From: a virus
Virus record (IMG/VR): IMGVR_UViG_3300044960_000472
Coordinates: 1 to 39,990 of that record
Direction: 5' to 3' (one strand)
DNA length: 39,990 nucleotides
In this document: positions 1 through 39,990 of the stretch, in pieces
Numbering within the stretch: the stretch's first letter is position 1
Layout of the letters: each line of letters starts with the position of its first letter
Translations under genes and position numbers: made by a program
The notes under the pieces: model-generated
Told to the model about the DNA's origin: nothing
What the model saw: the letters and a program-made list of their open reading frames with translations, nothing else
Databases searched by the model: none

Positions 1-50
1 TCGGGGCGGAGCTCGTGGTAGGTGCGGCGCGCCAGAAGATCTTTCAGATT
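1..50. other. Left flank outside the phage inverted repeat
   Basis: Fifty bases lie before the left terminal repeat. Read on the minus strand they are open in one frame (N-L-K-D-L-L-A-R-R-T-Y-H-E-L-R-P), which suits host coding sequence, but the stretch is too short to identify. No 5-bp direct repeat with the right flank was found by eye. Confidence 0.4.
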
Positions 51-70
51 CCGTCAGGAGATTTTGCAGA
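51..70. repeat. Left terminal inverted repeat of the phage
   Basis: CCGTCAGGAGATTTTGCAGA is the reverse complement of 39903-39922 except for one base (T versus C at the 13th position). It starts just beyond the last late gene, and its partner lies beyond the last early gene, so the pair brackets all phage genes. MuA-type phages recognise their ends through such sites. The exact terminal nucleotides are uncertain: TG is seen next to the right copy but not next to the left one. Confidence 0.7.
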
Positions 71-74
71 TCCG

Positions 75-467
75 CTAGTGTCGAGAGCGCTCATGCGGCG
101 GGGCTGCGGTGGGGTTCACTGAAACCTTCTTGGGGTCTGTGGACCCCGCCTCGCGCTTTATCTCCCTCGTTCGAGGGTCGACGTCATCGCGTGGGCCCAT
201 CTTGTACGCCGTTCGAATGTCGTTCGCCACGGATTCGAACTCCGACGCCGCCTTCCTTGCCTCGATTTCGGCCTCCTGTGCCGCCTTGACCGCGAGGACG
301 CGCCGGAGCTCGGCGTTTTCGGCGAGCAGACGAGCACGCTCGACGCGCGCGGCGTCCTGCTCGCTGATGTGCGTCGGCGGAGGTTTCGTCGCCGCCTTGG
401 CGGCCTTCGAATCGTCGGCGAACGCGGGCGCAGCGATGAGCAGCGCGATGACGATGAGCGCGCGCAT
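75..467 (-). CDS. Exported coiled-coil protein with Sec signal peptide, last gene of the late operon
   Basis: This 130-residue protein begins with a clear Sec signal peptide (M-R-A-L-I-V-I-A-L-L-I-A-A-P-A-F-A, likely cut before D-D-S). A Lys/Ala-rich stretch and a charged helix of coiled-coil character (roughly residues 35-75) follow. Its start overlaps the stop of the preceding gene by translational coupling, and its stop is only 4 bp inside the left terminal repeat. The DNA encoding A-A-P-A-F-A-D matches the start of the tail-fibre gene at 2089-2118 in 29 of 30 bases. Function is unknown. Position beyond the tail fibres suggests an accessory role, for instance envelope or fibre-related. Confidence 0.7.
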   Translation of the reverse strand: MRALIVIALLIAAPAFADDSKAAKAATKPPPTHISEQDAARVERARLLAENAELRRVLAVKAAQEAEIEARKAASEFESVANDIRTAYKMGPRDDVDPRTREIKREAGSTDPKKVSVNPTAAPPHERSRH

Positions 468-760
468 CAGAGCATCCCCGCGAGGACGCTTTGCACCGTT
501 GCGTTGGCGAGCACGTTGTCGATCGCGGCCTGCTGCGTCGTCGTCGCTGTCGCGAGAGTCGTGAGTACAGCCGGGGGCGTCAGGATCGTCGCGCCGGTGT
601 CGAGCCGCTTCCAGGTCCCGTCCGCCTCGAGCCGCAGAAACGGTACGTGCCGCGTCCCACCTGGGCCGGTGACCGTGACGTGGAAGACGATCGCCGTGCC
701 GTCGGGAGCGACCGGCCCGCGCGTCACGTCGTAGGTTTTCGAGACATTCAGAGTCGGCAT
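467..760 (-). CDS. Small tail-end protein of unknown function
   Basis: A 97-residue protein. The N-terminal half is beta-rich (alternating hydrophobic residues around V-F-H-V-T-V-T-G-P-G-G-T-R-H-V) and the C-terminal half is Ala/Thr-rich and probably helical. An AAGGAG sequence lies about 10 bases before the ATG. It sits between the tail fibre and the exported last gene. I recognise no family. Its place suggests a tail-fibre accessory or assembly protein, but it could equally be a cargo gene. Confidence 0.6.
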   Translation of the reverse strand: MPTLNVSKTYDVTRGPVAPDGTAIVFHVTVTGPGGTRHVPFLRLEADGTWKRLDTGATILTPPAVLTTLATATTTQQAAIDNVLANATVQSVLAGML

Positions 761-774
761 TTTCTGTCTACTCC

Positions 775-2160
775 TTACGGATTCGCGATCGTGGTGACGG
801 TGCCCGACGACCCGCGATACTTCAGCGCGCCGCCCTCGACGTACAGCACGCCGCCGCCGCTCGGGTTCGTCGTCGGTGCGGTGATCGCGTTCGCGATCGA
901 CACGACGCCCGACCCCGAGCCGAGCCCAGCGCCACCGGCAGCGCCGACGTAATAGTCGCGCGAGTGGACGGCGGAGAGTCGCTTCGACGATGAGCCCGCC
1001 GTCGACCCGAGATCAGACCCCGGCAGCCAGTTGCCACTGGTGTCGATTTGAAATCGATACGCGGTCATCGAGCCGTCGAAGATGGCGAACGACCCCGCAC
1101 CCACGCCAGCACCTGCGCCCGTCGAAATGAACGAGTAGCTACGCCCGCCAGCGCCTCCCGTCGACGCGTCGAGCGTGACCGCAGCGCCGATCGCTCCCGC
1201 CGTCGTCGTCTGCGCGCGGATGGGACCGACTGCGCTCGCGTTCGTGTCGCCGAGGACGTTGAGAATCCATTGCGACGACACGCGCCCGAGCCACATGCGC
1301 TCGGCGTTGTCGCCCCAGCTCATCGCTTTTGCGCCGTCGGTGGTGTAACTCGACGCTGTCCGGAACGTGTGACCGACTGCGCTCGCTCCGTCTGCGACCT
1401 CGGACGTCGCTCGCAACTCGGCGAGCGTCGTTCGCCCCGACGCCACGCGCAGCGCGTGGCAATTCGTGAGCGTCGCGTTCGTGCCCGCCGTCGGGCAACC
1501 CTCAATATCGACGGTGATCGCGTCGGTCACCGTCGACGCGCCGCCGAATGCGAGTGTCGGGCGCCGAATGCGCAGCCATCGCTCCGTCGCGAGAGCGCCC
1601 GCCGACCATTGCACCGTCGGTGCATTCAGCAAATACGCGGTGTATTCAGTGCTCGCGGTAATGCTGATGTGGCCGGCCGGCGACGCGATCAGCAGCGACT
1701 GCGGCGTGCCGCTGAGGCTCGTCGCCTGCGTCATGCCGATCCCTGCCGCGGCGACGCTCAAATACGACAGGCTTCCGGCGCTGTTCTGGATCGAGAACAG
1801 CGCGCCCGTGATCGGCGTCGCGTCGTCGCGGACGCGGATGCCGAGCCGCGTGGAATCGAGCAGGATCGTCGAGTCGTTCTGCGACGCACCCGCGGCGTAG
1901 CAGTTCGGCAACGTGCACGATCCACCGCCACCTCCGCCCGTCAGGCTCAGCGACGTTCCGTCGCTCTTCAGCAGCTTCGGCGTCGTCCCCGAGCTGATGT
2001 CGACCCATAGGCGAAAGGTGCCTGCCGTCGGCGACGGCGGCGACGTCGTGCGCCCTTTGATCGTTCCCCATTCGTTCAGCTTCACGCCGTCGGCGAACGC
2101 GGGCGCAGCGACGAGCAGAAGCGCGAGCGTAATGATCGTGCGCGTGATCGCTCTCATCAT
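775..2160 (-). CDS. Tail-fibre-like protein with an N-terminal signal peptide
   Basis: A 461-residue protein. The N-terminus is a typical Sec signal (I-T-L-A-L-L-L-V-A-A-P-A-F-A-D), unusual for a tail fibre. A Gly6 linker and low-complexity beta-rich sequence follow: I-L-L-D-S-T-R-L-G-I-R-V-R-D-D and Ser/Thr/Gly-rich repeats as in trimeric fibre shafts. The C-terminus is A-L-K-Y-R-G-S-S-G-T-V-T-T-I. Such compositions and the position after the gp48 homologue are those of host-recognition fibres. The ATG overlaps the stop of the upstream gene (ATGATG). A secreted beta-helical protein that is not part of the virion is the alternative reading, given the signal peptide. Confidence 0.7.
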   Translation of the reverse strand: MMRAITRTIITLALLLVAAPAFADGVKLNEWGTIKGRTTSPPSPTAGTFRLWVDISSGTTPKLLKSDGTSLSLTGGGGGGSCTLPNCYAAGASQNDSTILLDSTRLGIRVRDDATPITGALFSIQNSAGSLSYLSVAAAGIGMTQATSLSGTPQSLLIASPAGHISITASTEYTAYLLNAPTVQWSAGALATERWLRIRRPTLAFGGASTVTDAITVDIEGCPTAGTNATLTNCHALRVASGRTTLAELRATSEVADGASAVGHTFRTASSYTTDGAKAMSWGDNAERMWLGRVSSQWILNVLGDTNASAVGPIRAQTTTAGAIGAAVTLDASTGGAGGRSYSFISTGAGAGVGAGSFAIFDGSMTAYRFQIDTSGNWLPGSDLGSTAGSSSKRLSAVHSRDYYVGAAGGAGLGSGSGVVSIANAITAPTTNPSGGGVLYVEGGALKYRGSSGTVTTIANP

Positions 2161-3116
2161 CGGGTCCCCCAGGAGATGACACCGTCGAACGGCGCGGACG
2201 GCTTCAACCGCATGCCGTTCTGCGTGCGGTTTACGACGGCGACGGCGACGGTGTCGTCGTTCGCACCGGCGAGGCCGGGTGTCGCGAAGAACTGATACGT
2301 GTACCCGGCGGGGTACGGCACCGCGAATGTGACGTCCTTGTAGTCAACGCCGTCCCCCGAGCCGGAGCTCGACATCGCGACGACGCCGCCTTCCTCGTGC
2401 CCGGCGGGGACGACGGCCGAGCCCGGCGCGCCGGTGCGCCAGATGACCGCCTTCACGTAGTCGAGAAGCGCGCGTCCCGACGCCGAGTTGTTCTGCGTCC
2501 ACACGCTGATGTGCACGGCGTCTTGCGACGTGACATAGCCGTTTTTTGTGTAGACAAGAATATCGTCGATGAAGAACTCGATCTTTGACCCGGTCTTCCG
2601 GATCTCGAGGCTCTTGTAGCTGGCGACGGGAACGGCAACGCCGGTGTTTACCGCGGCATCTGCGCCGACCTTTGCCTCGATATTGAAAGTCGCACCCGCA
2701 TCGCGACGCAGGATGAAATGAACGCCCTGCGCCGGGATCAGAGAATAGATGCCCGCGATGAGATTCATCGCCGCGCCCGTCGCATAGTCGGGGAGCTTCA
2801 GCCGCGTGCGGAAGCGCCAGTCGCGCGTGCCGATGCTCATCTGCGACGTCTGCACCGCGGCGCCAGTATTCGCGAGCTGGGCGCAGCCCTGCGCGGCGCC
2901 CGCGATCGCGACGTCGTTCAGGATCGTCACGCCGGCATCCGCTCGCCACACCCGGTTGAGCGAATCGCCGGTGAACTCGTCGGCGATGACGAAGTCTTCG
3001 CCGCCGACGAGGCTGAAGAACTTCACGTCGTCGTCTTGCAGATCGTTCAGCGTTTTCCCGTCGACGTCGGAGACGCCGGCCTGAAACGATCGATTGCGCG
3101 TGTAGGGCAGGCCCAT
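2157..3116 (-). CDS. Tail fibre / lectin-like tail protein
   Basis: A 319-residue protein. The N-terminus (R-S-F-Q-A-G-V-S-D-V-D-G-K-T-L-N-D-L) looks like a short baseplate-attachment segment. Residues about 45-230 have the pattern of a concanavalin-A-like jelly roll: D-E-F-T-G-D-S-L-N-R-V-W, then W-R-F-R-T-R-L-K-L, then a sheet containing S-K-I-E-F-F-I-D-D. The C-terminal part is a second small beta domain. It follows the gp48 homologue, where Mu carries its fibre gene, so a receptor-binding or side-fibre role is inferred. Confidence 0.68.
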   Translation of the reverse strand: MGLPYTRNRSFQAGVSDVDGKTLNDLQDDDVKFFSLVGGEDFVIADEFTGDSLNRVWRADAGVTILNDVAIAGAAQGCAQLANTGAAVQTSQMSIGTRDWRFRTRLKLPDYATGAAMNLIAGIYSLIPAQGVHFILRRDAGATFNIEAKVGADAAVNTGVAVPVASYKSLEIRKTGSKIEFFIDDILVYTKNGYVTSQDAVHISVWTQNNSASGRALLDYVKAVIWRTGAPGSAVVPAGHEEGGVVAMSSSGSGDGVDYKDVTFAVPYPAGYTYQFFATPGLAGANDDTVAVAVVNRTQNGMRLKPSAPFDGVISWGTR

Positions 3117-3119
3117 CTC

Positions 3120-4055
3120 TCAGCTCCCGATCACGTCGCGGTCGCAGAGGCTCCGCGAGTCGTTGACGATCACCGTCGTGCGCTCGCAGACGCGAGACCT
3201 GTAGTGCGCGTGCGCCGTCGTCGCGAACAGGCGCTGTCCCTCGACGAAATCGCCCGTACCGGCGAGGTTCGGATCGCGCGCGGCGTAGAAGTGGAAGATC
3301 TGCCGCGAGTCCTCGTCGTTCGAGACCATCAGCTCGACGGCGTAGATCCTCGCAGGGTCTCCACCGTTCACATCGACACGCACCGTCCACGGACCCGCGG
3401 CGCGCTTGCCGACGAACGTCGCGCGCTTCCGCTTCTTGTTCACCGCGCGGACGTTCTGATCATCGAAGGTCACCGTCCAGCTCGTGCCGTCGCCGTGGGT
3501 CACCGTGCCATCGATCGTGGCGGGGCAGTCGTAGTCGATCGCGAGTGCGACGCCGACGTCATCGACCTTCCCCGGCCACGCCGCCGGCACGTGCCACAGC
3601 AGCGACTGCCCGTCGGCGACGAAGATCCCCGCCGCGCCACCGTACTCCTCGCGTGCGGTCATCGCCTTCTCGACGTCTGCACGCAGCATCTCGACGAGCA
3701 CGACGTCGTTCGGATTCACGAAGGCGAACGCTGGCGCGAGCAGCTCGCGCAGCTGCGCCGGCGTGCTGCCGTTGATGCGGCCGACGGCGGCCGCGACGCG
3801 CGCTTGTCGCGTCGCGGTCGAGTCGGTGGGCCGCGTCGCGATCCTCCAGATCGCTTCGAGCCGGTCGAGCGTCTCGACGGCGCTGTCCGGGAAGAGCTCG
3901 GCCTTCATGGCGTCGAAGCGATCGACAACGCGTCCGACGACGGTCGCGATTGCCTGCGCCTCTTCCCAGACGCCATACGCATCGAGCGCTGGCCACTTCG
4001 GCCAGAACCTGCGAAGCGCGTTCAGAACGCGATCGAAGCTCAGCGGCGGCGCCAT
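3120..4055 (-). CDS. Baseplate wedge / tail protein gp48-like (DUF2313 type)
   Basis: A 311-residue protein. The ATG overlaps the stop of the baseplate J gene (TGATG), the start favoured over longer open frames upstream. Residues about 5-110 fit the Mu gp48 / DUF2313 family: P-K-W-P-A-L-D-A-Y-G, a long helix with V-D-R-F-D-A-M-K-A-E-L-F-P-D-S-A, then T-L-D-R-L-E-A-I-W and R-I-N-G-S-T-P-A-Q-L-R-E-L-L. The C-terminal two thirds look like additional beta-rich tail sequence ending near D-R-D-V-I-G-S. It probably bridges the baseplate wedge to the fibres. Confidence 0.75.
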   Translation of the reverse strand: MAPPLSFDRVLNALRRFWPKWPALDAYGVWEEAQAIATVVGRVVDRFDAMKAELFPDSAVETLDRLEAIWRIATRPTDSTATRQARVAAAVGRINGSTPAQLRELLAPAFAFVNPNDVVLVEMLRADVEKAMTAREEYGGAAGIFVADGQSLLWHVPAAWPGKVDDVGVALAIDYDCPATIDGTVTHGDGTSWTVTFDDQNVRAVNKKRKRATFVGKRAAGPWTVRVDVNGGDPARIYAVELMVSNDEDSRQIFHFYAARDPNLAGTGDFVEGQRLFATTAHAHYRSRVCERTTVIVNDSRSLCDRDVIGS

Positions 4056-5473
4056 CAGGGCTTCTTCCTCACGATGATGGTGCCCGGCGTCAGCAGGTTG
4101 ATCTGCGCGTCGTTCGTCTCGACGGGATCCGTTGGCGTCTGGTTCGCGACGGGTGTGATGAGCGTCATGTCCTTCACGCCCGTCACTCCCGACGGCAGCA
4201 GCGACCCGTCCGTCTGCCTCGTCAGCGTCGGCACGACGGCACCGAGCAGCTTCGCGATGCGCAGCGTGTCCTCCCACGGCGTCGCCGCGTAGCTGCCGCG
4301 CGAGGGGCCGAGCCGCCCGAACTGCGCGATGATCGCGTTCCGCGCCGGGATGACGAGATCACCACTCGCGCGGATGGTGTCGACGCCAGCGTTGAGCCCG
4401 AACGAGAACCACGTCGCGGGAGCCGCGAAGGAGAGCGTGAGGACATTCCCTGCGCGCGCCGTCACCTTCGCCTCTTCGCCGCGCACCGTGAGGCGTGCAC
4501 CGACGACGATGCTCGCCGGTGCGGTCGGCACCGTGATCGTCTTTGCGATCGCGTCGAACGCCGTGATGACGTAGCCGACGCCGAGGTCGTCCCAATCCCA
4601 CTTGTACGTCTTCGGGTCGGCCGACTCGATCTCGGCGGTGACGTCGATCTTCGTCTCGACGACGGTGAGGACCTTGTAGTCCTTCAGGTTGCCCGGACGC
4701 TTCGCCTCGATCGCGTTCGTCACCGTCGTGAGGTCGGCGATGAAGCGGCCCGACCCGACGCCGAGCGCGAGGACCGCGACGTCGATCGTGCCAAGCCCTC
4801 GACGGTGCGCGTAGACGTAGACGTCTTGAATCGCCAGCGTCGGGATCTTCCGACACCAGTCGATGAAGTCGGCGTAGGCCCCGCCCTGCGGCGCGTCGCC
4901 GATGCGATCGAGCAGCCGCGGTCGATACTCCTCGTCACCTTCGTTATCGTTGCCGCCGGCGAGGTCCTTCACGAGCGTCGCCTGCGCGTTGATGTTCGCC
5001 GCCGGCGTCGTGAAGGTGAGCTGCTCGTTCTTCACCTTGTTCGTCGCCGCGCCCGTCGACAACGCGGCGAGGTCGACGTCGACGTAGCCCGCGCCGCCGA
5101 TGATCGCGCCGCCGAGCGTGATCGCGTAGAGCGTGCCGTCGGCGTGGACGAGCTCGGCGTTCTGCGGCGCCGGTGTCACGGGCGCGCCCGGCGTGCCGAA
5201 GACGCGAAGCGCGAGCACTCCCTGTGCGCTCGTCGGTCCGCGCTTCGGGTATTTGTACGTCGAGCCCCAGCGCTGCAGGTTGACGCCGGTCGCCTTGTCC
5301 GGCAGGCGCTGCCGGTCGAAGTCGATCAGTCGCGCGACGACAGACCACGCGAGAGCCGAGAGCGAGCGGCCCTGCCTCCACGGCTCCGAGCCGCGCGACT
5401 TGTTCTTCGTCGTCGGGTACGCGTCGAGATACTCTCGGAAGAGGTCATCTCTCGACGGGAGATCGTACGCCAT
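4055..5473 (-). CDS. Baseplate assembly protein J (Mu gp47 family)
   Basis: A 472-residue protein of the baseplate J-like family. Recognisable features: L-P-S-R-D-D-L at the start; G-S-E-P-W-R-Q-G-R-S-L-S-A-L-A near residue 30; a central D-E-E-Y-R-P-R-L-L-D-R-I-G-D-A-P-Q-G-G-A-Y-A-D-F motif near residue 170; and G-T-I-D-V-A-V-L-A-L-G. It forms the wedges of the contractile-tail baseplate with the gp46 and gp48 homologues on either side, the same order as in Mu. A GGAGG-like site precedes the ATG. Confidence 0.9.
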   Translation of the reverse strand: MAYDLPSRDDLFREYLDAYPTTKNKSRGSEPWRQGRSLSALAWSVVARLIDFDRQRLPDKATGVNLQRWGSTYKYPKRGPTSAQGVLALRVFGTPGAPVTPAPQNAELVHADGTLYAITLGGAIIGGAGYVDVDLAALSTGAATNKVKNEQLTFTTPAANINAQATLVKDLAGGNDNEGDEEYRPRLLDRIGDAPQGGAYADFIDWCRKIPTLAIQDVYVYAHRRGLGTIDVAVLALGVGSGRFIADLTTVTNAIEAKRPGNLKDYKVLTVVETKIDVTAEIESADPKTYKWDWDDLGVGYVITAFDAIAKTITVPTAPASIVVGARLTVRGEEAKVTARAGNVLTLSFAAPATWFSFGLNAGVDTIRASGDLVIPARNAIIAQFGRLGPSRGSYAATPWEDTLRIAKLLGAVVPTLTRQTDGSLLPSGVTGVKDMTLITPVANQTPTDPVETNDAQINLLTPGTIIVRKKP

Positions 5474-5485
5474 CGCGGTCCTCCC

Positions 5486-5869
5486 CTACAGCCCGATGAC
5501 CTGCAGGCCCTCGTAGACGATCGGCTTCGCGCGGCCCGGCGCGAACGATCTCGCCTCGAAGGCGTAGAAGATGCCGTCGGTGTTCTCGACGAGCTCGACG
5601 TCGACCTCGACGGTCTCGAGCTCGCCCTCGTCGATGAGCCACTGCAGCGCGCGCTTGACGAGGTCCTTCAACCGCTGCGCCGTTCCCGGCCCGGCGGTCT
5701 CGCGCTCGAGCGTGAAGAGCTCGTTCCCGAGCTGCGGGTCGCCCTCCCACGCTCCTAAGTCGTTCTCGAGTGAGAAGGCGATCTTCATCTCGAGCTCGTC
5801 GCCTTCCTTCCACGTGCCGTTCGGCCCGTCGACGTAGGCACCTGTCTTCGGATCGACGTAGCGGCTCAT
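5486..5869 (-). CDS. Baseplate wedge protein gp46-like (GPW/gp25 type)
   Basis: A 127-residue protein. The sequence S-R-Y-V-D-P-K-T-G-A-Y-V followed by F-S-L-E-N-D-L-G-A-W-E-G-D-P-Q-L-G is typical of Mu gp46-type baseplate proteins. The C-terminal half has the alternating strands of the gp25-like fold (V-E-V-D-V-E-L-V-E-N). It sits directly between the spike and baseplate J genes, as gp46 does in Mu. Confidence 0.8.
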   Translation of the reverse strand: MSRYVDPKTGAYVDGPNGTWKEGDELEMKIAFSLENDLGAWEGDPQLGNELFTLERETAGPGTAQRLKDLVKRALQWLIDEGELETVEVDVELVENTDGIFYAFEARSFAPGRAKPIVYEGLQVIGL

Positions 5870-5873
5870 CGGC

Positions 5874-6470
5874 TCAGCCCTTCACGTTCGGCGCGCCGCC
5901 GGTCGACTTGATCTTCGCGGTGAGCGTCACGGTGGCGCCCGGCGCACCTGGGATGCCGGGCGTGCCGTCTGCGTTCGCTGGCGTGAAGACGAAATTGACA
6001 GACCCGAACGACGTCGAGCCGGCGAGCGTTCCGATCACGACCTCGTCCTCGACGAGCGCGACCTTTTTCGTGCCGTCGTTCAAGATGATGTCGCGGTCCT
6101 GTTTTGCGTCTAGCTTTAAATCGCCGTCCTTCGTGAAGTACGCGCGCGCGCCGGCATCGTTCTCGAGGAGCAGCTCGCCGTCCTCGATCTGCGTCAGCTT
6201 CCAGCTCCGATCGCCGAACGCGATCAACAGCGCCTGGTCGGCGTTGCCGTTCAGCTTCAACACGACGCCGCCGGCGCCCTTTGTCGGGCGCGCGTAGATG
6301 TACGCCGGCATCGCCGCTTCGACGTCGAGCTCGCTCTCTCCGAGCCCCTTCGCCGTCCCGACGCCGTTGTCGCCGAGCTCGATGTCGGTGACGATCTCGA
6401 CGTTCAAGAGCAGGCGCTCGAGCCGCTTCACGCGGCGCGCGAGCTCCTCGACCGTGCGCGCGTCGCTCAT
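5874..6470 (-). CDS. Baseplate spike protein (Mu gp45-like)
   Basis: A 198-residue protein with an N-terminal helix (A-R-R-V-K-R-L-E-R-L-L-L), an OB-like segment with D-N-G-V-G-T-A-K-G-L-G-E-S-E-L, and a beta-rich body containing L-L-I-A-F-G-D-R-S-W-K-L and G-D-L-K-L-D-A-K-Q-D-R-D. Mu gp45 is the trimeric membrane-piercing spike; gene order (after P, before gp46) is the same. The Gly/Pro-rich tail (G-T-P-G-I-P-G-A-P-G) is collagen-like, an unusual place for such repeats in a spike. Confidence 0.78.
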   Translation of the reverse strand: MSDARTVEELARRVKRLERLLLNVEIVTDIELGDNGVGTAKGLGESELDVEAAMPAYIYARPTKGAGGVVLKLNGNADQALLIAFGDRSWKLTQIEDGELLLENDAGARAYFTKDGDLKLDAKQDRDIILNDGTKKVALVEDEVVIGTLAGSTSFGSVNFVFTPANADGTPGIPGAPGATVTLTAKIKSTGGAPNVKG

Positions 6471-7612
6471 GCGAGGAAGACCCCCTTCTCATGCAGCGTG
6501 AGCTCGGTTCGCTTCTGCGTCTTGTCGCCGAGCAGCCGCCGCTGCGTGATCCAGAAGATGCCGTCGATGTTCGCTTCTTCGATGCGCACCCGAGCGAGAG
6601 TGTCGACGGTGAAAATGCGTCCGTTCTGCCGCCAACCGCCGACGACAAGACGGATCGTCAGCGCGTTCAGGCGACGCCGTCCCTGTTCGTAGTCGGCGTG
6701 CACCTGCGCGTGTCGCGCCTTCAGCATGTCGGAGTCGGTGAGGATCAGCCGCCGGTTGATCCCGCGCGCGACGAGGTCCGGGTCCTTCGCCGTCGCCTGC
6801 ACCTTCGACGGCTTCATCTTCTCGGTGAACATCGCGGCGCGAACGCCCGCGCCCTGCCCGACGACTTTCACCTCGGCGTACCGATCGTTCATCGAGCGGA
6901 GCACGCGGCCGGAGAGGATGTTGTTCCCCGCCGACGCGGACGAGCGCGGCGCGAAGTGGCGGAACTCGAACGCCGGCTCTTGCGAGTACTCCGGCTTGCC
7001 GATGATGAGGTCGCCGTTCGCGGCGAGCCACGCGTGCAAGCCCTGCTGACGCGTGTGCAGCTCGATGATCTGCCAGACGCGTTGACCTGGATCGATCTTC
7101 GTCTTTTCTCGCGGCGTCGACGACTTGAAGATCGCCGGCTTCGTCGACTTCCCGGCGCGCGACTTCCGATCGATCTTCCCGAGGAGCTTCTTCCGGTTGT
7201 CCTCGTTCGAAACGATGACGCGACCGATCCCCCACTCGGGTTTCAGAAGCTTTTCGATCAGCGTCTGAAGATTGTGATGCTTCACCTTCATCGCCTCGGC
7301 TTCGCAGTCGACGAGGTACGCAGCGCGATCGCGACCGGTGAGCTCGAGCGTCGTCTTCTGCTTCGAGACCGCCACCTCGACGTCATCGATGACGCCGGCC
7401 ATCTGGCGGTCCTCGCCGACGTAGATGTCCGCGTGCATCCCCTCGCGGAACGCGCCGACGAACTGCGGCTCGGGGACGCGCGCCGAGATGTGCCACGCGT
7501 CCGCGGGTGTGAAGATGTCCGAGTCGATATCGACGGAGACCCAGTTCCGATAGGAGACGCCGTTGACGACGAGGCGCAGCCGATCGTCGGGGGCGTTCGG
7601 GTTAGACCGCAT
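6467..7612 (-). CDS. Baseplate hub protein (Mu gpP/gp44, late-control-D type)
   Basis: A 381-residue protein. The N-terminus (L-R-L-V-V-N-G-V-S-Y-R-N-W) and the segment with S-A-R-V-P-E-P-Q-F match baseplate hub proteins of the gpD/gp44 type. A middle stretch D-L-I-I-G-K-P-E-Y and the C-terminal R-R-L-N-A-L-T-I-R-L-V-V-G-G-W are typical of the family. It overlaps the N gene by 11 bases and the spike gene by 4, in a tightly packed tail cluster. It forms the central hub below the tube, to which the spike attaches. Confidence 0.85.
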   Translation of the reverse strand: MRSNPNAPDDRLRLVVNGVSYRNWVSVDIDSDIFTPADAWHISARVPEPQFVGAFREGMHADIYVGEDRQMAGVIDDVEVAVSKQKTTLELTGRDRAAYLVDCEAEAMKVKHHNLQTLIEKLLKPEWGIGRVIVSNEDNRKKLLGKIDRKSRAGKSTKPAIFKSSTPREKTKIDPGQRVWQIIELHTRQQGLHAWLAANGDLIIGKPEYSQEPAFEFRHFAPRSSASAGNNILSGRVLRSMNDRYAEVKVVGQGAGVRAAMFTEKMKPSKVQATAKDPDLVARGINRRLILTDSDMLKARHAQVHADYEQGRRRLNALTIRLVVGGWRQNGRIFTVDTLARVRIEEANIDGIFWITQRRLLGDKTQKRTELTLHEKGVFLA

Positions 7613-8552
7613 AGGTCTTCACCCTCTTCCCCGCCGGAAGAACCAGGGGATCTTCGATCTCGTTCATCGCGAAGACCTCGTCGACGCGCCGAGCGAGCTC
7701 CTCGCGCGACACATCGCCGGACGCGGCGAAGCGCTCGTGCACGAACGCGAGGAGAGGAGTGTCGCGATCGATCTGCACCTCGAGCAGCGGCGGCTTCGCC
7801 TCGATGAGCGCGCCGGCGAAGAGGCGCAGCGCCTCCGCCATCGCCGTGAGGTCGCGCGCGAGCGCGTACTGCGCCGGCGTGGTCCAGTCGACGATCGCCG
7901 CGAGCACCGCATTCGTGCGCGTGGCGACGTCGTTCGCGGTGACGAGGATCTCGTCGACATTCATGTCGCCGGCGCTGTCCTCGAGCGCGTTCGCCGCGGT
8001 GATCCCAGCCTGCGCCGCGCTGACAGCGGCGGCCGCCGCGTCGATCAGCGCCGGCGACGCCTGCGCATCGAGCGCGAGCTCGGACGAGAACGCGGTCGCG
8101 CTCGCGATCGCCGCCTCCGCCTGCGTGCGCACCTCGTTCGCCCTGGCCGGCGTTGTCGTCTTCTCGCGATATGCAGGGTCCTCGGTGTGCTCGACGAACG
8201 TCAGCTGCAGCAGCGCGTAGTCGATCGCGTCATTCGAGTCGTGACGGAGTCGGCCCTCCTTGCACACGCACTTCGACGAGCCCCAGATCGGGTGCACGAA
8301 CTCCTGCACGCCGCCCTCGCGGATCTTCGCGACGAGCTCGAACATCTTTTCGGGGTATTCGTCGTCACAGAAGACCGCGACGACTTGATGCTGCACATGC
8401 TCCTCGCCGTGATCGCCGACGGGGCCGCCGTTGCGACCGTCGTACTGGAAGAGCTCGATGCCATTCGCGAAGAGGTCCTCGACGCTCACCATGTCGAAGA
8501 CCACGCCGCCGAAGCTCGCCTCTTGCAGGAAGTCGATCCAGCGCTTCGCCAT
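7602..8552 (-). CDS. DNA circularisation / tail hub protein N (Mu gp43-like)
   Basis: A 316-residue protein. The first 100 residues match the 'DNA circulation' N-terminal domain: W-I-D-F-L-Q-E-A-S-F-G-G-V-V-F, then R-N-G-G-P-V-G-D-H-G, then H-Q-V-V-A-V-F-C-D-D-E-Y. The rest is a long Ala-rich helical region with a final segment L-V-L-P-A-G-K-R-V-K-T-Y, a LysM-like end also seen in such proteins. In Mu, N lies between the tape measure and P, exactly as here, and is needed for tail assembly. Its stop overlaps the P gene start. Confidence 0.83.
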   Translation of the reverse strand: MAKRWIDFLQEASFGGVVFDMVSVEDLFANGIELFQYDGRNGGPVGDHGEEHVQHQVVAVFCDDEYPEKMFELVAKIREGGVQEFVHPIWGSSKCVCKEGRLRHDSNDAIDYALLQLTFVEHTEDPAYREKTTTPARANEVRTQAEAAIASATAFSSELALDAQASPALIDAAAAAVSAAQAGITAANALEDSAGDMNVDEILVTANDVATRTNAVLAAIVDWTTPAQYALARDLTAMAEALRLFAGALIEAKPPLLEVQIDRDTPLLAFVHERFAASGDVSREELARRVDEVFAMNEIEDPLVLPAGKRVKTYAV

Positions 8553-10546
8553 CAGCCGTTCCCCGTCGTCCGCCGCACGCGCACCGTCGCGGATCGCGTC
8601 CCGGTGTCGCCGCCGACGGACGCTTCCCCGTCGGCCGAGAGGTTGATCGTCAGGTTGAGGGGACGATCGGCGATGCCCTCGAAGAGCGAGTCGAGCCCCA
8701 TCGCCTTCAACAGCTCGAGCGGGTTCGTCACGCCGCTCTCACGGAACGTCGCCTGTCCGCCGCTCGTCCCGCCGGCGAGCACACCGAGGGGCATCTGCGA
8801 CTCGCCCTCGGGGTGATCGGCGAGGAACAGTGCCTGTCCGCGCGTCAGGCCGCGCTCCGCCATCAGCTCGCGCACGCGGAGCTCGCGCTGCGCGCTCTTC
8901 GCCGCGAGCATCCCGCGATGCGAGGCGGCGCCGCGCTCGACGCTCTCTTGGTCGCGCTCGTCGGCGCCGAAGAAGTGGCGCATCTGCGCCGACGCGTCGT
9001 CGGAGATCCCGAAGGTGTCGTCGAGCGCCTCGCCCATCCCGAAGCCGACGCCGAACGCGCCGAGCAGCTTCAGCGCGCCGAGCAACTTGCCGCCGCCGTT
9101 CACTTTGCTCTGGCGCATGCCGGCGAGATCTTTCGAGCCGCCCTTGCCGAGCTCGCCGAGTGCGCCGGCGCCGCCGAGCGGGCTGCCCCCGGCGAGCCCG
9201 CCGCCGAAGCCGGCGGGCCAGTTCGTCACCGTCACCGGGATCGCGCCTGCTGCGCCTCCCAATGCCGCACCGAGCGCGCCCGCGGCGCCGCCGCCTCCAC
9301 CGCCCAGGCCGAGCCGAGACGCGAGCAGCCGGCCTCCTACGCGCAACCCGAGCATGCCCGCGAGCGCACCGCCGCCGGCGAGTAGCGGATGCGATGTCGT
9401 GACGTCGAACGCGCCCGGCAGAAAGCCGGCTGCTGCGCCGCCGAGCCGATCGAGCGAGTTGCCCATGTTGCGATCGGCCGACGCCTCCATCTCGATTTGC
9501 GCTTGACGCATTTTCGCGACGGTCGATCGCGTATTGGTTCGGAACTTCGCATTGAGGAGCGCGGGGTCGCCGGCGACGTCGCGGAAAGACTCGAACGTCG
9601 GGAAGCCGCCCGTCGCGCGAAACTCCGACGCGAGCATGTTCACGCCGCGCATCGCCTCGTCGCCAAAGATGCCGTCGCCCTTGATCCGGCGGAGCTGGAA
9701 CTCGTCCCCCTTCGCTTTGCGGATGACATCGAGGAGCACCTCGACGCGATCGCGCCCTTTGACTTTGATGCCGGCGCCCTCGATGACGTCGGCCTTCTCG
9801 GCGATGTCGCGGAATGCTGCTTCGACGGCCGTTGACGTGCGCTCGACGTTGCCGGTCCCCTTCTGGAAGACCTGCGCCATCGCGCCGCCCTCGCGGAGAC
9901 CCTTCTCGCCGGAGAGGCCCGCGCCCATGAACGCCGAGAGGAGGCGCGGTCCCTGCGACACGAGGTCCTTCAGCTCGACGGATCCGACGTCGCTCTGCTT
10001 CGCGAGGATCGCGAACGCGTTCGCCTGATCGTCGATCTTCAGCTTCTCGAGGTCGGCGGCGACGGCCGCGATCTCCTTCGCCTCCGATCGCGTCGCGCGT
10101 GCGACCTTGCCCCAGAGCTCGAGGTTCTTCGTCCCCTTCTCGATGTCGCCCGTCTTCGCCACGAACTGCGAGAGGGCGTCGTTCATGTCCTTCGCGAAGA
10201 CGTTCGTCGCCTTCGCCGTCTCGAGCAGTTTCCCGCGCAGGCTGTCGATCTGCTCGTCGGTCAGGCCCGCCGTCGCGCCGAGACCATCGACCGCGTCGCG
10301 CAGCTCGAGTACTCCCTTCGCCTGCGCCGCGATCCCGAGACCCGCACCTGCTCCCGTCAGCCCGGCGAGAGCGCGCGCCGTCGTCGATGCGAAGCTCGCG
10401 ATCTCCGAGCCGGCGCGGCGGAGCTCCTGCCCGATCGTGCCGGTGAACGACTTCACTGACCGCTCGCCGCCGCGGAACCCTTCCGAGAGGGAGCTCGCGC
10501 CGTCGAGCGAGACGCGGAACTGCAGCTGATCGTCGGAGCCGATCAT
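8552..10546 (-). CDS. Tape measure protein (Mu gp42-like)
   Basis: A 664-residue protein that sets tail length. The N-terminus has the family pattern (L-Q-F-R-V-S-L-D-G-A-S, then S-V-K-S-F-T-G-T). An Ala/Gly-rich helical body with small-residue-rich membrane-like stretches follows (residues about 390-430 and 440-490, very Gly/Ala-rich). Its ATG overlaps the stop of the frameshifted tail chaperone frame (ATGA), so translation of that frame is coupled to it. At 664 residues the encoded tail is predicted to be short compared with long-tailed siphophages, in keeping with a Mu-like contractile tail. Confidence 0.88.
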   Translation of the reverse strand: MIGSDDQLQFRVSLDGASSLSEGFRGGERSVKSFTGTIGQELRRAGSEIASFASTTARALAGLTGAGAGLGIAAQAKGVLELRDAVDGLGATAGLTDEQIDSLRGKLLETAKATNVFAKDMNDALSQFVAKTGDIEKGTKNLELWGKVARATRSEAKEIAAVAADLEKLKIDDQANAFAILAKQSDVGSVELKDLVSQGPRLLSAFMGAGLSGEKGLREGGAMAQVFQKGTGNVERTSTAVEAAFRDIAEKADVIEGAGIKVKGRDRVEVLLDVIRKAKGDEFQLRRIKGDGIFGDEAMRGVNMLASEFRATGGFPTFESFRDVAGDPALLNAKFRTNTRSTVAKMRQAQIEMEASADRNMGNSLDRLGGAAAGFLPGAFDVTTSHPLLAGGGALAGMLGLRVGGRLLASRLGLGGGGGGAAGALGAALGGAAGAIPVTVTNWPAGFGGGLAGGSPLGGAGALGELGKGGSKDLAGMRQSKVNGGGKLLGALKLLGAFGVGFGMGEALDDTFGISDDASAQMRHFFGADERDQESVERGAASHRGMLAAKSAQRELRVRELMAERGLTRGQALFLADHPEGESQMPLGVLAGGTSGGQATFRESGVTNPLELLKAMGLDSLFEGIADRPLNLTINLSADGEASVGGDTGTRSATVRVRRTTGNG

Positions 10547-11210
10547 CCTCGACGCCTCCGCATCGCCTTGCGCAGCATCTTCTTGCGCTCGCGGTCGCGC
10601 CGACGAACGGCCGCGAGGTTGATCGTCCTCTTCGGTCCGCCGGCCGCATCCGCCGCGAGCTCTTTACTCGAGACGTGCATCGCGCTCAGCCAGAGGAGCT
10701 CGCCGCGGTCGAGCGTTGCAGCTGGTCGACCAAAGTAGTGATGAGCGCGATCAGCAAGCTCGAAGGCGAGCCGACCAACACTTCCCGCGGGGAGTTTTTT
10801 TTTAGCTCCTCGACGAGACGGAGGAGTTCCTCCTCCGACCACTCCCCCGGCGCGACGTCCTGCTGCAGCGCCTGCCACTCTGCGTAGAGGAGGTCGCGCT
10901 CGACGGACGGCAGCGCGTGCACCTCGTCGACCGTGCCGATCGGCGCCCCATCCTCGTCGGTGCATGCCCGCGCGATGAGCGCCGACTTCTCGCGGTTGAT
11001 GAAGACGCCGTCGGTCGGCTTGATGCCGCTCTTGCCCTTGAAGTACTCGAGCGTCTCGAGATAGGCGCGCTCGCGCTCGAAGTTCCCGAGCACGCGGAGC
11101 ACCACCGACGGGCGCTCGCCCTTTGTCTCGATCGGCCACGGGATCGTCTTCTCGCGCGGCCGGGCAGGCTCGATGCGCGAGAGGAGCGAGATCTTCTCTT
11201 TCTTTGCCAT
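10543..11210 (-). CDS. Tail assembly chaperone, long form made by -1 frameshift at A9
   Basis: The upstream frame (from 11210) enters an A9 run (10795-10803, read as A on the minus strand). A shift of -1 continues into a second open frame that ends at 10543. The joined product would be 222 residues; (668+1) bases divide evenly by three. The downstream part (F-G-R-P-A-A-T-L-D-R-G-E-L-L-W-L-S-A-M) reads as real protein and ends in a very basic tail. Mu gp41, lambda G/GT and many tailed phages make their tail chaperones this way. The second stop is coupled to the tape-measure ATG. Confidence 0.8.
10686..11210 (-). CDS. Tail assembly chaperone, short form (Mu gp41-like)
   Basis: Without frameshifting the gene gives 174 residues. 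The N-terminal region (R-V-L-G-N-F-E-R-E-R-A-Y-L-E-T-L-E-Y-F) and the acidic helical W-S-E-E-E-L-L-R-L-V-E-E-L-K-K fit Mu gp41-type tail chaperones. An AAGGAG site lies about 8 bases before the ATG. After the A9 run this frame yields about 37 further residues (S-S-L-L-I-A-L-I-T-T-L-V) before a stop. Short and long forms are expected in a fixed ratio and bind the tape measure while the tube polymerises. Confidence 0.82.
   Translation of the reverse strand: MAKKEKISLLSRIEPARPREKTIPWPIETKGERPSVVLRVLGNFERERAYLETLEYFKGKSGIKPTDGVFINREKSALIARACTDEDGAPIGTVDEVHALPSVERDLLYAEWQALQQDVAPGEWSEEELLRLVEELKKNSPREVLVGSPSSLLIALITTLVDQLQRSTAASSSG
10795..10803 (-). promoter_or_regulatory. A9 slippery tract for -1 frameshift in the tail chaperone
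   Basis: Nine consecutive T on the plus strand (A9 in the mRNA) sit in the overlap of the two chaperone frames. Such runs permit ribosomal slippage or RNA-polymerase slippage. A run this long is striking in a genome so rich in G and C. Confidence 0.75.
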
Positions 11211-11241
11211 GGGGCGTCTCCTTCAGCGGCTGGCGTGCCGC

Positions 11242-11622
11242 TCAGGTCTCGACGCGCCGACGCGCGACCCAGTTGAACGTCTGGCCAGCCGCACCGGCGC
11301 TCGTGCGATCGGAGATTCGCGTCAAGCGCAAATCGAAGTACGTGACGGTCTTGCCGACGTTCGGCTTCTTGATGACGGTCATCCGCTTCTTCGTCCGCAG
11401 CCACTCGTGCGGGTTGAGGCGCGGATCGTCGTGCGGCTCGAAGGTGATCGTGCCGCTGTACTGCTGGTTCCCCTGCTTGAAGCCCTTCACCTCGTCGGCC
11501 TTGTTCATCGTGTTGACCGGCGTGGTGCTGCGCTCGTGGTCCTCCGTGATGTCGGTGATCACGTCGTCCCAATCGATGCTGTCGCACGACAGGATGCACT
11601 TCTCGACGTACTCGGTCGTCAT
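11242..11622 (-). CDS. Tail tube protein (Mu gpM)
   Basis: A 126-residue protein of the Mu tail-tube type: N-terminal Y-V-E-K-C-I-L-S-C-D-S-I-D-W-D-D, the acidic D-I-T-E-D-H-E-R-S-T-T-P-V, and a beta-rich second half (Y-S-G-T-I-T-F-E-P-H, then V-T-Y-F-D-L-R-L-T-R). It polymerises as the inner tube inside the sheath encoded just upstream. A GGAAGG-like ribosome site precedes the ATG. Confidence 0.87.
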   Translation of the reverse strand: MTTEYVEKCILSCDSIDWDDVITDITEDHERSTTPVNTMNKADEVKGFKQGNQQYSGTITFEPHDDPRLNPHEWLRTKKRMTVIKKPNVGKTVTYFDLRLTRISDRTSAGAAGQTFNWVARRRVET

Positions 11623-11644
11623 CGTCCTCGTCCTTCCTCAGCGA

Positions 11645-11675
11645 ACCGCGGCGCCGAGCTCGCCGGCGCCGCGGT
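11645..11675 (-). other. Perfect 12-bp hairpin between sheath and tube genes
   Basis: ACCGCGGCGCCG (11645-11656) is followed after 7 bases by its exact reverse complement (11664-11675). The stem is almost all G:C. No T-run follows on either strand, so it is not a classic intrinsic terminator. It may stabilise or process the mRNA between the sheath and tube cistrons, whose products are needed in different amounts. Confidence 0.7.
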
Positions 11676-11697
11676 CTGCTGCGTGGGCGCTCTCAGC

Positions 11698-13161
11698 TCA
11701 GAGGCGAGAGAGCACGTGCTTTCCGTAGACGACGTGCAGGCCCTGCAGCACGTCGCACGGCATCGCGTACTGCACGCCGTCGTCGATCTTCTCGACGATG
11801 AACTCGTCGGCGTGCGCCGACACGTTCTGCAGCGTGCCTTCCTCCTCGAGCTGCTTCGCCGTCGCGCGCAGCGCGTCCTCGACCTTCTTCGGCGTAGCGA
11901 CGTCCGGCGGCAGAAGCCCGTCGGGATCGGCGTCGGCGATGTTGCACTGCCCGAACTGCGCCTCGAACATCGCGTCGACGGCGTCGCGCGTCCGGTCGAG
12001 CCCGCGCATCGTCTGGATATCGAGGAGCGTGTAGTCCGGGTTGCCCGCCGTGTTCACGACCTTCGTCGAGACGCTGCGCTTGATCCGGACCCGATCGCCC
12101 GCGGTGACGACGAGCGGCGCGACACCCGAATTGATCAGGTTCTTCCGCTCCGTCGCCGTCCATTCCTTCGCCTTCGCCGGCGCCTTCACACCGAGGAGTT
12201 CGACGCCGTTCAGCGGCCGCACGACCCGCTGCTCGAGCATCGCCTTCGCGCCGTACGCCGCCGCGATCATCGGGAACCACGTCGGCGATTCGTTGATCGC
12301 GGCGATGGTGCAGCGCTCGCCGGAGATCGCCGTCGCGAGCGTCGTCGCCGTCGCGAGCGCGCCGTTCACGGCGCCGAAGCCGATCTGCCCCTTCTTGTTC
12401 TCGCCGTTGCCCTGCGCGTCGAGGTAGTTCCGGATCGCCTGCCACGAGGTCGAGTCGTCGAACGCGGGGATGACCGCGTGAAAGCGCTGCGCGGCCGCCG
12501 CCGCGAGCGCGGCGGTCAGCGACGGCGCCGTCGCGCCGCCGGCGAGGAAGCCGTTCGCATTCTGCAGCGCGACGGCGACGCCGGCGCCGGAGGTGACGCG
12601 CGCCGCGAGCTTGATGCCGTTACCGATCGGCCCCTTGCTGCGCGCGGTGCACGTCACGACGTTCGTCGCGACCGCCGACGTGACCGGGAGGCCCGTCGCG
12701 AACGCGTTGATCGCCGCGTTCAACGCCGACGCGATCGTGTTCTGCGCGTCGCCCGAGAGGAAGGCGATCCGGACAGTGTCGTTCCCGATGTCGAGCTCGA
12801 GCACGCCGTCCTTCGTCGCGGGCCCGGTGATCGTCACCGTCTCCGTCGCCGAGACGCCGGCGCCGTCATCAGCGACCGAGCAGCCCCACAGCTCCGCCGA
12901 CGGGAAGTTGAGGAGCACGTTCCTCACCATGAAGTCGAGCGGCGAGCCGAGGCCGTAGGCGCTCTGCGCCTCCGACTCGCGCGAGATGAGATCGAGCGTC
13001 GCGACGTTCGCGCCGCCCGCTGCGAGCTTCTGCCCGAGCACGAGGATCCGCGCCGAGACCGGCGGCAAGCCGCGCGCGCCCTTCTTCGTGTCGAGCTCGA
13101 TCGCACGCCGCGGGTCGCGGTTCGTCCTGTCGATCGTGTCGAACGTCAGTTTGTTCGCCAT
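11698..13161 (-). CDS. Tail sheath protein (Mu gpL)
   Basis: A 487-residue contractile sheath protein of the Mu L family. Evidence: early S-A-R-I-L-V-L-G-Q-K-L-A-A-G-G-A; a Gly/Ala-rich middle insertion (residues about 120-210); F-H-A-V-I-P-A-F-D-D-S-T-S-W-Q near residue 240; R-V-V-R-P-L-N-G; and the C-terminal core with T-L-L-D-I-Q-T-M-R and L-D-R-T-R-D-A-V-D-A-M-F. The tube gene follows at once, as in all Mu-like phages. Confidence 0.9.
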   Translation of the reverse strand: MANKLTFDTIDRTNRDPRRAIELDTKKGARGLPPVSARILVLGQKLAAGGANVATLDLISRESEAQSAYGLGSPLDFMVRNVLLNFPSAELWGCSVADDGAGVSATETVTITGPATKDGVLELDIGNDTVRIAFLSGDAQNTIASALNAAINAFATGLPVTSAVATNVVTCTARSKGPIGNGIKLAARVTSGAGVAVALQNANGFLAGGATAPSLTAALAAAAAQRFHAVIPAFDDSTSWQAIRNYLDAQGNGENKKGQIGFGAVNGALATATTLATAISGERCTIAAINESPTWFPMIAAAYGAKAMLEQRVVRPLNGVELLGVKAPAKAKEWTATERKNLINSGVAPLVVTAGDRVRIKRSVSTKVVNTAGNPDYTLLDIQTMRGLDRTRDAVDAMFEAQFGQCNIADADPDGLLPPDVATPKKVEDALRATAKQLEEEGTLQNVSAHADEFIVEKIDDGVQYAMPCDVLQGLHVVYGKHVLSRL

Positions 13162-13166
13162 GGTGT

Positions 13167-13520
13167 TCAGGCCCCCTTCTGGCCGAGCTCGGCCGAGCTC
13201 TCAGCGCTCGCCGGCGCCGAGTTCGTCGCGGTCGCAGGCTCCGCCGCGGGCGGCGCCGTCGGCTCGGCCGACTTCGTCGCGGCGGCCTTCGCTTCCGCCT
13301 TCGCCGCCTTCCGTTCAGCGGCCTTCCGTTCAGCGGCCGCCTTCTTCTCGGCAGCCTCGAACGCCTTGCGCTCGACGAGATCGCCGTCGGCGACGCGGCG
13401 CGTGTAGTAGAACTCGTAAGCCGTCTCGTCGACCTCGACCCAGTCGAGATCGCCGATCATCTGCCGCGCGTCCTCTGCGCGCGGGCACTTCCGCCCCTGC
13501 GGGGCGCGCACCTCGATCAT
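13167..13520 (-). CDS. DUF2635 protein (Mu gp38-like)
   Basis: A 117-residue protein. The first 55 residues match the small DUF2635 family: M-I-E-V-R-A-P-Q-G-R-K-C-P, then Y-Y-T-R-R-V-A-D-G-D-L-V. The rest is an Ala/Lys/Glu helix of coiled-coil character, then a disordered Ala/Pro/Ser tail not usual for the family. Mu gp38 lies directly before the sheath gene, as here, but its function is poorly known. It overlaps the upstream gene by 4 bases. Confidence 0.78.
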   Translation of the reverse strand: MIEVRAPQGRKCPRAEDARQMIGDLDWVEVDETAYEFYYTRRVADGDLVERKAFEAAEKKAAAERKAAERKAAKAEAKAAATKSAEPTAPPAAEPATATNSAPASAESSAELGQKGA

Positions 13521-13882
13521 CTGCCTTCCTCCTCGGGCCTCGCCGCGCGCAGCGTGAAGCCTCTGTCATCGACTTCGCAGGAGAGCGACCAGCCGCTCCT
13601 CTGCAAGACCACGAGCTCGCGGCTCGCGCTCGAGCTCGGCCGCGCGCGGCACGCGTCGATCACCCGATCCAGCGCCTCGCGGTCCGTCATGTCGTCGCGA
13701 TCGGTGCCGAGCAGATCGACCGCGCTCTGCTTCCGGCGCAGCTCGAGCAGCTCGTCGAGCACCGCGACGACGTCGGCCGCCTTCAGCGCCCGCCGCGTCC
13801 CGCCGCGCGCGCGCTCGTCTGCGTCTTGCTCTGCCCAGTGCGCGCGCAGGCTCACGATCTGCGTCGTCGAGAGCGGCTTCAT
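13517..13882 (-). CDS. Hypothetical protein in the head-tail connector cluster
   Basis: A 121-residue, mostly helical protein. The start ATG overlaps the stop of the DUF1834 gene (ATGA) and its stop overlaps the DUF2635 start, so it fits the operon exactly. Helices: T-T-Q-I-V-S-L-R-A-H-W-A-E-Q-D and V-V-A-V-L-D-E-L-L-E-L-R-R-K. I recognise no family and Mu has no obvious counterpart at this place. A minor connector or assembly role is inferred from position only. Confidence 0.68.
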   Translation of the reverse strand: MKPLSTTQIVSLRAHWAEQDADERARGGTRRALKAADVVAVLDELLELRRKQSAVDLLGTDRDDMTDREALDRVIDACRARPSSSASRELVVLQRSGWSLSCEVDDRGFTLRAARPEEEGR

Positions 13883-14793
13883 GGGAGCACCTTCGTCAGG
13901 TTGACGCCGCGGTACGACGGCACGACGCCATCGCCGACGAGGCCGTTGTCGACGAGCTGCGTCGCCGGCGCGTTCACCGTCGCGACCTTGCCGCGCGTCG
14001 CCGCGTTCCCGCTCGTCGCCTCCGTCGTGCGACGGTAGACGTGGTACCTCACGGCGTTCGCCTGCGCCGCCCAGCTGACCGTGATCGTCTGCGCGCCGAG
14101 CGTGTCCGGCCCGTTGATCGTCCACCCCGGGAAGCTCGGATTCGAGACGCTCCCGTCGGCGTACTCGGCGACAACCTGGTAGGCGTAGACGCGCCCGTTC
14201 GCTCCGCCGGAGACGACGAGCGCCGGCTTCGGAGGCACCGCGGGCAATCCAGGGCGCACGAGCGCGTGATGCCCGTCGAACCGCTTGATCGGCGCGCCGG
14301 GGATCGGCTTCGTCACGTCGACGTGACGCACGCAGGAGAAGACGACGGCGTACGCGATGAGGAAGTCGGCGTTGCGGTCGAGCGTCTCGTAGATCGTCAC
14401 GCCGCCGAACTCGAGTCCTTCCATCCCCGCGTCGAACTTCCGCGAGGCGACGAGGCGCTGCACGTCGCCGACGAGCTGCTCGAGCTGCGCGCCCTTCGTC
14501 TGGCGGTGCGTCGGCATATCGACGATGCAGATCGCCGCGAAAGACGATTGAACCTGGATCATGCGGCGACCGATCGTCGTGCGCGGCAGCGGCTTCTCGC
14601 CGGCGAACGCGACGAGGACCGCGGGCGTCAAGCTCGCGACCTCCTCGAGCATCGTCGGATCCTCGAGCTGCCCGAAGTAGTCGTCGACTCGACGGACATA
14701 CATCGTCGCGTCCATCGACTGCCCCTGCGCCGGTGCGATCTTGCCGACGAGGCACGCCTTGATGCCGTCGCGGATCTGCGCGTAGGTCGTCAC
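13879..14793 (-). CDS. DUF1834 (Mu gp37-like) tail terminator with C-terminal FnIII-like domain
   Basis: A 304-residue protein starting with GTG, which overlaps the gpG stop (GTGA). Residues about 1-185 fit DUF1834/gp37: I-R-D-G-I-K-A-C-L, then S-F-A-A-I-C-I-V-D-M, then Q-L-V-G-D-V-Q-R-L-V. Residues about 200-290 look like a fibronectin-III-like domain (V-Y-A-Y-Q-V-V-A-E-Y-A-D-G, then A-V-R-Y-H-V-Y-R-R-T), an addition not found in Mu. Such Ig/FnIII domains on virions are thought to aid surface attachment. The longer upstream frame is rejected because it overlaps gpG entirely. Confidence 0.78.
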   Translation of the reverse strand: MTTYAQIRDGIKACLVGKIAPAQGQSMDATMYVRRVDDYFGQLEDPTMLEEVASLTPAVLVAFAGEKPLPRTTIGRRMIQVQSSFAAICIVDMPTHRQTKGAQLEQLVGDVQRLVASRKFDAGMEGLEFGGVTIYETLDRNADFLIAYAVVFSCVRHVDVTKPIPGAPIKRFDGHHALVRPGLPAVPPKPALVVSGGANGRVYAYQVVAEYADGSVSNPSFPGWTINGPDTLGAQTITVSWAAQANAVRYHVYRRTTEATSGNAATRGKVATVNAPATQLVDNGLVGDGVVPSYRGVNLTKVLP

Positions 14794-15308
14794 AGCTGAC
14801 CTCGCGTGATCCACTTCGAGTAGATGGAGCGGATTTCCTGACGGTCGCCGCGCGTCAGCCCGAACGGCCAGCGCGCCGGCACGTTGCCGCCACCGAGGAA
14901 CTGTCGACTCGCGTAGACGAGATTCGACCCGACGAGGACGGCGTCGCGCCGCGCGAGATACGTGAGCGAGTTGAAGAGGCGCTTCGAGAAGATCAGCGGC
15001 TTCGCGCCGGCAATGATCGCCTGCGCGCGCTTCGTCATGATTCGCTGCTGCCCCTTCTGCTTCTTCGACGCCTTCACGAAGACCTTCTGCCGACCCGAGC
15101 GGCCGCGCGCGCGAGCGAGCAGCGTCGCCGGCGCGAGCTCGGGCCAGTTCACCGGGCCGCCGCTCGCGAGCATGTTCCGTCGCGTGACGCCGACGAGCAG
15201 ATCGCCGATCACGCGATGCGGGCGCTCGAGCTGCTCGGCACGCTCCGCGCAGGTCATCAGCTTCGGCGAGATGCCGTCGGTGACCTGGTATTTGAGCGTG
15301 ACGCTCAT
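14790..15308 (-). CDS. Virion morphogenesis protein (Mu gpG-like)
   Basis: A 172-residue protein of the phage virion morphogenesis family. Evidence: the helical start, W-P-E-L-A-P-A-T-L-L-A-R near residue 55, a Lys/Arg-rich loop, K-P-L-I-F-S-K-R-L-F-N-S-L-T-Y and the terminal W-P-F-G-L-T-R-G-D-R-Q-E-I. The family includes P2 gpS and Mu gpG, which act in head or tail completion. In Mu, G follows F; here it has moved downstream of the capsid genes, between gp36- and gp37-like genes. Confidence 0.85.
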   Translation of the reverse strand: MSVTLKYQVTDGISPKLMTCAERAEQLERPHRVIGDLLVGVTRRNMLASGGPVNWPELAPATLLARARGRSGRQKVFVKASKKQKGQQRIMTKRAQAIIAGAKPLIFSKRLFNSLTYLARRDAVLVGSNLVYASRQFLGGGNVPARWPFGLTRGDRQEIRSIYSKWITRGQL

Positions 15309-15748
15309 CCGAGCCGGTCCTTCCTCCGCCCGAACTTCCGCTCGAGCTCAGGGTCGACCGCACCGCCGCTTGGCGCGGGATTGGTCGCGGCCTCGACGCG
15401 CGCGACGCCTTCGAGGACCATCCGTCCCTCGGCGTACGCGTCGAGATCCTTCAGCGCTTGCTTGTAGTCGTCGATCACCGTCTGCGGCGGAACGCGGTTC
15501 GGGCGATGACGGAAGAGCAGGTAGCGCGAGAGCTCAGCGTTCAGATCCACGAGCGATTGCGGATAGGGAGCGCTCGACGGCAGAACGTACTTCCCTTGCA
15601 GCCGGTCGCGGATCTTGCGCGCGCCCTGCTCGAGCGCGAGATTGATGACGGACGCGACCTTCACACCGACGGCGCTCTTCGACTCCGTCAGAGCAGTGAG
15701 CTCCGCATCATCGAAGTTCAGATCGGCTTCCGTCGCGTACGCCATCAT
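15305..15748 (-). CDS. DUF1320 head-tail connector (Mu gp36-like)
   Basis: A 147-residue protein of the DUF1320 family: M-A-Y-A-T-E-A-D-L-N near the start, V-I-N-L-A-L-E-Q-G-A-R-K-I-R-D-R-L, then V-D-L-N-A-E-L-S-R-Y-L-L-F. Mu gp36 lies directly after the major head gene and is thought to act at the head-tail joint. Two adjacent ATG codons could serve as start (15748 or 15745). Confidence 0.85.
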   Translation of the reverse strand: MMAYATEADLNFDDAELTALTESKSAVGVKVASVINLALEQGARKIRDRLQGKYVLPSSAPYPQSLVDLNAELSRYLLFRHRPNRVPPQTVIDDYKQALKDLDAYAEGRMVLEGVARVEAATNPAPSGGAVDPELERKFGRRKDRLG

Positions 15749-15847
15749 CGTCCTCGTCGGTTAGTGGAGCTCGACAGGGCACGTCGCCCCAGGTCTCGAC
15801 GGCGCCCCATCCGTGAGACCTCTGCGCCCTGTCGAGCCCCTATCCGT
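15749..15847 (-). other. Intergenic spacer with a nested long-stem RNA hairpin
   Basis: GCTCGACAGGGC (15769-15780) pairs perfectly with 15826-15837. Within its loop AGGTCTC (15791-15797) pairs with GAGACCT (15815-15821). Together they form a two-stage stem spanning 69 bases between the DUF7210-like and DUF1320 genes. No T-run follows on either strand. A role in mRNA stability, processing or partial termination after the capsid genes is inferred. Confidence 0.72.
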
Positions 15848-16015
15848 TCAGCCCTTCGCCGCCGGCTCGACGGCCCAGGGCATTGCCTCGGCCTCCGCCG
15901 GCTCGAGCTCGAGCACCTGCCCCGCGGTGTACTCCTTCTCGACGGTCTTCCCGGTCTTCGGGTCGGCCGCCCCATGCTTCACCGTCTGGCCTTCCTTCAC
16001 GCGATACTTCGGCAT
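15848..16015 (-). CDS. Small DUF7210-like phage protein
   Basis: A 55-residue protein. The ATG at 16015 is chosen over 16039 because AGGAGGTG lies 6 bases before it. The sequence P-K-Y-R-V-K-E-G-Q-T-V-K-H-G, then Y-T-A-G-Q-V-L-E-L, then M-P-W-A-V-E-P matches the widespread small phage family whose members sit near capsid or connector genes. The function is not known. The fold is probably a small beta-barrel. Confidence 0.7.
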   Translation of the reverse strand: MPKYRVKEGQTVKHGAADPKTGKTVEKEYTAGQVLELEPAEAEAMPWAVEPAAKG

Positions 16016-16227
16016 CTCGATCACCTCCTCGCAGGCCACCCTGCACCTCCATTCGCGAGGTCTCGAGGGGAGCGCCGCGGCGCCCGCTTCTCTCGACCTC
16101 GCCCCGATCGCACTCTCGCGTTCTCGTCTAGCGAGAACTACTCGCGTCGGGTCCTACTCCGCGTCGGCCCATCCTGCCGCGGCAGGAACAGCAGGGCCTT
16201 TTTTGCTAATCAAATATCCTTCGCCGC
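16016..16227. other. Intergenic region downstream of the major capsid gene, hairpin-rich
   Basis: No convincing gene was seen in these 212 bases. They contain a perfect 7-bp hairpin (GTTCTCG 16120-16126 with 16132-16138) and a 14-bp palindrome (16173-16186). A T6 run (16199-16204) and lower-G+C sequence (T-A-A-T-C-A-A-A-T-A) lie close to the capsid stop codon. Confidence 0.6.
16168..16204 (+). terminator. Terminator-like stem-loop pointing against the late operon
   Basis: GGCCC and CTGCC pair with GGCAG and GGGCC around the palindrome CCTGCCGCGGCAGG (16173-16186). The outer stem is followed at once by T6 on the plus strand. The orientation would stop plus-strand transcripts, opposite to the genes here. 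On the minus strand no U-run follows the stem. It may block antisense transcription or simply be a structured spacer. Confidence 0.4.
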
Positions 16228-17163
16228 TTACGCGACGGCGTTCTTCAGCAGGAAGGCGAGGTTCACGCCGGTGAGGAGAGGCTTGTAGTCCGTCTCCACC
16301 TTCACCATCTTGGCGCCCTTGCCCGTGCCTCGCTCGGGGTTGTACCCGACGTACGCGCGCCACGGCCCCGCCGCGCCGCCGCGCCACCGCGGCAGGTACC
16401 CGAGGCTCGGCTCCATCATCATCGCGTTCGGGCGCTCGGCCACGTGCGCGAGGATGACGTCCTTGCCCCAGATGAAGCCGAGCGCCTCCGCTTGCCCCTC
16501 GGCCGCGCTGTCCTGGAACGCCTCGCCGACGAGGTACTTTTTCACGCCGAAGTAGCGCGCGAGGATCTCCGACGTGTCGATCGCGCCCTGCGTGTACTTC
16601 ACCGCGTCGGTGACCTTCGGATGGATCACGAGCTTGTCGTGAACCTGCTTCCCGACGATCATCACGTTCGCGTCGAGGATGAGCGACTGCTTCCGCGTGA
16701 GGACCTCGTTCTTCGGGTCCGAGTTGGTGAAGTCGCTCCACTGCGACGTCCCCGAAAGCGTCGCGTTCTGCGTGAGAACCGACGTCGAGCGGAGCTGCGT
16801 CGCGATCTCGATCTCGAGATCGAGCTTCAGTGCCTCGACGATCGCCTCGGTCTTCAGCGACTCGATGCTGAGACCGCCGGCCTGACGCTCCTCCTTCTCG
16901 TCGATGTACGCCTTCAGCGCGCGCGACTCGGTGTTGCCGAGGACCTTCGTCGCCTTCAGGTCGAGCTCGTTCGCGGTGCCGTTGGGCCCGTACCGCGTCG
17001 GCTGGCGCTTGAAGACCACGCCGCGATCGAAGACGTGGTAGTAGAAGCGCTCCTGGTCGACGAGAACTTCGGGGAAGATCTCCTCGGCGATGAACTTCCG
17101 ATTGTGGTACCGCTGCGCGACATCCGTCAGCAGCGGCTCCTGATATAGCGTCTGCGGATCCAT
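16228..17163 (-). CDS. Major capsid protein
   Basis: A 311-residue protein with the signature of phage major capsid proteins of the HK97 fold found in Mu-like relatives. Evidence: N-terminal R-K-F-I-A-E-E-I-F-P-E-V; an A-L-K-A-Y-I-D-E-K-E-E-R helix; W-S-D-F-T-N-S-D-P-K-N-E-V; V-I-H-P-K-V-T-D-A-V-K; and A-R-Y-F-G-V-K-K-Y-L-V-G-E-A. It replaces Mu gpT in position, between the decoration protein and gp36-like genes, though the sequence pattern is not that of gpT itself. It is expected to be the most abundant virion protein; structured spacers flank it downstream. Confidence 0.88.
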   Translation of the reverse strand: MDPQTLYQEPLLTDVAQRYHNRKFIAEEIFPEVLVDQERFYYHVFDRGVVFKRQPTRYGPNGTANELDLKATKVLGNTESRALKAYIDEKEERQAGGLSIESLKTEAIVEALKLDLEIEIATQLRSTSVLTQNATLSGTSQWSDFTNSDPKNEVLTRKQSLILDANVMIVGKQVHDKLVIHPKVTDAVKYTQGAIDTSEILARYFGVKKYLVGEAFQDSAAEGQAEALGFIWGKDVILAHVAERPNAMMMEPSLGYLPRWRGGAAGPWRAYVGYNPERGTGKGAKMVKVETDYKPLLTGVNLAFLLKNAVA

Positions 17164-17201
17164 CCTCGATCCCTCTTTCTGCCCCCGTCAGGGGACCGTT
17201 A

Positions 17202-17600
17202 TCAGCCCTGCATCACCGACGGCGCGATGAGAACGGGGATCACGTCACCGTCCGCCGCCGCCGCGCGGAGAGCGACGCAGACGACGTGCGAATTCACGCC
17301 CGCCGCCGGAGCCGCAGCCTTGATCTTCCCGGACGCGCCGGCGATCGAGCACTTCGCGCCGAGAGCGATCGCCGCCGACGCCGTCGCCTTCGCGACGCCG
17401 CCGAGCATGTGGAGCGGGTGCCACTCACCCGCACCGCCCGCCTCCATCGTGAAGCCGAGGAAGCCGGCGACGTCGGCGCCGCCCGGAAGCTGGCACTCGT
17501 CCTCGTTCGCGCCCGCGATGACGGCGAGGAAGGCGCCGATCGCCCCGCCGGTGTACTTGTAGCTCTTGATCGTCGCGTGCGTCGTGTCCTGACCCGGCAT
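17202..17600 (-). CDS. Capsid decoration protein (DUF2190-like)
   Basis: A 132-residue Gly/Ala-rich beta protein: G-G-A-I-G-A-F-L-A-V-I-A-G-A-N-E-D-E, G-A-K-C-S-I-A-G-A-S-G-K-I-K-A, then G-D-V-I-P-V-L-I-A-P. DUF2190 proteins are small cement proteins encoded next to the major capsid gene. A GGAGGT site lies 5 bases before the ATG. Confidence 0.78.
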   Translation of the reverse strand: MPGQDTTHATIKSYKYTGGAIGAFLAVIAGANEDECQLPGGADVAGFLGFTMEAGGAGEWHPLHMLGGVAKATASAAIALGAKCSIAGASGKIKAAAPAAGVNSHVVCVALRAAAADGDVIPVLIAPSVMQG

Positions 17601-17601
17601 C

Positions 17602-18219
17602 TCAGACCTCCTCCCGCCGGAACAGGTCCGGCTTCATCGCGGCGCACGCGCGGAGCGCGTCGCCATAGCTCGCCTTCGGATTCGCCTTCAGGTACTCGTC
17701 GATCGCGGCTTTCTGCGCCGCGACGCGCCCATCCGGCGTCGCCGACCTCTCCTTCACGGCGAGCTCGACCGGCTTGTCGCCGACCATCGGCTCGCGCTTC
17801 GAGAGCAGCTTCGTGAACAGCGCACGGTTGCCGCGCGCGAGCTCGAGCTGCTCGTCGCGCTCGGACGGCGCGATCCTCTTCGCCGCGATTGCGGCGTCGA
17901 CCTCGGCGACGATCTCGCGGTCGCGCATCTCGGCGAGCTCCTTCTTCGCCGCCGCGAGCTCGCCTTCGACTTCGGCGAGCCGGCCGACCTTCTTCGCGAG
18001 CTCGAGCGCGTTCAGCCCCGCGCCGTTCGCATCGGTCAACCCGAACATCTTTGCGACCTCGAGCGTCAGCGCGAAGACCACCGCCTTGCCCTCGGGCTCC
18101 TGCAGCACGAGCTGCAGAACGCCCTCGCGCTGCTTCGCCGCCGCCACAACCGCCGCCGCGTCCGCATCGGCCGGGCAGCGGAAGAGCGCGCGGAAGTACT
18201 TCAGCGTCTCCTCGTCCAT
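17602..18219 (-). CDS. Head scaffold protein from an internal start (Mu gpZ-like)
   Basis: Within the protease gene, ATG at 18219 is preceded by AAGGAG and starts M-D-E-E-T-L-K-Y-F-R. The 205-residue product is the helical, charged C-terminal half of the protease gene, with E-V-E-G-E-L-A-A-A-K-K-E-L-A-E-M-R coiled coil at about residues 100-120. In Mu the scaffold Z is likewise made from an internal start inside I. That the product is made separately is inferred from the ribosome site and the family precedent. Confidence 0.72.
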   Translation of the reverse strand: MDEETLKYFRALFRCPADADAAAVVAAAKQREGVLQLVLQEPEGKAVVFALTLEVAKMFGLTDANGAGLNALELAKKVGRLAEVEGELAAAKKELAEMRDREIVAEVDAAIAAKRIAPSERDEQLELARGNRALFTKLLSKREPMVGDKPVELAVKERSATPDGRVAAQKAAIDEYLKANPKASYGDALRACAAMKPDLFRREEV

Positions 18220-18873
18220 GTTCGTCCTCTCCTTGGCCCGGCCCGGGCCGGGATCCGTGACCGCGTAGAGCGCCGACATCGCGACCGACACACGGCCGCG
18301 ATCGCTCGCGCTCAGCCCGTCGGGACCGCGCATCGCGGCGCCGAGCGGCTCCATTCCCTCGATGAAGGGGCGCTTGCAGATCGCGACGTGATCGAGCACG
18401 GCGCCGATTGGCTTGCCCGTCTGCCGATCGACGTCGGCGAGCAGCGCCCCCATCGAGACGTAGCGGAAGTACTTCTTGCCGACCTCGCCTGCGCCGATGT
18501 CCGTCCACTCGACGCGGCCGAAAAGAGCTTGCTTCGACGGGTCGCGCGGGTCGGCCTTCGTGAAGAGCTCCTTCACCCAGCCGCGCGCCTCGTTCGGCGC
18601 CCAGCTGAACCAGCTCTCGTGCTCGCGGTCGATCGCCGGATCGACTCCCGACGAGCGATGATTCGTGATCATCTGCGCGAACGTGTCCGCGGTGAGCGCG
18701 AACGGCCCCGCCGGGTGCGTGAGCCACTGCCCTTCGCGGGCGATCTGGATCACCGACCCGTCCGCCTTGCCGCCGGGCACCTCCGCCGTCTCGAGCGCGA
18801 GCGCGAGGGCAACGGCGGCGATCGCCATGTTCGCGCCGAGCGCGCGGCGCTCCTGTCTCATCGGTGCGCTCAT
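17602..18873 (-). CDS. Head maturation protease fused to scaffold (Mu gpI-like)
   Basis: A 423-residue protein of the Mu gpI type. The N-terminal half carries the protease: G-Q-W-L-T-H-P-A-G-P-F-A-L-T near residue 50, then D-R-E-H-E-S-W and A-R-G-W-V-K-E-L-F, then K-Y-F-R-Y-V-S-M-G-A and V-L-D-H-V-A-I-C-K-R-P. The His of D-R-E-H and the Ser of Y-V-S are the likely catalytic pair, as in related prohead proteases. The second half is scaffold. It cleaves the scaffold during capsid maturation. The ATG overlaps the stop of the upstream frame (ATGA). Confidence 0.87.
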   Translation of the reverse strand: MSAPMRQERRALGANMAIAAVALALALETAEVPGGKADGSVIQIAREGQWLTHPAGPFALTADTFAQMITNHRSSGVDPAIDREHESWFSWAPNEARGWVKELFTKADPRDPSKQALFGRVEWTDIGAGEVGKKYFRYVSMGALLADVDRQTGKPIGAVLDHVAICKRPFIEGMEPLGAAMRGPDGLSASDRGRVSVAMSALYAVTDPGPGRAKERTNMDEETLKYFRALFRCPADADAAAVVAAAKQREGVLQLVLQEPEGKAVVFALTLEVAKMFGLTDANGAGLNALELAKKVGRLAEVEGELAAAKKELAEMRDREIVAEVDAAIAAKRIAPSERDEQLELARGNRALFTKLLSKREPMVGDKPVELAVKERSATPDGRVAAQKAAIDEYLKANPKASYGDALRACAAMKPDLFRREEV

Positions 18874-19415
18874 CGCGCACCTTCCGCGCTGTGAACCCAG
18901 CGGTACAGCAGTGCAGCTACTTCATCCCGGGGTTCCTGTAGGGATCCCGGCTGGCCCCCTGAGCCGGACCCCCGTTCAAAAATGTTCAAAAGGCCTTCAA
19001 AAACGACGATTGGGGGTCGGGGGGTATCGGGATAGCCCCCCCGATCGAAAACGAGCCACAGAGGGCCGTTTTCGAGGTCCGCCCAAAAGGCGCGCTTGCC
19101 AAGCGATCCAAGGCGCGCATCATGGTCCCGATGGCGCTCTACCGCTGCACGCAGTGCGATCGGGACGTTGACGTCGAGACGTCCCACCTCGGCCCATGGT
19201 CGGCTAAGGCACTGCTGCCGCCGGTGCGCGTCCTCTGCGAGAGCTGCCGCCGCGAGCTCGCGCTCGCCGTCCAAAACGACGGCGGCCGCGACTTCGTCGT
19301 CCTGAACGGTGACCGCTTCGGTGCGCTCGGCGGGGCGTTCGTTCGTTCGGAACACCAGGCACACCGCGAGCGCTAGCAGCGCCGCGATCGCCGCGTCTCG
19401 CAGGCGATCTCGCAT
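18870..19415 (-). CDS. Putative membrane-anchored protein filling the MuF-protease gap (doubtful in its 3' half)
   Basis: A 181-residue frame. The ATG overlaps the MuF stop (TGATG) and the stop overlaps the protease start (ATGA), so it fits the gap exactly. The N-terminus has one membrane segment (A-A-I-A-A-L-L-A-L-A-V-C-L-V-F). The middle and end (W-A-D-L-E-N-G-P-L-W-L-V-F-D, then V-V-F-E-G-L-L-N-I-F-E-R) use less biased codons and overlap a structured, less G+C-rich stretch (18970-19045). An antisense frame at 19122-19376 competes with it. The true protein may be shorter. No family recognised. Confidence 0.45.
   Translation of the reverse strand: MRDRLRDAAIAALLALAVCLVFRTNERPAERTEAVTVQDDEVAAAVVLDGERELAAAALAEDAHRRQQCLSRPWAEVGRLDVNVPIALRAAVERHRDHDARLGSLGKRAFWADLENGPLWLVFDRGGYPDTPRPPIVVFEGLLNIFERGSGSGGQPGSLQEPRDEVAALLYRWVHSAEGAR
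18970..19045. repeat. Three phased TTCAAAA repeats and a G/C-run hairpin
   Basis: TTCAAAA occurs at 18975, 18985 and 18996, spaced 10-11 bases or one helical turn. A stem follows, made of G6 plus TATC (19019-19028) pairing with GATA plus a C-run (19031-19042), with one bulged base. Base composition differs from the surrounding genes, which suggests a regulatory or transferred segment. Confidence 0.55.
19122..19376 (+). CDS. Possible antisense zinc-ribbon protein
   Basis: An 84-residue plus-strand frame opposite the preceding entry. It reads M-A-L-Y-R-C-T-Q-C-D-R-D-V near the start (M4) and V-L-C-E-S-C-R-R-E-L-A-L-A-V further on. Two C-x2-C pairs about 30 residues apart are typical of a zinc ribbon, and codons are G/C-ending. 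No strong ribosome site is seen (AAGG about 8 bases before the first ATG). If real it is a lone plus-strand gene inside the leftward late operon, like a moron. The alternative is chance reading of the antisense strand. Confidence 0.35.
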   Translation: MVPMALYRCTQCDRDVDVETSHLGPWSAKALLPPVRVLCESCRRELALAVQNDGGRDFVVLNGDRFGALGGAFVRSEHQAHRER

Positions 19416-20983
19416 CAGAGGACCTCCCACAGCGATTGATTGACGGCGACGCGCTCGGCGCGGTCCCAGCCGTCGAGCGGCTGCTTTGACAGCGTCACCT
19501 GCACGCGACCGCCTTCGAGCTCGCGGACGTTGCGGTAGGCGTGACGCCAGCCGCGCTGATCGGCGGGGAGCTCGACGCCTTCACCAGCGGCGATGCGGAC
19601 GTCCTGGATCTCCCACGCCCTCCGAACCGGCGACTTGCCCTCACCGCGTTCACCATTCGCGGCGAGGAAGTCGAGGACGCGTTCGAGCTCCTCGCGCGAT
19701 TCGACGCGCATTCGGAGCGCGTACTCGGTCGACCGCGCGACGGTCATCCCTTCGGCGCGCCCGAGTCGCGTCGCGAGCTCGGCGTCGTGCACGACCTCCG
19801 GGTCGGCCCACCGCACGGGGTCCCACTCGCCGAAGTAGGTCGCGCGCGCCGCGACCCCGACTCGATCCTTCAGCGCGTAGAGGCCGTCGGTCTGCACGAG
19901 GCGCGTCGCGAGCTGCTCGGCGGTGTCGAGGTTCTGCGAGTACATGTGCCAGTCGACGTGCCAGCCGTCGCGCGGCGGCGCGTCGCCGCGCGGCTCGACG
20001 TTGAAGACGAACGTCTGTTCGAGCCGCTTCGCCACCTCGTCGGGTGAGAGCCCCGCGTAGCGATCGACTCGAGCCGCACGCGCGACGTCGTCGACGCGAT
20101 CGAGGTCGGCCGGGGACTGTCCGAGAACGCCGGTCGCCGACGCTTGCCTCTCGATCTCGCGCACGACGCGATCGGCGGTCCGCTGCGTCGCGGGCGACCC
20201 GCTGAAGCCGGGATCGGGCAGCATCTGGACCGTCTGCCCGTCGGCGGTCTGGACCATTCGCGGCAGCTCGTCAGAGACGGTGTGTCCCTCGCGATCGATC
20301 TGCGATTGGCTGAGCGAGTCGACGCTGCAGCGGCAACCCCAACCGTTCGGCGGGTACCACCGTTGCCACACCGGATCGTCGGCGCGGAAGACGCGCCCGT
20401 TCATCTCGCGGTGCGACGGCCGGACGCGCGAGTCGCCGGCGGTGCGGTAGATCCAGAACGGCCGCGCCGCGATGACGTCGGGATCGGTCAGCTGCGCGTA
20501 GCGGCCCGCTGCGTACGACCCGAGCACCGCCTGATCGAAGACGGTTCGAAGCTGCCAGTCGCCGAGCTGCCCGACGCCGGCAGAGTCGAACGCGGCGCGA
20601 ATCTCGTCGAGCGTCTCGCGCTCGGCAGTGCCGCGCTCGAGCGCCTTCGAGAGCGCCTCATGCGCCGTCTCGAGGACGTAGCGCGACTGCACGCCGGCGA
20701 TCGAGAAGCCCTTCGCCTTGTACATGTCTTCGAGGGCGTCGAGCTCCTCGGGAGACATCACCTTCTTCGACTTGAAGAACTCGACCGCCTCGTCGAACGG
20801 GAGCCCCGTGAAGAGGGTCTCGGCGGTGATCTTCAGCGACAGGTCCGGCGCGTCGCCGTGCGCCGATGGCGCCTGCAGCCGCCCGAGCATGTCGGCGTGC
20901 ATCGACACCTCGGTCGCCGCCGTCGCGATCTTCGCAATCGCCGCCGACGTCAGCAGCGTGAACAGCATCGCCCTCGCCTTCAT
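19415..20983 (-). CDS. Minor head protein MuF (Mu gp30/F-like)
   Basis: A 522-residue protein when started at ATG 20983, chosen for the GGGAGGGG site just before it. The MuF core is seen as L-P-F-D-E-A-V-E-F-F, then V-F-D-Q-A-V-L-G-S-Y-A-A-G-R-Y, then R-P-S-H-R-E-M-N-G-R-V-F and P-P-N-G-W-G-C-R-C at about residues 190-255. After it a long C-terminal part (about 200 residues, from roughly 320) is not needed for the MuF fold and is of unknown function. The same frame stays open upstream to the A10 run in the portal gene, so a portal-MuF fusion is possible. Confidence 0.82.
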   Translation of the reverse strand: MKARAMLFTLLTSAAIAKIATAATEVSMHADMLGRLQAPSAHGDAPDLSLKITAETLFTGLPFDEAVEFFKSKKVMSPEELDALEDMYKAKGFSIAGVQSRYVLETAHEALSKALERGTAERETLDEIRAAFDSAGVGQLGDWQLRTVFDQAVLGSYAAGRYAQLTDPDVIAARPFWIYRTAGDSRVRPSHREMNGRVFRADDPVWQRWYPPNGWGCRCSVDSLSQSQIDREGHTVSDELPRMVQTADGQTVQMLPDPGFSGSPATQRTADRVVREIERQASATGVLGQSPADLDRVDDVARAARVDRYAGLSPDEVAKRLEQTFVFNVEPRGDAPPRDGWHVDWHMYSQNLDTAEQLATRLVQTDGLYALKDRVGVAARATYFGEWDPVRWADPEVVHDAELATRLGRAEGMTVARSTEYALRMRVESREELERVLDFLAANGERGEGKSPVRRAWEIQDVRIAAGEGVELPADQRGWRHAYRNVRELEGGRVQVTLSKQPLDGWDRAERVAVNQSLWEVL

Positions 20984-22521
20984 CTGCCCCTCCCGTTCGA
21001 CCAGTCGCAGGACATCGCCCGTCAGCTCCTCGAATCCCCGTCGAGCACGCTCAGGCGCGCGCGCGACGAGGTCCTCTACGTGCCCCAGTCCATCGACCGC
21101 TTTTTTTTTTCGGCGGCCGCGAGCGTGAAGCCGCCGCCGCAGTGCGGACACGCGCCGTGCCGCCGCGCGAGATCCGCCGATTCCTTCGCGGTCGGCGGCG
21201 CGGCGAATTCCGGCGGCGCCTCGCCGCCCGTCGGCTCGATCGCGTCGTCGTCCGTCTCCGGCTCGCGCCAATCGAAGCGCTCGTAGACCTGCGCCTTCGA
21301 GAGCCGCACGCCGAGCTTGCGGCCGATGGCCATCGTCTCGGCTTCGACCTTGCGCGTCTCCGCCCGCGCCTTCTCGTCGACGGGCGCGCCGACCTTGTGG
21401 CAGATCCGCGGACGCGGCGCCGTCGGCCCGTAGTGGTAGACCGTCCACGGACCGAGGAGCTGCGCGTTCAGCAGCTCGTCGAGCCAACCGCCGTGAGCTT
21501 CCTTGCGGTCCTGCCTGAGTTCGTTCGCGACCTGCGATCGCGCGCGCGAGCCTTCGCCCATCTCCGACGTCTCGGCCTGGCCGAGCATCGCCTTCGCGAT
21601 CGCCTTCTCGCACCACGCGATGAAGGCGAGATAGACGTCCTTGATCGACGCCGCCTTCTGGATCGCTTCGAGGAACTTCAGCTCGACGCCGGCCGGAAGG
21701 AGGCCGACCTGATCGGCCATCAGCGCTTTCGCGGCGTCCTTCGCGCGCTCGAGCTCGGGCGCCCCCTCGCGCAGGTGCGGCGGCACCTGGATCGTGATGA
21801 ACGGGTGACCGAACCGCTCGAGGTACGACGCGCAGTCGATGAGGTTGTAGCCCTTGTAGAGCCACAGCTTCGCGACGGTGCGACCGAGGCCCGAGCGAAG
21901 GAACGCCGCGTTCCGCCGATACCACGCGACGATGATCCCAGGCGGCACGAGCTCGCCGTTCGGCGCGTTCTTCGTCTCGAGGTGAAGCTGCCCGTCGACG
22001 AGCCGACAGAAGCGCGTCTCAATCGCCTGGTGACCCGTGACGATCCACTCGTTCCCGTCCGCCGTCCACAGCGGTTGCACGAGCGAGAACTCGCGGAAGA
22101 TCGCGTCGAGCAGATCGACCTTCATCTGCGTGAACGACGGGATTCGCTTCAGGAAGCGCTCGGCGTGCTCAGCGATCGCGACGGCCTGGTCGGAGTCGTC
22201 ACCCGGCTCGACCTCCCACGGCGCGCCGGCGACCGCGAGCTTCAGCGTCTCGAGGCAGTGCGACACCTGCTCGTCGACGGCGACGTCGTCGAGCAGCTCC
22301 ATCCAACGCGCGAGGTTGCCGCGATCGGCGTCGCGCAGCGCGGAGAGCAGCCGCTCCGGCGAGATGTTCGTCGCCGGGTAGGTGCGCCAGTGCATCCGCG
22401 CCTGATCGAACTCCGTCGGCGGTGGCGGCTCGGTCGCGACCTCTGTCTTCGCGGCGGCGAGCGCGCGCGACGCCGAGGACGCCGTGGTTTCCTTCGCTAC
22501 GAACGGCCACCAACGCATCAC
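19415..22521 (-). CDS. Predicted portal-MuF fusion by -1 slippage at A10
   Basis: The portal frame (from 22521) and the MuF frame differ by -1 and meet at the A10 run (21101-21110). A shift there would give 1035 residues; (3107+1) bases divide evenly by three. Between the run and the MuF ATG (20983) the shifted frame reads V-E-D-L-V-A-R-A-P-E-R-A-R-R-G-F-E-E-L, a helical stretch with normal codon use that looks like genuine portal C-terminus. By contrast the unshifted frame stops after about 10 residues. A permanent frameshift mutation or homopolymer sequencing error would give the same picture. Confidence 0.55.
21076..22521 (-). CDS. Portal protein (Mu gp29, DUF935)
   Basis: A 481-residue portal protein of the DUF935 family. 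Motifs: T-N-I-S-P-E-R-L-L-S-A-L-R-D-A-D-R-G near residue 55; D-E-Q-V-S-H-C-L-E-T-L-K; I-F-R-E-F-S-L-V-Q-P-L-W; L-R-S-G-L-G-R-T-V-A-K-L-W-L-Y-K-G-Y; and E-R-F-G-H-P-F-I-T-I-Q-V-P. It forms the DNA entry ring of the head. GTG 22521 overlaps the terminase stop; ATG 22518 is the next codon. Just before its stop are C-P-H-C-G-G-G and K-K-K encoded by A10. Mu gp29 is about 512 residues, so the C-terminus here may be cut short unless frameshifting occurs. Confidence 0.87.
   Translation of the reverse strand: MMRWWPFVAKETTASSASRALAAAKTEVATEPPPPTEFDQARMHWRTYPATNISPERLLSALRDADRGNLARWMELLDDVAVDEQVSHCLETLKLAVAGAPWEVEPGDDSDQAVAIAEHAERFLKRIPSFTQMKVDLLDAIFREFSLVQPLWTADGNEWIVTGHQAIETRFCRLVDGQLHLETKNAPNGELVPPGIIVAWYRRNAAFLRSGLGRTVAKLWLYKGYNLIDCASYLERFGHPFITIQVPPHLREGAPELERAKDAAKALMADQVGLLPAGVELKFLEAIQKAASIKDVYLAFIAWCEKAIAKAMLGQAETSEMGEGSRARSQVANELRQDRKEAHGGWLDELLNAQLLGPWTVYHYGPTAPRPRICHKVGAPVDEKARAETRKVEAETMAIGRKLGVRLSKAQVYERFDWREPETDDDAIEPTGGEAPPEFAAPPTAKESADLARRHGACPHCGGGFTLAAAEKKKRSMDWGT
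21101..21110 (-). promoter_or_regulatory. A10 slippery tract at the portal 3' end
   Basis: Ten consecutive T on the plus strand (A10 in mRNA) lie at the point where the portal frame and the open frame leading into MuF exchange by -1. Long A runs are known sites of transcriptional and ribosomal slippage. Confidence 0.6.
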
Positions 22522-23972
22522 AGCACCCCCGACGAGCGCGACCAGGTGCGCCGGCCGAAGCTCGAGAGCACGCCGAGGTCGCCGAGCTGCGAGTCGCCCG
22601 CCGCCATCTTCGCGAGCGCCATCGACCAGAAGTAGTCAGCGTGACCGCCGGCGTCCGTCGACGCAGAGTCGAAGCGCGTGTGCCCCGCCGCCGTCGTCGT
22701 CTTGTAGACGCTGTTCAGCGACATACGGATCGCCTCCGCGCGCGGAAGCCGATTCGTCCGATCCTCGAAGCTGCGAAGGACGCGGACCGCGAGGTCCTCC
22801 TTCACCGTCGTCGAGAACTGCACGCCCTCGGCCTTGGCGCCGAAGCGCTCGACGGTCTCCTCGGCGAGCTGGTTCCCGATCACGCCCTGGTCGATGCAGC
22901 CGCGTCGGCAGTGCTCGAACGCCGCCCAGAGGCACGCCTTCTGCTCGGCGTACCGTCGGCCGCGCAGCGCGACGACGGCGCGCGTCCAGCGGAGGCCGCC
23001 GAGCTCCTCCTCGATCCACAGGACCGAGAGGTCCTTCGAGCGGCCGACGTCGTAGCCGAGGTAGAGCTCGCGGCCGGCGAGCGGCGCGAACAGGCGGCGC
23101 CACGCCGCCGGCGAGTCGTATCCGGCCGACGGCGGCGCCTCGCCGGCGCGGTCGAGGTGGCGCTGCCAATCGTTCCGGTCCGCGTCGATGACGAGGTACG
23201 GGACCAGCAGCGCGTCGTCGCTCTCGCACGCGATGATCGCGTCGACCGAGATGAGCCGCGTATCCTCGTCCTCGAACTCGACGAGGTACTCCGTCACGAA
23301 CGCGCGCCCCGTCGTGAGCGCCTTGATCTTCTCGAGGTCGAGCGGCGCGCCCTCGGCGATCGCCTTGTACACGTCGACGGTGTGCAGCGACCAACCCTTC
23401 ATCTCGCCGGAGCACACGCGGTAGAACGGTCCGCGCTTCGCGCCGGGCGTGCCGACGAGGCGGAGCTTGAAGCCCTTGCGGCCGGCGATCGGCGCCGCCG
23501 CCGCCCAGACCGCTTCGTCGTCGGGCGTCTTGCCCGCCTCGTCCCAGATCAGGTTGCCGTGACGGCCGCGGATCGTGAGCGGGTTCGTCGGCAGCCCGAC
23601 GATGCGTGAGCCCTCGGGGAACTCGACGACGTGGATCGTGAACTTCTCGCCGTCGACCTTCAGCTCGTCGTCGCCCATCTGCGCGCCGAGCTCGAGCGCT
23701 TGGCAGTGCAGCGACGCGTAGCGGATCATCTCCTTCGTCTGCCCCTCGGCGCCGGCGAAGACGAACCAGTTCGCGCGGCGGCGATCGACCTCGGCGAGGT
23801 GGCAGTCGAAGACCGGCTCGAGCATCACGCCGTGCGTCTTGCCCGCCGAGCGGCACCACCGGCCGGCCTTCAGGTGCGCCGGGTCGAGGAGCCAGCGCAC
23901 CTGATACGGGTAGAGCGGAGCGACCGCTTCCCCGACGGCGTCGACGAGCTGCTCGCGCGTCTCGAGCGTCAC
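22518..23972 (-). CDS. Terminase large subunit (Mu gp28-like)
   Basis: A 484-residue packaging ATPase/nuclease. With GTG 23972 as start (GTGA overlap with the upstream stop), the Walker A-like G-R-W-C-R-S-A-G-K-T is at about 37-46. Walker B L-I-W-D-E is at 141-145, the coupling motif G-T-P-G at about 174, and the RuvC-like nuclease opens with L-Y-L-G-Y-D-V-G-R-S-K-D (Asp308). The C-terminal A-D-Y-F-W-S-M-A-L-A-K is typical for terminase ends. It packages DNA into the prohead, and in Mu-like phages cuts inside flanking host DNA. Confidence 0.9.
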   Translation of the reverse strand: MTLETREQLVDAVGEAVAPLYPYQVRWLLDPAHLKAGRWCRSAGKTHGVMLEPVFDCHLAEVDRRRANWFVFAGAEGQTKEMIRYASLHCQALELGAQMGDDELKVDGEKFTIHVVEFPEGSRIVGLPTNPLTIRGRHGNLIWDEAGKTPDDEAVWAAAAPIAGRKGFKLRLVGTPGAKRGPFYRVCSGEMKGWSLHTVDVYKAIAEGAPLDLEKIKALTTGRAFVTEYLVEFEDEDTRLISVDAIIACESDDALLVPYLVIDADRNDWQRHLDRAGEAPPSAGYDSPAAWRRLFAPLAGRELYLGYDVGRSKDLSVLWIEEELGGLRWTRAVVALRGRRYAEQKACLWAAFEHCRRGCIDQGVIGNQLAEETVERFGAKAEGVQFSTTVKEDLAVRVLRSFEDRTNRLPRAEAIRMSLNSVYKTTTAAGHTRFDSASTDAGGHADYFWSMALAKMAAGDSQLGDLGVLSSFGRRTWSRSSGVL

Positions 23973-24211
23973 GGCGCCCCCCATTCGTCGCAAACGAAGT
24001 CATCGACGTCGTGCTCGGGGACCGCGACGAGAATCGGGTGAGTGACGATGCCGCCGTTCGAATCGGGGTTCGTGATCACCTGGACTTCGGTGCGCGCAGG
24101 CACGCGTCGCGTCTCGTGGTGCCCGGCGAGGCACGGACGCTCGTTCGCTGCGATGATCGCGCCGCCGGCGACGCCGACAGCGACAATGAGAGCGACGACG
24201 AGCCAGAACAT
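23969..24211 (-). CDS. Small single-pass membrane protein
   Basis: An 80-residue protein: M-F-W-L-V-V-A-L-I-V-A-V-G-V-A-G-G-A-I-I-A-A is one membrane helix, followed by a polar tail with a Cys (E-R-P-C-L-A-G-H-H-E-T-R). A GTGAGG site lies directly before the ATG, and the stop overlaps the terminase GTG. It lies between the small and large terminase genes, an odd place for a membrane protein. No family recognised. Confidence 0.65.
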   Translation of the reverse strand: MFWLVVALIVAVGVAGGAIIAANERPCLAGHHETRRVPARTEVQVITNPDSNGGIVTHPILVAVPEHDVDDFVCDEWGAP

Positions 24212-24213
24212 CC

Positions 24214-24816
24214 TCACGGCGTCGCCTCCTTCGCCGGCTCGGCGATGACGATGCCGTAGAGCTCGCGGATCGCCCGACGGAGATCGTCCTTCGTCGCCGC
24301 GCGCCCGCCGGGCTTCTCGGCCGCCTCGAGCTTGCGCCGGATTTCGGCGAGCTTCGCGTCGAGGATCTGGCGCTCCTGCTCGACCTTCTTCGCGCGGAGC
24401 TCGAGCTCCTGCGTGCGCTGCTCGAGCTTCTTCTCTTCGAGGCGACGCTGCTCGAGTGACGAGTAGAAGAACGCGAGATCGGCCGGGCGCTTCTCGGCGA
24501 GCGCCTGCAGCATCGGGTGCAGCTCCTTCGCCGCCTTCAGCGCGATCGCGCGCCGGAGCTCGCCGTCCGAGAGGTCCCCCATCCACTGCGCCATCTCGTG
24601 CGCGACGAGCTGCGCCTGCTTCGTCGCCTCCTGTCGCGGCCGCACCTTCGCCTGGTAGTAGCGACCTATCGCCGCCGCCGAGATCTGCTCGCCGGTCTCA
24701 CTCTCGACGCGCTCGGCGATGAGGTCGTACGGCAGCCCGTTCACGAGGCCGCTCTCGACGAGCTCGAGCGCCTTCGGCGGCAGCCGTTCGGCCTTATGGT
24801 GGCGGCGGCGGCTCAT
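24214..24816 (-). CDS. Terminase small subunit (Mu gp27-like, DUF3486)
   Basis: A 200-residue protein: basic start (S-R-R-R-H-H-K-A-E-R-L-P), L-P-Y-D-L-I-A-E-R-V then I-S-A-A-A-I-G-R-Y-Y (a helix-turn-helix), and a very long charged helix (L-E-E-K-K-L-E-Q-R-T-Q-E-L-E-L-R). Both fit DUF3486, the family placed before Mu-type large terminases and thought to be the DNA-recognising small subunit. It overlaps its upstream neighbour by 4 bases. Confidence 0.82.
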   Translation of the reverse strand: MSRRRHHKAERLPPKALELVESGLVNGLPYDLIAERVESETGEQISAAAIGRYYQAKVRPRQEATKQAQLVAHEMAQWMGDLSDGELRRAIALKAAKELHPMLQALAEKRPADLAFFYSSLEQRRLEEKKLEQRTQELELRAKKVEQERQILDAKLAEIRRKLEAAEKPGGRAATKDDLRRAIRELYGIVIAEPAKEATP

Positions 24817-25148
24817 CGTCCGAGGTCGACCCCCACGTCCTCGATCGTCCCGTCGATGATGTCCTGCCCCGTCGACGTGAGCCGCGCCGAGATCGGCATC
24901 GCGCCCTCGAAGAGCGCCTTCGCCGTCGGCGACTTCAGCCGCCGAATCTCGACGAACTTCTTCCCCTCGAGATAGATGAACAGCTTCTCGATCTCCTCGC
25001 GAACGAGGCGCACGCCGACGGCCTTCATCTGCGGCACGAGGAGGTCGGCCGTCATGAAGAGGCGGCCGCCGTCGTCCTCGCCCGGGGGGCTCATGCTGAG
25101 GAGCTGAAGGACCCAGCCCCGTGCGCGCTTCGTCTGCTCGGGCGTCAT
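24813..25148 (-). CDS. Winged-helix-like protein (Mu gp26 position)
   Basis: A 111-residue protein starting at ATG 25148, which overlaps the upstream stop (ATGA). Helices R-G-W-V-L-Q-L-L-S-M-S, L-V-R-E-E-I-E-K-L-F-I-Y-L-E and the strand pair K-K-F-V-E-I-R-R-L resemble a winged helix; the end T-S-T-G-Q-D-I-I-D-G-T-I-E fits the same type. In Mu-like phages a protein of this sort precedes gp27. The role is unknown; DNA binding during packaging or late regulation is possible. Confidence 0.72.
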   Translation of the reverse strand: MTPEQTKRARGWVLQLLSMSPPGEDDGGRLFMTADLLVPQMKAVGVRLVREEIEKLFIYLEGKKFVEIRRLKSPTAKALFEGAMPISARLTSTGQDIIDGTIEDVGVDLGR

Positions 25149-25582
25149 CCGTGAGCTGCCTTTCCCGTCGCGAACGTGACCCGCAGGTCCGCGATCTGCG
25201 TCGCGATCTGGTCGACGCGCTCGAGCAGCGTCGCCATGTCCTCGCGAGAAACGAACTTCAGCGCCATCTCGGCTTTCATCTCGGAGATCGCCGCCAGCGC
25301 CTGGACGACGTTCCGCATCTCGACCTCGCCGGCGGCACCCTTCACCTCGAGAGCACGCACCACCGACTCGAGCGCGCCGACGCGTTGCTCGAGCCGCGCG
25401 ATCTGCGCCTTCGCCTCGACGCGCTCCGAGCTCGCGCCGATCTCGAGCTGGTGGAGCTTCGCCTCCGCCGTCGACGCGCGCGACTCGACGGTGTGGAGCT
25501 TCTCGCGGAGGAAGAAGCCGATCACCGTCAGGAGCAGCATGACGACGCTGCCGACGATCTCGAGGACGAGGTGAATGTTCAT
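25145..25582 (-). CDS. Membrane-anchored coiled-coil protein (Mu gp25-like, DUF2730 type)
   Basis: A 145-residue protein. ATG 25582 is preferred over 25597 because GGAGGGCGG lies just before it. One membrane helix (V-L-E-I-V-G-S-V-V-M-L-L-L-T-V-I-G-F-F-L) is followed by a long coiled coil (A-K-A-Q-I-A-R-L-E-Q-R-V-G-A-L-E-S-V-V). Mu gp25 and DUF2730 proteins have this build and position. The function is not established. Confidence 0.75.
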   Translation of the reverse strand: MNIHLVLEIVGSVVMLLLTVIGFFLREKLHTVESRASTAEAKLHQLEIGASSERVEAKAQIARLEQRVGALESVVRALEVKGAAGEVEMRNVVQALAAISEMKAEMALKFVSREDMATLLERVDQIATQIADLRVTFATGKAAHG

Positions 25583-25596
25583 GCCACCGCCCTCCA

Positions 25597-25953
25597 TCAG
25601 TTCGCTCCGCCATCGGCGCGCTCGCCGCCGCCCTCGGCGTTGCCGTCACCGCAGCCGCACTGCGCGCACGCGAACTTGATCCAGTTGCGAAGCCTCGCGT
25701 CGCGAAGCCCGAGCTTCCCGACGTTGTCCTCGTCGAGGCACATCGCGTACGGCGAAGAGCAAGGCCCTTTGTCCGCCGCCTTCACGCCGTTCACCGTCGG
25801 CAACGGGAGCGGCGGGGCGGGCAGCTTGCAGCCGGCGATCGTCGTCGTCGGCATCTCAGAGGCCGGCCTCGGACAGGCGGCGACGAACGCGATCGACGAC
25901 GCCAATGCCGTCACCACGATCGAAAAGCTCAGTCTCGAGATCGTCGAGCTCAT
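25597..25953 (-). CDS. Outer-membrane spanin lipoprotein (Rz1-like)
   Basis: A 118-residue protein whose ATG lies inside the preceding coiled-coil gene in another frame. Signal peptide S-I-V-V-T-A-L-A-S-S-I-A-F-V-A-A-C carries a lipobox with Cys27. A Pro-rich part (L-P-A-P-P-L-P-L-P) and several Cys in the C-terminal half (A-C-A-Q-C-G-C-G) follow. Out-of-frame overlap with a membrane coiled-coil partner plus a Pro-rich lipoprotein is the hallmark of Rz/Rz1 spanins, which fuse inner and outer membranes in the last step of lysis. The Cys cluster is unusual for Rz1. Confidence 0.75.
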   Translation of the reverse strand: MSSTISRLSFSIVVTALASSIAFVAACPRPASEMPTTTIAGCKLPAPPLPLPTVNGVKAADKGPCSSPYAMCLDEDNVGKLGLRDARLRNWIKFACAQCGCGDGNAEGGGERADGGAN

Positions 25954-26161
25954 TCCGGACCCCCTCCATCGCCTTCGAGAGGCGCTTCCGTTCCTCTTCC
26001 GTCGTGCGCAGCTCTTCCGAGGCCCGGTCACGCTCGGCGGTGCGCTCCGCGAGCTGGACGCGGAGCTCGGCGTTCTCCGAGCCCTTGCGCCACATCAGGA
26101 CGACGACGGTGATCGCCGCCGCGAGGATGAGCGCCGCGAAGACGACGAGCACCCACGTCAA
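25856..26161 (-). CDS. Inner-membrane spanin (Rz-like)
   Basis: A 101-residue protein, probably starting at TTG 26161 overlapping the upstream stop (TTGA); GTG slightly downstream is the alternative. The N-terminal membrane helix (W-V-L-V-V-F-A-A-L-I-L-A-A-A-I-T-V-V-V-L) is followed by a charged coiled coil (R-V-Q-L-A-E-R-T-A-E-R-D-R-A-S-E-E-L-R). Its 3' 98 bases overlap the Rz1-like gene out of frame. It is expected to span the periplasm together with that lipoprotein. Confidence 0.7.
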   Translation of the reverse strand: MTWVLVVFAALILAAAITVVVLMWRKGSENAELRVQLAERTAERDRASEELRTTEEERKRLSKAMEGVRNELDDLETELFDRGDGIGVVDRVRRRLSEAGL

Positions 26162-26481
26162 TTGATGTACTCCGTCGACGGGGCGCTCCGCTTTGGCGGT
26201 TGCAGCCCGCGCTCCTCGAGCACCTCGAAGATCACGAGCTGCCCCTCGCGCCGCTCCTCGATCTCGCGTTGAAGCTCGAGCTCGACGAGCGCGGCGACGC
26301 GGCGAAGGTGCGTCACCTCCTGTCGCGTCTGCCTCAGCTCGGCGCGCGCCTGCCCGAGCTCGGAGCTCAGGCGGTGCGTATCGTCGAGGGCATCGTCGAG
26401 CGCCTCGCGGCACGCGACGACGCGGACGACGACGGCGAGGAAGAGCGCGAGCAGCACGGCGACGACGACGATCGCGATCAT
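26158..26481 (-). CDS. Second membrane-anchored coiled-coil protein of the lysis cluster
   Basis: A 107-residue protein: membrane helix I-A-I-V-V-V-A-V-L-L-A-L-F-L-A-V-V-V, a Cys, then a coiled coil (L-S-S-E-L-G-Q-A-R-A-E-L-R-Q-T-R-Q-E-V). ATG 26481 overlaps the stop of the zinc-finger gene (ATGA). It has the same build as the Rz-like protein next to it, so it may be a duplicated spanin subunit or an antiholin-like regulator. Confidence 0.68.
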   Translation of the reverse strand: MIAIVVVAVLLALFLAVVVRVVACREALDDALDDTHRLSSELGQARAELRQTRQEVTHLRRVAALVELELQREIEERREGQLVIFEVLEERGLQPPKRSAPSTEYIN

Positions 26482-26648
26482 TTCCCCTCCGCCCCCGTCG
26501 ACACGATCGGCGGGAACCTGCCCTGTCCGAGGCACTTCGGGCAGGTCTGCTTGCTCTTCCGCACGACGCCGGCGCCTTCGCAGCGCTTGCATCGCGGGCG
26601 CTCGTCGCGCGCGACCGTCGGGCACTTCGTGATGACCTTCGGGGCCAT
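26478..26648 (-). CDS. Small DnaJ-type zinc-finger protein
   Basis: A 56-residue protein not seen as a long open frame. ATG 26648 lies 2 bases after the holin-like stop, and its stop overlaps the next start (ATGA). It reads C-K-R-C-E-G-A-G-V-V and C-P-K-C-L-G-Q-G-R-F, the C-x2-C-x-G-x-G pattern of DnaJ-type zinc fingers. One further Cys lies at residue 9. Such mini-proteins occur in phage lysis and regulatory clusters; the function is unknown. Confidence 0.7.
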   Translation of the reverse strand: MAPKVITKCPTVARDERPRCKRCEGAGVVRKSKQTCPKCLGQGRFPPIVSTGAEGK

Positions 26649-26650
26649 GG

Positions 26651-27115
26651 CTACTTCGTCGGCTCCGACGGCGCCGGCGAGCCGGACGGCGGCGCGAGCT
26701 CACCGACGAGACCGGGCAAGAGCACGGTCTTCGTCGCCTCCGCCTTCTTCAGCGCGCCGCGCGCGACGGCGTAGGTGCCGAGCGGCAAGACGGCGAGCAG
26801 CGAATTCAGGATCTCTGCCCACTGTGACCCGTCGGGGATCACGCTGTGCCCCTCGATCCAGAGCAGGATCGCGGAGAGGAGCGAGAGCCAGAACTTCGAC
26901 GTCTTGAAGCCCGGCTTCCCGAGCCCCTGAGCGGACGTCGCGAGGGTGTTCGCCGTCGTGTACCCGACGGCGCCCAGCGCGGTCACGATCCAGCCGCCGA
27001 TCTTCGCGTAGATCGTCCCGTCGCCGATGAAGCCCGCGCCGACGATGGCGCCGACGAGGATCGCGAGGATCGAGAGCCAGAACTCGGACGTCTTCAGTCG
27101 CTCTTTCAGGGTCAT
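26651..27115 (-). CDS. Holin-like membrane protein
   Basis: A 154-residue protein with three or four membrane segments. The motif K-T-S-E-F-W-L-S-I-L-A-I-L near the N-terminus is repeated as K-T-S-K-F-W-L-S-L-L-S-A-I-L-L at about residues 71-85, a sign of internal duplication. The tail is Pro/Ser-rich and cytosolic. It sits directly after the endolysin with a 4-base overlap. Function as the holin that releases or activates the amidase is inferred from topology and place. Confidence 0.7.
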   Translation of the reverse strand: MTLKERLKTSEFWLSILAILVGAIVGAGFIGDGTIYAKIGGWIVTALGAVGYTTANTLATSAQGLGKPGFKTSKFWLSLLSAILLWIEGHSVIPDGSQWAEILNSLLAVLPLGTYAVARGALKKAEATKTVLLPGLVGELAPPSGSPAPSEPTK

Positions 27116-27927
27116 CGGGTCTTCTCCTTCAGCAAGTGGCGGACGATGGTCTCCACGCGACGAGTCCAGAGACCCGACTCGGGAAGGCGGTGCTCGTCTT
27201 CGAGCGCCTCGACGGCGCGGCGGGTATATTCGCCGTAGGTGCCGTCAGCGTGTTTCGGCCCGAGATAGCCGAGCTCGACGAGCGCGTCCTGACGCTGGCG
27301 CCAGTCGTCGAAGCGGCGCTCGAGGCGCACGGCGTCGTCGCGCACGGCGCCGCACCACGATTCGATCTCGAAGCCCGGGCAGTCGGCCTTGCCGAAGTCC
27401 GAGTGACAGAAGACGTCGATGCCGCTCAGCCCGTAGCGCTCGAAGAGGTAGCGGAGGAAGGGACGGAAGATCGTCCGCTGCCATCCGCTCGGCGAGCCGC
27501 CGTCGGGCGATGACTTCGACTTGAAGAGGCCCTGAAAGGCGATCGCGACGCCGTTGTGATTCGCGCCGGGATCGTTGTCGCGGCGCCCGGTGTGAAACGA
27601 GTGGACGTCGTCAGCGTGGCATCGGTAGATGCGAGGCCGGCCGCCGACGCCGATGTCCGGCAGCAGCGGCAAGAAGAACGTGTAGCCGATGCCCGGCCAG
27701 CCCTTCGATCGGACGTGGTACGTCGCCGTCGCCGTGACACCCTGCAGCCCCGGCTTGGTTCCGCCCTGCGTCTGATGAAGGACAATGCAGTTGATGTTCC
27801 CCGGCGGACGCCGAGAGTAGGAACGCTCCGTCGACCGCGGCAACACGGGCGACGCGTCGAGCAACTCGAACGAGTCGCACGAGTACTCGACGCGCAGGGT
27901 GTCGATGTCGCCGGGGCCAGCAACCAT
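27112..27927 (-). CDS. Endolysin: N-acetylmuramoyl-L-alanine amidase with peptidoglycan-binding domain
   Basis: A 271-residue protein. The amidase_2 domain (about 45-195) shows the zinc site: His51 in I-V-L-H-Q-T-Q-G, His175 in C-H-S-D-F-G-K and Cys183 in D-C-P-G. The middle has Y-H-V-R-S-K-G-W-P-G-I-G-Y and H-S-F-H-T-G. A peptidoglycan-binding domain follows (about 213-262: L-V-E-L-G-Y-L-G-P, D-G-T-Y-G-E-Y-T-R-R-A-V-E). No signal peptide is seen, so export by the holin next door is expected. It is the first gene of the late operon. Confidence 0.92.
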   Translation of the reverse strand: MVAGPGDIDTLRVEYSCDSFELLDASPVLPRSTERSYSRRPPGNINCIVLHQTQGGTKPGLQGVTATATYHVRSKGWPGIGYTFFLPLLPDIGVGGRPRIYRCHADDVHSFHTGRRDNDPGANHNGVAIAFQGLFKSKSSPDGGSPSGWQRTIFRPFLRYLFERYGLSGIDVFCHSDFGKADCPGFEIESWCGAVRDDAVRLERRFDDWRQRQDALVELGYLGPKHADGTYGEYTRRAVEALEDEHRLPESGLWTRRVETIVRHLLKEKTR

Positions 27928-27969
27928 GCGAGCGCCAAAATGCGCGTCTCGCGACCGTCGACAAAAGAT

Positions 27970-27992
27970 GGTCTCGTCGACGGTTTCTAAGC
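27970..27992 (-). promoter_or_regulatory. Bipartite element, copy 2 (candidate late promoter)
   Basis: On the minus strand GCTTAGAA is followed after 9 bases by GAGACC. Continuing, CTTAGA-N12-GACCATCT loosely resembles an RpoH-type promoter (CTTGAA and CCCCATNT are the known heat-shock consensus). The phage encodes an RpoH-like sigma factor. Assignment as its target is inference. Confidence 0.45.
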
Positions 27993-28016
27993 TCTTATTT
28001 GCTTACCCCGTGTAGC

Positions 28017-28039
28017 GGTTTCTCGACGAGATTCTAAGC
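28017..28039 (-). promoter_or_regulatory. Bipartite element, copy 1 (candidate late promoter or operator)
   Basis: On the minus strand GCTTAGAA is followed after 9 bases by GAAACC, the same two blocks and the same gap as the downstream copy 47 bases away. The perfect arm TCGACGAGA of the inverted repeat lies between the blocks. Confidence 0.42.
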
Positions 28040-28056
28040 CCGGCGCGCGTGCTCTG

Positions 28057-28992
28057 CTAGTGGCCGCTGCGCAGCTTCTGGACGAAGACGCCTTTGATTC
28101 GCGAGTAGCGCGACTCCCACGAGAACGGCTGCTCGTCGGGATTCGACGGGAACAGCTCGAGGAGCGGCCCGGCGACGCGCACGCGCTTCAGCGTCGCGAG
28201 CTGTCGCACGGTGTTCTCGACGACGGCGATCTCGTGCGGCTCGGCGACGTCCTTTCGACGCACAAGGATCAGATCGCCGTCGTGCAGATCGTCGCCGGAC
28301 ATCGACTCACCCTCGACGCGCAACGCGAAGTACTTCTTCGGGCTGAAGCTCGAGGGGTCGGGGTTGTCGATCGAGCCGTACACTTCGAGCGGCTCGACAC
28401 CGCGACCGGCGGCGATGCGGTAGAGGCGTAGATCGTCGGGCCGCGCGCCTTCTTCGGGCGCGTCGCCGAAGATGCGCACGCCCTCGATCGGCGAGATGCG
28501 GCGACGACGTTCAGCGAGTTCGTCGACGAACTTGGCTCGTGCCTCGTCGAGGAACTGCTCCTGTCGCGCCGCCGCCCGCGCTTGCCGACGGCGGGTTTCC
28601 TCTTCGTCGAGCCATGCTTCGAGTCTCTCCGGTTCGACCCTCCCATTCTCGAGGTCGAACCAAACGCGCTCGAGAGTGCCCCTGATTTCCGGCTTCGCCG
28701 TTAGGAGTGCCTCCGTCCGGATGTCCTCGTCGCGGTCGTCGCGGTCATGCATATCCTCGCCGAGGAGCAGGTAGTTCGGCGTGACGCCGAAAAACGCGAC
28801 TAGCTTCTCAAGGAACGCGCCCGACGGACGGATCGTGCCGCTCTCTACGCGTGAGTAGTGGCGCTGCGCGGTGTCGAGCTCCTTCGAGATCTCGACCTGA
28901 GACATTCCACGACCTTCGCGAAGCGCACGAATTCGCTCGCCTATCTCCGCGAACGGACGCGGCTTTTCCGTCGGAGGACGTCCGCGCGGCAT
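28057..28992 (-). CDS. CI/LexA-type self-cleaving prophage repressor
   Basis: A 311-residue protein. A helix-turn-helix (about 14-73: M-S-Q-V-E-I-S-K-E-L-D then S-R-V-E-S-G-T) is followed by a charged linker and an S24 peptidase domain. The Ala195-Gly196 bond in R-I-A-A-G-R-G, Ser230 in G-E-S-M and Lys269 in A-T-L-K-R-V correspond to the cleavage site and catalytic dyad of LexA/CI. It is expected to hold lysogeny and to be inactivated in the SOS response. Mu's own repressor lacks this domain. It is transcribed leftward from the 55-bp divergent region. Confidence 0.9.
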   Translation of the reverse strand: MPRGRPPTEKPRPFAEIGERIRALREGRGMSQVEISKELDTAQRHYSRVESGTIRPSGAFLEKLVAFFGVTPNYLLLGEDMHDRDDRDEDIRTEALLTAKPEIRGTLERVWFDLENGRVEPERLEAWLDEEETRRRQARAAARQEQFLDEARAKFVDELAERRRRISPIEGVRIFGDAPEEGARPDDLRLYRIAAGRGVEPLEVYGSIDNPDPSSFSPKKYFALRVEGESMSGDDLHDGDLILVRRKDVAEPHEIAVVENTVRQLATLKRVRVAGPLLELFPSNPDEQPFSWESRYSRIKGVFVQKLRSGH

Positions 28993-29047
28993 GAATTAGG
29001 ACTCTTTTGTCTTGCGAATAGGACTGAAGTGTCGTAAATCACTTCCC
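28993..29047. promoter_or_regulatory. Divergent repressor / early control region with TAGGACT repeats
   Basis: Only 55 bases separate the repressor ATG from the Ner-like ATG. TAGGACT occurs at 28997-29003 and 29019-29025, 22 bases or two helical turns apart, and these are likely operators. TTGCGA (29012-29017) and TAAATC (29035-29040) with a 17-base spacer make a possible rightward early promoter, which would leave a very short or absent leader before ATG 29048. Confidence 0.55.
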
Positions 29048-29338
29048 ATGCGTCGCACCGAACCGCGCCGAGGTCGCACGACTGCCGCACGCGAGCTCCG
29101 GATCATCCTGCTTCGCCGCAACCTCCTCGCGAGCGAACTCGCCCGCGAGATTGACTGCCATCCGGCGCACCTCTCGCAGGTCGTCAACGGTCACCGCCGC
29201 AGCGATCGCATCCGCGACGAGCTGGTTCGCAGGTTCGGCCGACGTCTAGGTCGCCTGATCGATGCTGCATCTGCCGAGAGTAAAACGTACGAGGAGCAGT
29301 CGTCCACCGGCGACTCAGCGACGCCCGAGGTCGGCTGA
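29048..29338 (+). CDS. Ner/Cro-like DNA-binding regulator
   Basis: A 96-residue protein. ATG 29048 (M-R-R-T-E-P-R-R-G-R-T) is preferred to the upstream GTG/TTG-type starts, which would lie in the control region. A helix-turn-helix is seen at about residues 17-62: L-R-R-N-L-L-A-S-E-L-A-R-E-I, then H-P-A-H-L-S-Q-V-V-N-G-H. Place and size match Mu Ner or lambda Cro, which repress the repressor and early promoters. It ends 5 bases before the transposase ATG, inside the 46-bp duplicated segment. Confidence 0.78.
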   Translation: MRRTEPRRGRTTAARELRIILLRRNLLASELAREIDCHPAHLSQVVNGHRRSDRIRDELVRRFGRRLGRLIDAASAESKTYEEQSSTGDSATPEVG

Positions 29339-29426
29339 CCTCGATGCGACTGTCCGGGGGACATCATCGGGCGAGTGGCTCTGACCTCGATGCGACTGTC
29401 CGGGGGACATCATCGGGCGAGTGGCT
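29335..29426. repeat. 46-bp tandem duplication at the transposase start
   Basis: Bases 29335-29380 and 29381-29426 are identical. Each copy contains the Ner stop sequence, an ATG and the palindrome TGTCCGGGGGACA (29351-29363 and 29397-29409). Because 46 is not a multiple of three, the ATG of copy 1 reads into the transposase frame and that of copy 2 does not. Confidence 0.9.
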
Positions 29427-31626
29427 CTCGCTCGAGGACGCACGCGCAATCGGGATCTCGCGAACCTCGTTTTACGAGCGCTTCAGCGCAGAGGTTGCGA
29501 AGAGCCGACTCTGGCTCGTCCGCGACGAAGGCCGAGGTCGACGGTTTGTTCACCGCGACGCGCTTTCGAACGATGAACGGCGTGCGTGGCAGCGGCTGCT
29601 CGCCGATCGGCTGAAGGCTGAAGCGCGCCGCGTCGAGCTCGGCTCGAAGTACTCCGAGCAGGGCGCCGAAATCCTCGAGCGCCTATCGGCTATCGGCGAC
29701 GTCACCGCCGAGGCGCACTACGAGTGTGAGGCGCAGCGCCGTCTCGAGCTGCTGCTCGAATACGAAGCGCTTTCGCCGAAGTACATCAAAGGCGCGCCGA
29801 ACCCACGCGCCGTCGAGATCACGCAGGAGTGGCGCTGCAAAGACCCGGTCATCATTCGCGACCGGAAGAGCTGGGCCAAGCCGATCTCGCTCCGCACCCT
29901 CGAGAACTACCGCGTTCGCTATCGCGAAGTCGGATTTGCCGCGCTCCTGCCGCCACGATGGTCGGCGCCGAAGCCCGGCGATCGTCGCGTTCTCGAGTAC
30001 CCGCCGGACGTCGCCGACGCGATCAGGAAGCTGCGCCTCGTCGCCTTCCCGAACCTCGGGGAGGAGCAGCTCTACAAGAAGGCGCGCGAGCGCCTCGGCG
30101 ATGTCATCGGCAGCGTTTCGACGTTCCGTCGTCGCCTGCGCGCGCTCGTGCCGCGCGACCTCGACGTCTTCGCGCGGAAGGGCGAGCGCACCTACGCCGC
30201 CACCGTGCAGACCTACGTGCCGCGGTCAACCGAGGAGCTCGACGTCTGCGAGCTGCTCGTCGGCGACCATCATCAGTTCGACGTCGAGGTGATCAACCCC
30301 GAGCGGAACGGCGCGCTCGATCGTCCTTGGCTCACCGCGTTCGTCGACATGAAGACGCGCGCGTTCGTCGGCTGGCACATCAGCTTTCAGCCGAACGCGC
30401 GCGCCATCAAGTACGCCTTCCGTCGCGCGATCGAGCCGAAGCCGCACGACGCATACGCGATGCTCTGCGGGATCCCCGCGTCGGTGTACATCGACAACGG
30501 GAAGGACTTCCGCGCCGGTGCTCTCGAGGGCGTCGAGGGCATGTTCACCCTCTGCGGCGTGAAGGTGATCCACGCGATCCCCTTCAACGCCAAGGCGAAG
30601 ACCGCCGTCGAGCGCCAGTTCGGGACCGTCGTCGAGCTCTTCTCGCGCGCGCAGCCCGCCTACTGCGGCCGGAGCACTGATGAGCGCACCGAGCGCTACC
30701 GCGCCGCCGCGTCCCGCTACAACGCGCTGCTGAAGAAGGGACGCCGCGATCCGTCGCTGCCGTTCCCGACGCTGGAGCAGTTCCGCGCTTCGTTCGAGAT
30801 GTGGCTGCTCGAGTACCTCGAGCGGCCGCACGAGGGTCTCGCGGATGAGGCGACGGGCCGCGTCTTCTCGCCGGCGGCGATCGCAGCGGAGCGACGTCTT
30901 CCGCCACGCCTTCCGACGAGCGATCAGCTCGCCGCGCTCACCTTCGAGGCGACGACGCGCGTCGTTCAAAAGGGATACGTGCAGCGCGACGGCGTGCTCT
31001 ACACCGCCGACGAGCTCTACGCGTACGAGGGCGTGCAGGTCACGGTGCGGTTCGATCCGCTCGACCTGCGCGAGGTCCTCGTCTTCGACCGCGCGAAGTT
31101 CGTGTGCCGCGCAGCGATGGCGAATCGCTCGCAGCAACGCGCCGACGGCACGCTCGATCAAGCGGCGCTCGATTACCGCCGCCGCTTCGAAAGCCGCAAG
31201 AAGAAGCTGCGCGACGAGTACGCGCGCCTTCGCTTGTCAGAGGGCGCTGGTACGGTCGATGAGGCGGCCGCGATGCTCCTCGGGCCCGAGCCCGCGCGAC
31301 TGTCCGCGCCGAGCTCGCCCGAGGTCGCTCCGCCGCCGGAAGCGGTCACTGCGCTGCTCCCGGTCGCAGCGTCGATCGCACGCGCGATGGAGACGCCGCG
31401 CGCCGAGCCGCCGGCGAACGACACCGGCGAGAGCACGGTCCGTCTGATGGAGGAGTCCGACGAGGCCTACGTCGTCGAACGCCTTTCGCACCGCCCTGAA
31501 ATGCCGCCGGAGGCGCACTTCCTCGACGAGGGGTCGCTCGCCTTCTACCGGCAACGCCAAGCCGAGTGGGACGCCGCCGCCGCTCGCTTGATCGCCGAAC
31601 GCAACGCCGCGCGCCCAACGCGCTGA
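29344..31626 (+). CDS. DDE transposase (MuA-like)
   Basis: A 760-residue transposase. The N-terminal winged-helix DNA-binding part starts at about 27 (W-L-S-L-E-D-A-R-A-I-G-I-S-R-T-S-F-Y). The catalytic core has Asp308 in V-G-D-H-H-Q-F-D-V, Asp384 in V-Y-I-D-N-G-K-D-F and Glu423 in K-T-A-V-E-R-Q-F. A MuA-type C-terminal beta-barrel (V-L-Y-T-A-D-E-L-Y-A-Y-E-G) and a long acidic tail follow. It cuts and joins phage ends for integration and replicative transposition. The only in-frame ATG near the start is in the first copy of the 46-bp repeat. MuA has 663 residues; the extra length is mostly at the C-terminus. Confidence 0.93.
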   Translation: MRLSGGHHRASGSDLDATVRGTSSGEWLSLEDARAIGISRTSFYERFSAEVAKSRLWLVRDEGRGRRFVHRDALSNDERRAWQRLLADRLKAEARRVELGSKYSEQGAEILERLSAIGDVTAEAHYECEAQRRLELLLEYEALSPKYIKGAPNPRAVEITQEWRCKDPVIIRDRKSWAKPISLRTLENYRVRYREVGFAALLPPRWSAPKPGDRRVLEYPPDVADAIRKLRLVAFPNLGEEQLYKKARERLGDVIGSVSTFRRRLRALVPRDLDVFARKGERTYAATVQTYVPRSTEELDVCELLVGDHHQFDVEVINPERNGALDRPWLTAFVDMKTRAFVGWHISFQPNARAIKYAFRRAIEPKPHDAYAMLCGIPASVYIDNGKDFRAGALEGVEGMFTLCGVKVIHAIPFNAKAKTAVERQFGTVVELFSRAQPAYCGRSTDERTERYRAAASRYNALLKKGRRDPSLPFPTLEQFRASFEMWLLEYLERPHEGLADEATGRVFSPAAIAAERRLPPRLPTSDQLAALTFEATTRVVQKGYVQRDGVLYTADELYAYEGVQVTVRFDPLDLREVLVFDRAKFVCRAAMANRSQQRADGTLDQAALDYRRRFESRKKKLRDEYARLRLSEGAGTVDEAAAMLLGPEPARLSAPSSPEVAPPPEAVTALLPVAASIARAMETPRAEPPANDTGESTVRLMEESDEAYVVERLSHRPEMPPEAHFLDEGSLAFYRQRQAEWDAAAARLIAERNAARPTR

Positions 31627-31640
31627 AGGAGCCAGCCCCG

Positions 31641-32657
31641 ATGGAAGAGACGCCCGAGTTCGAGAATCGCCTTCCGGAGCCTTCGAAGAACACGCGCCTC
31701 GCGAGCGTCCCCGACGACGCGAAGATGACCCCCGTCCGCAAGAAGGTCATCGAGCTGCGCAACTCGTTCGCGCTCGCCGACATCGCGCGCGCGACGAACT
31801 ACTCCGTCCCGACGCTGAGCGCCTGGGCGAACGGCAAGTACAATGGCGCGAGCGAGAAGATCGAGGCGGCCGTCTTGAAGTGGCTCATCCGCATCGGCGA
31901 GCAGCCGGAGGGCGGTGCCGTCGAGACGCAGCCGTTCCTCGAGACGCCGAACCAGCGCGCCGTCTTCTGGACGATCACGATGGCTCTCGAGCAGCGCGCG
32001 CTGACCGCCGTGATCGGGAAGCCCGGCCTCGGCAAGACGGCGTCGATCATCGCGTGGTGCAAGCAGGCGCGGCAGGACGGCATCCGTCACGTCGCTGTGA
32101 CCTGCGACGTGACGATGCAGAACAGCCCGCTCGCCATCCTGCGCAGGATCGCCGACGAGCTCCGCATCGAGCGCGCGCGCACGTCGACCGAACTGCTCGA
32201 CGCGATCTGCGAGAAGCTCCGCTCCGACGACTACCTGATCATCATCGACGAGGCGCAGCACCTCGGTCTGCGCCCGCTCGAGGCGATCCGGTCGATTCAC
32301 GACAAGGCGACCGCCGGGATCGCGCTCCTCGGCTCGCAGGCGCTCGAGTACACACTCGTCACGCCGCGCCGTCACTCCGAGCTGAAGCAGCTGCAGGACC
32401 GCCTCCTCGTCGTCAAGTACCTGCAGCCGCTCGCGCCGATCGACCTCTCGCGGTTCGTCGATGATTGGTGGGGCTCGCCGGTGCCCGAGCCGGTGAAGTC
32501 GAAGCTGCGCGCGATCTCCGGCGGCAACCCGCGCCGCCTCTGCCGCGTGCTCACGCACGCGCGCGCGATGTGCCGCCTCTCGAAGGGGTCGCTCACCGTC
32601 GAGATCGTCGACTCCGCGAACGCGCTCCTCTTCCGCTCGACGGAGGAGGAGAACTGA
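31641..32657 (+). CDS. AAA+ transposition activator (MuB-like)
   Basis: A 338-residue ATPase. ATG 31641 has AAGGAG about 9 bases before it; the longer upstream frame overlaps the transposase and is rejected. An N-terminal helix-turn-helix (about 44-68: F-A-L-A-D-I-A-R-A-T, V-P-T-L-S-A-W-A-N-G-K) as in MuB is followed by Walker A G-K-P-G-L-G-K-T (126-133) and Walker B L-I-I-I-D-E-A-Q-H (199-207). The sensor region includes G-I-A-L-L-G-S-Q. It selects target DNA and activates the transposase, and gives target immunity in Mu. Confidence 0.9.
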   Translation: MEETPEFENRLPEPSKNTRLASVPDDAKMTPVRKKVIELRNSFALADIARATNYSVPTLSAWANGKYNGASEKIEAAVLKWLIRIGEQPEGGAVETQPFLETPNQRAVFWTITMALEQRALTAVIGKPGLGKTASIIAWCKQARQDGIRHVAVTCDVTMQNSPLAILRRIADELRIERARTSTELLDAICEKLRSDDYLIIIDEAQHLGLRPLEAIRSIHDKATAGIALLGSQALEYTLVTPRRHSELKQLQDRLLVVKYLQPLAPIDLSRFVDDWWGSPVPEPVKSKLRAISGGNPRRLCRVLTHARAMCRLSKGSLTVEIVDSANALLFRSTEEEN

Positions 32658-32658
32658 G

Positions 32659-32835
32659 ATGCGCCGCACGGGGGGAGAGATCCGTGGGGAGCGTCGTCTC
32701 GGCGTTCTCATCGACATCGACGTCGACCGCCGCGAGCGCGCTGAGCGCCGACGCCGCGTGCTCTGGGGCGTGTTGCTCGTCGGGTCCGTCGTCGTCTGGG
32801 GCGTTGTCCTTCGCGCGATGGGAGGTGCGCGATGA
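32659..32835 (+). CDS. Short basic single-pass membrane protein
   Basis: A 58-residue frame starting 1 base after the MuB-like stop and overlapping the next ATG (ATGA). A charged N-terminal half (R-R-E-R-A-E-R-R-R-R) precedes one membrane helix (V-L-W-G-V-L-L-V-G-S-V-V-V-W-G-V-V-L). Type and place resemble small early membrane proteins of phages, but no family is recognised. Confidence 0.6.
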   Translation: MRRTGGEIRGERRLGVLIDIDVDRRERAERRRRVLWGVLLVGSVVVWGVVLRAMGGAR

Positions 32836-33071
32836 AGCGCCACTCGTGCAAGGTCCTCAATACGAGCACGCAGCAGTGGTGCGCCGACGAGGCACGCGTG
32901 CTCCTCAGCTACTCGCGCGGCGGTGAGTCCGTCGAGAGCGCGACCTGCATCAAACACGGCATCGAGATCGCGCAGGCGCTGCAGCTGCAGGGCGTCTACG
33001 TCGCGATCGATCCGATCCCGGCCGACTGGGGCGATCCGGTCGCGCGCGAGCTCGCGCGGGGAGCGAACTGA
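32832..33071 (+). CDS. Hypothetical early protein
   Basis: A 79-residue protein with 3 Cys (H-S-C-K-V-L-N near the start, Q-W-C-A-D-E, A-T-C-I-K-H-G) and a hydrophobic middle helix (I-A-Q-A-L-Q-L-Q-G-V-Y-V-A-I). The ATG overlaps the previous stop and its own stop overlaps the next ATG. I do not recognise it. Confidence 0.6.
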   Translation: MKRHSCKVLNTSTQQWCADEARVLLSYSRGGESVESATCIKHGIEIAQALQLQGVYVAIDPIPADWGDPVARELARGAN

Positions 33072-33322
33072 TGGAGGTCATCAACGCTGTCCCGCCGTCG
33101 TCGTCGCGCGTTCAGGGGTCGTTCAACGATCGACTGAAAGACCTCGAGCGCGCGTCGCTCGTCCTGCTGCGCGAGTACTCCGACCTCGCGCAGCTCGTCC
33201 CCGTCGGCTCGCCTGTTCGCGAGCTGCTCGAGGCGCAGGCCGCCGAGCTCATGCGCCTCACGAACCGCCACGAATGCGAACGGTTCGCCGCCGTCGCTGA
33301 AGCCCACCGTCGTCACCAGTAG
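33071..33322 (+). CDS. Hypothetical early helical protein
   Basis: An 83-residue, largely helical protein: R-L-K-D-L-E-R-A-S-L-V-L-L-R-E-Y-S-D-L and R-E-L-L-E-A-Q-A-A-E-L-M-R-L. One Cys is present near the end. It is tightly packed in the early operon (ATG overlaps the preceding stop by one base). No family recognised. Confidence 0.6.
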   Translation: MEVINAVPPSSSRVQGSFNDRLKDLERASLVLLREYSDLAQLVPVGSPVRELLEAQAAELMRLTNRHECERFAAVAEAHRRHQ

Positions 33323-33331
33323 GAGAGGACC

Positions 33332-33847
33332 ATGCCCAAGCCCGGAACGAAGCGCATCGAGATCAACGGACACGCGACCTTCCTCCCCGCCGAGGACGTC
33401 GAGATCGAGCGCCTGCTCGCGCTCGGCATCGCGGCGCAGGCGCGGCTCGAACGCGCGAAGCAGGAGGTCGACGAGATCAAGGCGCGGCTCGTCGAGATCG
33501 CGGAGGCGAAGCGCCTCGGTCGCACGTCCGTGACGCTGCATTCGATCGGTGGCAGCGGCGCCGCGCTCATCACCTTCGGGACGGAGCTGAAGGTCGACGA
33601 GAACGTCGCCGCGCAGATCGAGCAGGAGATCCAGCCTGACCTCTTCCGGCTGATCTTCTCGAAGCGCACCGTCTACAGCGTCGCGCGCGGCTATCGCAGC
33701 TTCATGCGGCAGCCGCAGACGGAGGAACTCGAGAAGCTGAAGCTCCGCGTCGGGAAGGCGTTCGAGGCGCGCCCGAAGAAGCCGAGCGTCCGCTTCCTCG
33801 GCGCCGACGTCGCCGACCTCGACGAGGACGCCGAAGTCGATGGCTGA
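33332..33847 (+). CDS. Early coiled-coil protein of unknown function
   Basis: A 171-residue protein preceded by AGGAGAGG 4 bases before the ATG. Residues about 22-60 form a strong coiled coil (E-I-E-R-L-L-A-L-G, L-E-R-A-K-Q-E-V-D-E-I-K-A-R-L). A beta-rich middle (V-T-L-H-S-I-G-G-S-G-A-A-L-I) and a second helical part with F-S-K-R-T-V-Y-S-V-A-R-G-Y-R follow. The place after MuB is where Mu-like phages carry replication or protection genes such as gam. The coiled coil would fit a Gam-like role, but the similarity is not enough to claim it. Confidence 0.65.
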   Translation: MPKPGTKRIEINGHATFLPAEDVEIERLLALGIAAQARLERAKQEVDEIKARLVEIAEAKRLGRTSVTLHSIGGSGAALITFGTELKVDENVAAQIEQEIQPDLFRLIFSKRTVYSVARGYRSFMRQPQTEELEKLKLRVGKAFEARPKKPSVRFLGADVADLDEDAEVDG

Positions 33848-34826
33848 GCGCGCGGCCCCATCGATCCGGATCCCGCCGTCGGAACCGCCGGCGGGGCCCG
33901 GCACGATCCGCTGCCCGTTGAAGCGGTCGGAGATCGCGTTCGCACGCTGCCTCGAGTGGCAGAAGGAGTCGGCGGCGCGGGGCGACGCGTGCACGTGCGA
34001 CGTGTACCGCGCCGATCCGCGCGCCGCCGGCGCCAGCCTCGTCATCGCGCCCGAGCAGCTCTGCGGGCGCGTGATCGACGAGGATCTCGACGCGCAGCTC
34101 GAGGCGCACGCCGCGGACCTCGAGCTCACCGATCGTCAGCGCGAGGTCCTCGCGTACATCCGCGGCTACGTCGCCGACGTCGGGATCGTTCCGACGGCGG
34201 TGCACCTCGCGAAGAAGCGCGAGCTCGGGATCACGAGCTGGACGAACGCCGATCGCTTCCTCGAGCTGCTCGAGGCGAAGGGCTACCTCGTCCGCGATGA
34301 ACGCGATCACCTGCGCCTCCGCGAGGACGTCGACAAACCCGTCGAGCAGCCGCTCGACGAGAGAGAGGAGCCCCCGATGGCAACCCACAAGACCGAGAGC
34401 GGCCTCTGCGCCGCGTGCGGAGAGAAGTCGCCCGCCGGCACGCGTATGCGCGACGGCCTCTGCAAGCCCTGCCGCGACAAGAAGGCCGCGAACGATCGCG
34501 CGAAGCTCATCGGAGAGCGAGCGCAGGTCGCCAAGGAGTCGAAGACGCTCGACGACGTTGCCTCGCGCCACGTGTCGCCCGGCGTCGCCGCGCGCGTGCC
34601 GAAGCAGCCGCTGCTTCCGAGCGTCGCAGAGGCGCGCATCGCCGAGCTCGAGCTGCAGCTCGAGGCGAAGGACCGGCAGATCGCGCAGCGCGACGCGGTG
34701 ATCAGGAGGCTGCGCTGGCTCGTCGAGGGCGTGCGTCAGGGTTTCGCGAAGCTCGACGAGCTGACGGCGGCGGCGAACAACGTCGACGCTTCGCCCGTCG
34801 CACCCGACGCCGAGGTCGCGTCGTGA
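33840..34826 (+). CDS. LexA-type winged helix plus zinc-finger protein
   Basis: A 328-residue protein in three parts. Residues 20-75 contain four Cys (C-P-L-K-R-S, A-R-C-L-E-W, C-T-C) and may bind metal. Residues 96-152 match the LexA N-terminal winged helix (L-T-D-R-Q-R-E-V-L-A-Y-I-R, G-I-V-P-T-A-V-H-L-A, L-E-A-K-G-Y-L-V-R), without any peptidase. From 188 a C-x2-C...C-x2-C finger (C-A-A-C, C-K-P-C) is followed by a coiled coil. It may act at SOS-type operators or as an early regulator. ATG 34377 (Met180) has its own GAGGAG site, so a 149-residue finger protein may also be made. Confidence 0.72.
   Translation: MAERAAPSIRIPPSEPPAGPGTIRCPLKRSEIAFARCLEWQKESAARGDACTCDVYRADPRAAGASLVIAPEQLCGRVIDEDLDAQLEAHAADLELTDRQREVLAYIRGYVADVGIVPTAVHLAKKRELGITSWTNADRFLELLEAKGYLVRDERDHLRLREDVDKPVEQPLDEREEPPMATHKTESGLCAACGEKSPAGTRMRDGLCKPCRDKKAANDRAKLIGERAQVAKESKTLDDVASRHVSPGVAARVPKQPLLPSVAEARIAELELQLEAKDRQIAQRDAVIRRLRWLVEGVRQGFAKLDELTAAANNVDASPVAPDAEVAS
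34377..34826 (+). CDS. Possible internal-start product: zinc-finger coiled-coil protein
   Basis: In-frame ATG with GAGGAG about 6 bases upstream, beginning M-A-T-H-K-T-E-S-G-L-C-A-A-C. The 149-residue product would have the C-x2-C/C-x2-C finger and the C-terminal coiled coil (R-I-A-E-L-E-L-Q-L-E-A-K-D) but no winged helix. The ribosome site is the only evidence for separate translation. Confidence 0.4.
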   Translation: MATHKTESGLCAACGEKSPAGTRMRDGLCKPCRDKKAANDRAKLIGERAQVAKESKTLDDVASRHVSPGVAARVPKQPLLPSVAEARIAELELQLEAKDRQIAQRDAVIRRLRWLVEGVRQGFAKLDELTAAANNVDASPVAPDAEVAS

Positions 34827-35308
34827 GCCGCGCCGATCTGCGAGATCTCGCGGTGACCGCGTTTCTCGCGGCAGCCCTCATCGCGTTCACCCTGCTGTGG
34901 GGCGGTTGTTCGGGGCCGAGTTCGAACGCGCAGCCGCGCGAGACCATCGCGCGCGCCGCGCTCGCGCCCTTCTGCTCCTACGCGCTGAGCGCGCCCGTGG
35001 AGGCGGCCGACGACCTCACTGGGTACTTTGGGCCCGGCGTCGATTGCGTGCCTCCTGACGGCGATCCGCGCGCGTTCCGGCTCGGGTTCGGGATCGGTGA
35101 TCACCGCGCGGTCGTTCGCACACCGCGCCCGGTCGCGCTCGGCGAGGCGATCGCTCCCTCGGCGCTCGTCGACAACTCGAACGACTGCACGGGCACGATC
35201 CGCATCGAGCGCGAGGTCCCCGACTGGTCGGTCGAAGTCGATCTGACGTGCGGCGACGCGCGCCTCGTCGGCTGGTTCGGCGGCGCGTGGCCGACGGAGT
35301 GGCGCTGA
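34823..35308 (+). CDS. Secreted or lipid-anchored protein in the early operon
   Basis: A 161-residue protein starting at GTG 34823 (overlaps the previous stop, GTGA). The N-terminus is a signal-like helix (V-T-A-F-L-A-A-A-L-I-A-F-T-L-L-W-G-G-C-S); Cys could be lipid-modified, though Trp at -3 makes the lipobox imperfect. The mature part is a small beta-rich domain with 4 further Cys (P-F-C-S-Y, V-D-C-V-P, N-D-C-T-G, L-T-C-G-D). An exported protein made early could act in superinfection exclusion. This is inferred from place and topology only. Confidence 0.62.
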   Translation: MSRADLRDLAVTAFLAAALIAFTLLWGGCSGPSSNAQPRETIARAALAPFCSYALSAPVEAADDLTGYFGPGVDCVPPDGDPRAFRLGFGIGDHRAVVRTPRPVALGEAIAPSALVDNSNDCTGTIRIEREVPDWSVEVDLTCGDARLVGWFGGAWPTEWR

Positions 35309-35589
35309 TGTTCGCCATAGGTGACAAGGAATGGCCCGGCGTCTCGAAGCTCATCGAGGAAGCGGGCGAGGTCGCACAGGTCTGCGGGAAGCTGCTCGGC
35401 ACGCGCGGCGAGCGGATCCATTTCGACGGCAGCGACCTTCGCGCGCGTCTCGGAGAGGAGCTCGCAGATCTTCTCGCCGCGATCTTCTTCGTAATCGAGG
35501 AGAACGACCTCGACGCCGGCGCGATCGACGTCCGCGCGGTGCAGAAGCTCGCGACGTTCAACCGCTGGCACTGCGACGAGGCGAAGTGA
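35308..35589 (+). CDS. MazG-like nucleotide pyrophosphohydrolase
   Basis: A 93-residue protein starting at ATG 35308, which overlaps the preceding stop (TGATG). The metal-binding E-E-x-x-E of K-L-I-E-E-A-G-E-V (17-21) and E-x-x-D of G-E-E-L-A-D-L (51-54) are in place for the all-alpha MazG fold. The family hydrolyses NTPs or dNTPs to monophosphates, and in some phages is thought to alter nucleotide or alarmone pools. It is short, a single MazG domain. Confidence 0.75.
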   Translation: MFAIGDKEWPGVSKLIEEAGEVAQVCGKLLGTRGERIHFDGSDLRARLGEELADLLAAIFFVIEENDLDAGAIDVRAVQKLATFNRWHCDEAK

Positions 35590-36224
35590 TGCCGGGCCGC
35601 GGACGAGACGCCGTCAATCGCCTTCTATGGGCCGCTGCGAAGAAGCTCGGCGGCGAGGAGACGGTGCGGACCGCCGTCGCCGCGATCAACGATCGCGATG
35701 GCACGAACGCCGAGCTCCGCGGCACGCCCGAGTACTCCTCGACGAAGCGCCTCACCGATCAGCAGTTCCTCGAGCTCGCGATGGACTTCCGTCGGAAGGC
35801 CAAGCTACCGATGCCGTCGCTGAACGCGCGCGCACCGCGCGACAAGCGGCCGCGGCACCCGCCGAGCGACGTAAACAACGTCATCTACGTCGCGACGCCC
35901 GTCGAGAAACACTACGTCGAATACCTCTTCGATCTGCTTTCGTGGAGCGACGAAGCGCGCGCGGCGTTCATCGAGCGCCAGACGAAGAAGCGCGGCCTCG
36001 CGACGCACGCCGCGGTGACCGCCGTCGTCGCACCGCTCGAGCGCCTGCTGCGGGAGCGCGGCTTCCGCTGCTTCGAGCGCGACCGCCAGAAGACGTGGCG
36101 CGCGCCGAACGCCACGCGCGATCCGGATGCCTGCTGCGACGACGCGCGCGTCGTCTCGTGCGTGTGCCGCAAGGCGCTCTCGTGCCCGACGCACGGCGAG
36201 AAACACGTCGGGGGCCACGATTGA
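35589..36224 (+). CDS. GemA-like regulatory protein (Mu gp16-like)
   Basis: A 211-residue protein. The N-terminal part (N-R-L-L-W-A-A-A-K-K-L-G, K-R-L-T-D-Q-Q-F-L-E-L-A-M-D-F) and especially the second domain (A-T-P-V-E-K-H-Y-V-E-Y-L-F-D-L-L then F-I-E-R-Q-T-K-K-R-G-L) follow the DUF1018/GemA pattern. A Cys-rich tail (A-C-C-D-D, C-V-C-R-K, L-S-C-P-T-H) is an addition. GemA of Mu changes host gene expression and supercoiling. The start is coupled to the MazG-like stop. Confidence 0.62.
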   Translation: MPGRGRDAVNRLLWAAAKKLGGEETVRTAVAAINDRDGTNAELRGTPEYSSTKRLTDQQFLELAMDFRRKAKLPMPSLNARAPRDKRPRHPPSDVNNVIYVATPVEKHYVEYLFDLLSWSDEARAAFIERQTKKRGLATHAAVTAVVAPLERLLRERGFRCFERDRQKTWRAPNATRDPDACCDDARVVSCVCRKALSCPTHGEKHVGGHD

Positions 36225-36478
36225 TGACCGGCTGCGATGAGTGCGTTTTCGGACGCTGCCGCGACGGCCGGCGCTTCTGCTCAAAGCAGTGCGCCGACTC
36301 CTTCCGTGCATACGTGCAGCGCACGAATCGCTGGGAGCGTCGCGAAGCCGCTCTCGCCGCGGGCGACTACACTACGGCCGCGCGCCTCGACGGCGCCGGC
36401 GTCTCGGCGGATAGCCGACAGATCCGCCGGAAGCTCGCGCGCTGGGAGAACCGCAAGCTCGCGAGGGCGTCGCGATGA
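36224..36478 (+). CDS. Small zinc-binding protein
   Basis: An 84-residue protein starting at ATG 36224 (TGATG overlap). The N-terminus M-T-G-C-D-E-C-V-F-G-R-C, then F-C-S-K-Q-C-A-D-S-F resembles a treble-clef finger of the FCS/MYND type. The rest is a basic helix (R-Q-I-R-R-K-L-A-R-W-E). It lies between GemA-like and DnaB genes and overlaps the latter by 4 bases. The role is unknown; nucleic-acid binding is likely. Confidence 0.68.
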   Translation: MTGCDECVFGRCRDGRRFCSKQCADSFRAYVQRTNRWERREAALAAGDYTTAARLDGAGVSADSRQIRRKLARWENRKLARASR

Positions 36479-37911
36479 GCGACCTGTTCGCGCACGCATC
36501 GAACTCGCGCGCGGCCGCGCGCCGTCCCACGCCGCCGCATTCGCTCGAAGCAGAGGAGAGCGTCGTCGGTGGGATCCTGCTGCACGCAGGCTCGCTCAAC
36601 CGCGTCGCCGACTTCCTCGGACCCGACGACTTCTATCACCCGGCGCTCCGCGCGATCTACGAGGCGATGCTCGACCTCGACCAGGCGGGGAAGCCGGTCG
36701 ATTCGATCACCGTCGGCGAGCAGCTGAAGGCCAGAGACACGATCGACAAGCTCCGCGCCTTTGGCGGCCTCGACTTCCTCACCGAGCTCATGGGGAAGGT
36801 CGTCACCGTCGAGAACATCGAGTTCCACGGGCGCATCGTTCGCGGCAAGGCGACGGCGCGACGGCTCGTGTCGGCGTGCGGGGAGATCGCTGCACGCGGC
36901 TACGGCGAGTACGGCGACGTCGACACGTTCATCGACGAGGCCGAGCGCGCGATCTTCGAAGTCGCGCAACGCGCCGAGCGCTCGACGTTCGAGCACGCGA
37001 AGCCGCTCGTGAAGAAGGCCGTCGCCGCGATCGGTGAGCGGTATCAGCGACGAGACGTTGTCACCGGCGTCGCGACCGAGTGGACGCGGTTCGACGAGCT
37101 CACATCAGGTCTGCAACCCGGCGACCTCATCGTCGTCGGCGCGCGGCCGTCGATGGGGAAGACGAGCTGGGCACTGCAGGCGGCGATGCGCGCCGGTTTT
37201 CGTGGTGTCCCCGCGCTGATCTTCTCGCTCGAGATGTCGAAGCTCTCGCTCGTCGAGAGGATGATCGCGTGCGAGGCGCGGATCGATTCGTCGAAGCTGC
37301 GGCGAGGAACGCTCGACCAGCGCGATTGGGTTCAGCTCACGAAGGCCGCGACGGCGATCGCCAAGGCGCCGATTTACATCGACGACACGAGCGCGCCGAC
37401 GCTCCTCGAGCTGCGTGCAAAGGCCCGTCGCTGGCGCTCCGACAAGCGCATCTTCACGGACAAGACGCCGACGTTCAGCGGTAGCGACAAGCCGCAGGGC
37501 TTGATCGTCATCGACTACCTGCAGCTCGTGCAAGGACGCGCGTCGAAGGACGACAACCGTCAGCGCGAGGTCGCGGACATCAGCCGTGGGTTGAAGTCGC
37601 TCGCAAAGGACCTCGGAGTTCCGATCGTGGCGCTCTCACAACTGAACCGCTCGCTCGAGAGCCGCGAGGACAAGCGGCCGCGAATGAGCGACCTCCGTGA
37701 GAGCGGCGCCGTCGAGCAAGACGCCGACGTGATCTGCTTCCTCTATCGCGAGGAGTACTACGCGAAGGAGATGACGCCCGCGGAGCTGCAGGGCGTCGCC
37801 GAAGTCATTGTCGCGAAGCAGCGCAACGGCGCGACGGGGACGGTGCCGCTCGCGTTCCTGAACGTCTACACGCGTTTCGAGAATCTCTCGTCGCCGAGAG
37901 AGCTCTTTTGA
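36475..37911 (+). CDS. dnaB: DnaB-type replicative helicase
   Basis: A 478-residue hexameric helicase, close to full bacterial length (E. coli 471). The N-terminal domain (about 20-125: P-P-H-S-L-E-A-E-E-S-V-V-G-G, F-Y-H-P-A-L-R-A-I-Y) is complete. The RecA-like domain has Walker A G-A-R-P-S-M-G-K-T (222-230), Walker B L-I-V-I-D-Y-L-Q-L (343-351) and L-S-Q-L-N-R (388-393) with D-L-R-E-S-G-A-V-E-Q-D-A-D. It unwinds DNA at the fork. Mu uses the host DnaB loaded by PriA/DnaC, so an own copy is unusual. No separate loader is seen; the MuB-like ATPase could interact. Confidence 0.93.
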   Translation: MSDLFAHASNSRAAARRPTPPHSLEAEESVVGGILLHAGSLNRVADFLGPDDFYHPALRAIYEAMLDLDQAGKPVDSITVGEQLKARDTIDKLRAFGGLDFLTELMGKVVTVENIEFHGRIVRGKATARRLVSACGEIAARGYGEYGDVDTFIDEAERAIFEVAQRAERSTFEHAKPLVKKAVAAIGERYQRRDVVTGVATEWTRFDELTSGLQPGDLIVVGARPSMGKTSWALQAAMRAGFRGVPALIFSLEMSKLSLVERMIACEARIDSSKLRRGTLDQRDWVQLTKAATAIAKAPIYIDDTSAPTLLELRAKARRWRSDKRIFTDKTPTFSGSDKPQGLIVIDYLQLVQGRASKDDNRQREVADISRGLKSLAKDLGVPIVALSQLNRSLESREDKRPRMSDLRESGAVEQDADVICFLYREEYYAKEMTPAELQGVAEVIVAKQRNGATGTVPLAFLNVYTRFENLSSPRELF

Positions 37912-37959
37912 CCTGCACGGTGGAGACGACGCCCGTCTCCGAGGGAGGAAAAATGCCCC

Positions 37960-38139
37960 ATGAAACACGGTTCGCTGAAACGATTGGGACAGATGCTCGA
38001 ATGTCTGATTCAGGGCGGGGTCGGGCCCGGGATCATCGTCGAGGTGACGCTTCGCAAGAAGCCACCGTCGAAGTCGGTGACGCGGACGATCCGGCGTCGG
38101 CGGGTTCGACGGCTGCCGAGCCGGCCGAGGGTGCGATGA
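37960..38139 (+). CDS. Short basic protein (competing frames)
   Basis: A 59-residue frame: M-K-H-G-S-L-K-R-L-G-Q-M-L-E-C-L-I, then I-I-V-E-V-T-L-R-K-K-P and an Arg-rich tail. Its stop overlaps the next ATG (ATGA), like most joints in this operon. However, GGAGG is better spaced for ATG 37953 in another frame, which would give a 120-residue Asp/Ala-rich protein ending at 38315. Which frame is used cannot be settled here. Confidence 0.42.
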   Translation: MKHGSLKRLGQMLECLIQGGVGPGIIVEVTLRKKPPSKSVTRTIRRRRVRRLPSRPRVR

Positions 38140-38315
38140 CTCCCGGCGAAGTCTCGACGCTGGACACTCGCACGCTCCGCGAGGCTGAGATCGCTGGGCG
38201 CCTCTTCAAGTTCACGTCGAACGTCGCCCGGACCATCTCTACGCTGCGCATGAAGATGCGCCGCGAGAAGAGGCTTCACCTCATCGAACTCGACGGAGGA
38301 CGCGATGACCAATAG
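38136..38315 (+). CDS. Small helical protein before the DUF7768 gene
   Basis: A 59-residue product from ATG 38136: L-R-E-A-E-I-A-G-R-L-F-K-F-T-S-N-V-A-R then basic helix M-K-M-R-R-E-K-R-L. In the same frame the sequence is open back to ATG 37953 (120 residues). The C-terminal half is better conserved in character than the N-terminal half, so the short form is preferred. Stop overlaps the next start by 11 bases. Confidence 0.5.
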   Translation: MTPGEVSTLDTRTLREAEIAGRLFKFTSNVARTISTLRMKMRREKRLHLIELDGGRDDQ

Positions 38316-38850
38316 CCGTCGCTGGCGCTGCGTCGCCATCGAATCGCCGTTCGCCGATGTCGCGCGCAACCTCTCGTATCTGCGCGCGGCGATGCGCGAC
38401 TGCATTTTCCGCGGCGAGGCGCCCTTTGCGTCGCACGGTCTCTACACGCAGTGGGGCGTCCTCGACGACGACAAGCCGATCGAGCGCGAGCTCGGGATCA
38501 CCGCGGGCTTCGCGTGGGGCGAGCGCGCCGACGCTGTCGTCGTCTACACCGATCTCGGTATCTCGTCTGGGATGGAACGCGGGATCGCACGCGCCGAGGC
38601 GAACGGTTGTCCCGTCGAGTACCGCGAGCTCGGCGAGGGGTGGTCCGCTCCGAAGATCGTCGCGCCGTTTTCCATCGGAGATATCGTGCTCGTCTCCGGC
38701 GAGACGCCTTTCTTTCGGGTCCTACAAGTCGTGCTCGACGGTGACCCGCAAGGTTTTCGCCTGCAGCTCGAGCCCGTCGGCGTCGAAGGCGCGCTCCTTG
38801 TCATTCCGGCGTGGCGATGCCGCCGCGTTCCGCGTCCGGAGGTGCGATGA
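38305..38850 (+). CDS. DUF7768-like protein (deoxyribosyltransferase-like fold) with C-terminal barrel
   Basis: A 181-residue protein. Residues 8-108 match the nucleoside-deoxyribosyltransferase-like DUF7768 pattern: I-E-S-P-F near the start, P-F-A-S-H-G-L-Y-T-Q (40-49), R-A-D-A-V-V-V-Y-T-D-L-G-I-S-S-G-M (74-90), then A-R-A-E-A-N-G-C-P-V. The C-terminal 70 residues (F-S-I-G-D-I-V-L-V-S-G, F-F-R-V-L-Q-V-V-L) look like a small beta-barrel not usual in the family. It may act on nucleosides, nucleotides or related ligands. Stop overlaps the sigma-factor start. Confidence 0.72.
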   Translation: MTNSRRWRCVAIESPFADVARNLSYLRAAMRDCIFRGEAPFASHGLYTQWGVLDDDKPIERELGITAGFAWGERADAVVVYTDLGISSGMERGIARAEANGCPVEYRELGEGWSAPKIVAPFSIGDIVLVSGETPFFRVLQVVLDGDPQGFRLQLEPVGVEGALLVIPAWRCRRVPRPEVR

Positions 38851-39677
38851 TGATGCGCTCACCGCGGCTCTCGCTCGAGGAGCAGAACGAGCTCGCGCGT
38901 CGGTGGCGCGCGAGCGGCGACGTCAAGGCGCTCAACCGTCTCGTCGAGTCGCACGTCGCGTACGCCATCGCCTACGTCACGAGATACGGCACAATGGCGG
39001 AGCGCGATGACCTGATTCAGGAGGCGCAGCTCGGCCTCGTCGAGGCGGCTCGGCGGTTTGACCCTGATCGGGGTGTGCCGTTCACGGCGTATTGCCGCTT
39101 CTGGATCAAGGCGTTCACGCTGCGCGCGATCGCGGCGAGTCACAGCGTCTCGCTGTGCCGTTCGGCGCTGGGCGTGCGCACCGCGTATCACCGAGCGCCG
39201 TCGATGCGAGCTCGACTCGAGGCCGCCGGGCTCCCCGCGACCGACGAGCACGTCGCGGCGGCGCTCGGCGTGACGTCGCGGGACGTCGCCGACGTCGAGG
39301 CGGCGCGACGCGTGCCCCTCAGCTTCGACGCGGAACCCGAAAACGCGAGGTCGTTGCACGATAGGCTCGGCGACACCTTCGATCTCGAGCAGCTCTTCGA
39401 GGACGCCAAGCGGCGCGAGCTCGTTCGTGCGCAGCTCGGGCGGCTTTCACCGCGCCTTCGAATGATCGTCGAATGGCGGATGAACGGCATGTCTCTCGGC
39501 GCGATCGGTGATCACCTCGGCCTCTCGCGTGAACGCATCCGTCAGCTCGAGCTCCGCGCGATGAAGGGGATTCGGCGGGGTCTCGAGTCCTCGGCGGCGA
39601 CTCGCGCCCTCGCCACCCGCTCACGGCCCTTGGCGAGCAGTTACAAACGGGGTCCGGACAAACGGGTTCGCGTGTGA
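38847..39677 (+). CDS. RpoH-like sigma-70 family factor, likely late-gene activator
   Basis: A 276-residue sigma factor. ATG 38847 has GGAGG 4 bases before it and overlaps the previous stop; two further ATGs follow. Region 2 (30-95) shows D-D-L-I-Q-E-A-Q-L-G-L-V-E-A-A-R-R-F-D and F-T-A-Y-C-R-F-W-I-K-A. The next part (L-G-V-T-S-R-D-V-A-D-V-E) resembles heat-shock sigma RpoH. Region 4 (195-245) has a helix-turn-helix S-L-G-A-I-G-D-H-L-G-L-S-R-E-R-I-R-Q-L-E. Region 1.1 is absent. Last gene of the early operon, so it would appear before late transcription, in the role of Mu Mor/C. Confidence 0.88.
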   Translation: MMMRSPRLSLEEQNELARRWRASGDVKALNRLVESHVAYAIAYVTRYGTMAERDDLIQEAQLGLVEAARRFDPDRGVPFTAYCRFWIKAFTLRAIAASHSVSLCRSALGVRTAYHRAPSMRARLEAAGLPATDEHVAAALGVTSRDVADVEAARRVPLSFDAEPENARSLHDRLGDTFDLEQLFEDAKRRELVRAQLGRLSPRLRMIVEWRMNGMSLGAIGDHLGLSRERIRQLELRAMKGIRRGLESSAATRALATRSRPLASSYKRGPDKRVRV

Positions 39678-39902
39678 TTACCACTGCTTAGCTGATCCTC
39701 TCTCGTGTCCGGACAATGTTTGTCCGGCTAATCGTCCGGTCACTTTCTATCTCCGCGTAAACCTTAGTGACGATGTGCGTTTAACCGCGCTTCGTGTGAA
39801 AGATCTCGTGGATCGTCCGACATCACACCGGCGCGCCGTGTTCCGCAGTCGTTCCGTGCGGTTATCGCGTGTTTCTGTCGCCTCACTCGGGTTCTCTCGT
39901 CT
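39678..39902. other. Non-coding right-end region with repeated sites
   Basis: No gene was seen between the sigma-factor stop and the right repeat. The region is less G+C-rich than the genes and holds the TGTCCGG cluster (from 39652) and three GGTTNNCGCG-like motifs (39755, 39778, 39860). In Mu the ends carry several transposase-binding sites. These repeats are candidates for such sites. Confidence 0.6.
39710..39728. repeat. Perfect palindrome CCGGACAA-TGT-TTGTCCGG
   Basis: Two perfect 8-base arms around TGT, 33 bases after the sigma-factor stop. A half-site TCCGGACAAAC lies at 39653 inside the sigma-factor end, and the core TGTCCGG recurs in both copies of the 46-bp repeat near the transposase start. 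It could be a terminator stem (no T-run) or a protein-binding site. Confidence 0.65.
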
Positions 39903-39922
39903 TCTGCAAGATCTCCTGACGG
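39903..39922. repeat. Right terminal inverted repeat of the phage
   Basis: TCTGCAAGATCTCCTGACGG is the reverse complement of 51-70 but for one base. Read inward on the minus strand the end is TGTAGT-CCGTCAGGAG, so TG, the usual MuA-type terminal dinucleotide, occurs 6 bases outside the repeat here (39927-39928) but not at the left end. Confidence 0.7.
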
Positions 39923-39990
39923 ACTACAATCGAACAGGCGCAGGTTGCCGACGTCCTTGCCGGTGGTGTTGTCGTAGCCGAGGAGCCCGA
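39923..39990 (-). pseudogene. Right flank, probable interrupted host gene fragment
   Basis: On the minus strand an open frame reads G-L-L-G-Y-D-N-T-T-G-K-D-V-G-N-L-R-L-F-D up to the phage junction, with normal codon use for this host. It looks like the inner part of a host protein broken by the insertion. The family is not recognised, and continuity with the left flank could not be shown. Confidence 0.4.

Follow-up and report, generated by a model that had tools for sequence, protein, structure and literature searches.

How are two head proteins connected when the gene for the first, the portal, stops just past a homopolymeric run and the frame one base back stays open through the gene for the second, MuF? 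The question is raised by a 39,990-base uncultured-virus sequence, analysed over its whole length and referred to here as the window. The window derives from a transposable Mu-like phage, with a Mu transposase, a MuB-like ATPase and an S24-type repressor, its late region lies on the minus strand, and its GC content is 65-71%. The portal matches PF06074 Portal_Mu over residues 74-417 (E 4.4e-67, 227 bits against a cut-off of 23.9), with the phrog_113 portal family as its second profile match, and directly after it follows a PF04233 match of 71.5 bits against a cut-off of 29.6. Single-protein scans gave no close relatives of the portal, MuF or the terminase, the best relatives of the portal having at most 32% identity.

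Table 1. Features of the portal-MuF junction and of the presumed tail chaperone locus (window positions).
Feature	Position	Strand	Basis
Presumed large terminase, directly upstream of portal	22518..23993	-	Position and gene order
Portal gene, zero-frame (short) product, 481 aa, Mu gp29/DUF935 type	21076..22521	-	PF06074, phrog_113
A10 slip run (T10 on + strand), phase GAA AAA AAA AAG	21101..21110	-	Sequence; profile and codon-usage frame switch; conserved in relatives
A AAA AAG heptamer in portal reading frame, E. coli dnaX shift site	21100..21106	-	Sequence; PMC5009743
Zero-frame TAG stop of short portal, 8th codon past run	21076..21078	-	Sequence; TAG aligned at same place in L172
-1 frame from run to stop: portal C-terminal domain and MuF; with portal, 1035 aa	19415..21109	-	Open frame
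Portal C-terminal helical domain in -1 frame (..VEDLVARAPERARRGFEELTGDVLRLVE..MHADMLGRLQ..)	20867..21100	-	29-portal profile, +16 bits; shuffle and segment controls
MuF reading frame from own ATG, possible separate initiation	19415..20983	-	ATG 20981-20983 and GGGAGGGG at 20987-20994
MuF domain PF04233	20321..20662	-	E 1.2e-19; phrog_220 minor head protein
Presumed tail assembly chaperone pair: zero frame 10686-11210, -1 extension to 10543 via A9 run	10543..11210	-	Position, frames, gene order

On the minus strand, close to the 3' end of the Mu-type portal gene, the run counts exactly ten A; besides the A10 itself, the junction holds A AAA AAG, a recognised slippery sequence that is correctly phased with the zero frame. 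Past the run the zero frame reads CGG TCG ATG GAC TGG GGC ACG TAG, and the portal stop, placed about ten codons away in the initial annotation, is the eighth codon. Lysine in the window is encoded by AAG in 439 of 476 cases and by AAA in 37, GAA accounts for 159 of 864 glutamate codons, and with this codon usage the probability of Glu-Lys-Lys-Lys being spelled GAA AAA AAA AAG is about 0.001. The run is beyond chance: 40 kb of DNA at 65-71% GC contain just two A/T runs of at least 7, of which it is one. The other is a run of nine in the presumed tail assembly chaperone gene (10795-10803, T9 on the plus strand and A9 in sense), where a -1 shift opens a gpGT-like extension reaching the start of the tape-measure gene; presumably, the same kind of signal is present at a well-known type of frameshift site in this genome.

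At this GC content a long open -1 frame has little meaning by itself, and it is homology that counts. Known DUF935 portals continue for about 100 residues beyond the core, and the C-terminal helical domain of the separately encoded relatives is found only in the -1 frame of the window and is missing from the zero-frame product. A profile built from 29 separately encoded portals scored 261 bits with the -1 frame, against 244.5 with the zero frame and 244.2 with the +1 frame; aligned in this way with its DUF935 relatives, as had been suggested, the portal continues in the -1 frame as far as column 523 of 526. Against the 16 bits gained in this way, no more than 9.1 bits was gained in any of 1000 tail shuffles and no more than 8.3 in any of 479 segments taken from the other proteins of the window. 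The codon-usage log-odds also change at the run, favouring the portal frame before it and the -1 frame after it. Profile scores, shuffles and codon usage therefore agree that the frame changes at the run, in agreement with the initial annotation, which had proposed that the A10 joins the portal and MuF frames by a -1 shift and had predicted a fusion of 1035 residues; the -1 frame is indeed open from the run to 19415. The sequence ahead of the MuF ATG (20983), which had been described as convincingly helical, belongs to this portal C-terminal domain. Homology to MuF in other phages does not set in before about residue 100 of the -1 product, and the ATG therefore lies inside portal-like sequence. 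Between the window and its relative L172, changes in the -1 frame fall 14, 22 and 34 times on the three codon positions across 49 codons, and the shifted frame scores as coding by homology, codon usage and third-position changes. MuF has a good start site of its own, and the fusion may not be its sole source. Two features of the flanking protein sequence are recorded here: the last ~230 MuF residues (19415-20100, minus strand) match no convincing Pfam family, yet are shared with L172, and the portal linker contains a CPHC motif (ACPHCGGGF, at 21120-21160 on the minus strand) immediately before the run, with TCPHCSSF at a comparable place in the L146 fusion.

Relatives were collected from viral contigs, where 237 portal and MuF loci were classified, or 181 once near-copies were removed. 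Thirteen loci of this set are single-ORF portal-MuF fusions, and an A9 or A10 lies at the junction in nine loci, the window included. In five of the nine (the window, L172, L174, L180 and L187) the portal is stopped in the zero frame, and in the other four (L051, L110, L198 and L209) the zero frame is itself the fusion. The -1 frame of L174, L180 and L187 (301-335 aa) comprises the portal C-terminus and MuF, their zero-frame stop being at most 15 codons away, and reading the -1 frame of L172, L174, L180 and L187 raises the portal profile score by 10-30 bits. The four fused loci have stops in both other frames within 12 codons of the run, for which the product of the four within-ORF frequencies is 4e-5. 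L172, the closest to the window in MuF (46% over the alignment), has an identical GAA AAA AAA AAG and its zero-frame stop at an equal distance, and its -1 frame ends after 77 codons, short of MuF; the otherwise matching lengths suggest a one-base difference, though this early stop could be real. In the viral set, only the five split loci and L148 have a separately encoded portal that does not reach the family C-terminus and has fewer than 40 residues left. In a tree of 123 loci the split and the fused loci with a run require three changes each and are nested among ordinary fusions, and repeated gain or loss is therefore likely; both states are present within one clade. The closest neighbours of the window and L172 in this tree, L148 and L189, are without the run and carry a portal-like C-terminal motif on the MuF frame, not on the portal.

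The search was extended to cellular genomes of the phyla represented by three locus-bearing genomes (Lysobacteraceae, Armatimonadota and a spirochete), through which 11 prophage loci with A10 or T9 at the junction were reached. A zero-frame portal stop with MuF in the -1 frame is found with A10 in L311 (65% GC), L344, L347, L353, L354 and L355 and with T9 in L364 (run at 2562), and the fusion is in the zero frame with A10 in L351, L352 and L363 and with T9 in L274 (run at 1515). The frames that do not lead to MuF end within 20 codons in all of these loci. L353 and L354 keep the run with differing surrounding sites, and in L347 the portal C-terminus is complete upstream of the run. When the window and L051 portals were scanned against cellular genome contigs, only six distant loci were returned, none of the six with a junction run. 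Two further observations were made. The divergent Mu-type portals of L271 and L272 have an A7 (run at 3626) followed by an identical stretch of ~39 nt with a hairpin, their zero frame ends after 9 codons, their -1 frame leads into MuF and their upstream linkers are unrelated; this pair looks like a ribosomal version of the same device. In Armatimonadota phylum genomes (L312-L339) there are many Mu-type portals of ~365-457 codons, with MuF not detected within the 1.5 kb fetched.

Taken together, at least 20 portal-MuF loci from viral contigs and cellular genomes, the window included, have an A9, A10 or T9 at the junction, and both the site and its frame relation are conserved across them. In 12 of the 20 the portal reaches its stop no more than 15 codons from the run, and in 11 of these 12 the -1 frame reaches MuF, the exception being L172; the remaining eight encode the fusion in the zero frame, and each of their other two frames is closed by a stop within 12 codons. 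Comparison of the run in related loci had been suggested from the start, and it is conserved in phages and prophages with the frame relation expected for slippage. On these alignments the conservation spans distant loci, because no relative of the window portal above 32% identity was found. In the viral set a junction run occurs in none of 213 separate-gene loci and in 9 of 18 fused or split loci (p 1e-11), runs of at least 9 number 9 across 73.8 kb of junction sequence and 7 across the other 1339 kb (binomial p 2e-8), one of the seven being the chaperone site of the window, and the genome set has 12 junction runs against 2 elsewhere (p 2e-9), or 11 without L342, although these p-values overstate independence because the loci are related. 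About half of the portal-MuF fusions were found without the run, and slippage is therefore not needed by every fusion; a search of the run-less natural fusions for X XXY YYZ heptamers gave nothing consistent.

Several candidates were set aside in this count. The A10 of L342 (run at 3079) lies inside the MuF domain, in a separate-gene locus where the domain goes on in another frame. L103, L242, L029 and L142 have A runs elsewhere than at the junction; the L242 run, an A10 at 994, falls where an upstream gene meets a frame similar to a large terminase, and is a possible slip site or a mere gene start. Pseudoalteromonas phage HS6, an apparent fusion in tblastn, encodes portal and MuF separately, the two genes sharing a frame but divided by a stop.

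The data point, very probably, to a conserved programmed slip site whose product is a portal-MuF fusion. The alternative that fares best, though unlikely, is that the functional product of the shift is a full-length portal and that reading on into MuF is incidental, as might be supposed from the L172 locus, whose -1 frame recovers the greater part of the portal C-terminal domain and ends before MuF, and from the separate start site of the window MuF. However, the shifted frame reaches MuF in every one of the 11 other -1 loci, the shift in L347 adds MuF alone to a portal whose C-terminus is in the zero frame, and the zero-frame product is already the fusion in eight loci.

Homopolymers mutate and fused and split states occur within one clade, and the run might instead vary in length between phage generations and toggle the fusion at the DNA level. 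There is only a slim chance of such phase variation, since the 12 split loci share one and the same offset of a single base (-1), each of their 11 A runs has a length of exactly ten, the A10 persists in L353 and L354 despite their differing flanks, and a structural gene is an unlikely contingency locus. It was also considered that the run, a homopolymer in an uncultured-virus record, contains a sequencing or assembly error, that the true gene is one continuous portal-MuF frame, as in the single-ORF fusions that exist, and that nothing slips. The lengths that would give such a frame here are A11 or A8 (the initial annotation had named A9 or A11, of which A9 is wrong), and even A11 would be a slip-prone run, strongly disfavoured by codon usage. 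Moreover, the same A10 is out of frame by -1 in L172, L174, L180, L187, L311, L344, L347, L353, L354 and L355, two of them in contigs of more than 1 Mb, and several single-ORF fusions also keep the run with stops right behind it in both other frames; the probability that we assign to an error is slimmer still, and on the comparison of loci it is not a credible explanation. A real, non-functional frameshift in a decaying prophage, conceivable for an uncultured virus sequence without virion data, is the least probable reading, since the transposase, MuB-like ATPase, repressor, DnaB, amidase and structural genes of the window are all open and the run and frames are conserved in 19 other loci.

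A programmed slip site would act as follows. Unslipped reading would give the short portal of 481 residues, ending soon past the portal core, and the gain of one A (a -1 shift) would add the portal C-terminal helical domain and the whole of MuF to give the 1035-residue fusion. Of this scheme, the sequence and its frames, the match of the -1 frame to portal C-terminus and MuF, and the conservation of run and frame in relatives were observed directly. Slippage would set a fixed ratio of short portal to portal-MuF fusion, and the shared portal core would allow both to assemble into a mixed portal ring, from which a limited set of tethered MuF chains would point into the head, such that the number of MuF copies would be fixed covalently; here we infer the slippage itself, the entry of both products into the ring and the importance of their ratio.

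RNA polymerase slippage on the A run appears to be the more likely route, a preference we hold with some reserve, because the phase of the run varies between lineages, T9 can replace A10 and no shared downstream RNA structure was detected. RNA-structure z-scores downstream of the run were between -2.0 and +1.3 across 8 loci with no structure in common, a shared hairpin being found only in the A7 pair, L271 and L272. Slippage of RNA polymerase depends on the length of the run. Ribosomal -1 shifting on A AAA AAG would be an alternative or a helper. The initial annotation had expected the fusion to be a minor population; the fusion itself stands, and that it is minor may not hold, as reporters shift at 40% for A9 and 63% for A11 (PMC3711429) and the A11 of tssM1 at about 20% (PMC4256274), and the fusion therefore need not be rare.

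An AlphaFold model of the L209 fusion (mean pLDDT 66, which is low) places the run near residue 405, where a disordered linker (375-408) ends ahead of a confident helical domain (409-490) and then MuF, and in this model the run could mark a place where two lengths are tolerated. Residues 808-895 of the same fusion form a predicted PBECR2 nuclease-like C-terminal domain, and the slip site would decide how much of the PBECR2-like domain is tethered to the portal. More broadly, and with a modest leaning in its favour, junction slippage may be a widespread, repeatedly gained means by which Mu-like phages fix the number of portal subunits carrying tethered MuF and its C-terminal cargo, the head vertex being a deliberately mixed ring. 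If so, the loading of a few MuF copies at one vertex would have a simple answer, covalent attachment set by the slip rate, mixed portal rings would be predicted, and some phage genomes would be mis-annotated here, with a portal that looks truncated and a MuF that looks separate.

Extended proteins made by a shift are classical in phage tails. The gpG/gpGT tail chaperone frameshift of dsDNA phages resembles the window site in having a -1 shift near the 3' end of the upstream gene, a C-terminally extended product and a set ratio, and it is present in the window genome too, with an A9 run; unlike gpG/gpGT, which is a chaperone of the tail tape measure, the window site joins two head proteins, portal and MuF. 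In SPP1 the portal gp6 and the MuF protein gp7 are, by contrast, encoded by separate genes and associate non-covalently. Portal and MuF are found in one polypeptide in the fusions of Microbacterium phage clusters EA and EB, but these are one continuous gene, and the accessible part of that source describes no slip site or two-product scheme (PMC7302621). We found no report in the open-licence literature of portal and MuF being joined by a slip site or frameshift; such a slip site is apparently undescribed, which is not proof of novelty, whereas portal-MuF gene fusions and tail chaperones made by slippage are known already. The closest parallels in signal are bacterial. The dnaX gamma/tau site is also an A AAA AAG or an A9/A10 run, with the long product in the zero or the shifted frame and nearby stops in the other frames, and its shift is ribosomal in E. 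coli and due to transcriptional slippage on A9 in Thermus (PMC5009743, PMC3711429), although dnaX is a bacterial DNA polymerase gene with no sequence relation to the locus studied here. Although tssM1 of Citrobacter rodentium is a Type VI secretion gene, it likewise has an A run (A11, transcriptional slippage) upstream of a stop, where slippage at ~20% yields the long form and the short and long forms are both required (PMC4256274).

Follow-up and report, generated by a model that had tools for sequence, protein, structure and literature searches.

Phages of the Mu type normally turn on their late genes through Mor/C proteins that activate host sigma-70, and these proteins are regarded as a hallmark of such phages and serve as a marker in searches for them. 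In Mu and the other phages with Mor/C that we compared (KS10, TJ1, RC1, DMS3 and SuMu), MuA and MuB, Mu-type head genes and TG...CA ends go together with a late regulator that closes the early genes. The phage described here shares these features, including a regulatory gene at the end of the early genes, but differs in that Mor/C has been replaced or lost and a sigma factor stands there instead, in that its late genes diverge from the early ones, and in that it carries its own DnaB. Phage sigma factors that serve as the early-to-late switch on host core polymerase, the role we propose here, occur in T4 (gp55) and in phages of the SPO1 type, where they serve late or middle genes; those phages are lytic and non-transposing, whereas the sigma factor of our phage is closer to RpoH and no promoter has been identified for it. 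The novelty lies in a sigma factor encoded by a phage whose group ordinarily relies on activating host sigma-70. A third point of reference is provided by the Leptospira transposable prophages, all of which are missing Mor/C, for which the paper gives no explanation; going by its description, they resemble our phage in having two opposed arms around regulators, but a sigma factor is not described there (PMC8705779).

The window, that is, the whole stretch of DNA analysed, is the entire IMG/VR record IMGVR_UViG_3300044960_000472 (39,990 bases); the DNA is that of a transposable, Mu-like phage that is nearly complete and has a contractile tail (Table 1). The transposable character, asserted in a preliminary description of this DNA, is borne out by the MuA and MuB matches and by the inverted TG...CA ends. 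The phage extends from 5'-TG at position 23 to CA-3' at 39928, with inverted end repeats of 16 nt each (33-48 and 55-70 versus 39795-39810 and 39903-39918), and just 22 nt and 62 nt of sequence lie outside these ends. No target duplication was found across the two flanks, which read GTAGG on one side and ATCGA on the other; such short and unlike flanks would fit assembled virion DNA with random host ends or different insertion sites. The repressor stands between an early arm that runs rightward and a late arm that runs leftward. The early arm carries, in order, the HTH regulator, MuA, MuB, several genes of unknown function, DnaB, a small gene, the DUF7768 gene and the sigma gene, while the late arm starts with the amidase at 27927 and extends as far as the left end.

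Three features of the early arm are recorded here in their own right. Mu relies on the DnaB of its host; the helicase of this phage is complete, and a DnaB match to it was found in none of 13 surveyed Mu-like prophages. At the start of the MuA gene lies a perfect 46-nt tandem duplication (29335-29426) with the palindrome TGTCCGGGGGACA in each copy; its length is not divisible by three, so that the reading of the MuA N-terminus is altered, and it represents either a recent event or an assembly error. Finally, the protein encoded at 33840-34826 combines a DNA-binding domain of the LexA type (Pfam, 4e-9) with a Cys-rich stretch behind it; a peptidase domain was not found in it.

Table 1. Features of the phage genome, with positions in the window, strand and supporting evidence
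Feature	Position	Strand	Evidence or remark
Left phage end	23..70	.	Begins 5'-TG; two transposase-site-like repeats, 33-48 and 55-70
Late head and contractile-tail genes	3120..24816	-	Terminase, portal, gp30-like, protease, capsid, sheath, tube, tape measure, baseplate
Amidase endolysin, first late gene	27112..27927	-	phrog_1493 4e-12
Late operon leader, candidate late promoter region	27928..28056	-	Two GCTTAGAA copies; putative function
CI-like repressor with LexA/S24-type domain	28057..28992	-	Pfam HTH_3 and Peptidase_S24
Candidate operators, two GGACT-N4-TGTC repeats in the repressor/early intergenic region	28999..29033	.	Sole exact copies in the window
Small HTH regulator (Ner/Cro-like), first early gene	29012..29338	+	phrog_1468 6e-6
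MuA-like transposase	29344..31626	+	phrog_310 2e-78; Mu-transpos_C 8e-13
MuB-like transposition ATPase	31566..32657	+	phrog_296 1e-53
DnaB-type replicative helicase	36475..37911	+	Pfam DnaB_C 5e-96; TIGR00665 above cut-off
Terminator-like hairpin at dnaB stop	37884..37911 (hairpin 37884-37901)	+	Between dnaB and the last three genes
Small gene, function unassigned, upstream of DUF7768	37953..38315	+	ATG 37953 after GGAGG; atypical codon usage
DUF7768 protein (nucleoside deoxyribosyltransferase-like)	38305..38850	+	Pfam DUF7768 7e-27; phrog_355 3e-18
Sigma-70-family factor, 276 aa, RpoH-like, last early-strand gene	38847..39677	+	Pfam regions 2 and 4, PHROG 351, NCBIfam RpoH, AF2 model, PDB matches
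Right phage end	39795..39928	.	Finishes CA-3'; repeats 39795-39810 and 39903-39918, inverted relative to left end

The sigma gene runs from an ATG at 38847, preceded by a GGAGG Shine-Dalgarno sequence (CCGGAGGTGCGATG), to a stop at 39677. Its start overlaps the stop of the preceding DUF7768 gene, and 251 nt separate its own stop from the right end of the phage; since the phage ends are located outside the gene, we can rule out a host gene flanking a prophage. The product matches sigma region 2, which binds core polymerase and the -10 element (PF04542, 42.7 bits against a cut-off of 24, E 4.9e-11), and region 4, which binds the -35 element (PF04545, 42.4 bits against 24.1, E 5.1e-11), while the match to region 3 is weak (PF04539, 15.9 bits against 25.3, E 0.014); the structural model shows helices where this region should be. 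It also matches PHROG 351, a family of phage sigma factors (E 8.7e-37). In the AlphaFold model, the helices of sigma2, sigma3 and sigma4 are predicted with confidence and the 3.2 linker is disordered; sigma-S and E. coli sigma32, both within holoenzyme structures, are its top matches in the PDB and also the best solved relatives by sequence. The earlier claim that a complete sigma factor ends the early operon thus stands as regards regions 2 and 4, the coordinates and the last place on the MuA strand; "early operon" itself comes from gene order, and a hairpin lies upstream at 37884-37901.

The named family that matches the sigma factor best is RpoH (NCBIfam), followed by RpoS and RpoD, and the segment LGVTSRDV, cited in the preliminary description as a sign of RpoH resemblance, corresponds to LGVTSKDV of E. 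coli sigma32. The resemblance has clear bounds: against the RpoH equivalog TIGR02392 the protein scores 116.2 bits, far below the cut-off of 323.1, and of 50 columns at least 90% conserved among 34 RpoH-type rows (mostly cellular Pseudomonadota genes) it keeps 32 and has changed 18. The lost residues concentrate in region 2.3-2.4 and in the RpoH box, where the Q/F is gone, whereas the core-binding motif DLIQE and the region 4.2 motif RERIRQLE are retained. Therefore, while the motif and the nearest family agree with the earlier claim, the missing box, the many changes in 2.3-2.4 and the unmet cut-off do not, and we regard the protein as RpoH-like in the sense of nearest relative, yet as no member of RpoH by the family's own criteria.

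A phylogeny against host RpoH and phage sigma factors was proposed in the preliminary description. In a tree of 78 sigma factors, the phage protein falls at the base of RpoH and outside the sampled RpoH sequences, with weak support (SH-aLRT 81) and on a long branch (2.27); the AU test does not reject (p-AU 0.6) a tree that pairs it with the sigma factor of a jumbo phage, encoded on a phage-like contig of 241 kb. The closest cellular sigma factors in a sample of 398 Pseudomonadota genomes are at most 38% identical, which rules out a recent capture of any sampled cellular rpoH. A recent host origin, named earlier as something that would count against the proposal, is thus unsupported by identity to the sampled cellular genes. 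Set beside cellular RpoH (sigma32), the phage-borne protein shares the best sequence match, the LGVTS(R/K)DV segment and region 4.2, and differs in its low identity, in lacking the RpoH box and in scoring below the family cut-off. Judged by its sequence, the gene is a real and intact one for an RpoH-lineage factor that is either old or fast-evolving.

No Mor or C protein was detected in the window by a six-frame Pfam search, which was empty at E <= 1; with E <= 1e-3 as the limit, the Pfam Mor family has matches in 7 of the 10 Mu-like phages from GenBank. We also built a local Mor profile from the GenBank phage Mor matches. Among 13 Mu-like prophages drawn from the 398 Pseudomonadota genomes it recognised Mor in 12, and it did so in Mwe-Yong1 too; after enlargement it also recovered the proteins of RC1 and vB_ThpS-P1. 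On the window these profiles gave no Mor, the best values (E 0.6-6.6) being spurious. The earlier statement that no Mor/C-type protein is present consequently holds by both kinds of search, which detect Mor in most Mu-like controls. Thiobacimonas phage vB_ThpS-P1 was reported by its authors to be without Mor (PMC5488378); we observed a Mor-like ORF in it at 26257-26667 (E 4e-13), immediately before the amidase gene. The sole prophage of the 13 without Mor (G271) has no sigma factor either. Where MuA or MuB falls on the sampled stretch, so that position could be read, Mor in the prophages shares the strand of the transposase and follows MuA/MuB at a distance of about 2-7 kb, before or facing the late genes, and the sigma gene of the window sits in the corresponding slot.

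We propose that in this Mu-like phage a phage-encoded, RpoH-derived sigma factor replaces Mor/C and does the job of Mor, a reading to which we assign a probability of roughly 0.6. Host polymerase would read the early genes rightward (the Ner-like regulator, MuA, MuB, DnaB and others), with the sigma gene last. The sigma factor, once produced, would associate with the core RNA polymerase of the host and take it to one or more promoters that precede the leftward-reading genes for lysis, head and tail; the leader at 27928-28056 is the likeliest site for these. The late genes would in this way stay silent until the replication genes had been expressed. That the sigma gene is expressed together with the early genes, that its product binds core polymerase and has a promoter specificity, and that it works the late switch are all inferred. 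A sigma factor as substitute for Mor/C is the most economical reading and a plausible one, resting on the position of the gene, the missing Mor, the intact core-binding face and the diverged -10 region; the combination of kept core-binding and 4.2 motifs with a diverged 2.3-2.4 is what one would expect of a functional sigma factor that recognises -10 elements of its own. The case rests on one phage, for which no close relatives were found. The broader proposition, that a transposable lineage swapped the Mor/C cascade for a sigma factor derived from RpoH, specific for promoters of its own and driving the whole late operon, seems to us evenly poised between true and false.

The late leader is an AT-rich island of 128 nt. 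GCTTAGAA occurs just twice in the window, both times within this leader (28039-28032 and 27992-27985) and in the late direction, against 0.09 copies expected in shuffled sequence. This pair may be regarded as weak evidence for a late promoter, because about 2% of equal stretches have a private 8-mer pair of some kind and the motif was picked after inspection of the leader. No convincing RpoH-type promoter was found upstream of the late operon with the E. coli and alphaproteobacterial consensus sequences, and a TAAGCAAATAAG-like motif common to 28005 and 16209 was judged not significant.

The main competing explanation concerns the last three genes of the early strand. The codon usage of the sigma gene, the DUF7768 gene and the small gene is atypical relative to the phage core, as is that of the repressor and tail-end genes, and the terminator-like hairpin that precedes the trio may split it from the upstream early genes. 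Codon usage and hairpin are as compatible with an accessory block as with a regulator, and because of the codon usage an accessory role stays a real rival. In that case the sigma factor would be a moron-like function that redirects host transcription (for example, of stress or developmental regulons) in lysogeny or infection, and the late genes would use host sigma with an unrecognised activator. The place of the gene next to the phage end agrees with such a role, but its start overlaps the upstream gene and no separate sigma-70-type promoter was found in 37500-39990. There are precedents in phage sigma factors known to act on host genes and to be dispensable for growth (PMC9429907) and, since transposable phages without Mor exist (PMC8705779), an absent Mor need not mean a sigma switch. 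However, the whole-gene GC of the sigma gene is near the phage mean, and no other known late activator was found among the scanned window proteins. Taken together, we consider an accessory role unlikely, while giving it more weight than the explanations that follow.

The late genes could also depend on host sigma together with a diverged or different activator from the early region, for instance the LexA-domain protein at 33840-34826 or the product of the small gene at 37953, the sigma factor then being one regulator among several. Several early proteins are without assignment, and vB_ThpS-P1 illustrates that a very diverged Mor exists and can be missed; nevertheless, the profile able to recover that protein gives nothing in the window, which speaks against a missed divergent Mor, and it is Mor that closes the early operon in relatives, the place held here by the sigma gene. 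We regard this explanation as quite improbable. Least probable is a chance or decaying capture of host rpoH without a role, for which RpoH as nearest family and the 18 changed positions might speak, but which fits poorly with an intact ORF, a good ribosome site, conserved core-binding motifs, a confident fold and the absence of a near-identical cellular gene from the 398 Pseudomonadota genomes.

We found no second case of a sigma factor in the place of Mor in the prophages, phages and IMG/VR records searched. No sigma profile match was found in the 13 Mu-like prophages, and none above the cut-off in the 10 GenBank Mu-like phages. Sigma matches were also absent from 80 IMG/VR loci with the terminase most like that of the window and, above the cut-off, from 50 of these records searched whole, just as a Mu-type transposase was absent from 50 IMG/VR records carrying related sigma factors; many IMG/VR records are fragments, so that these zero counts are no proof of absence. 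Sigma and Mor never occurred together in the surveyed prophages, phages and IMG/VR records. Patterns from the transposase, sheath, DnaB and sigma factor retrieved no close relatives in IMG/VR, and in the open-access literature we found no report of a transposable phage with a sigma factor. Klebsiella phage records annotated with a "sigma factor" proved to contain host rpoD inside over-long prophage records. If the proposed replacement is true, the late switch of transposable phages is itself replaceable, which hints at how members without Mor can work and means that surveys based on Mor miss such phages. One sigma gene and one late leader make a simple and directly testable system.

Two further observations concern other parts of the genome. 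The gp30-like head protein has its closest counterparts (about 357 bits) on two IMG/VR contigs, L248 and L255; L248 has an ORF that resembles a tyrosine integrase by eye and has no MuA match, which suggests that the head module may be common to integrating phages also. In addition, TGTCCGG/CCGGACA occurs 13 times in the window against 5.4 expected, and four of the sites form a cluster at 39654-39727, in the interval from the sigma stop region to the right end, and are possible regulator sites.
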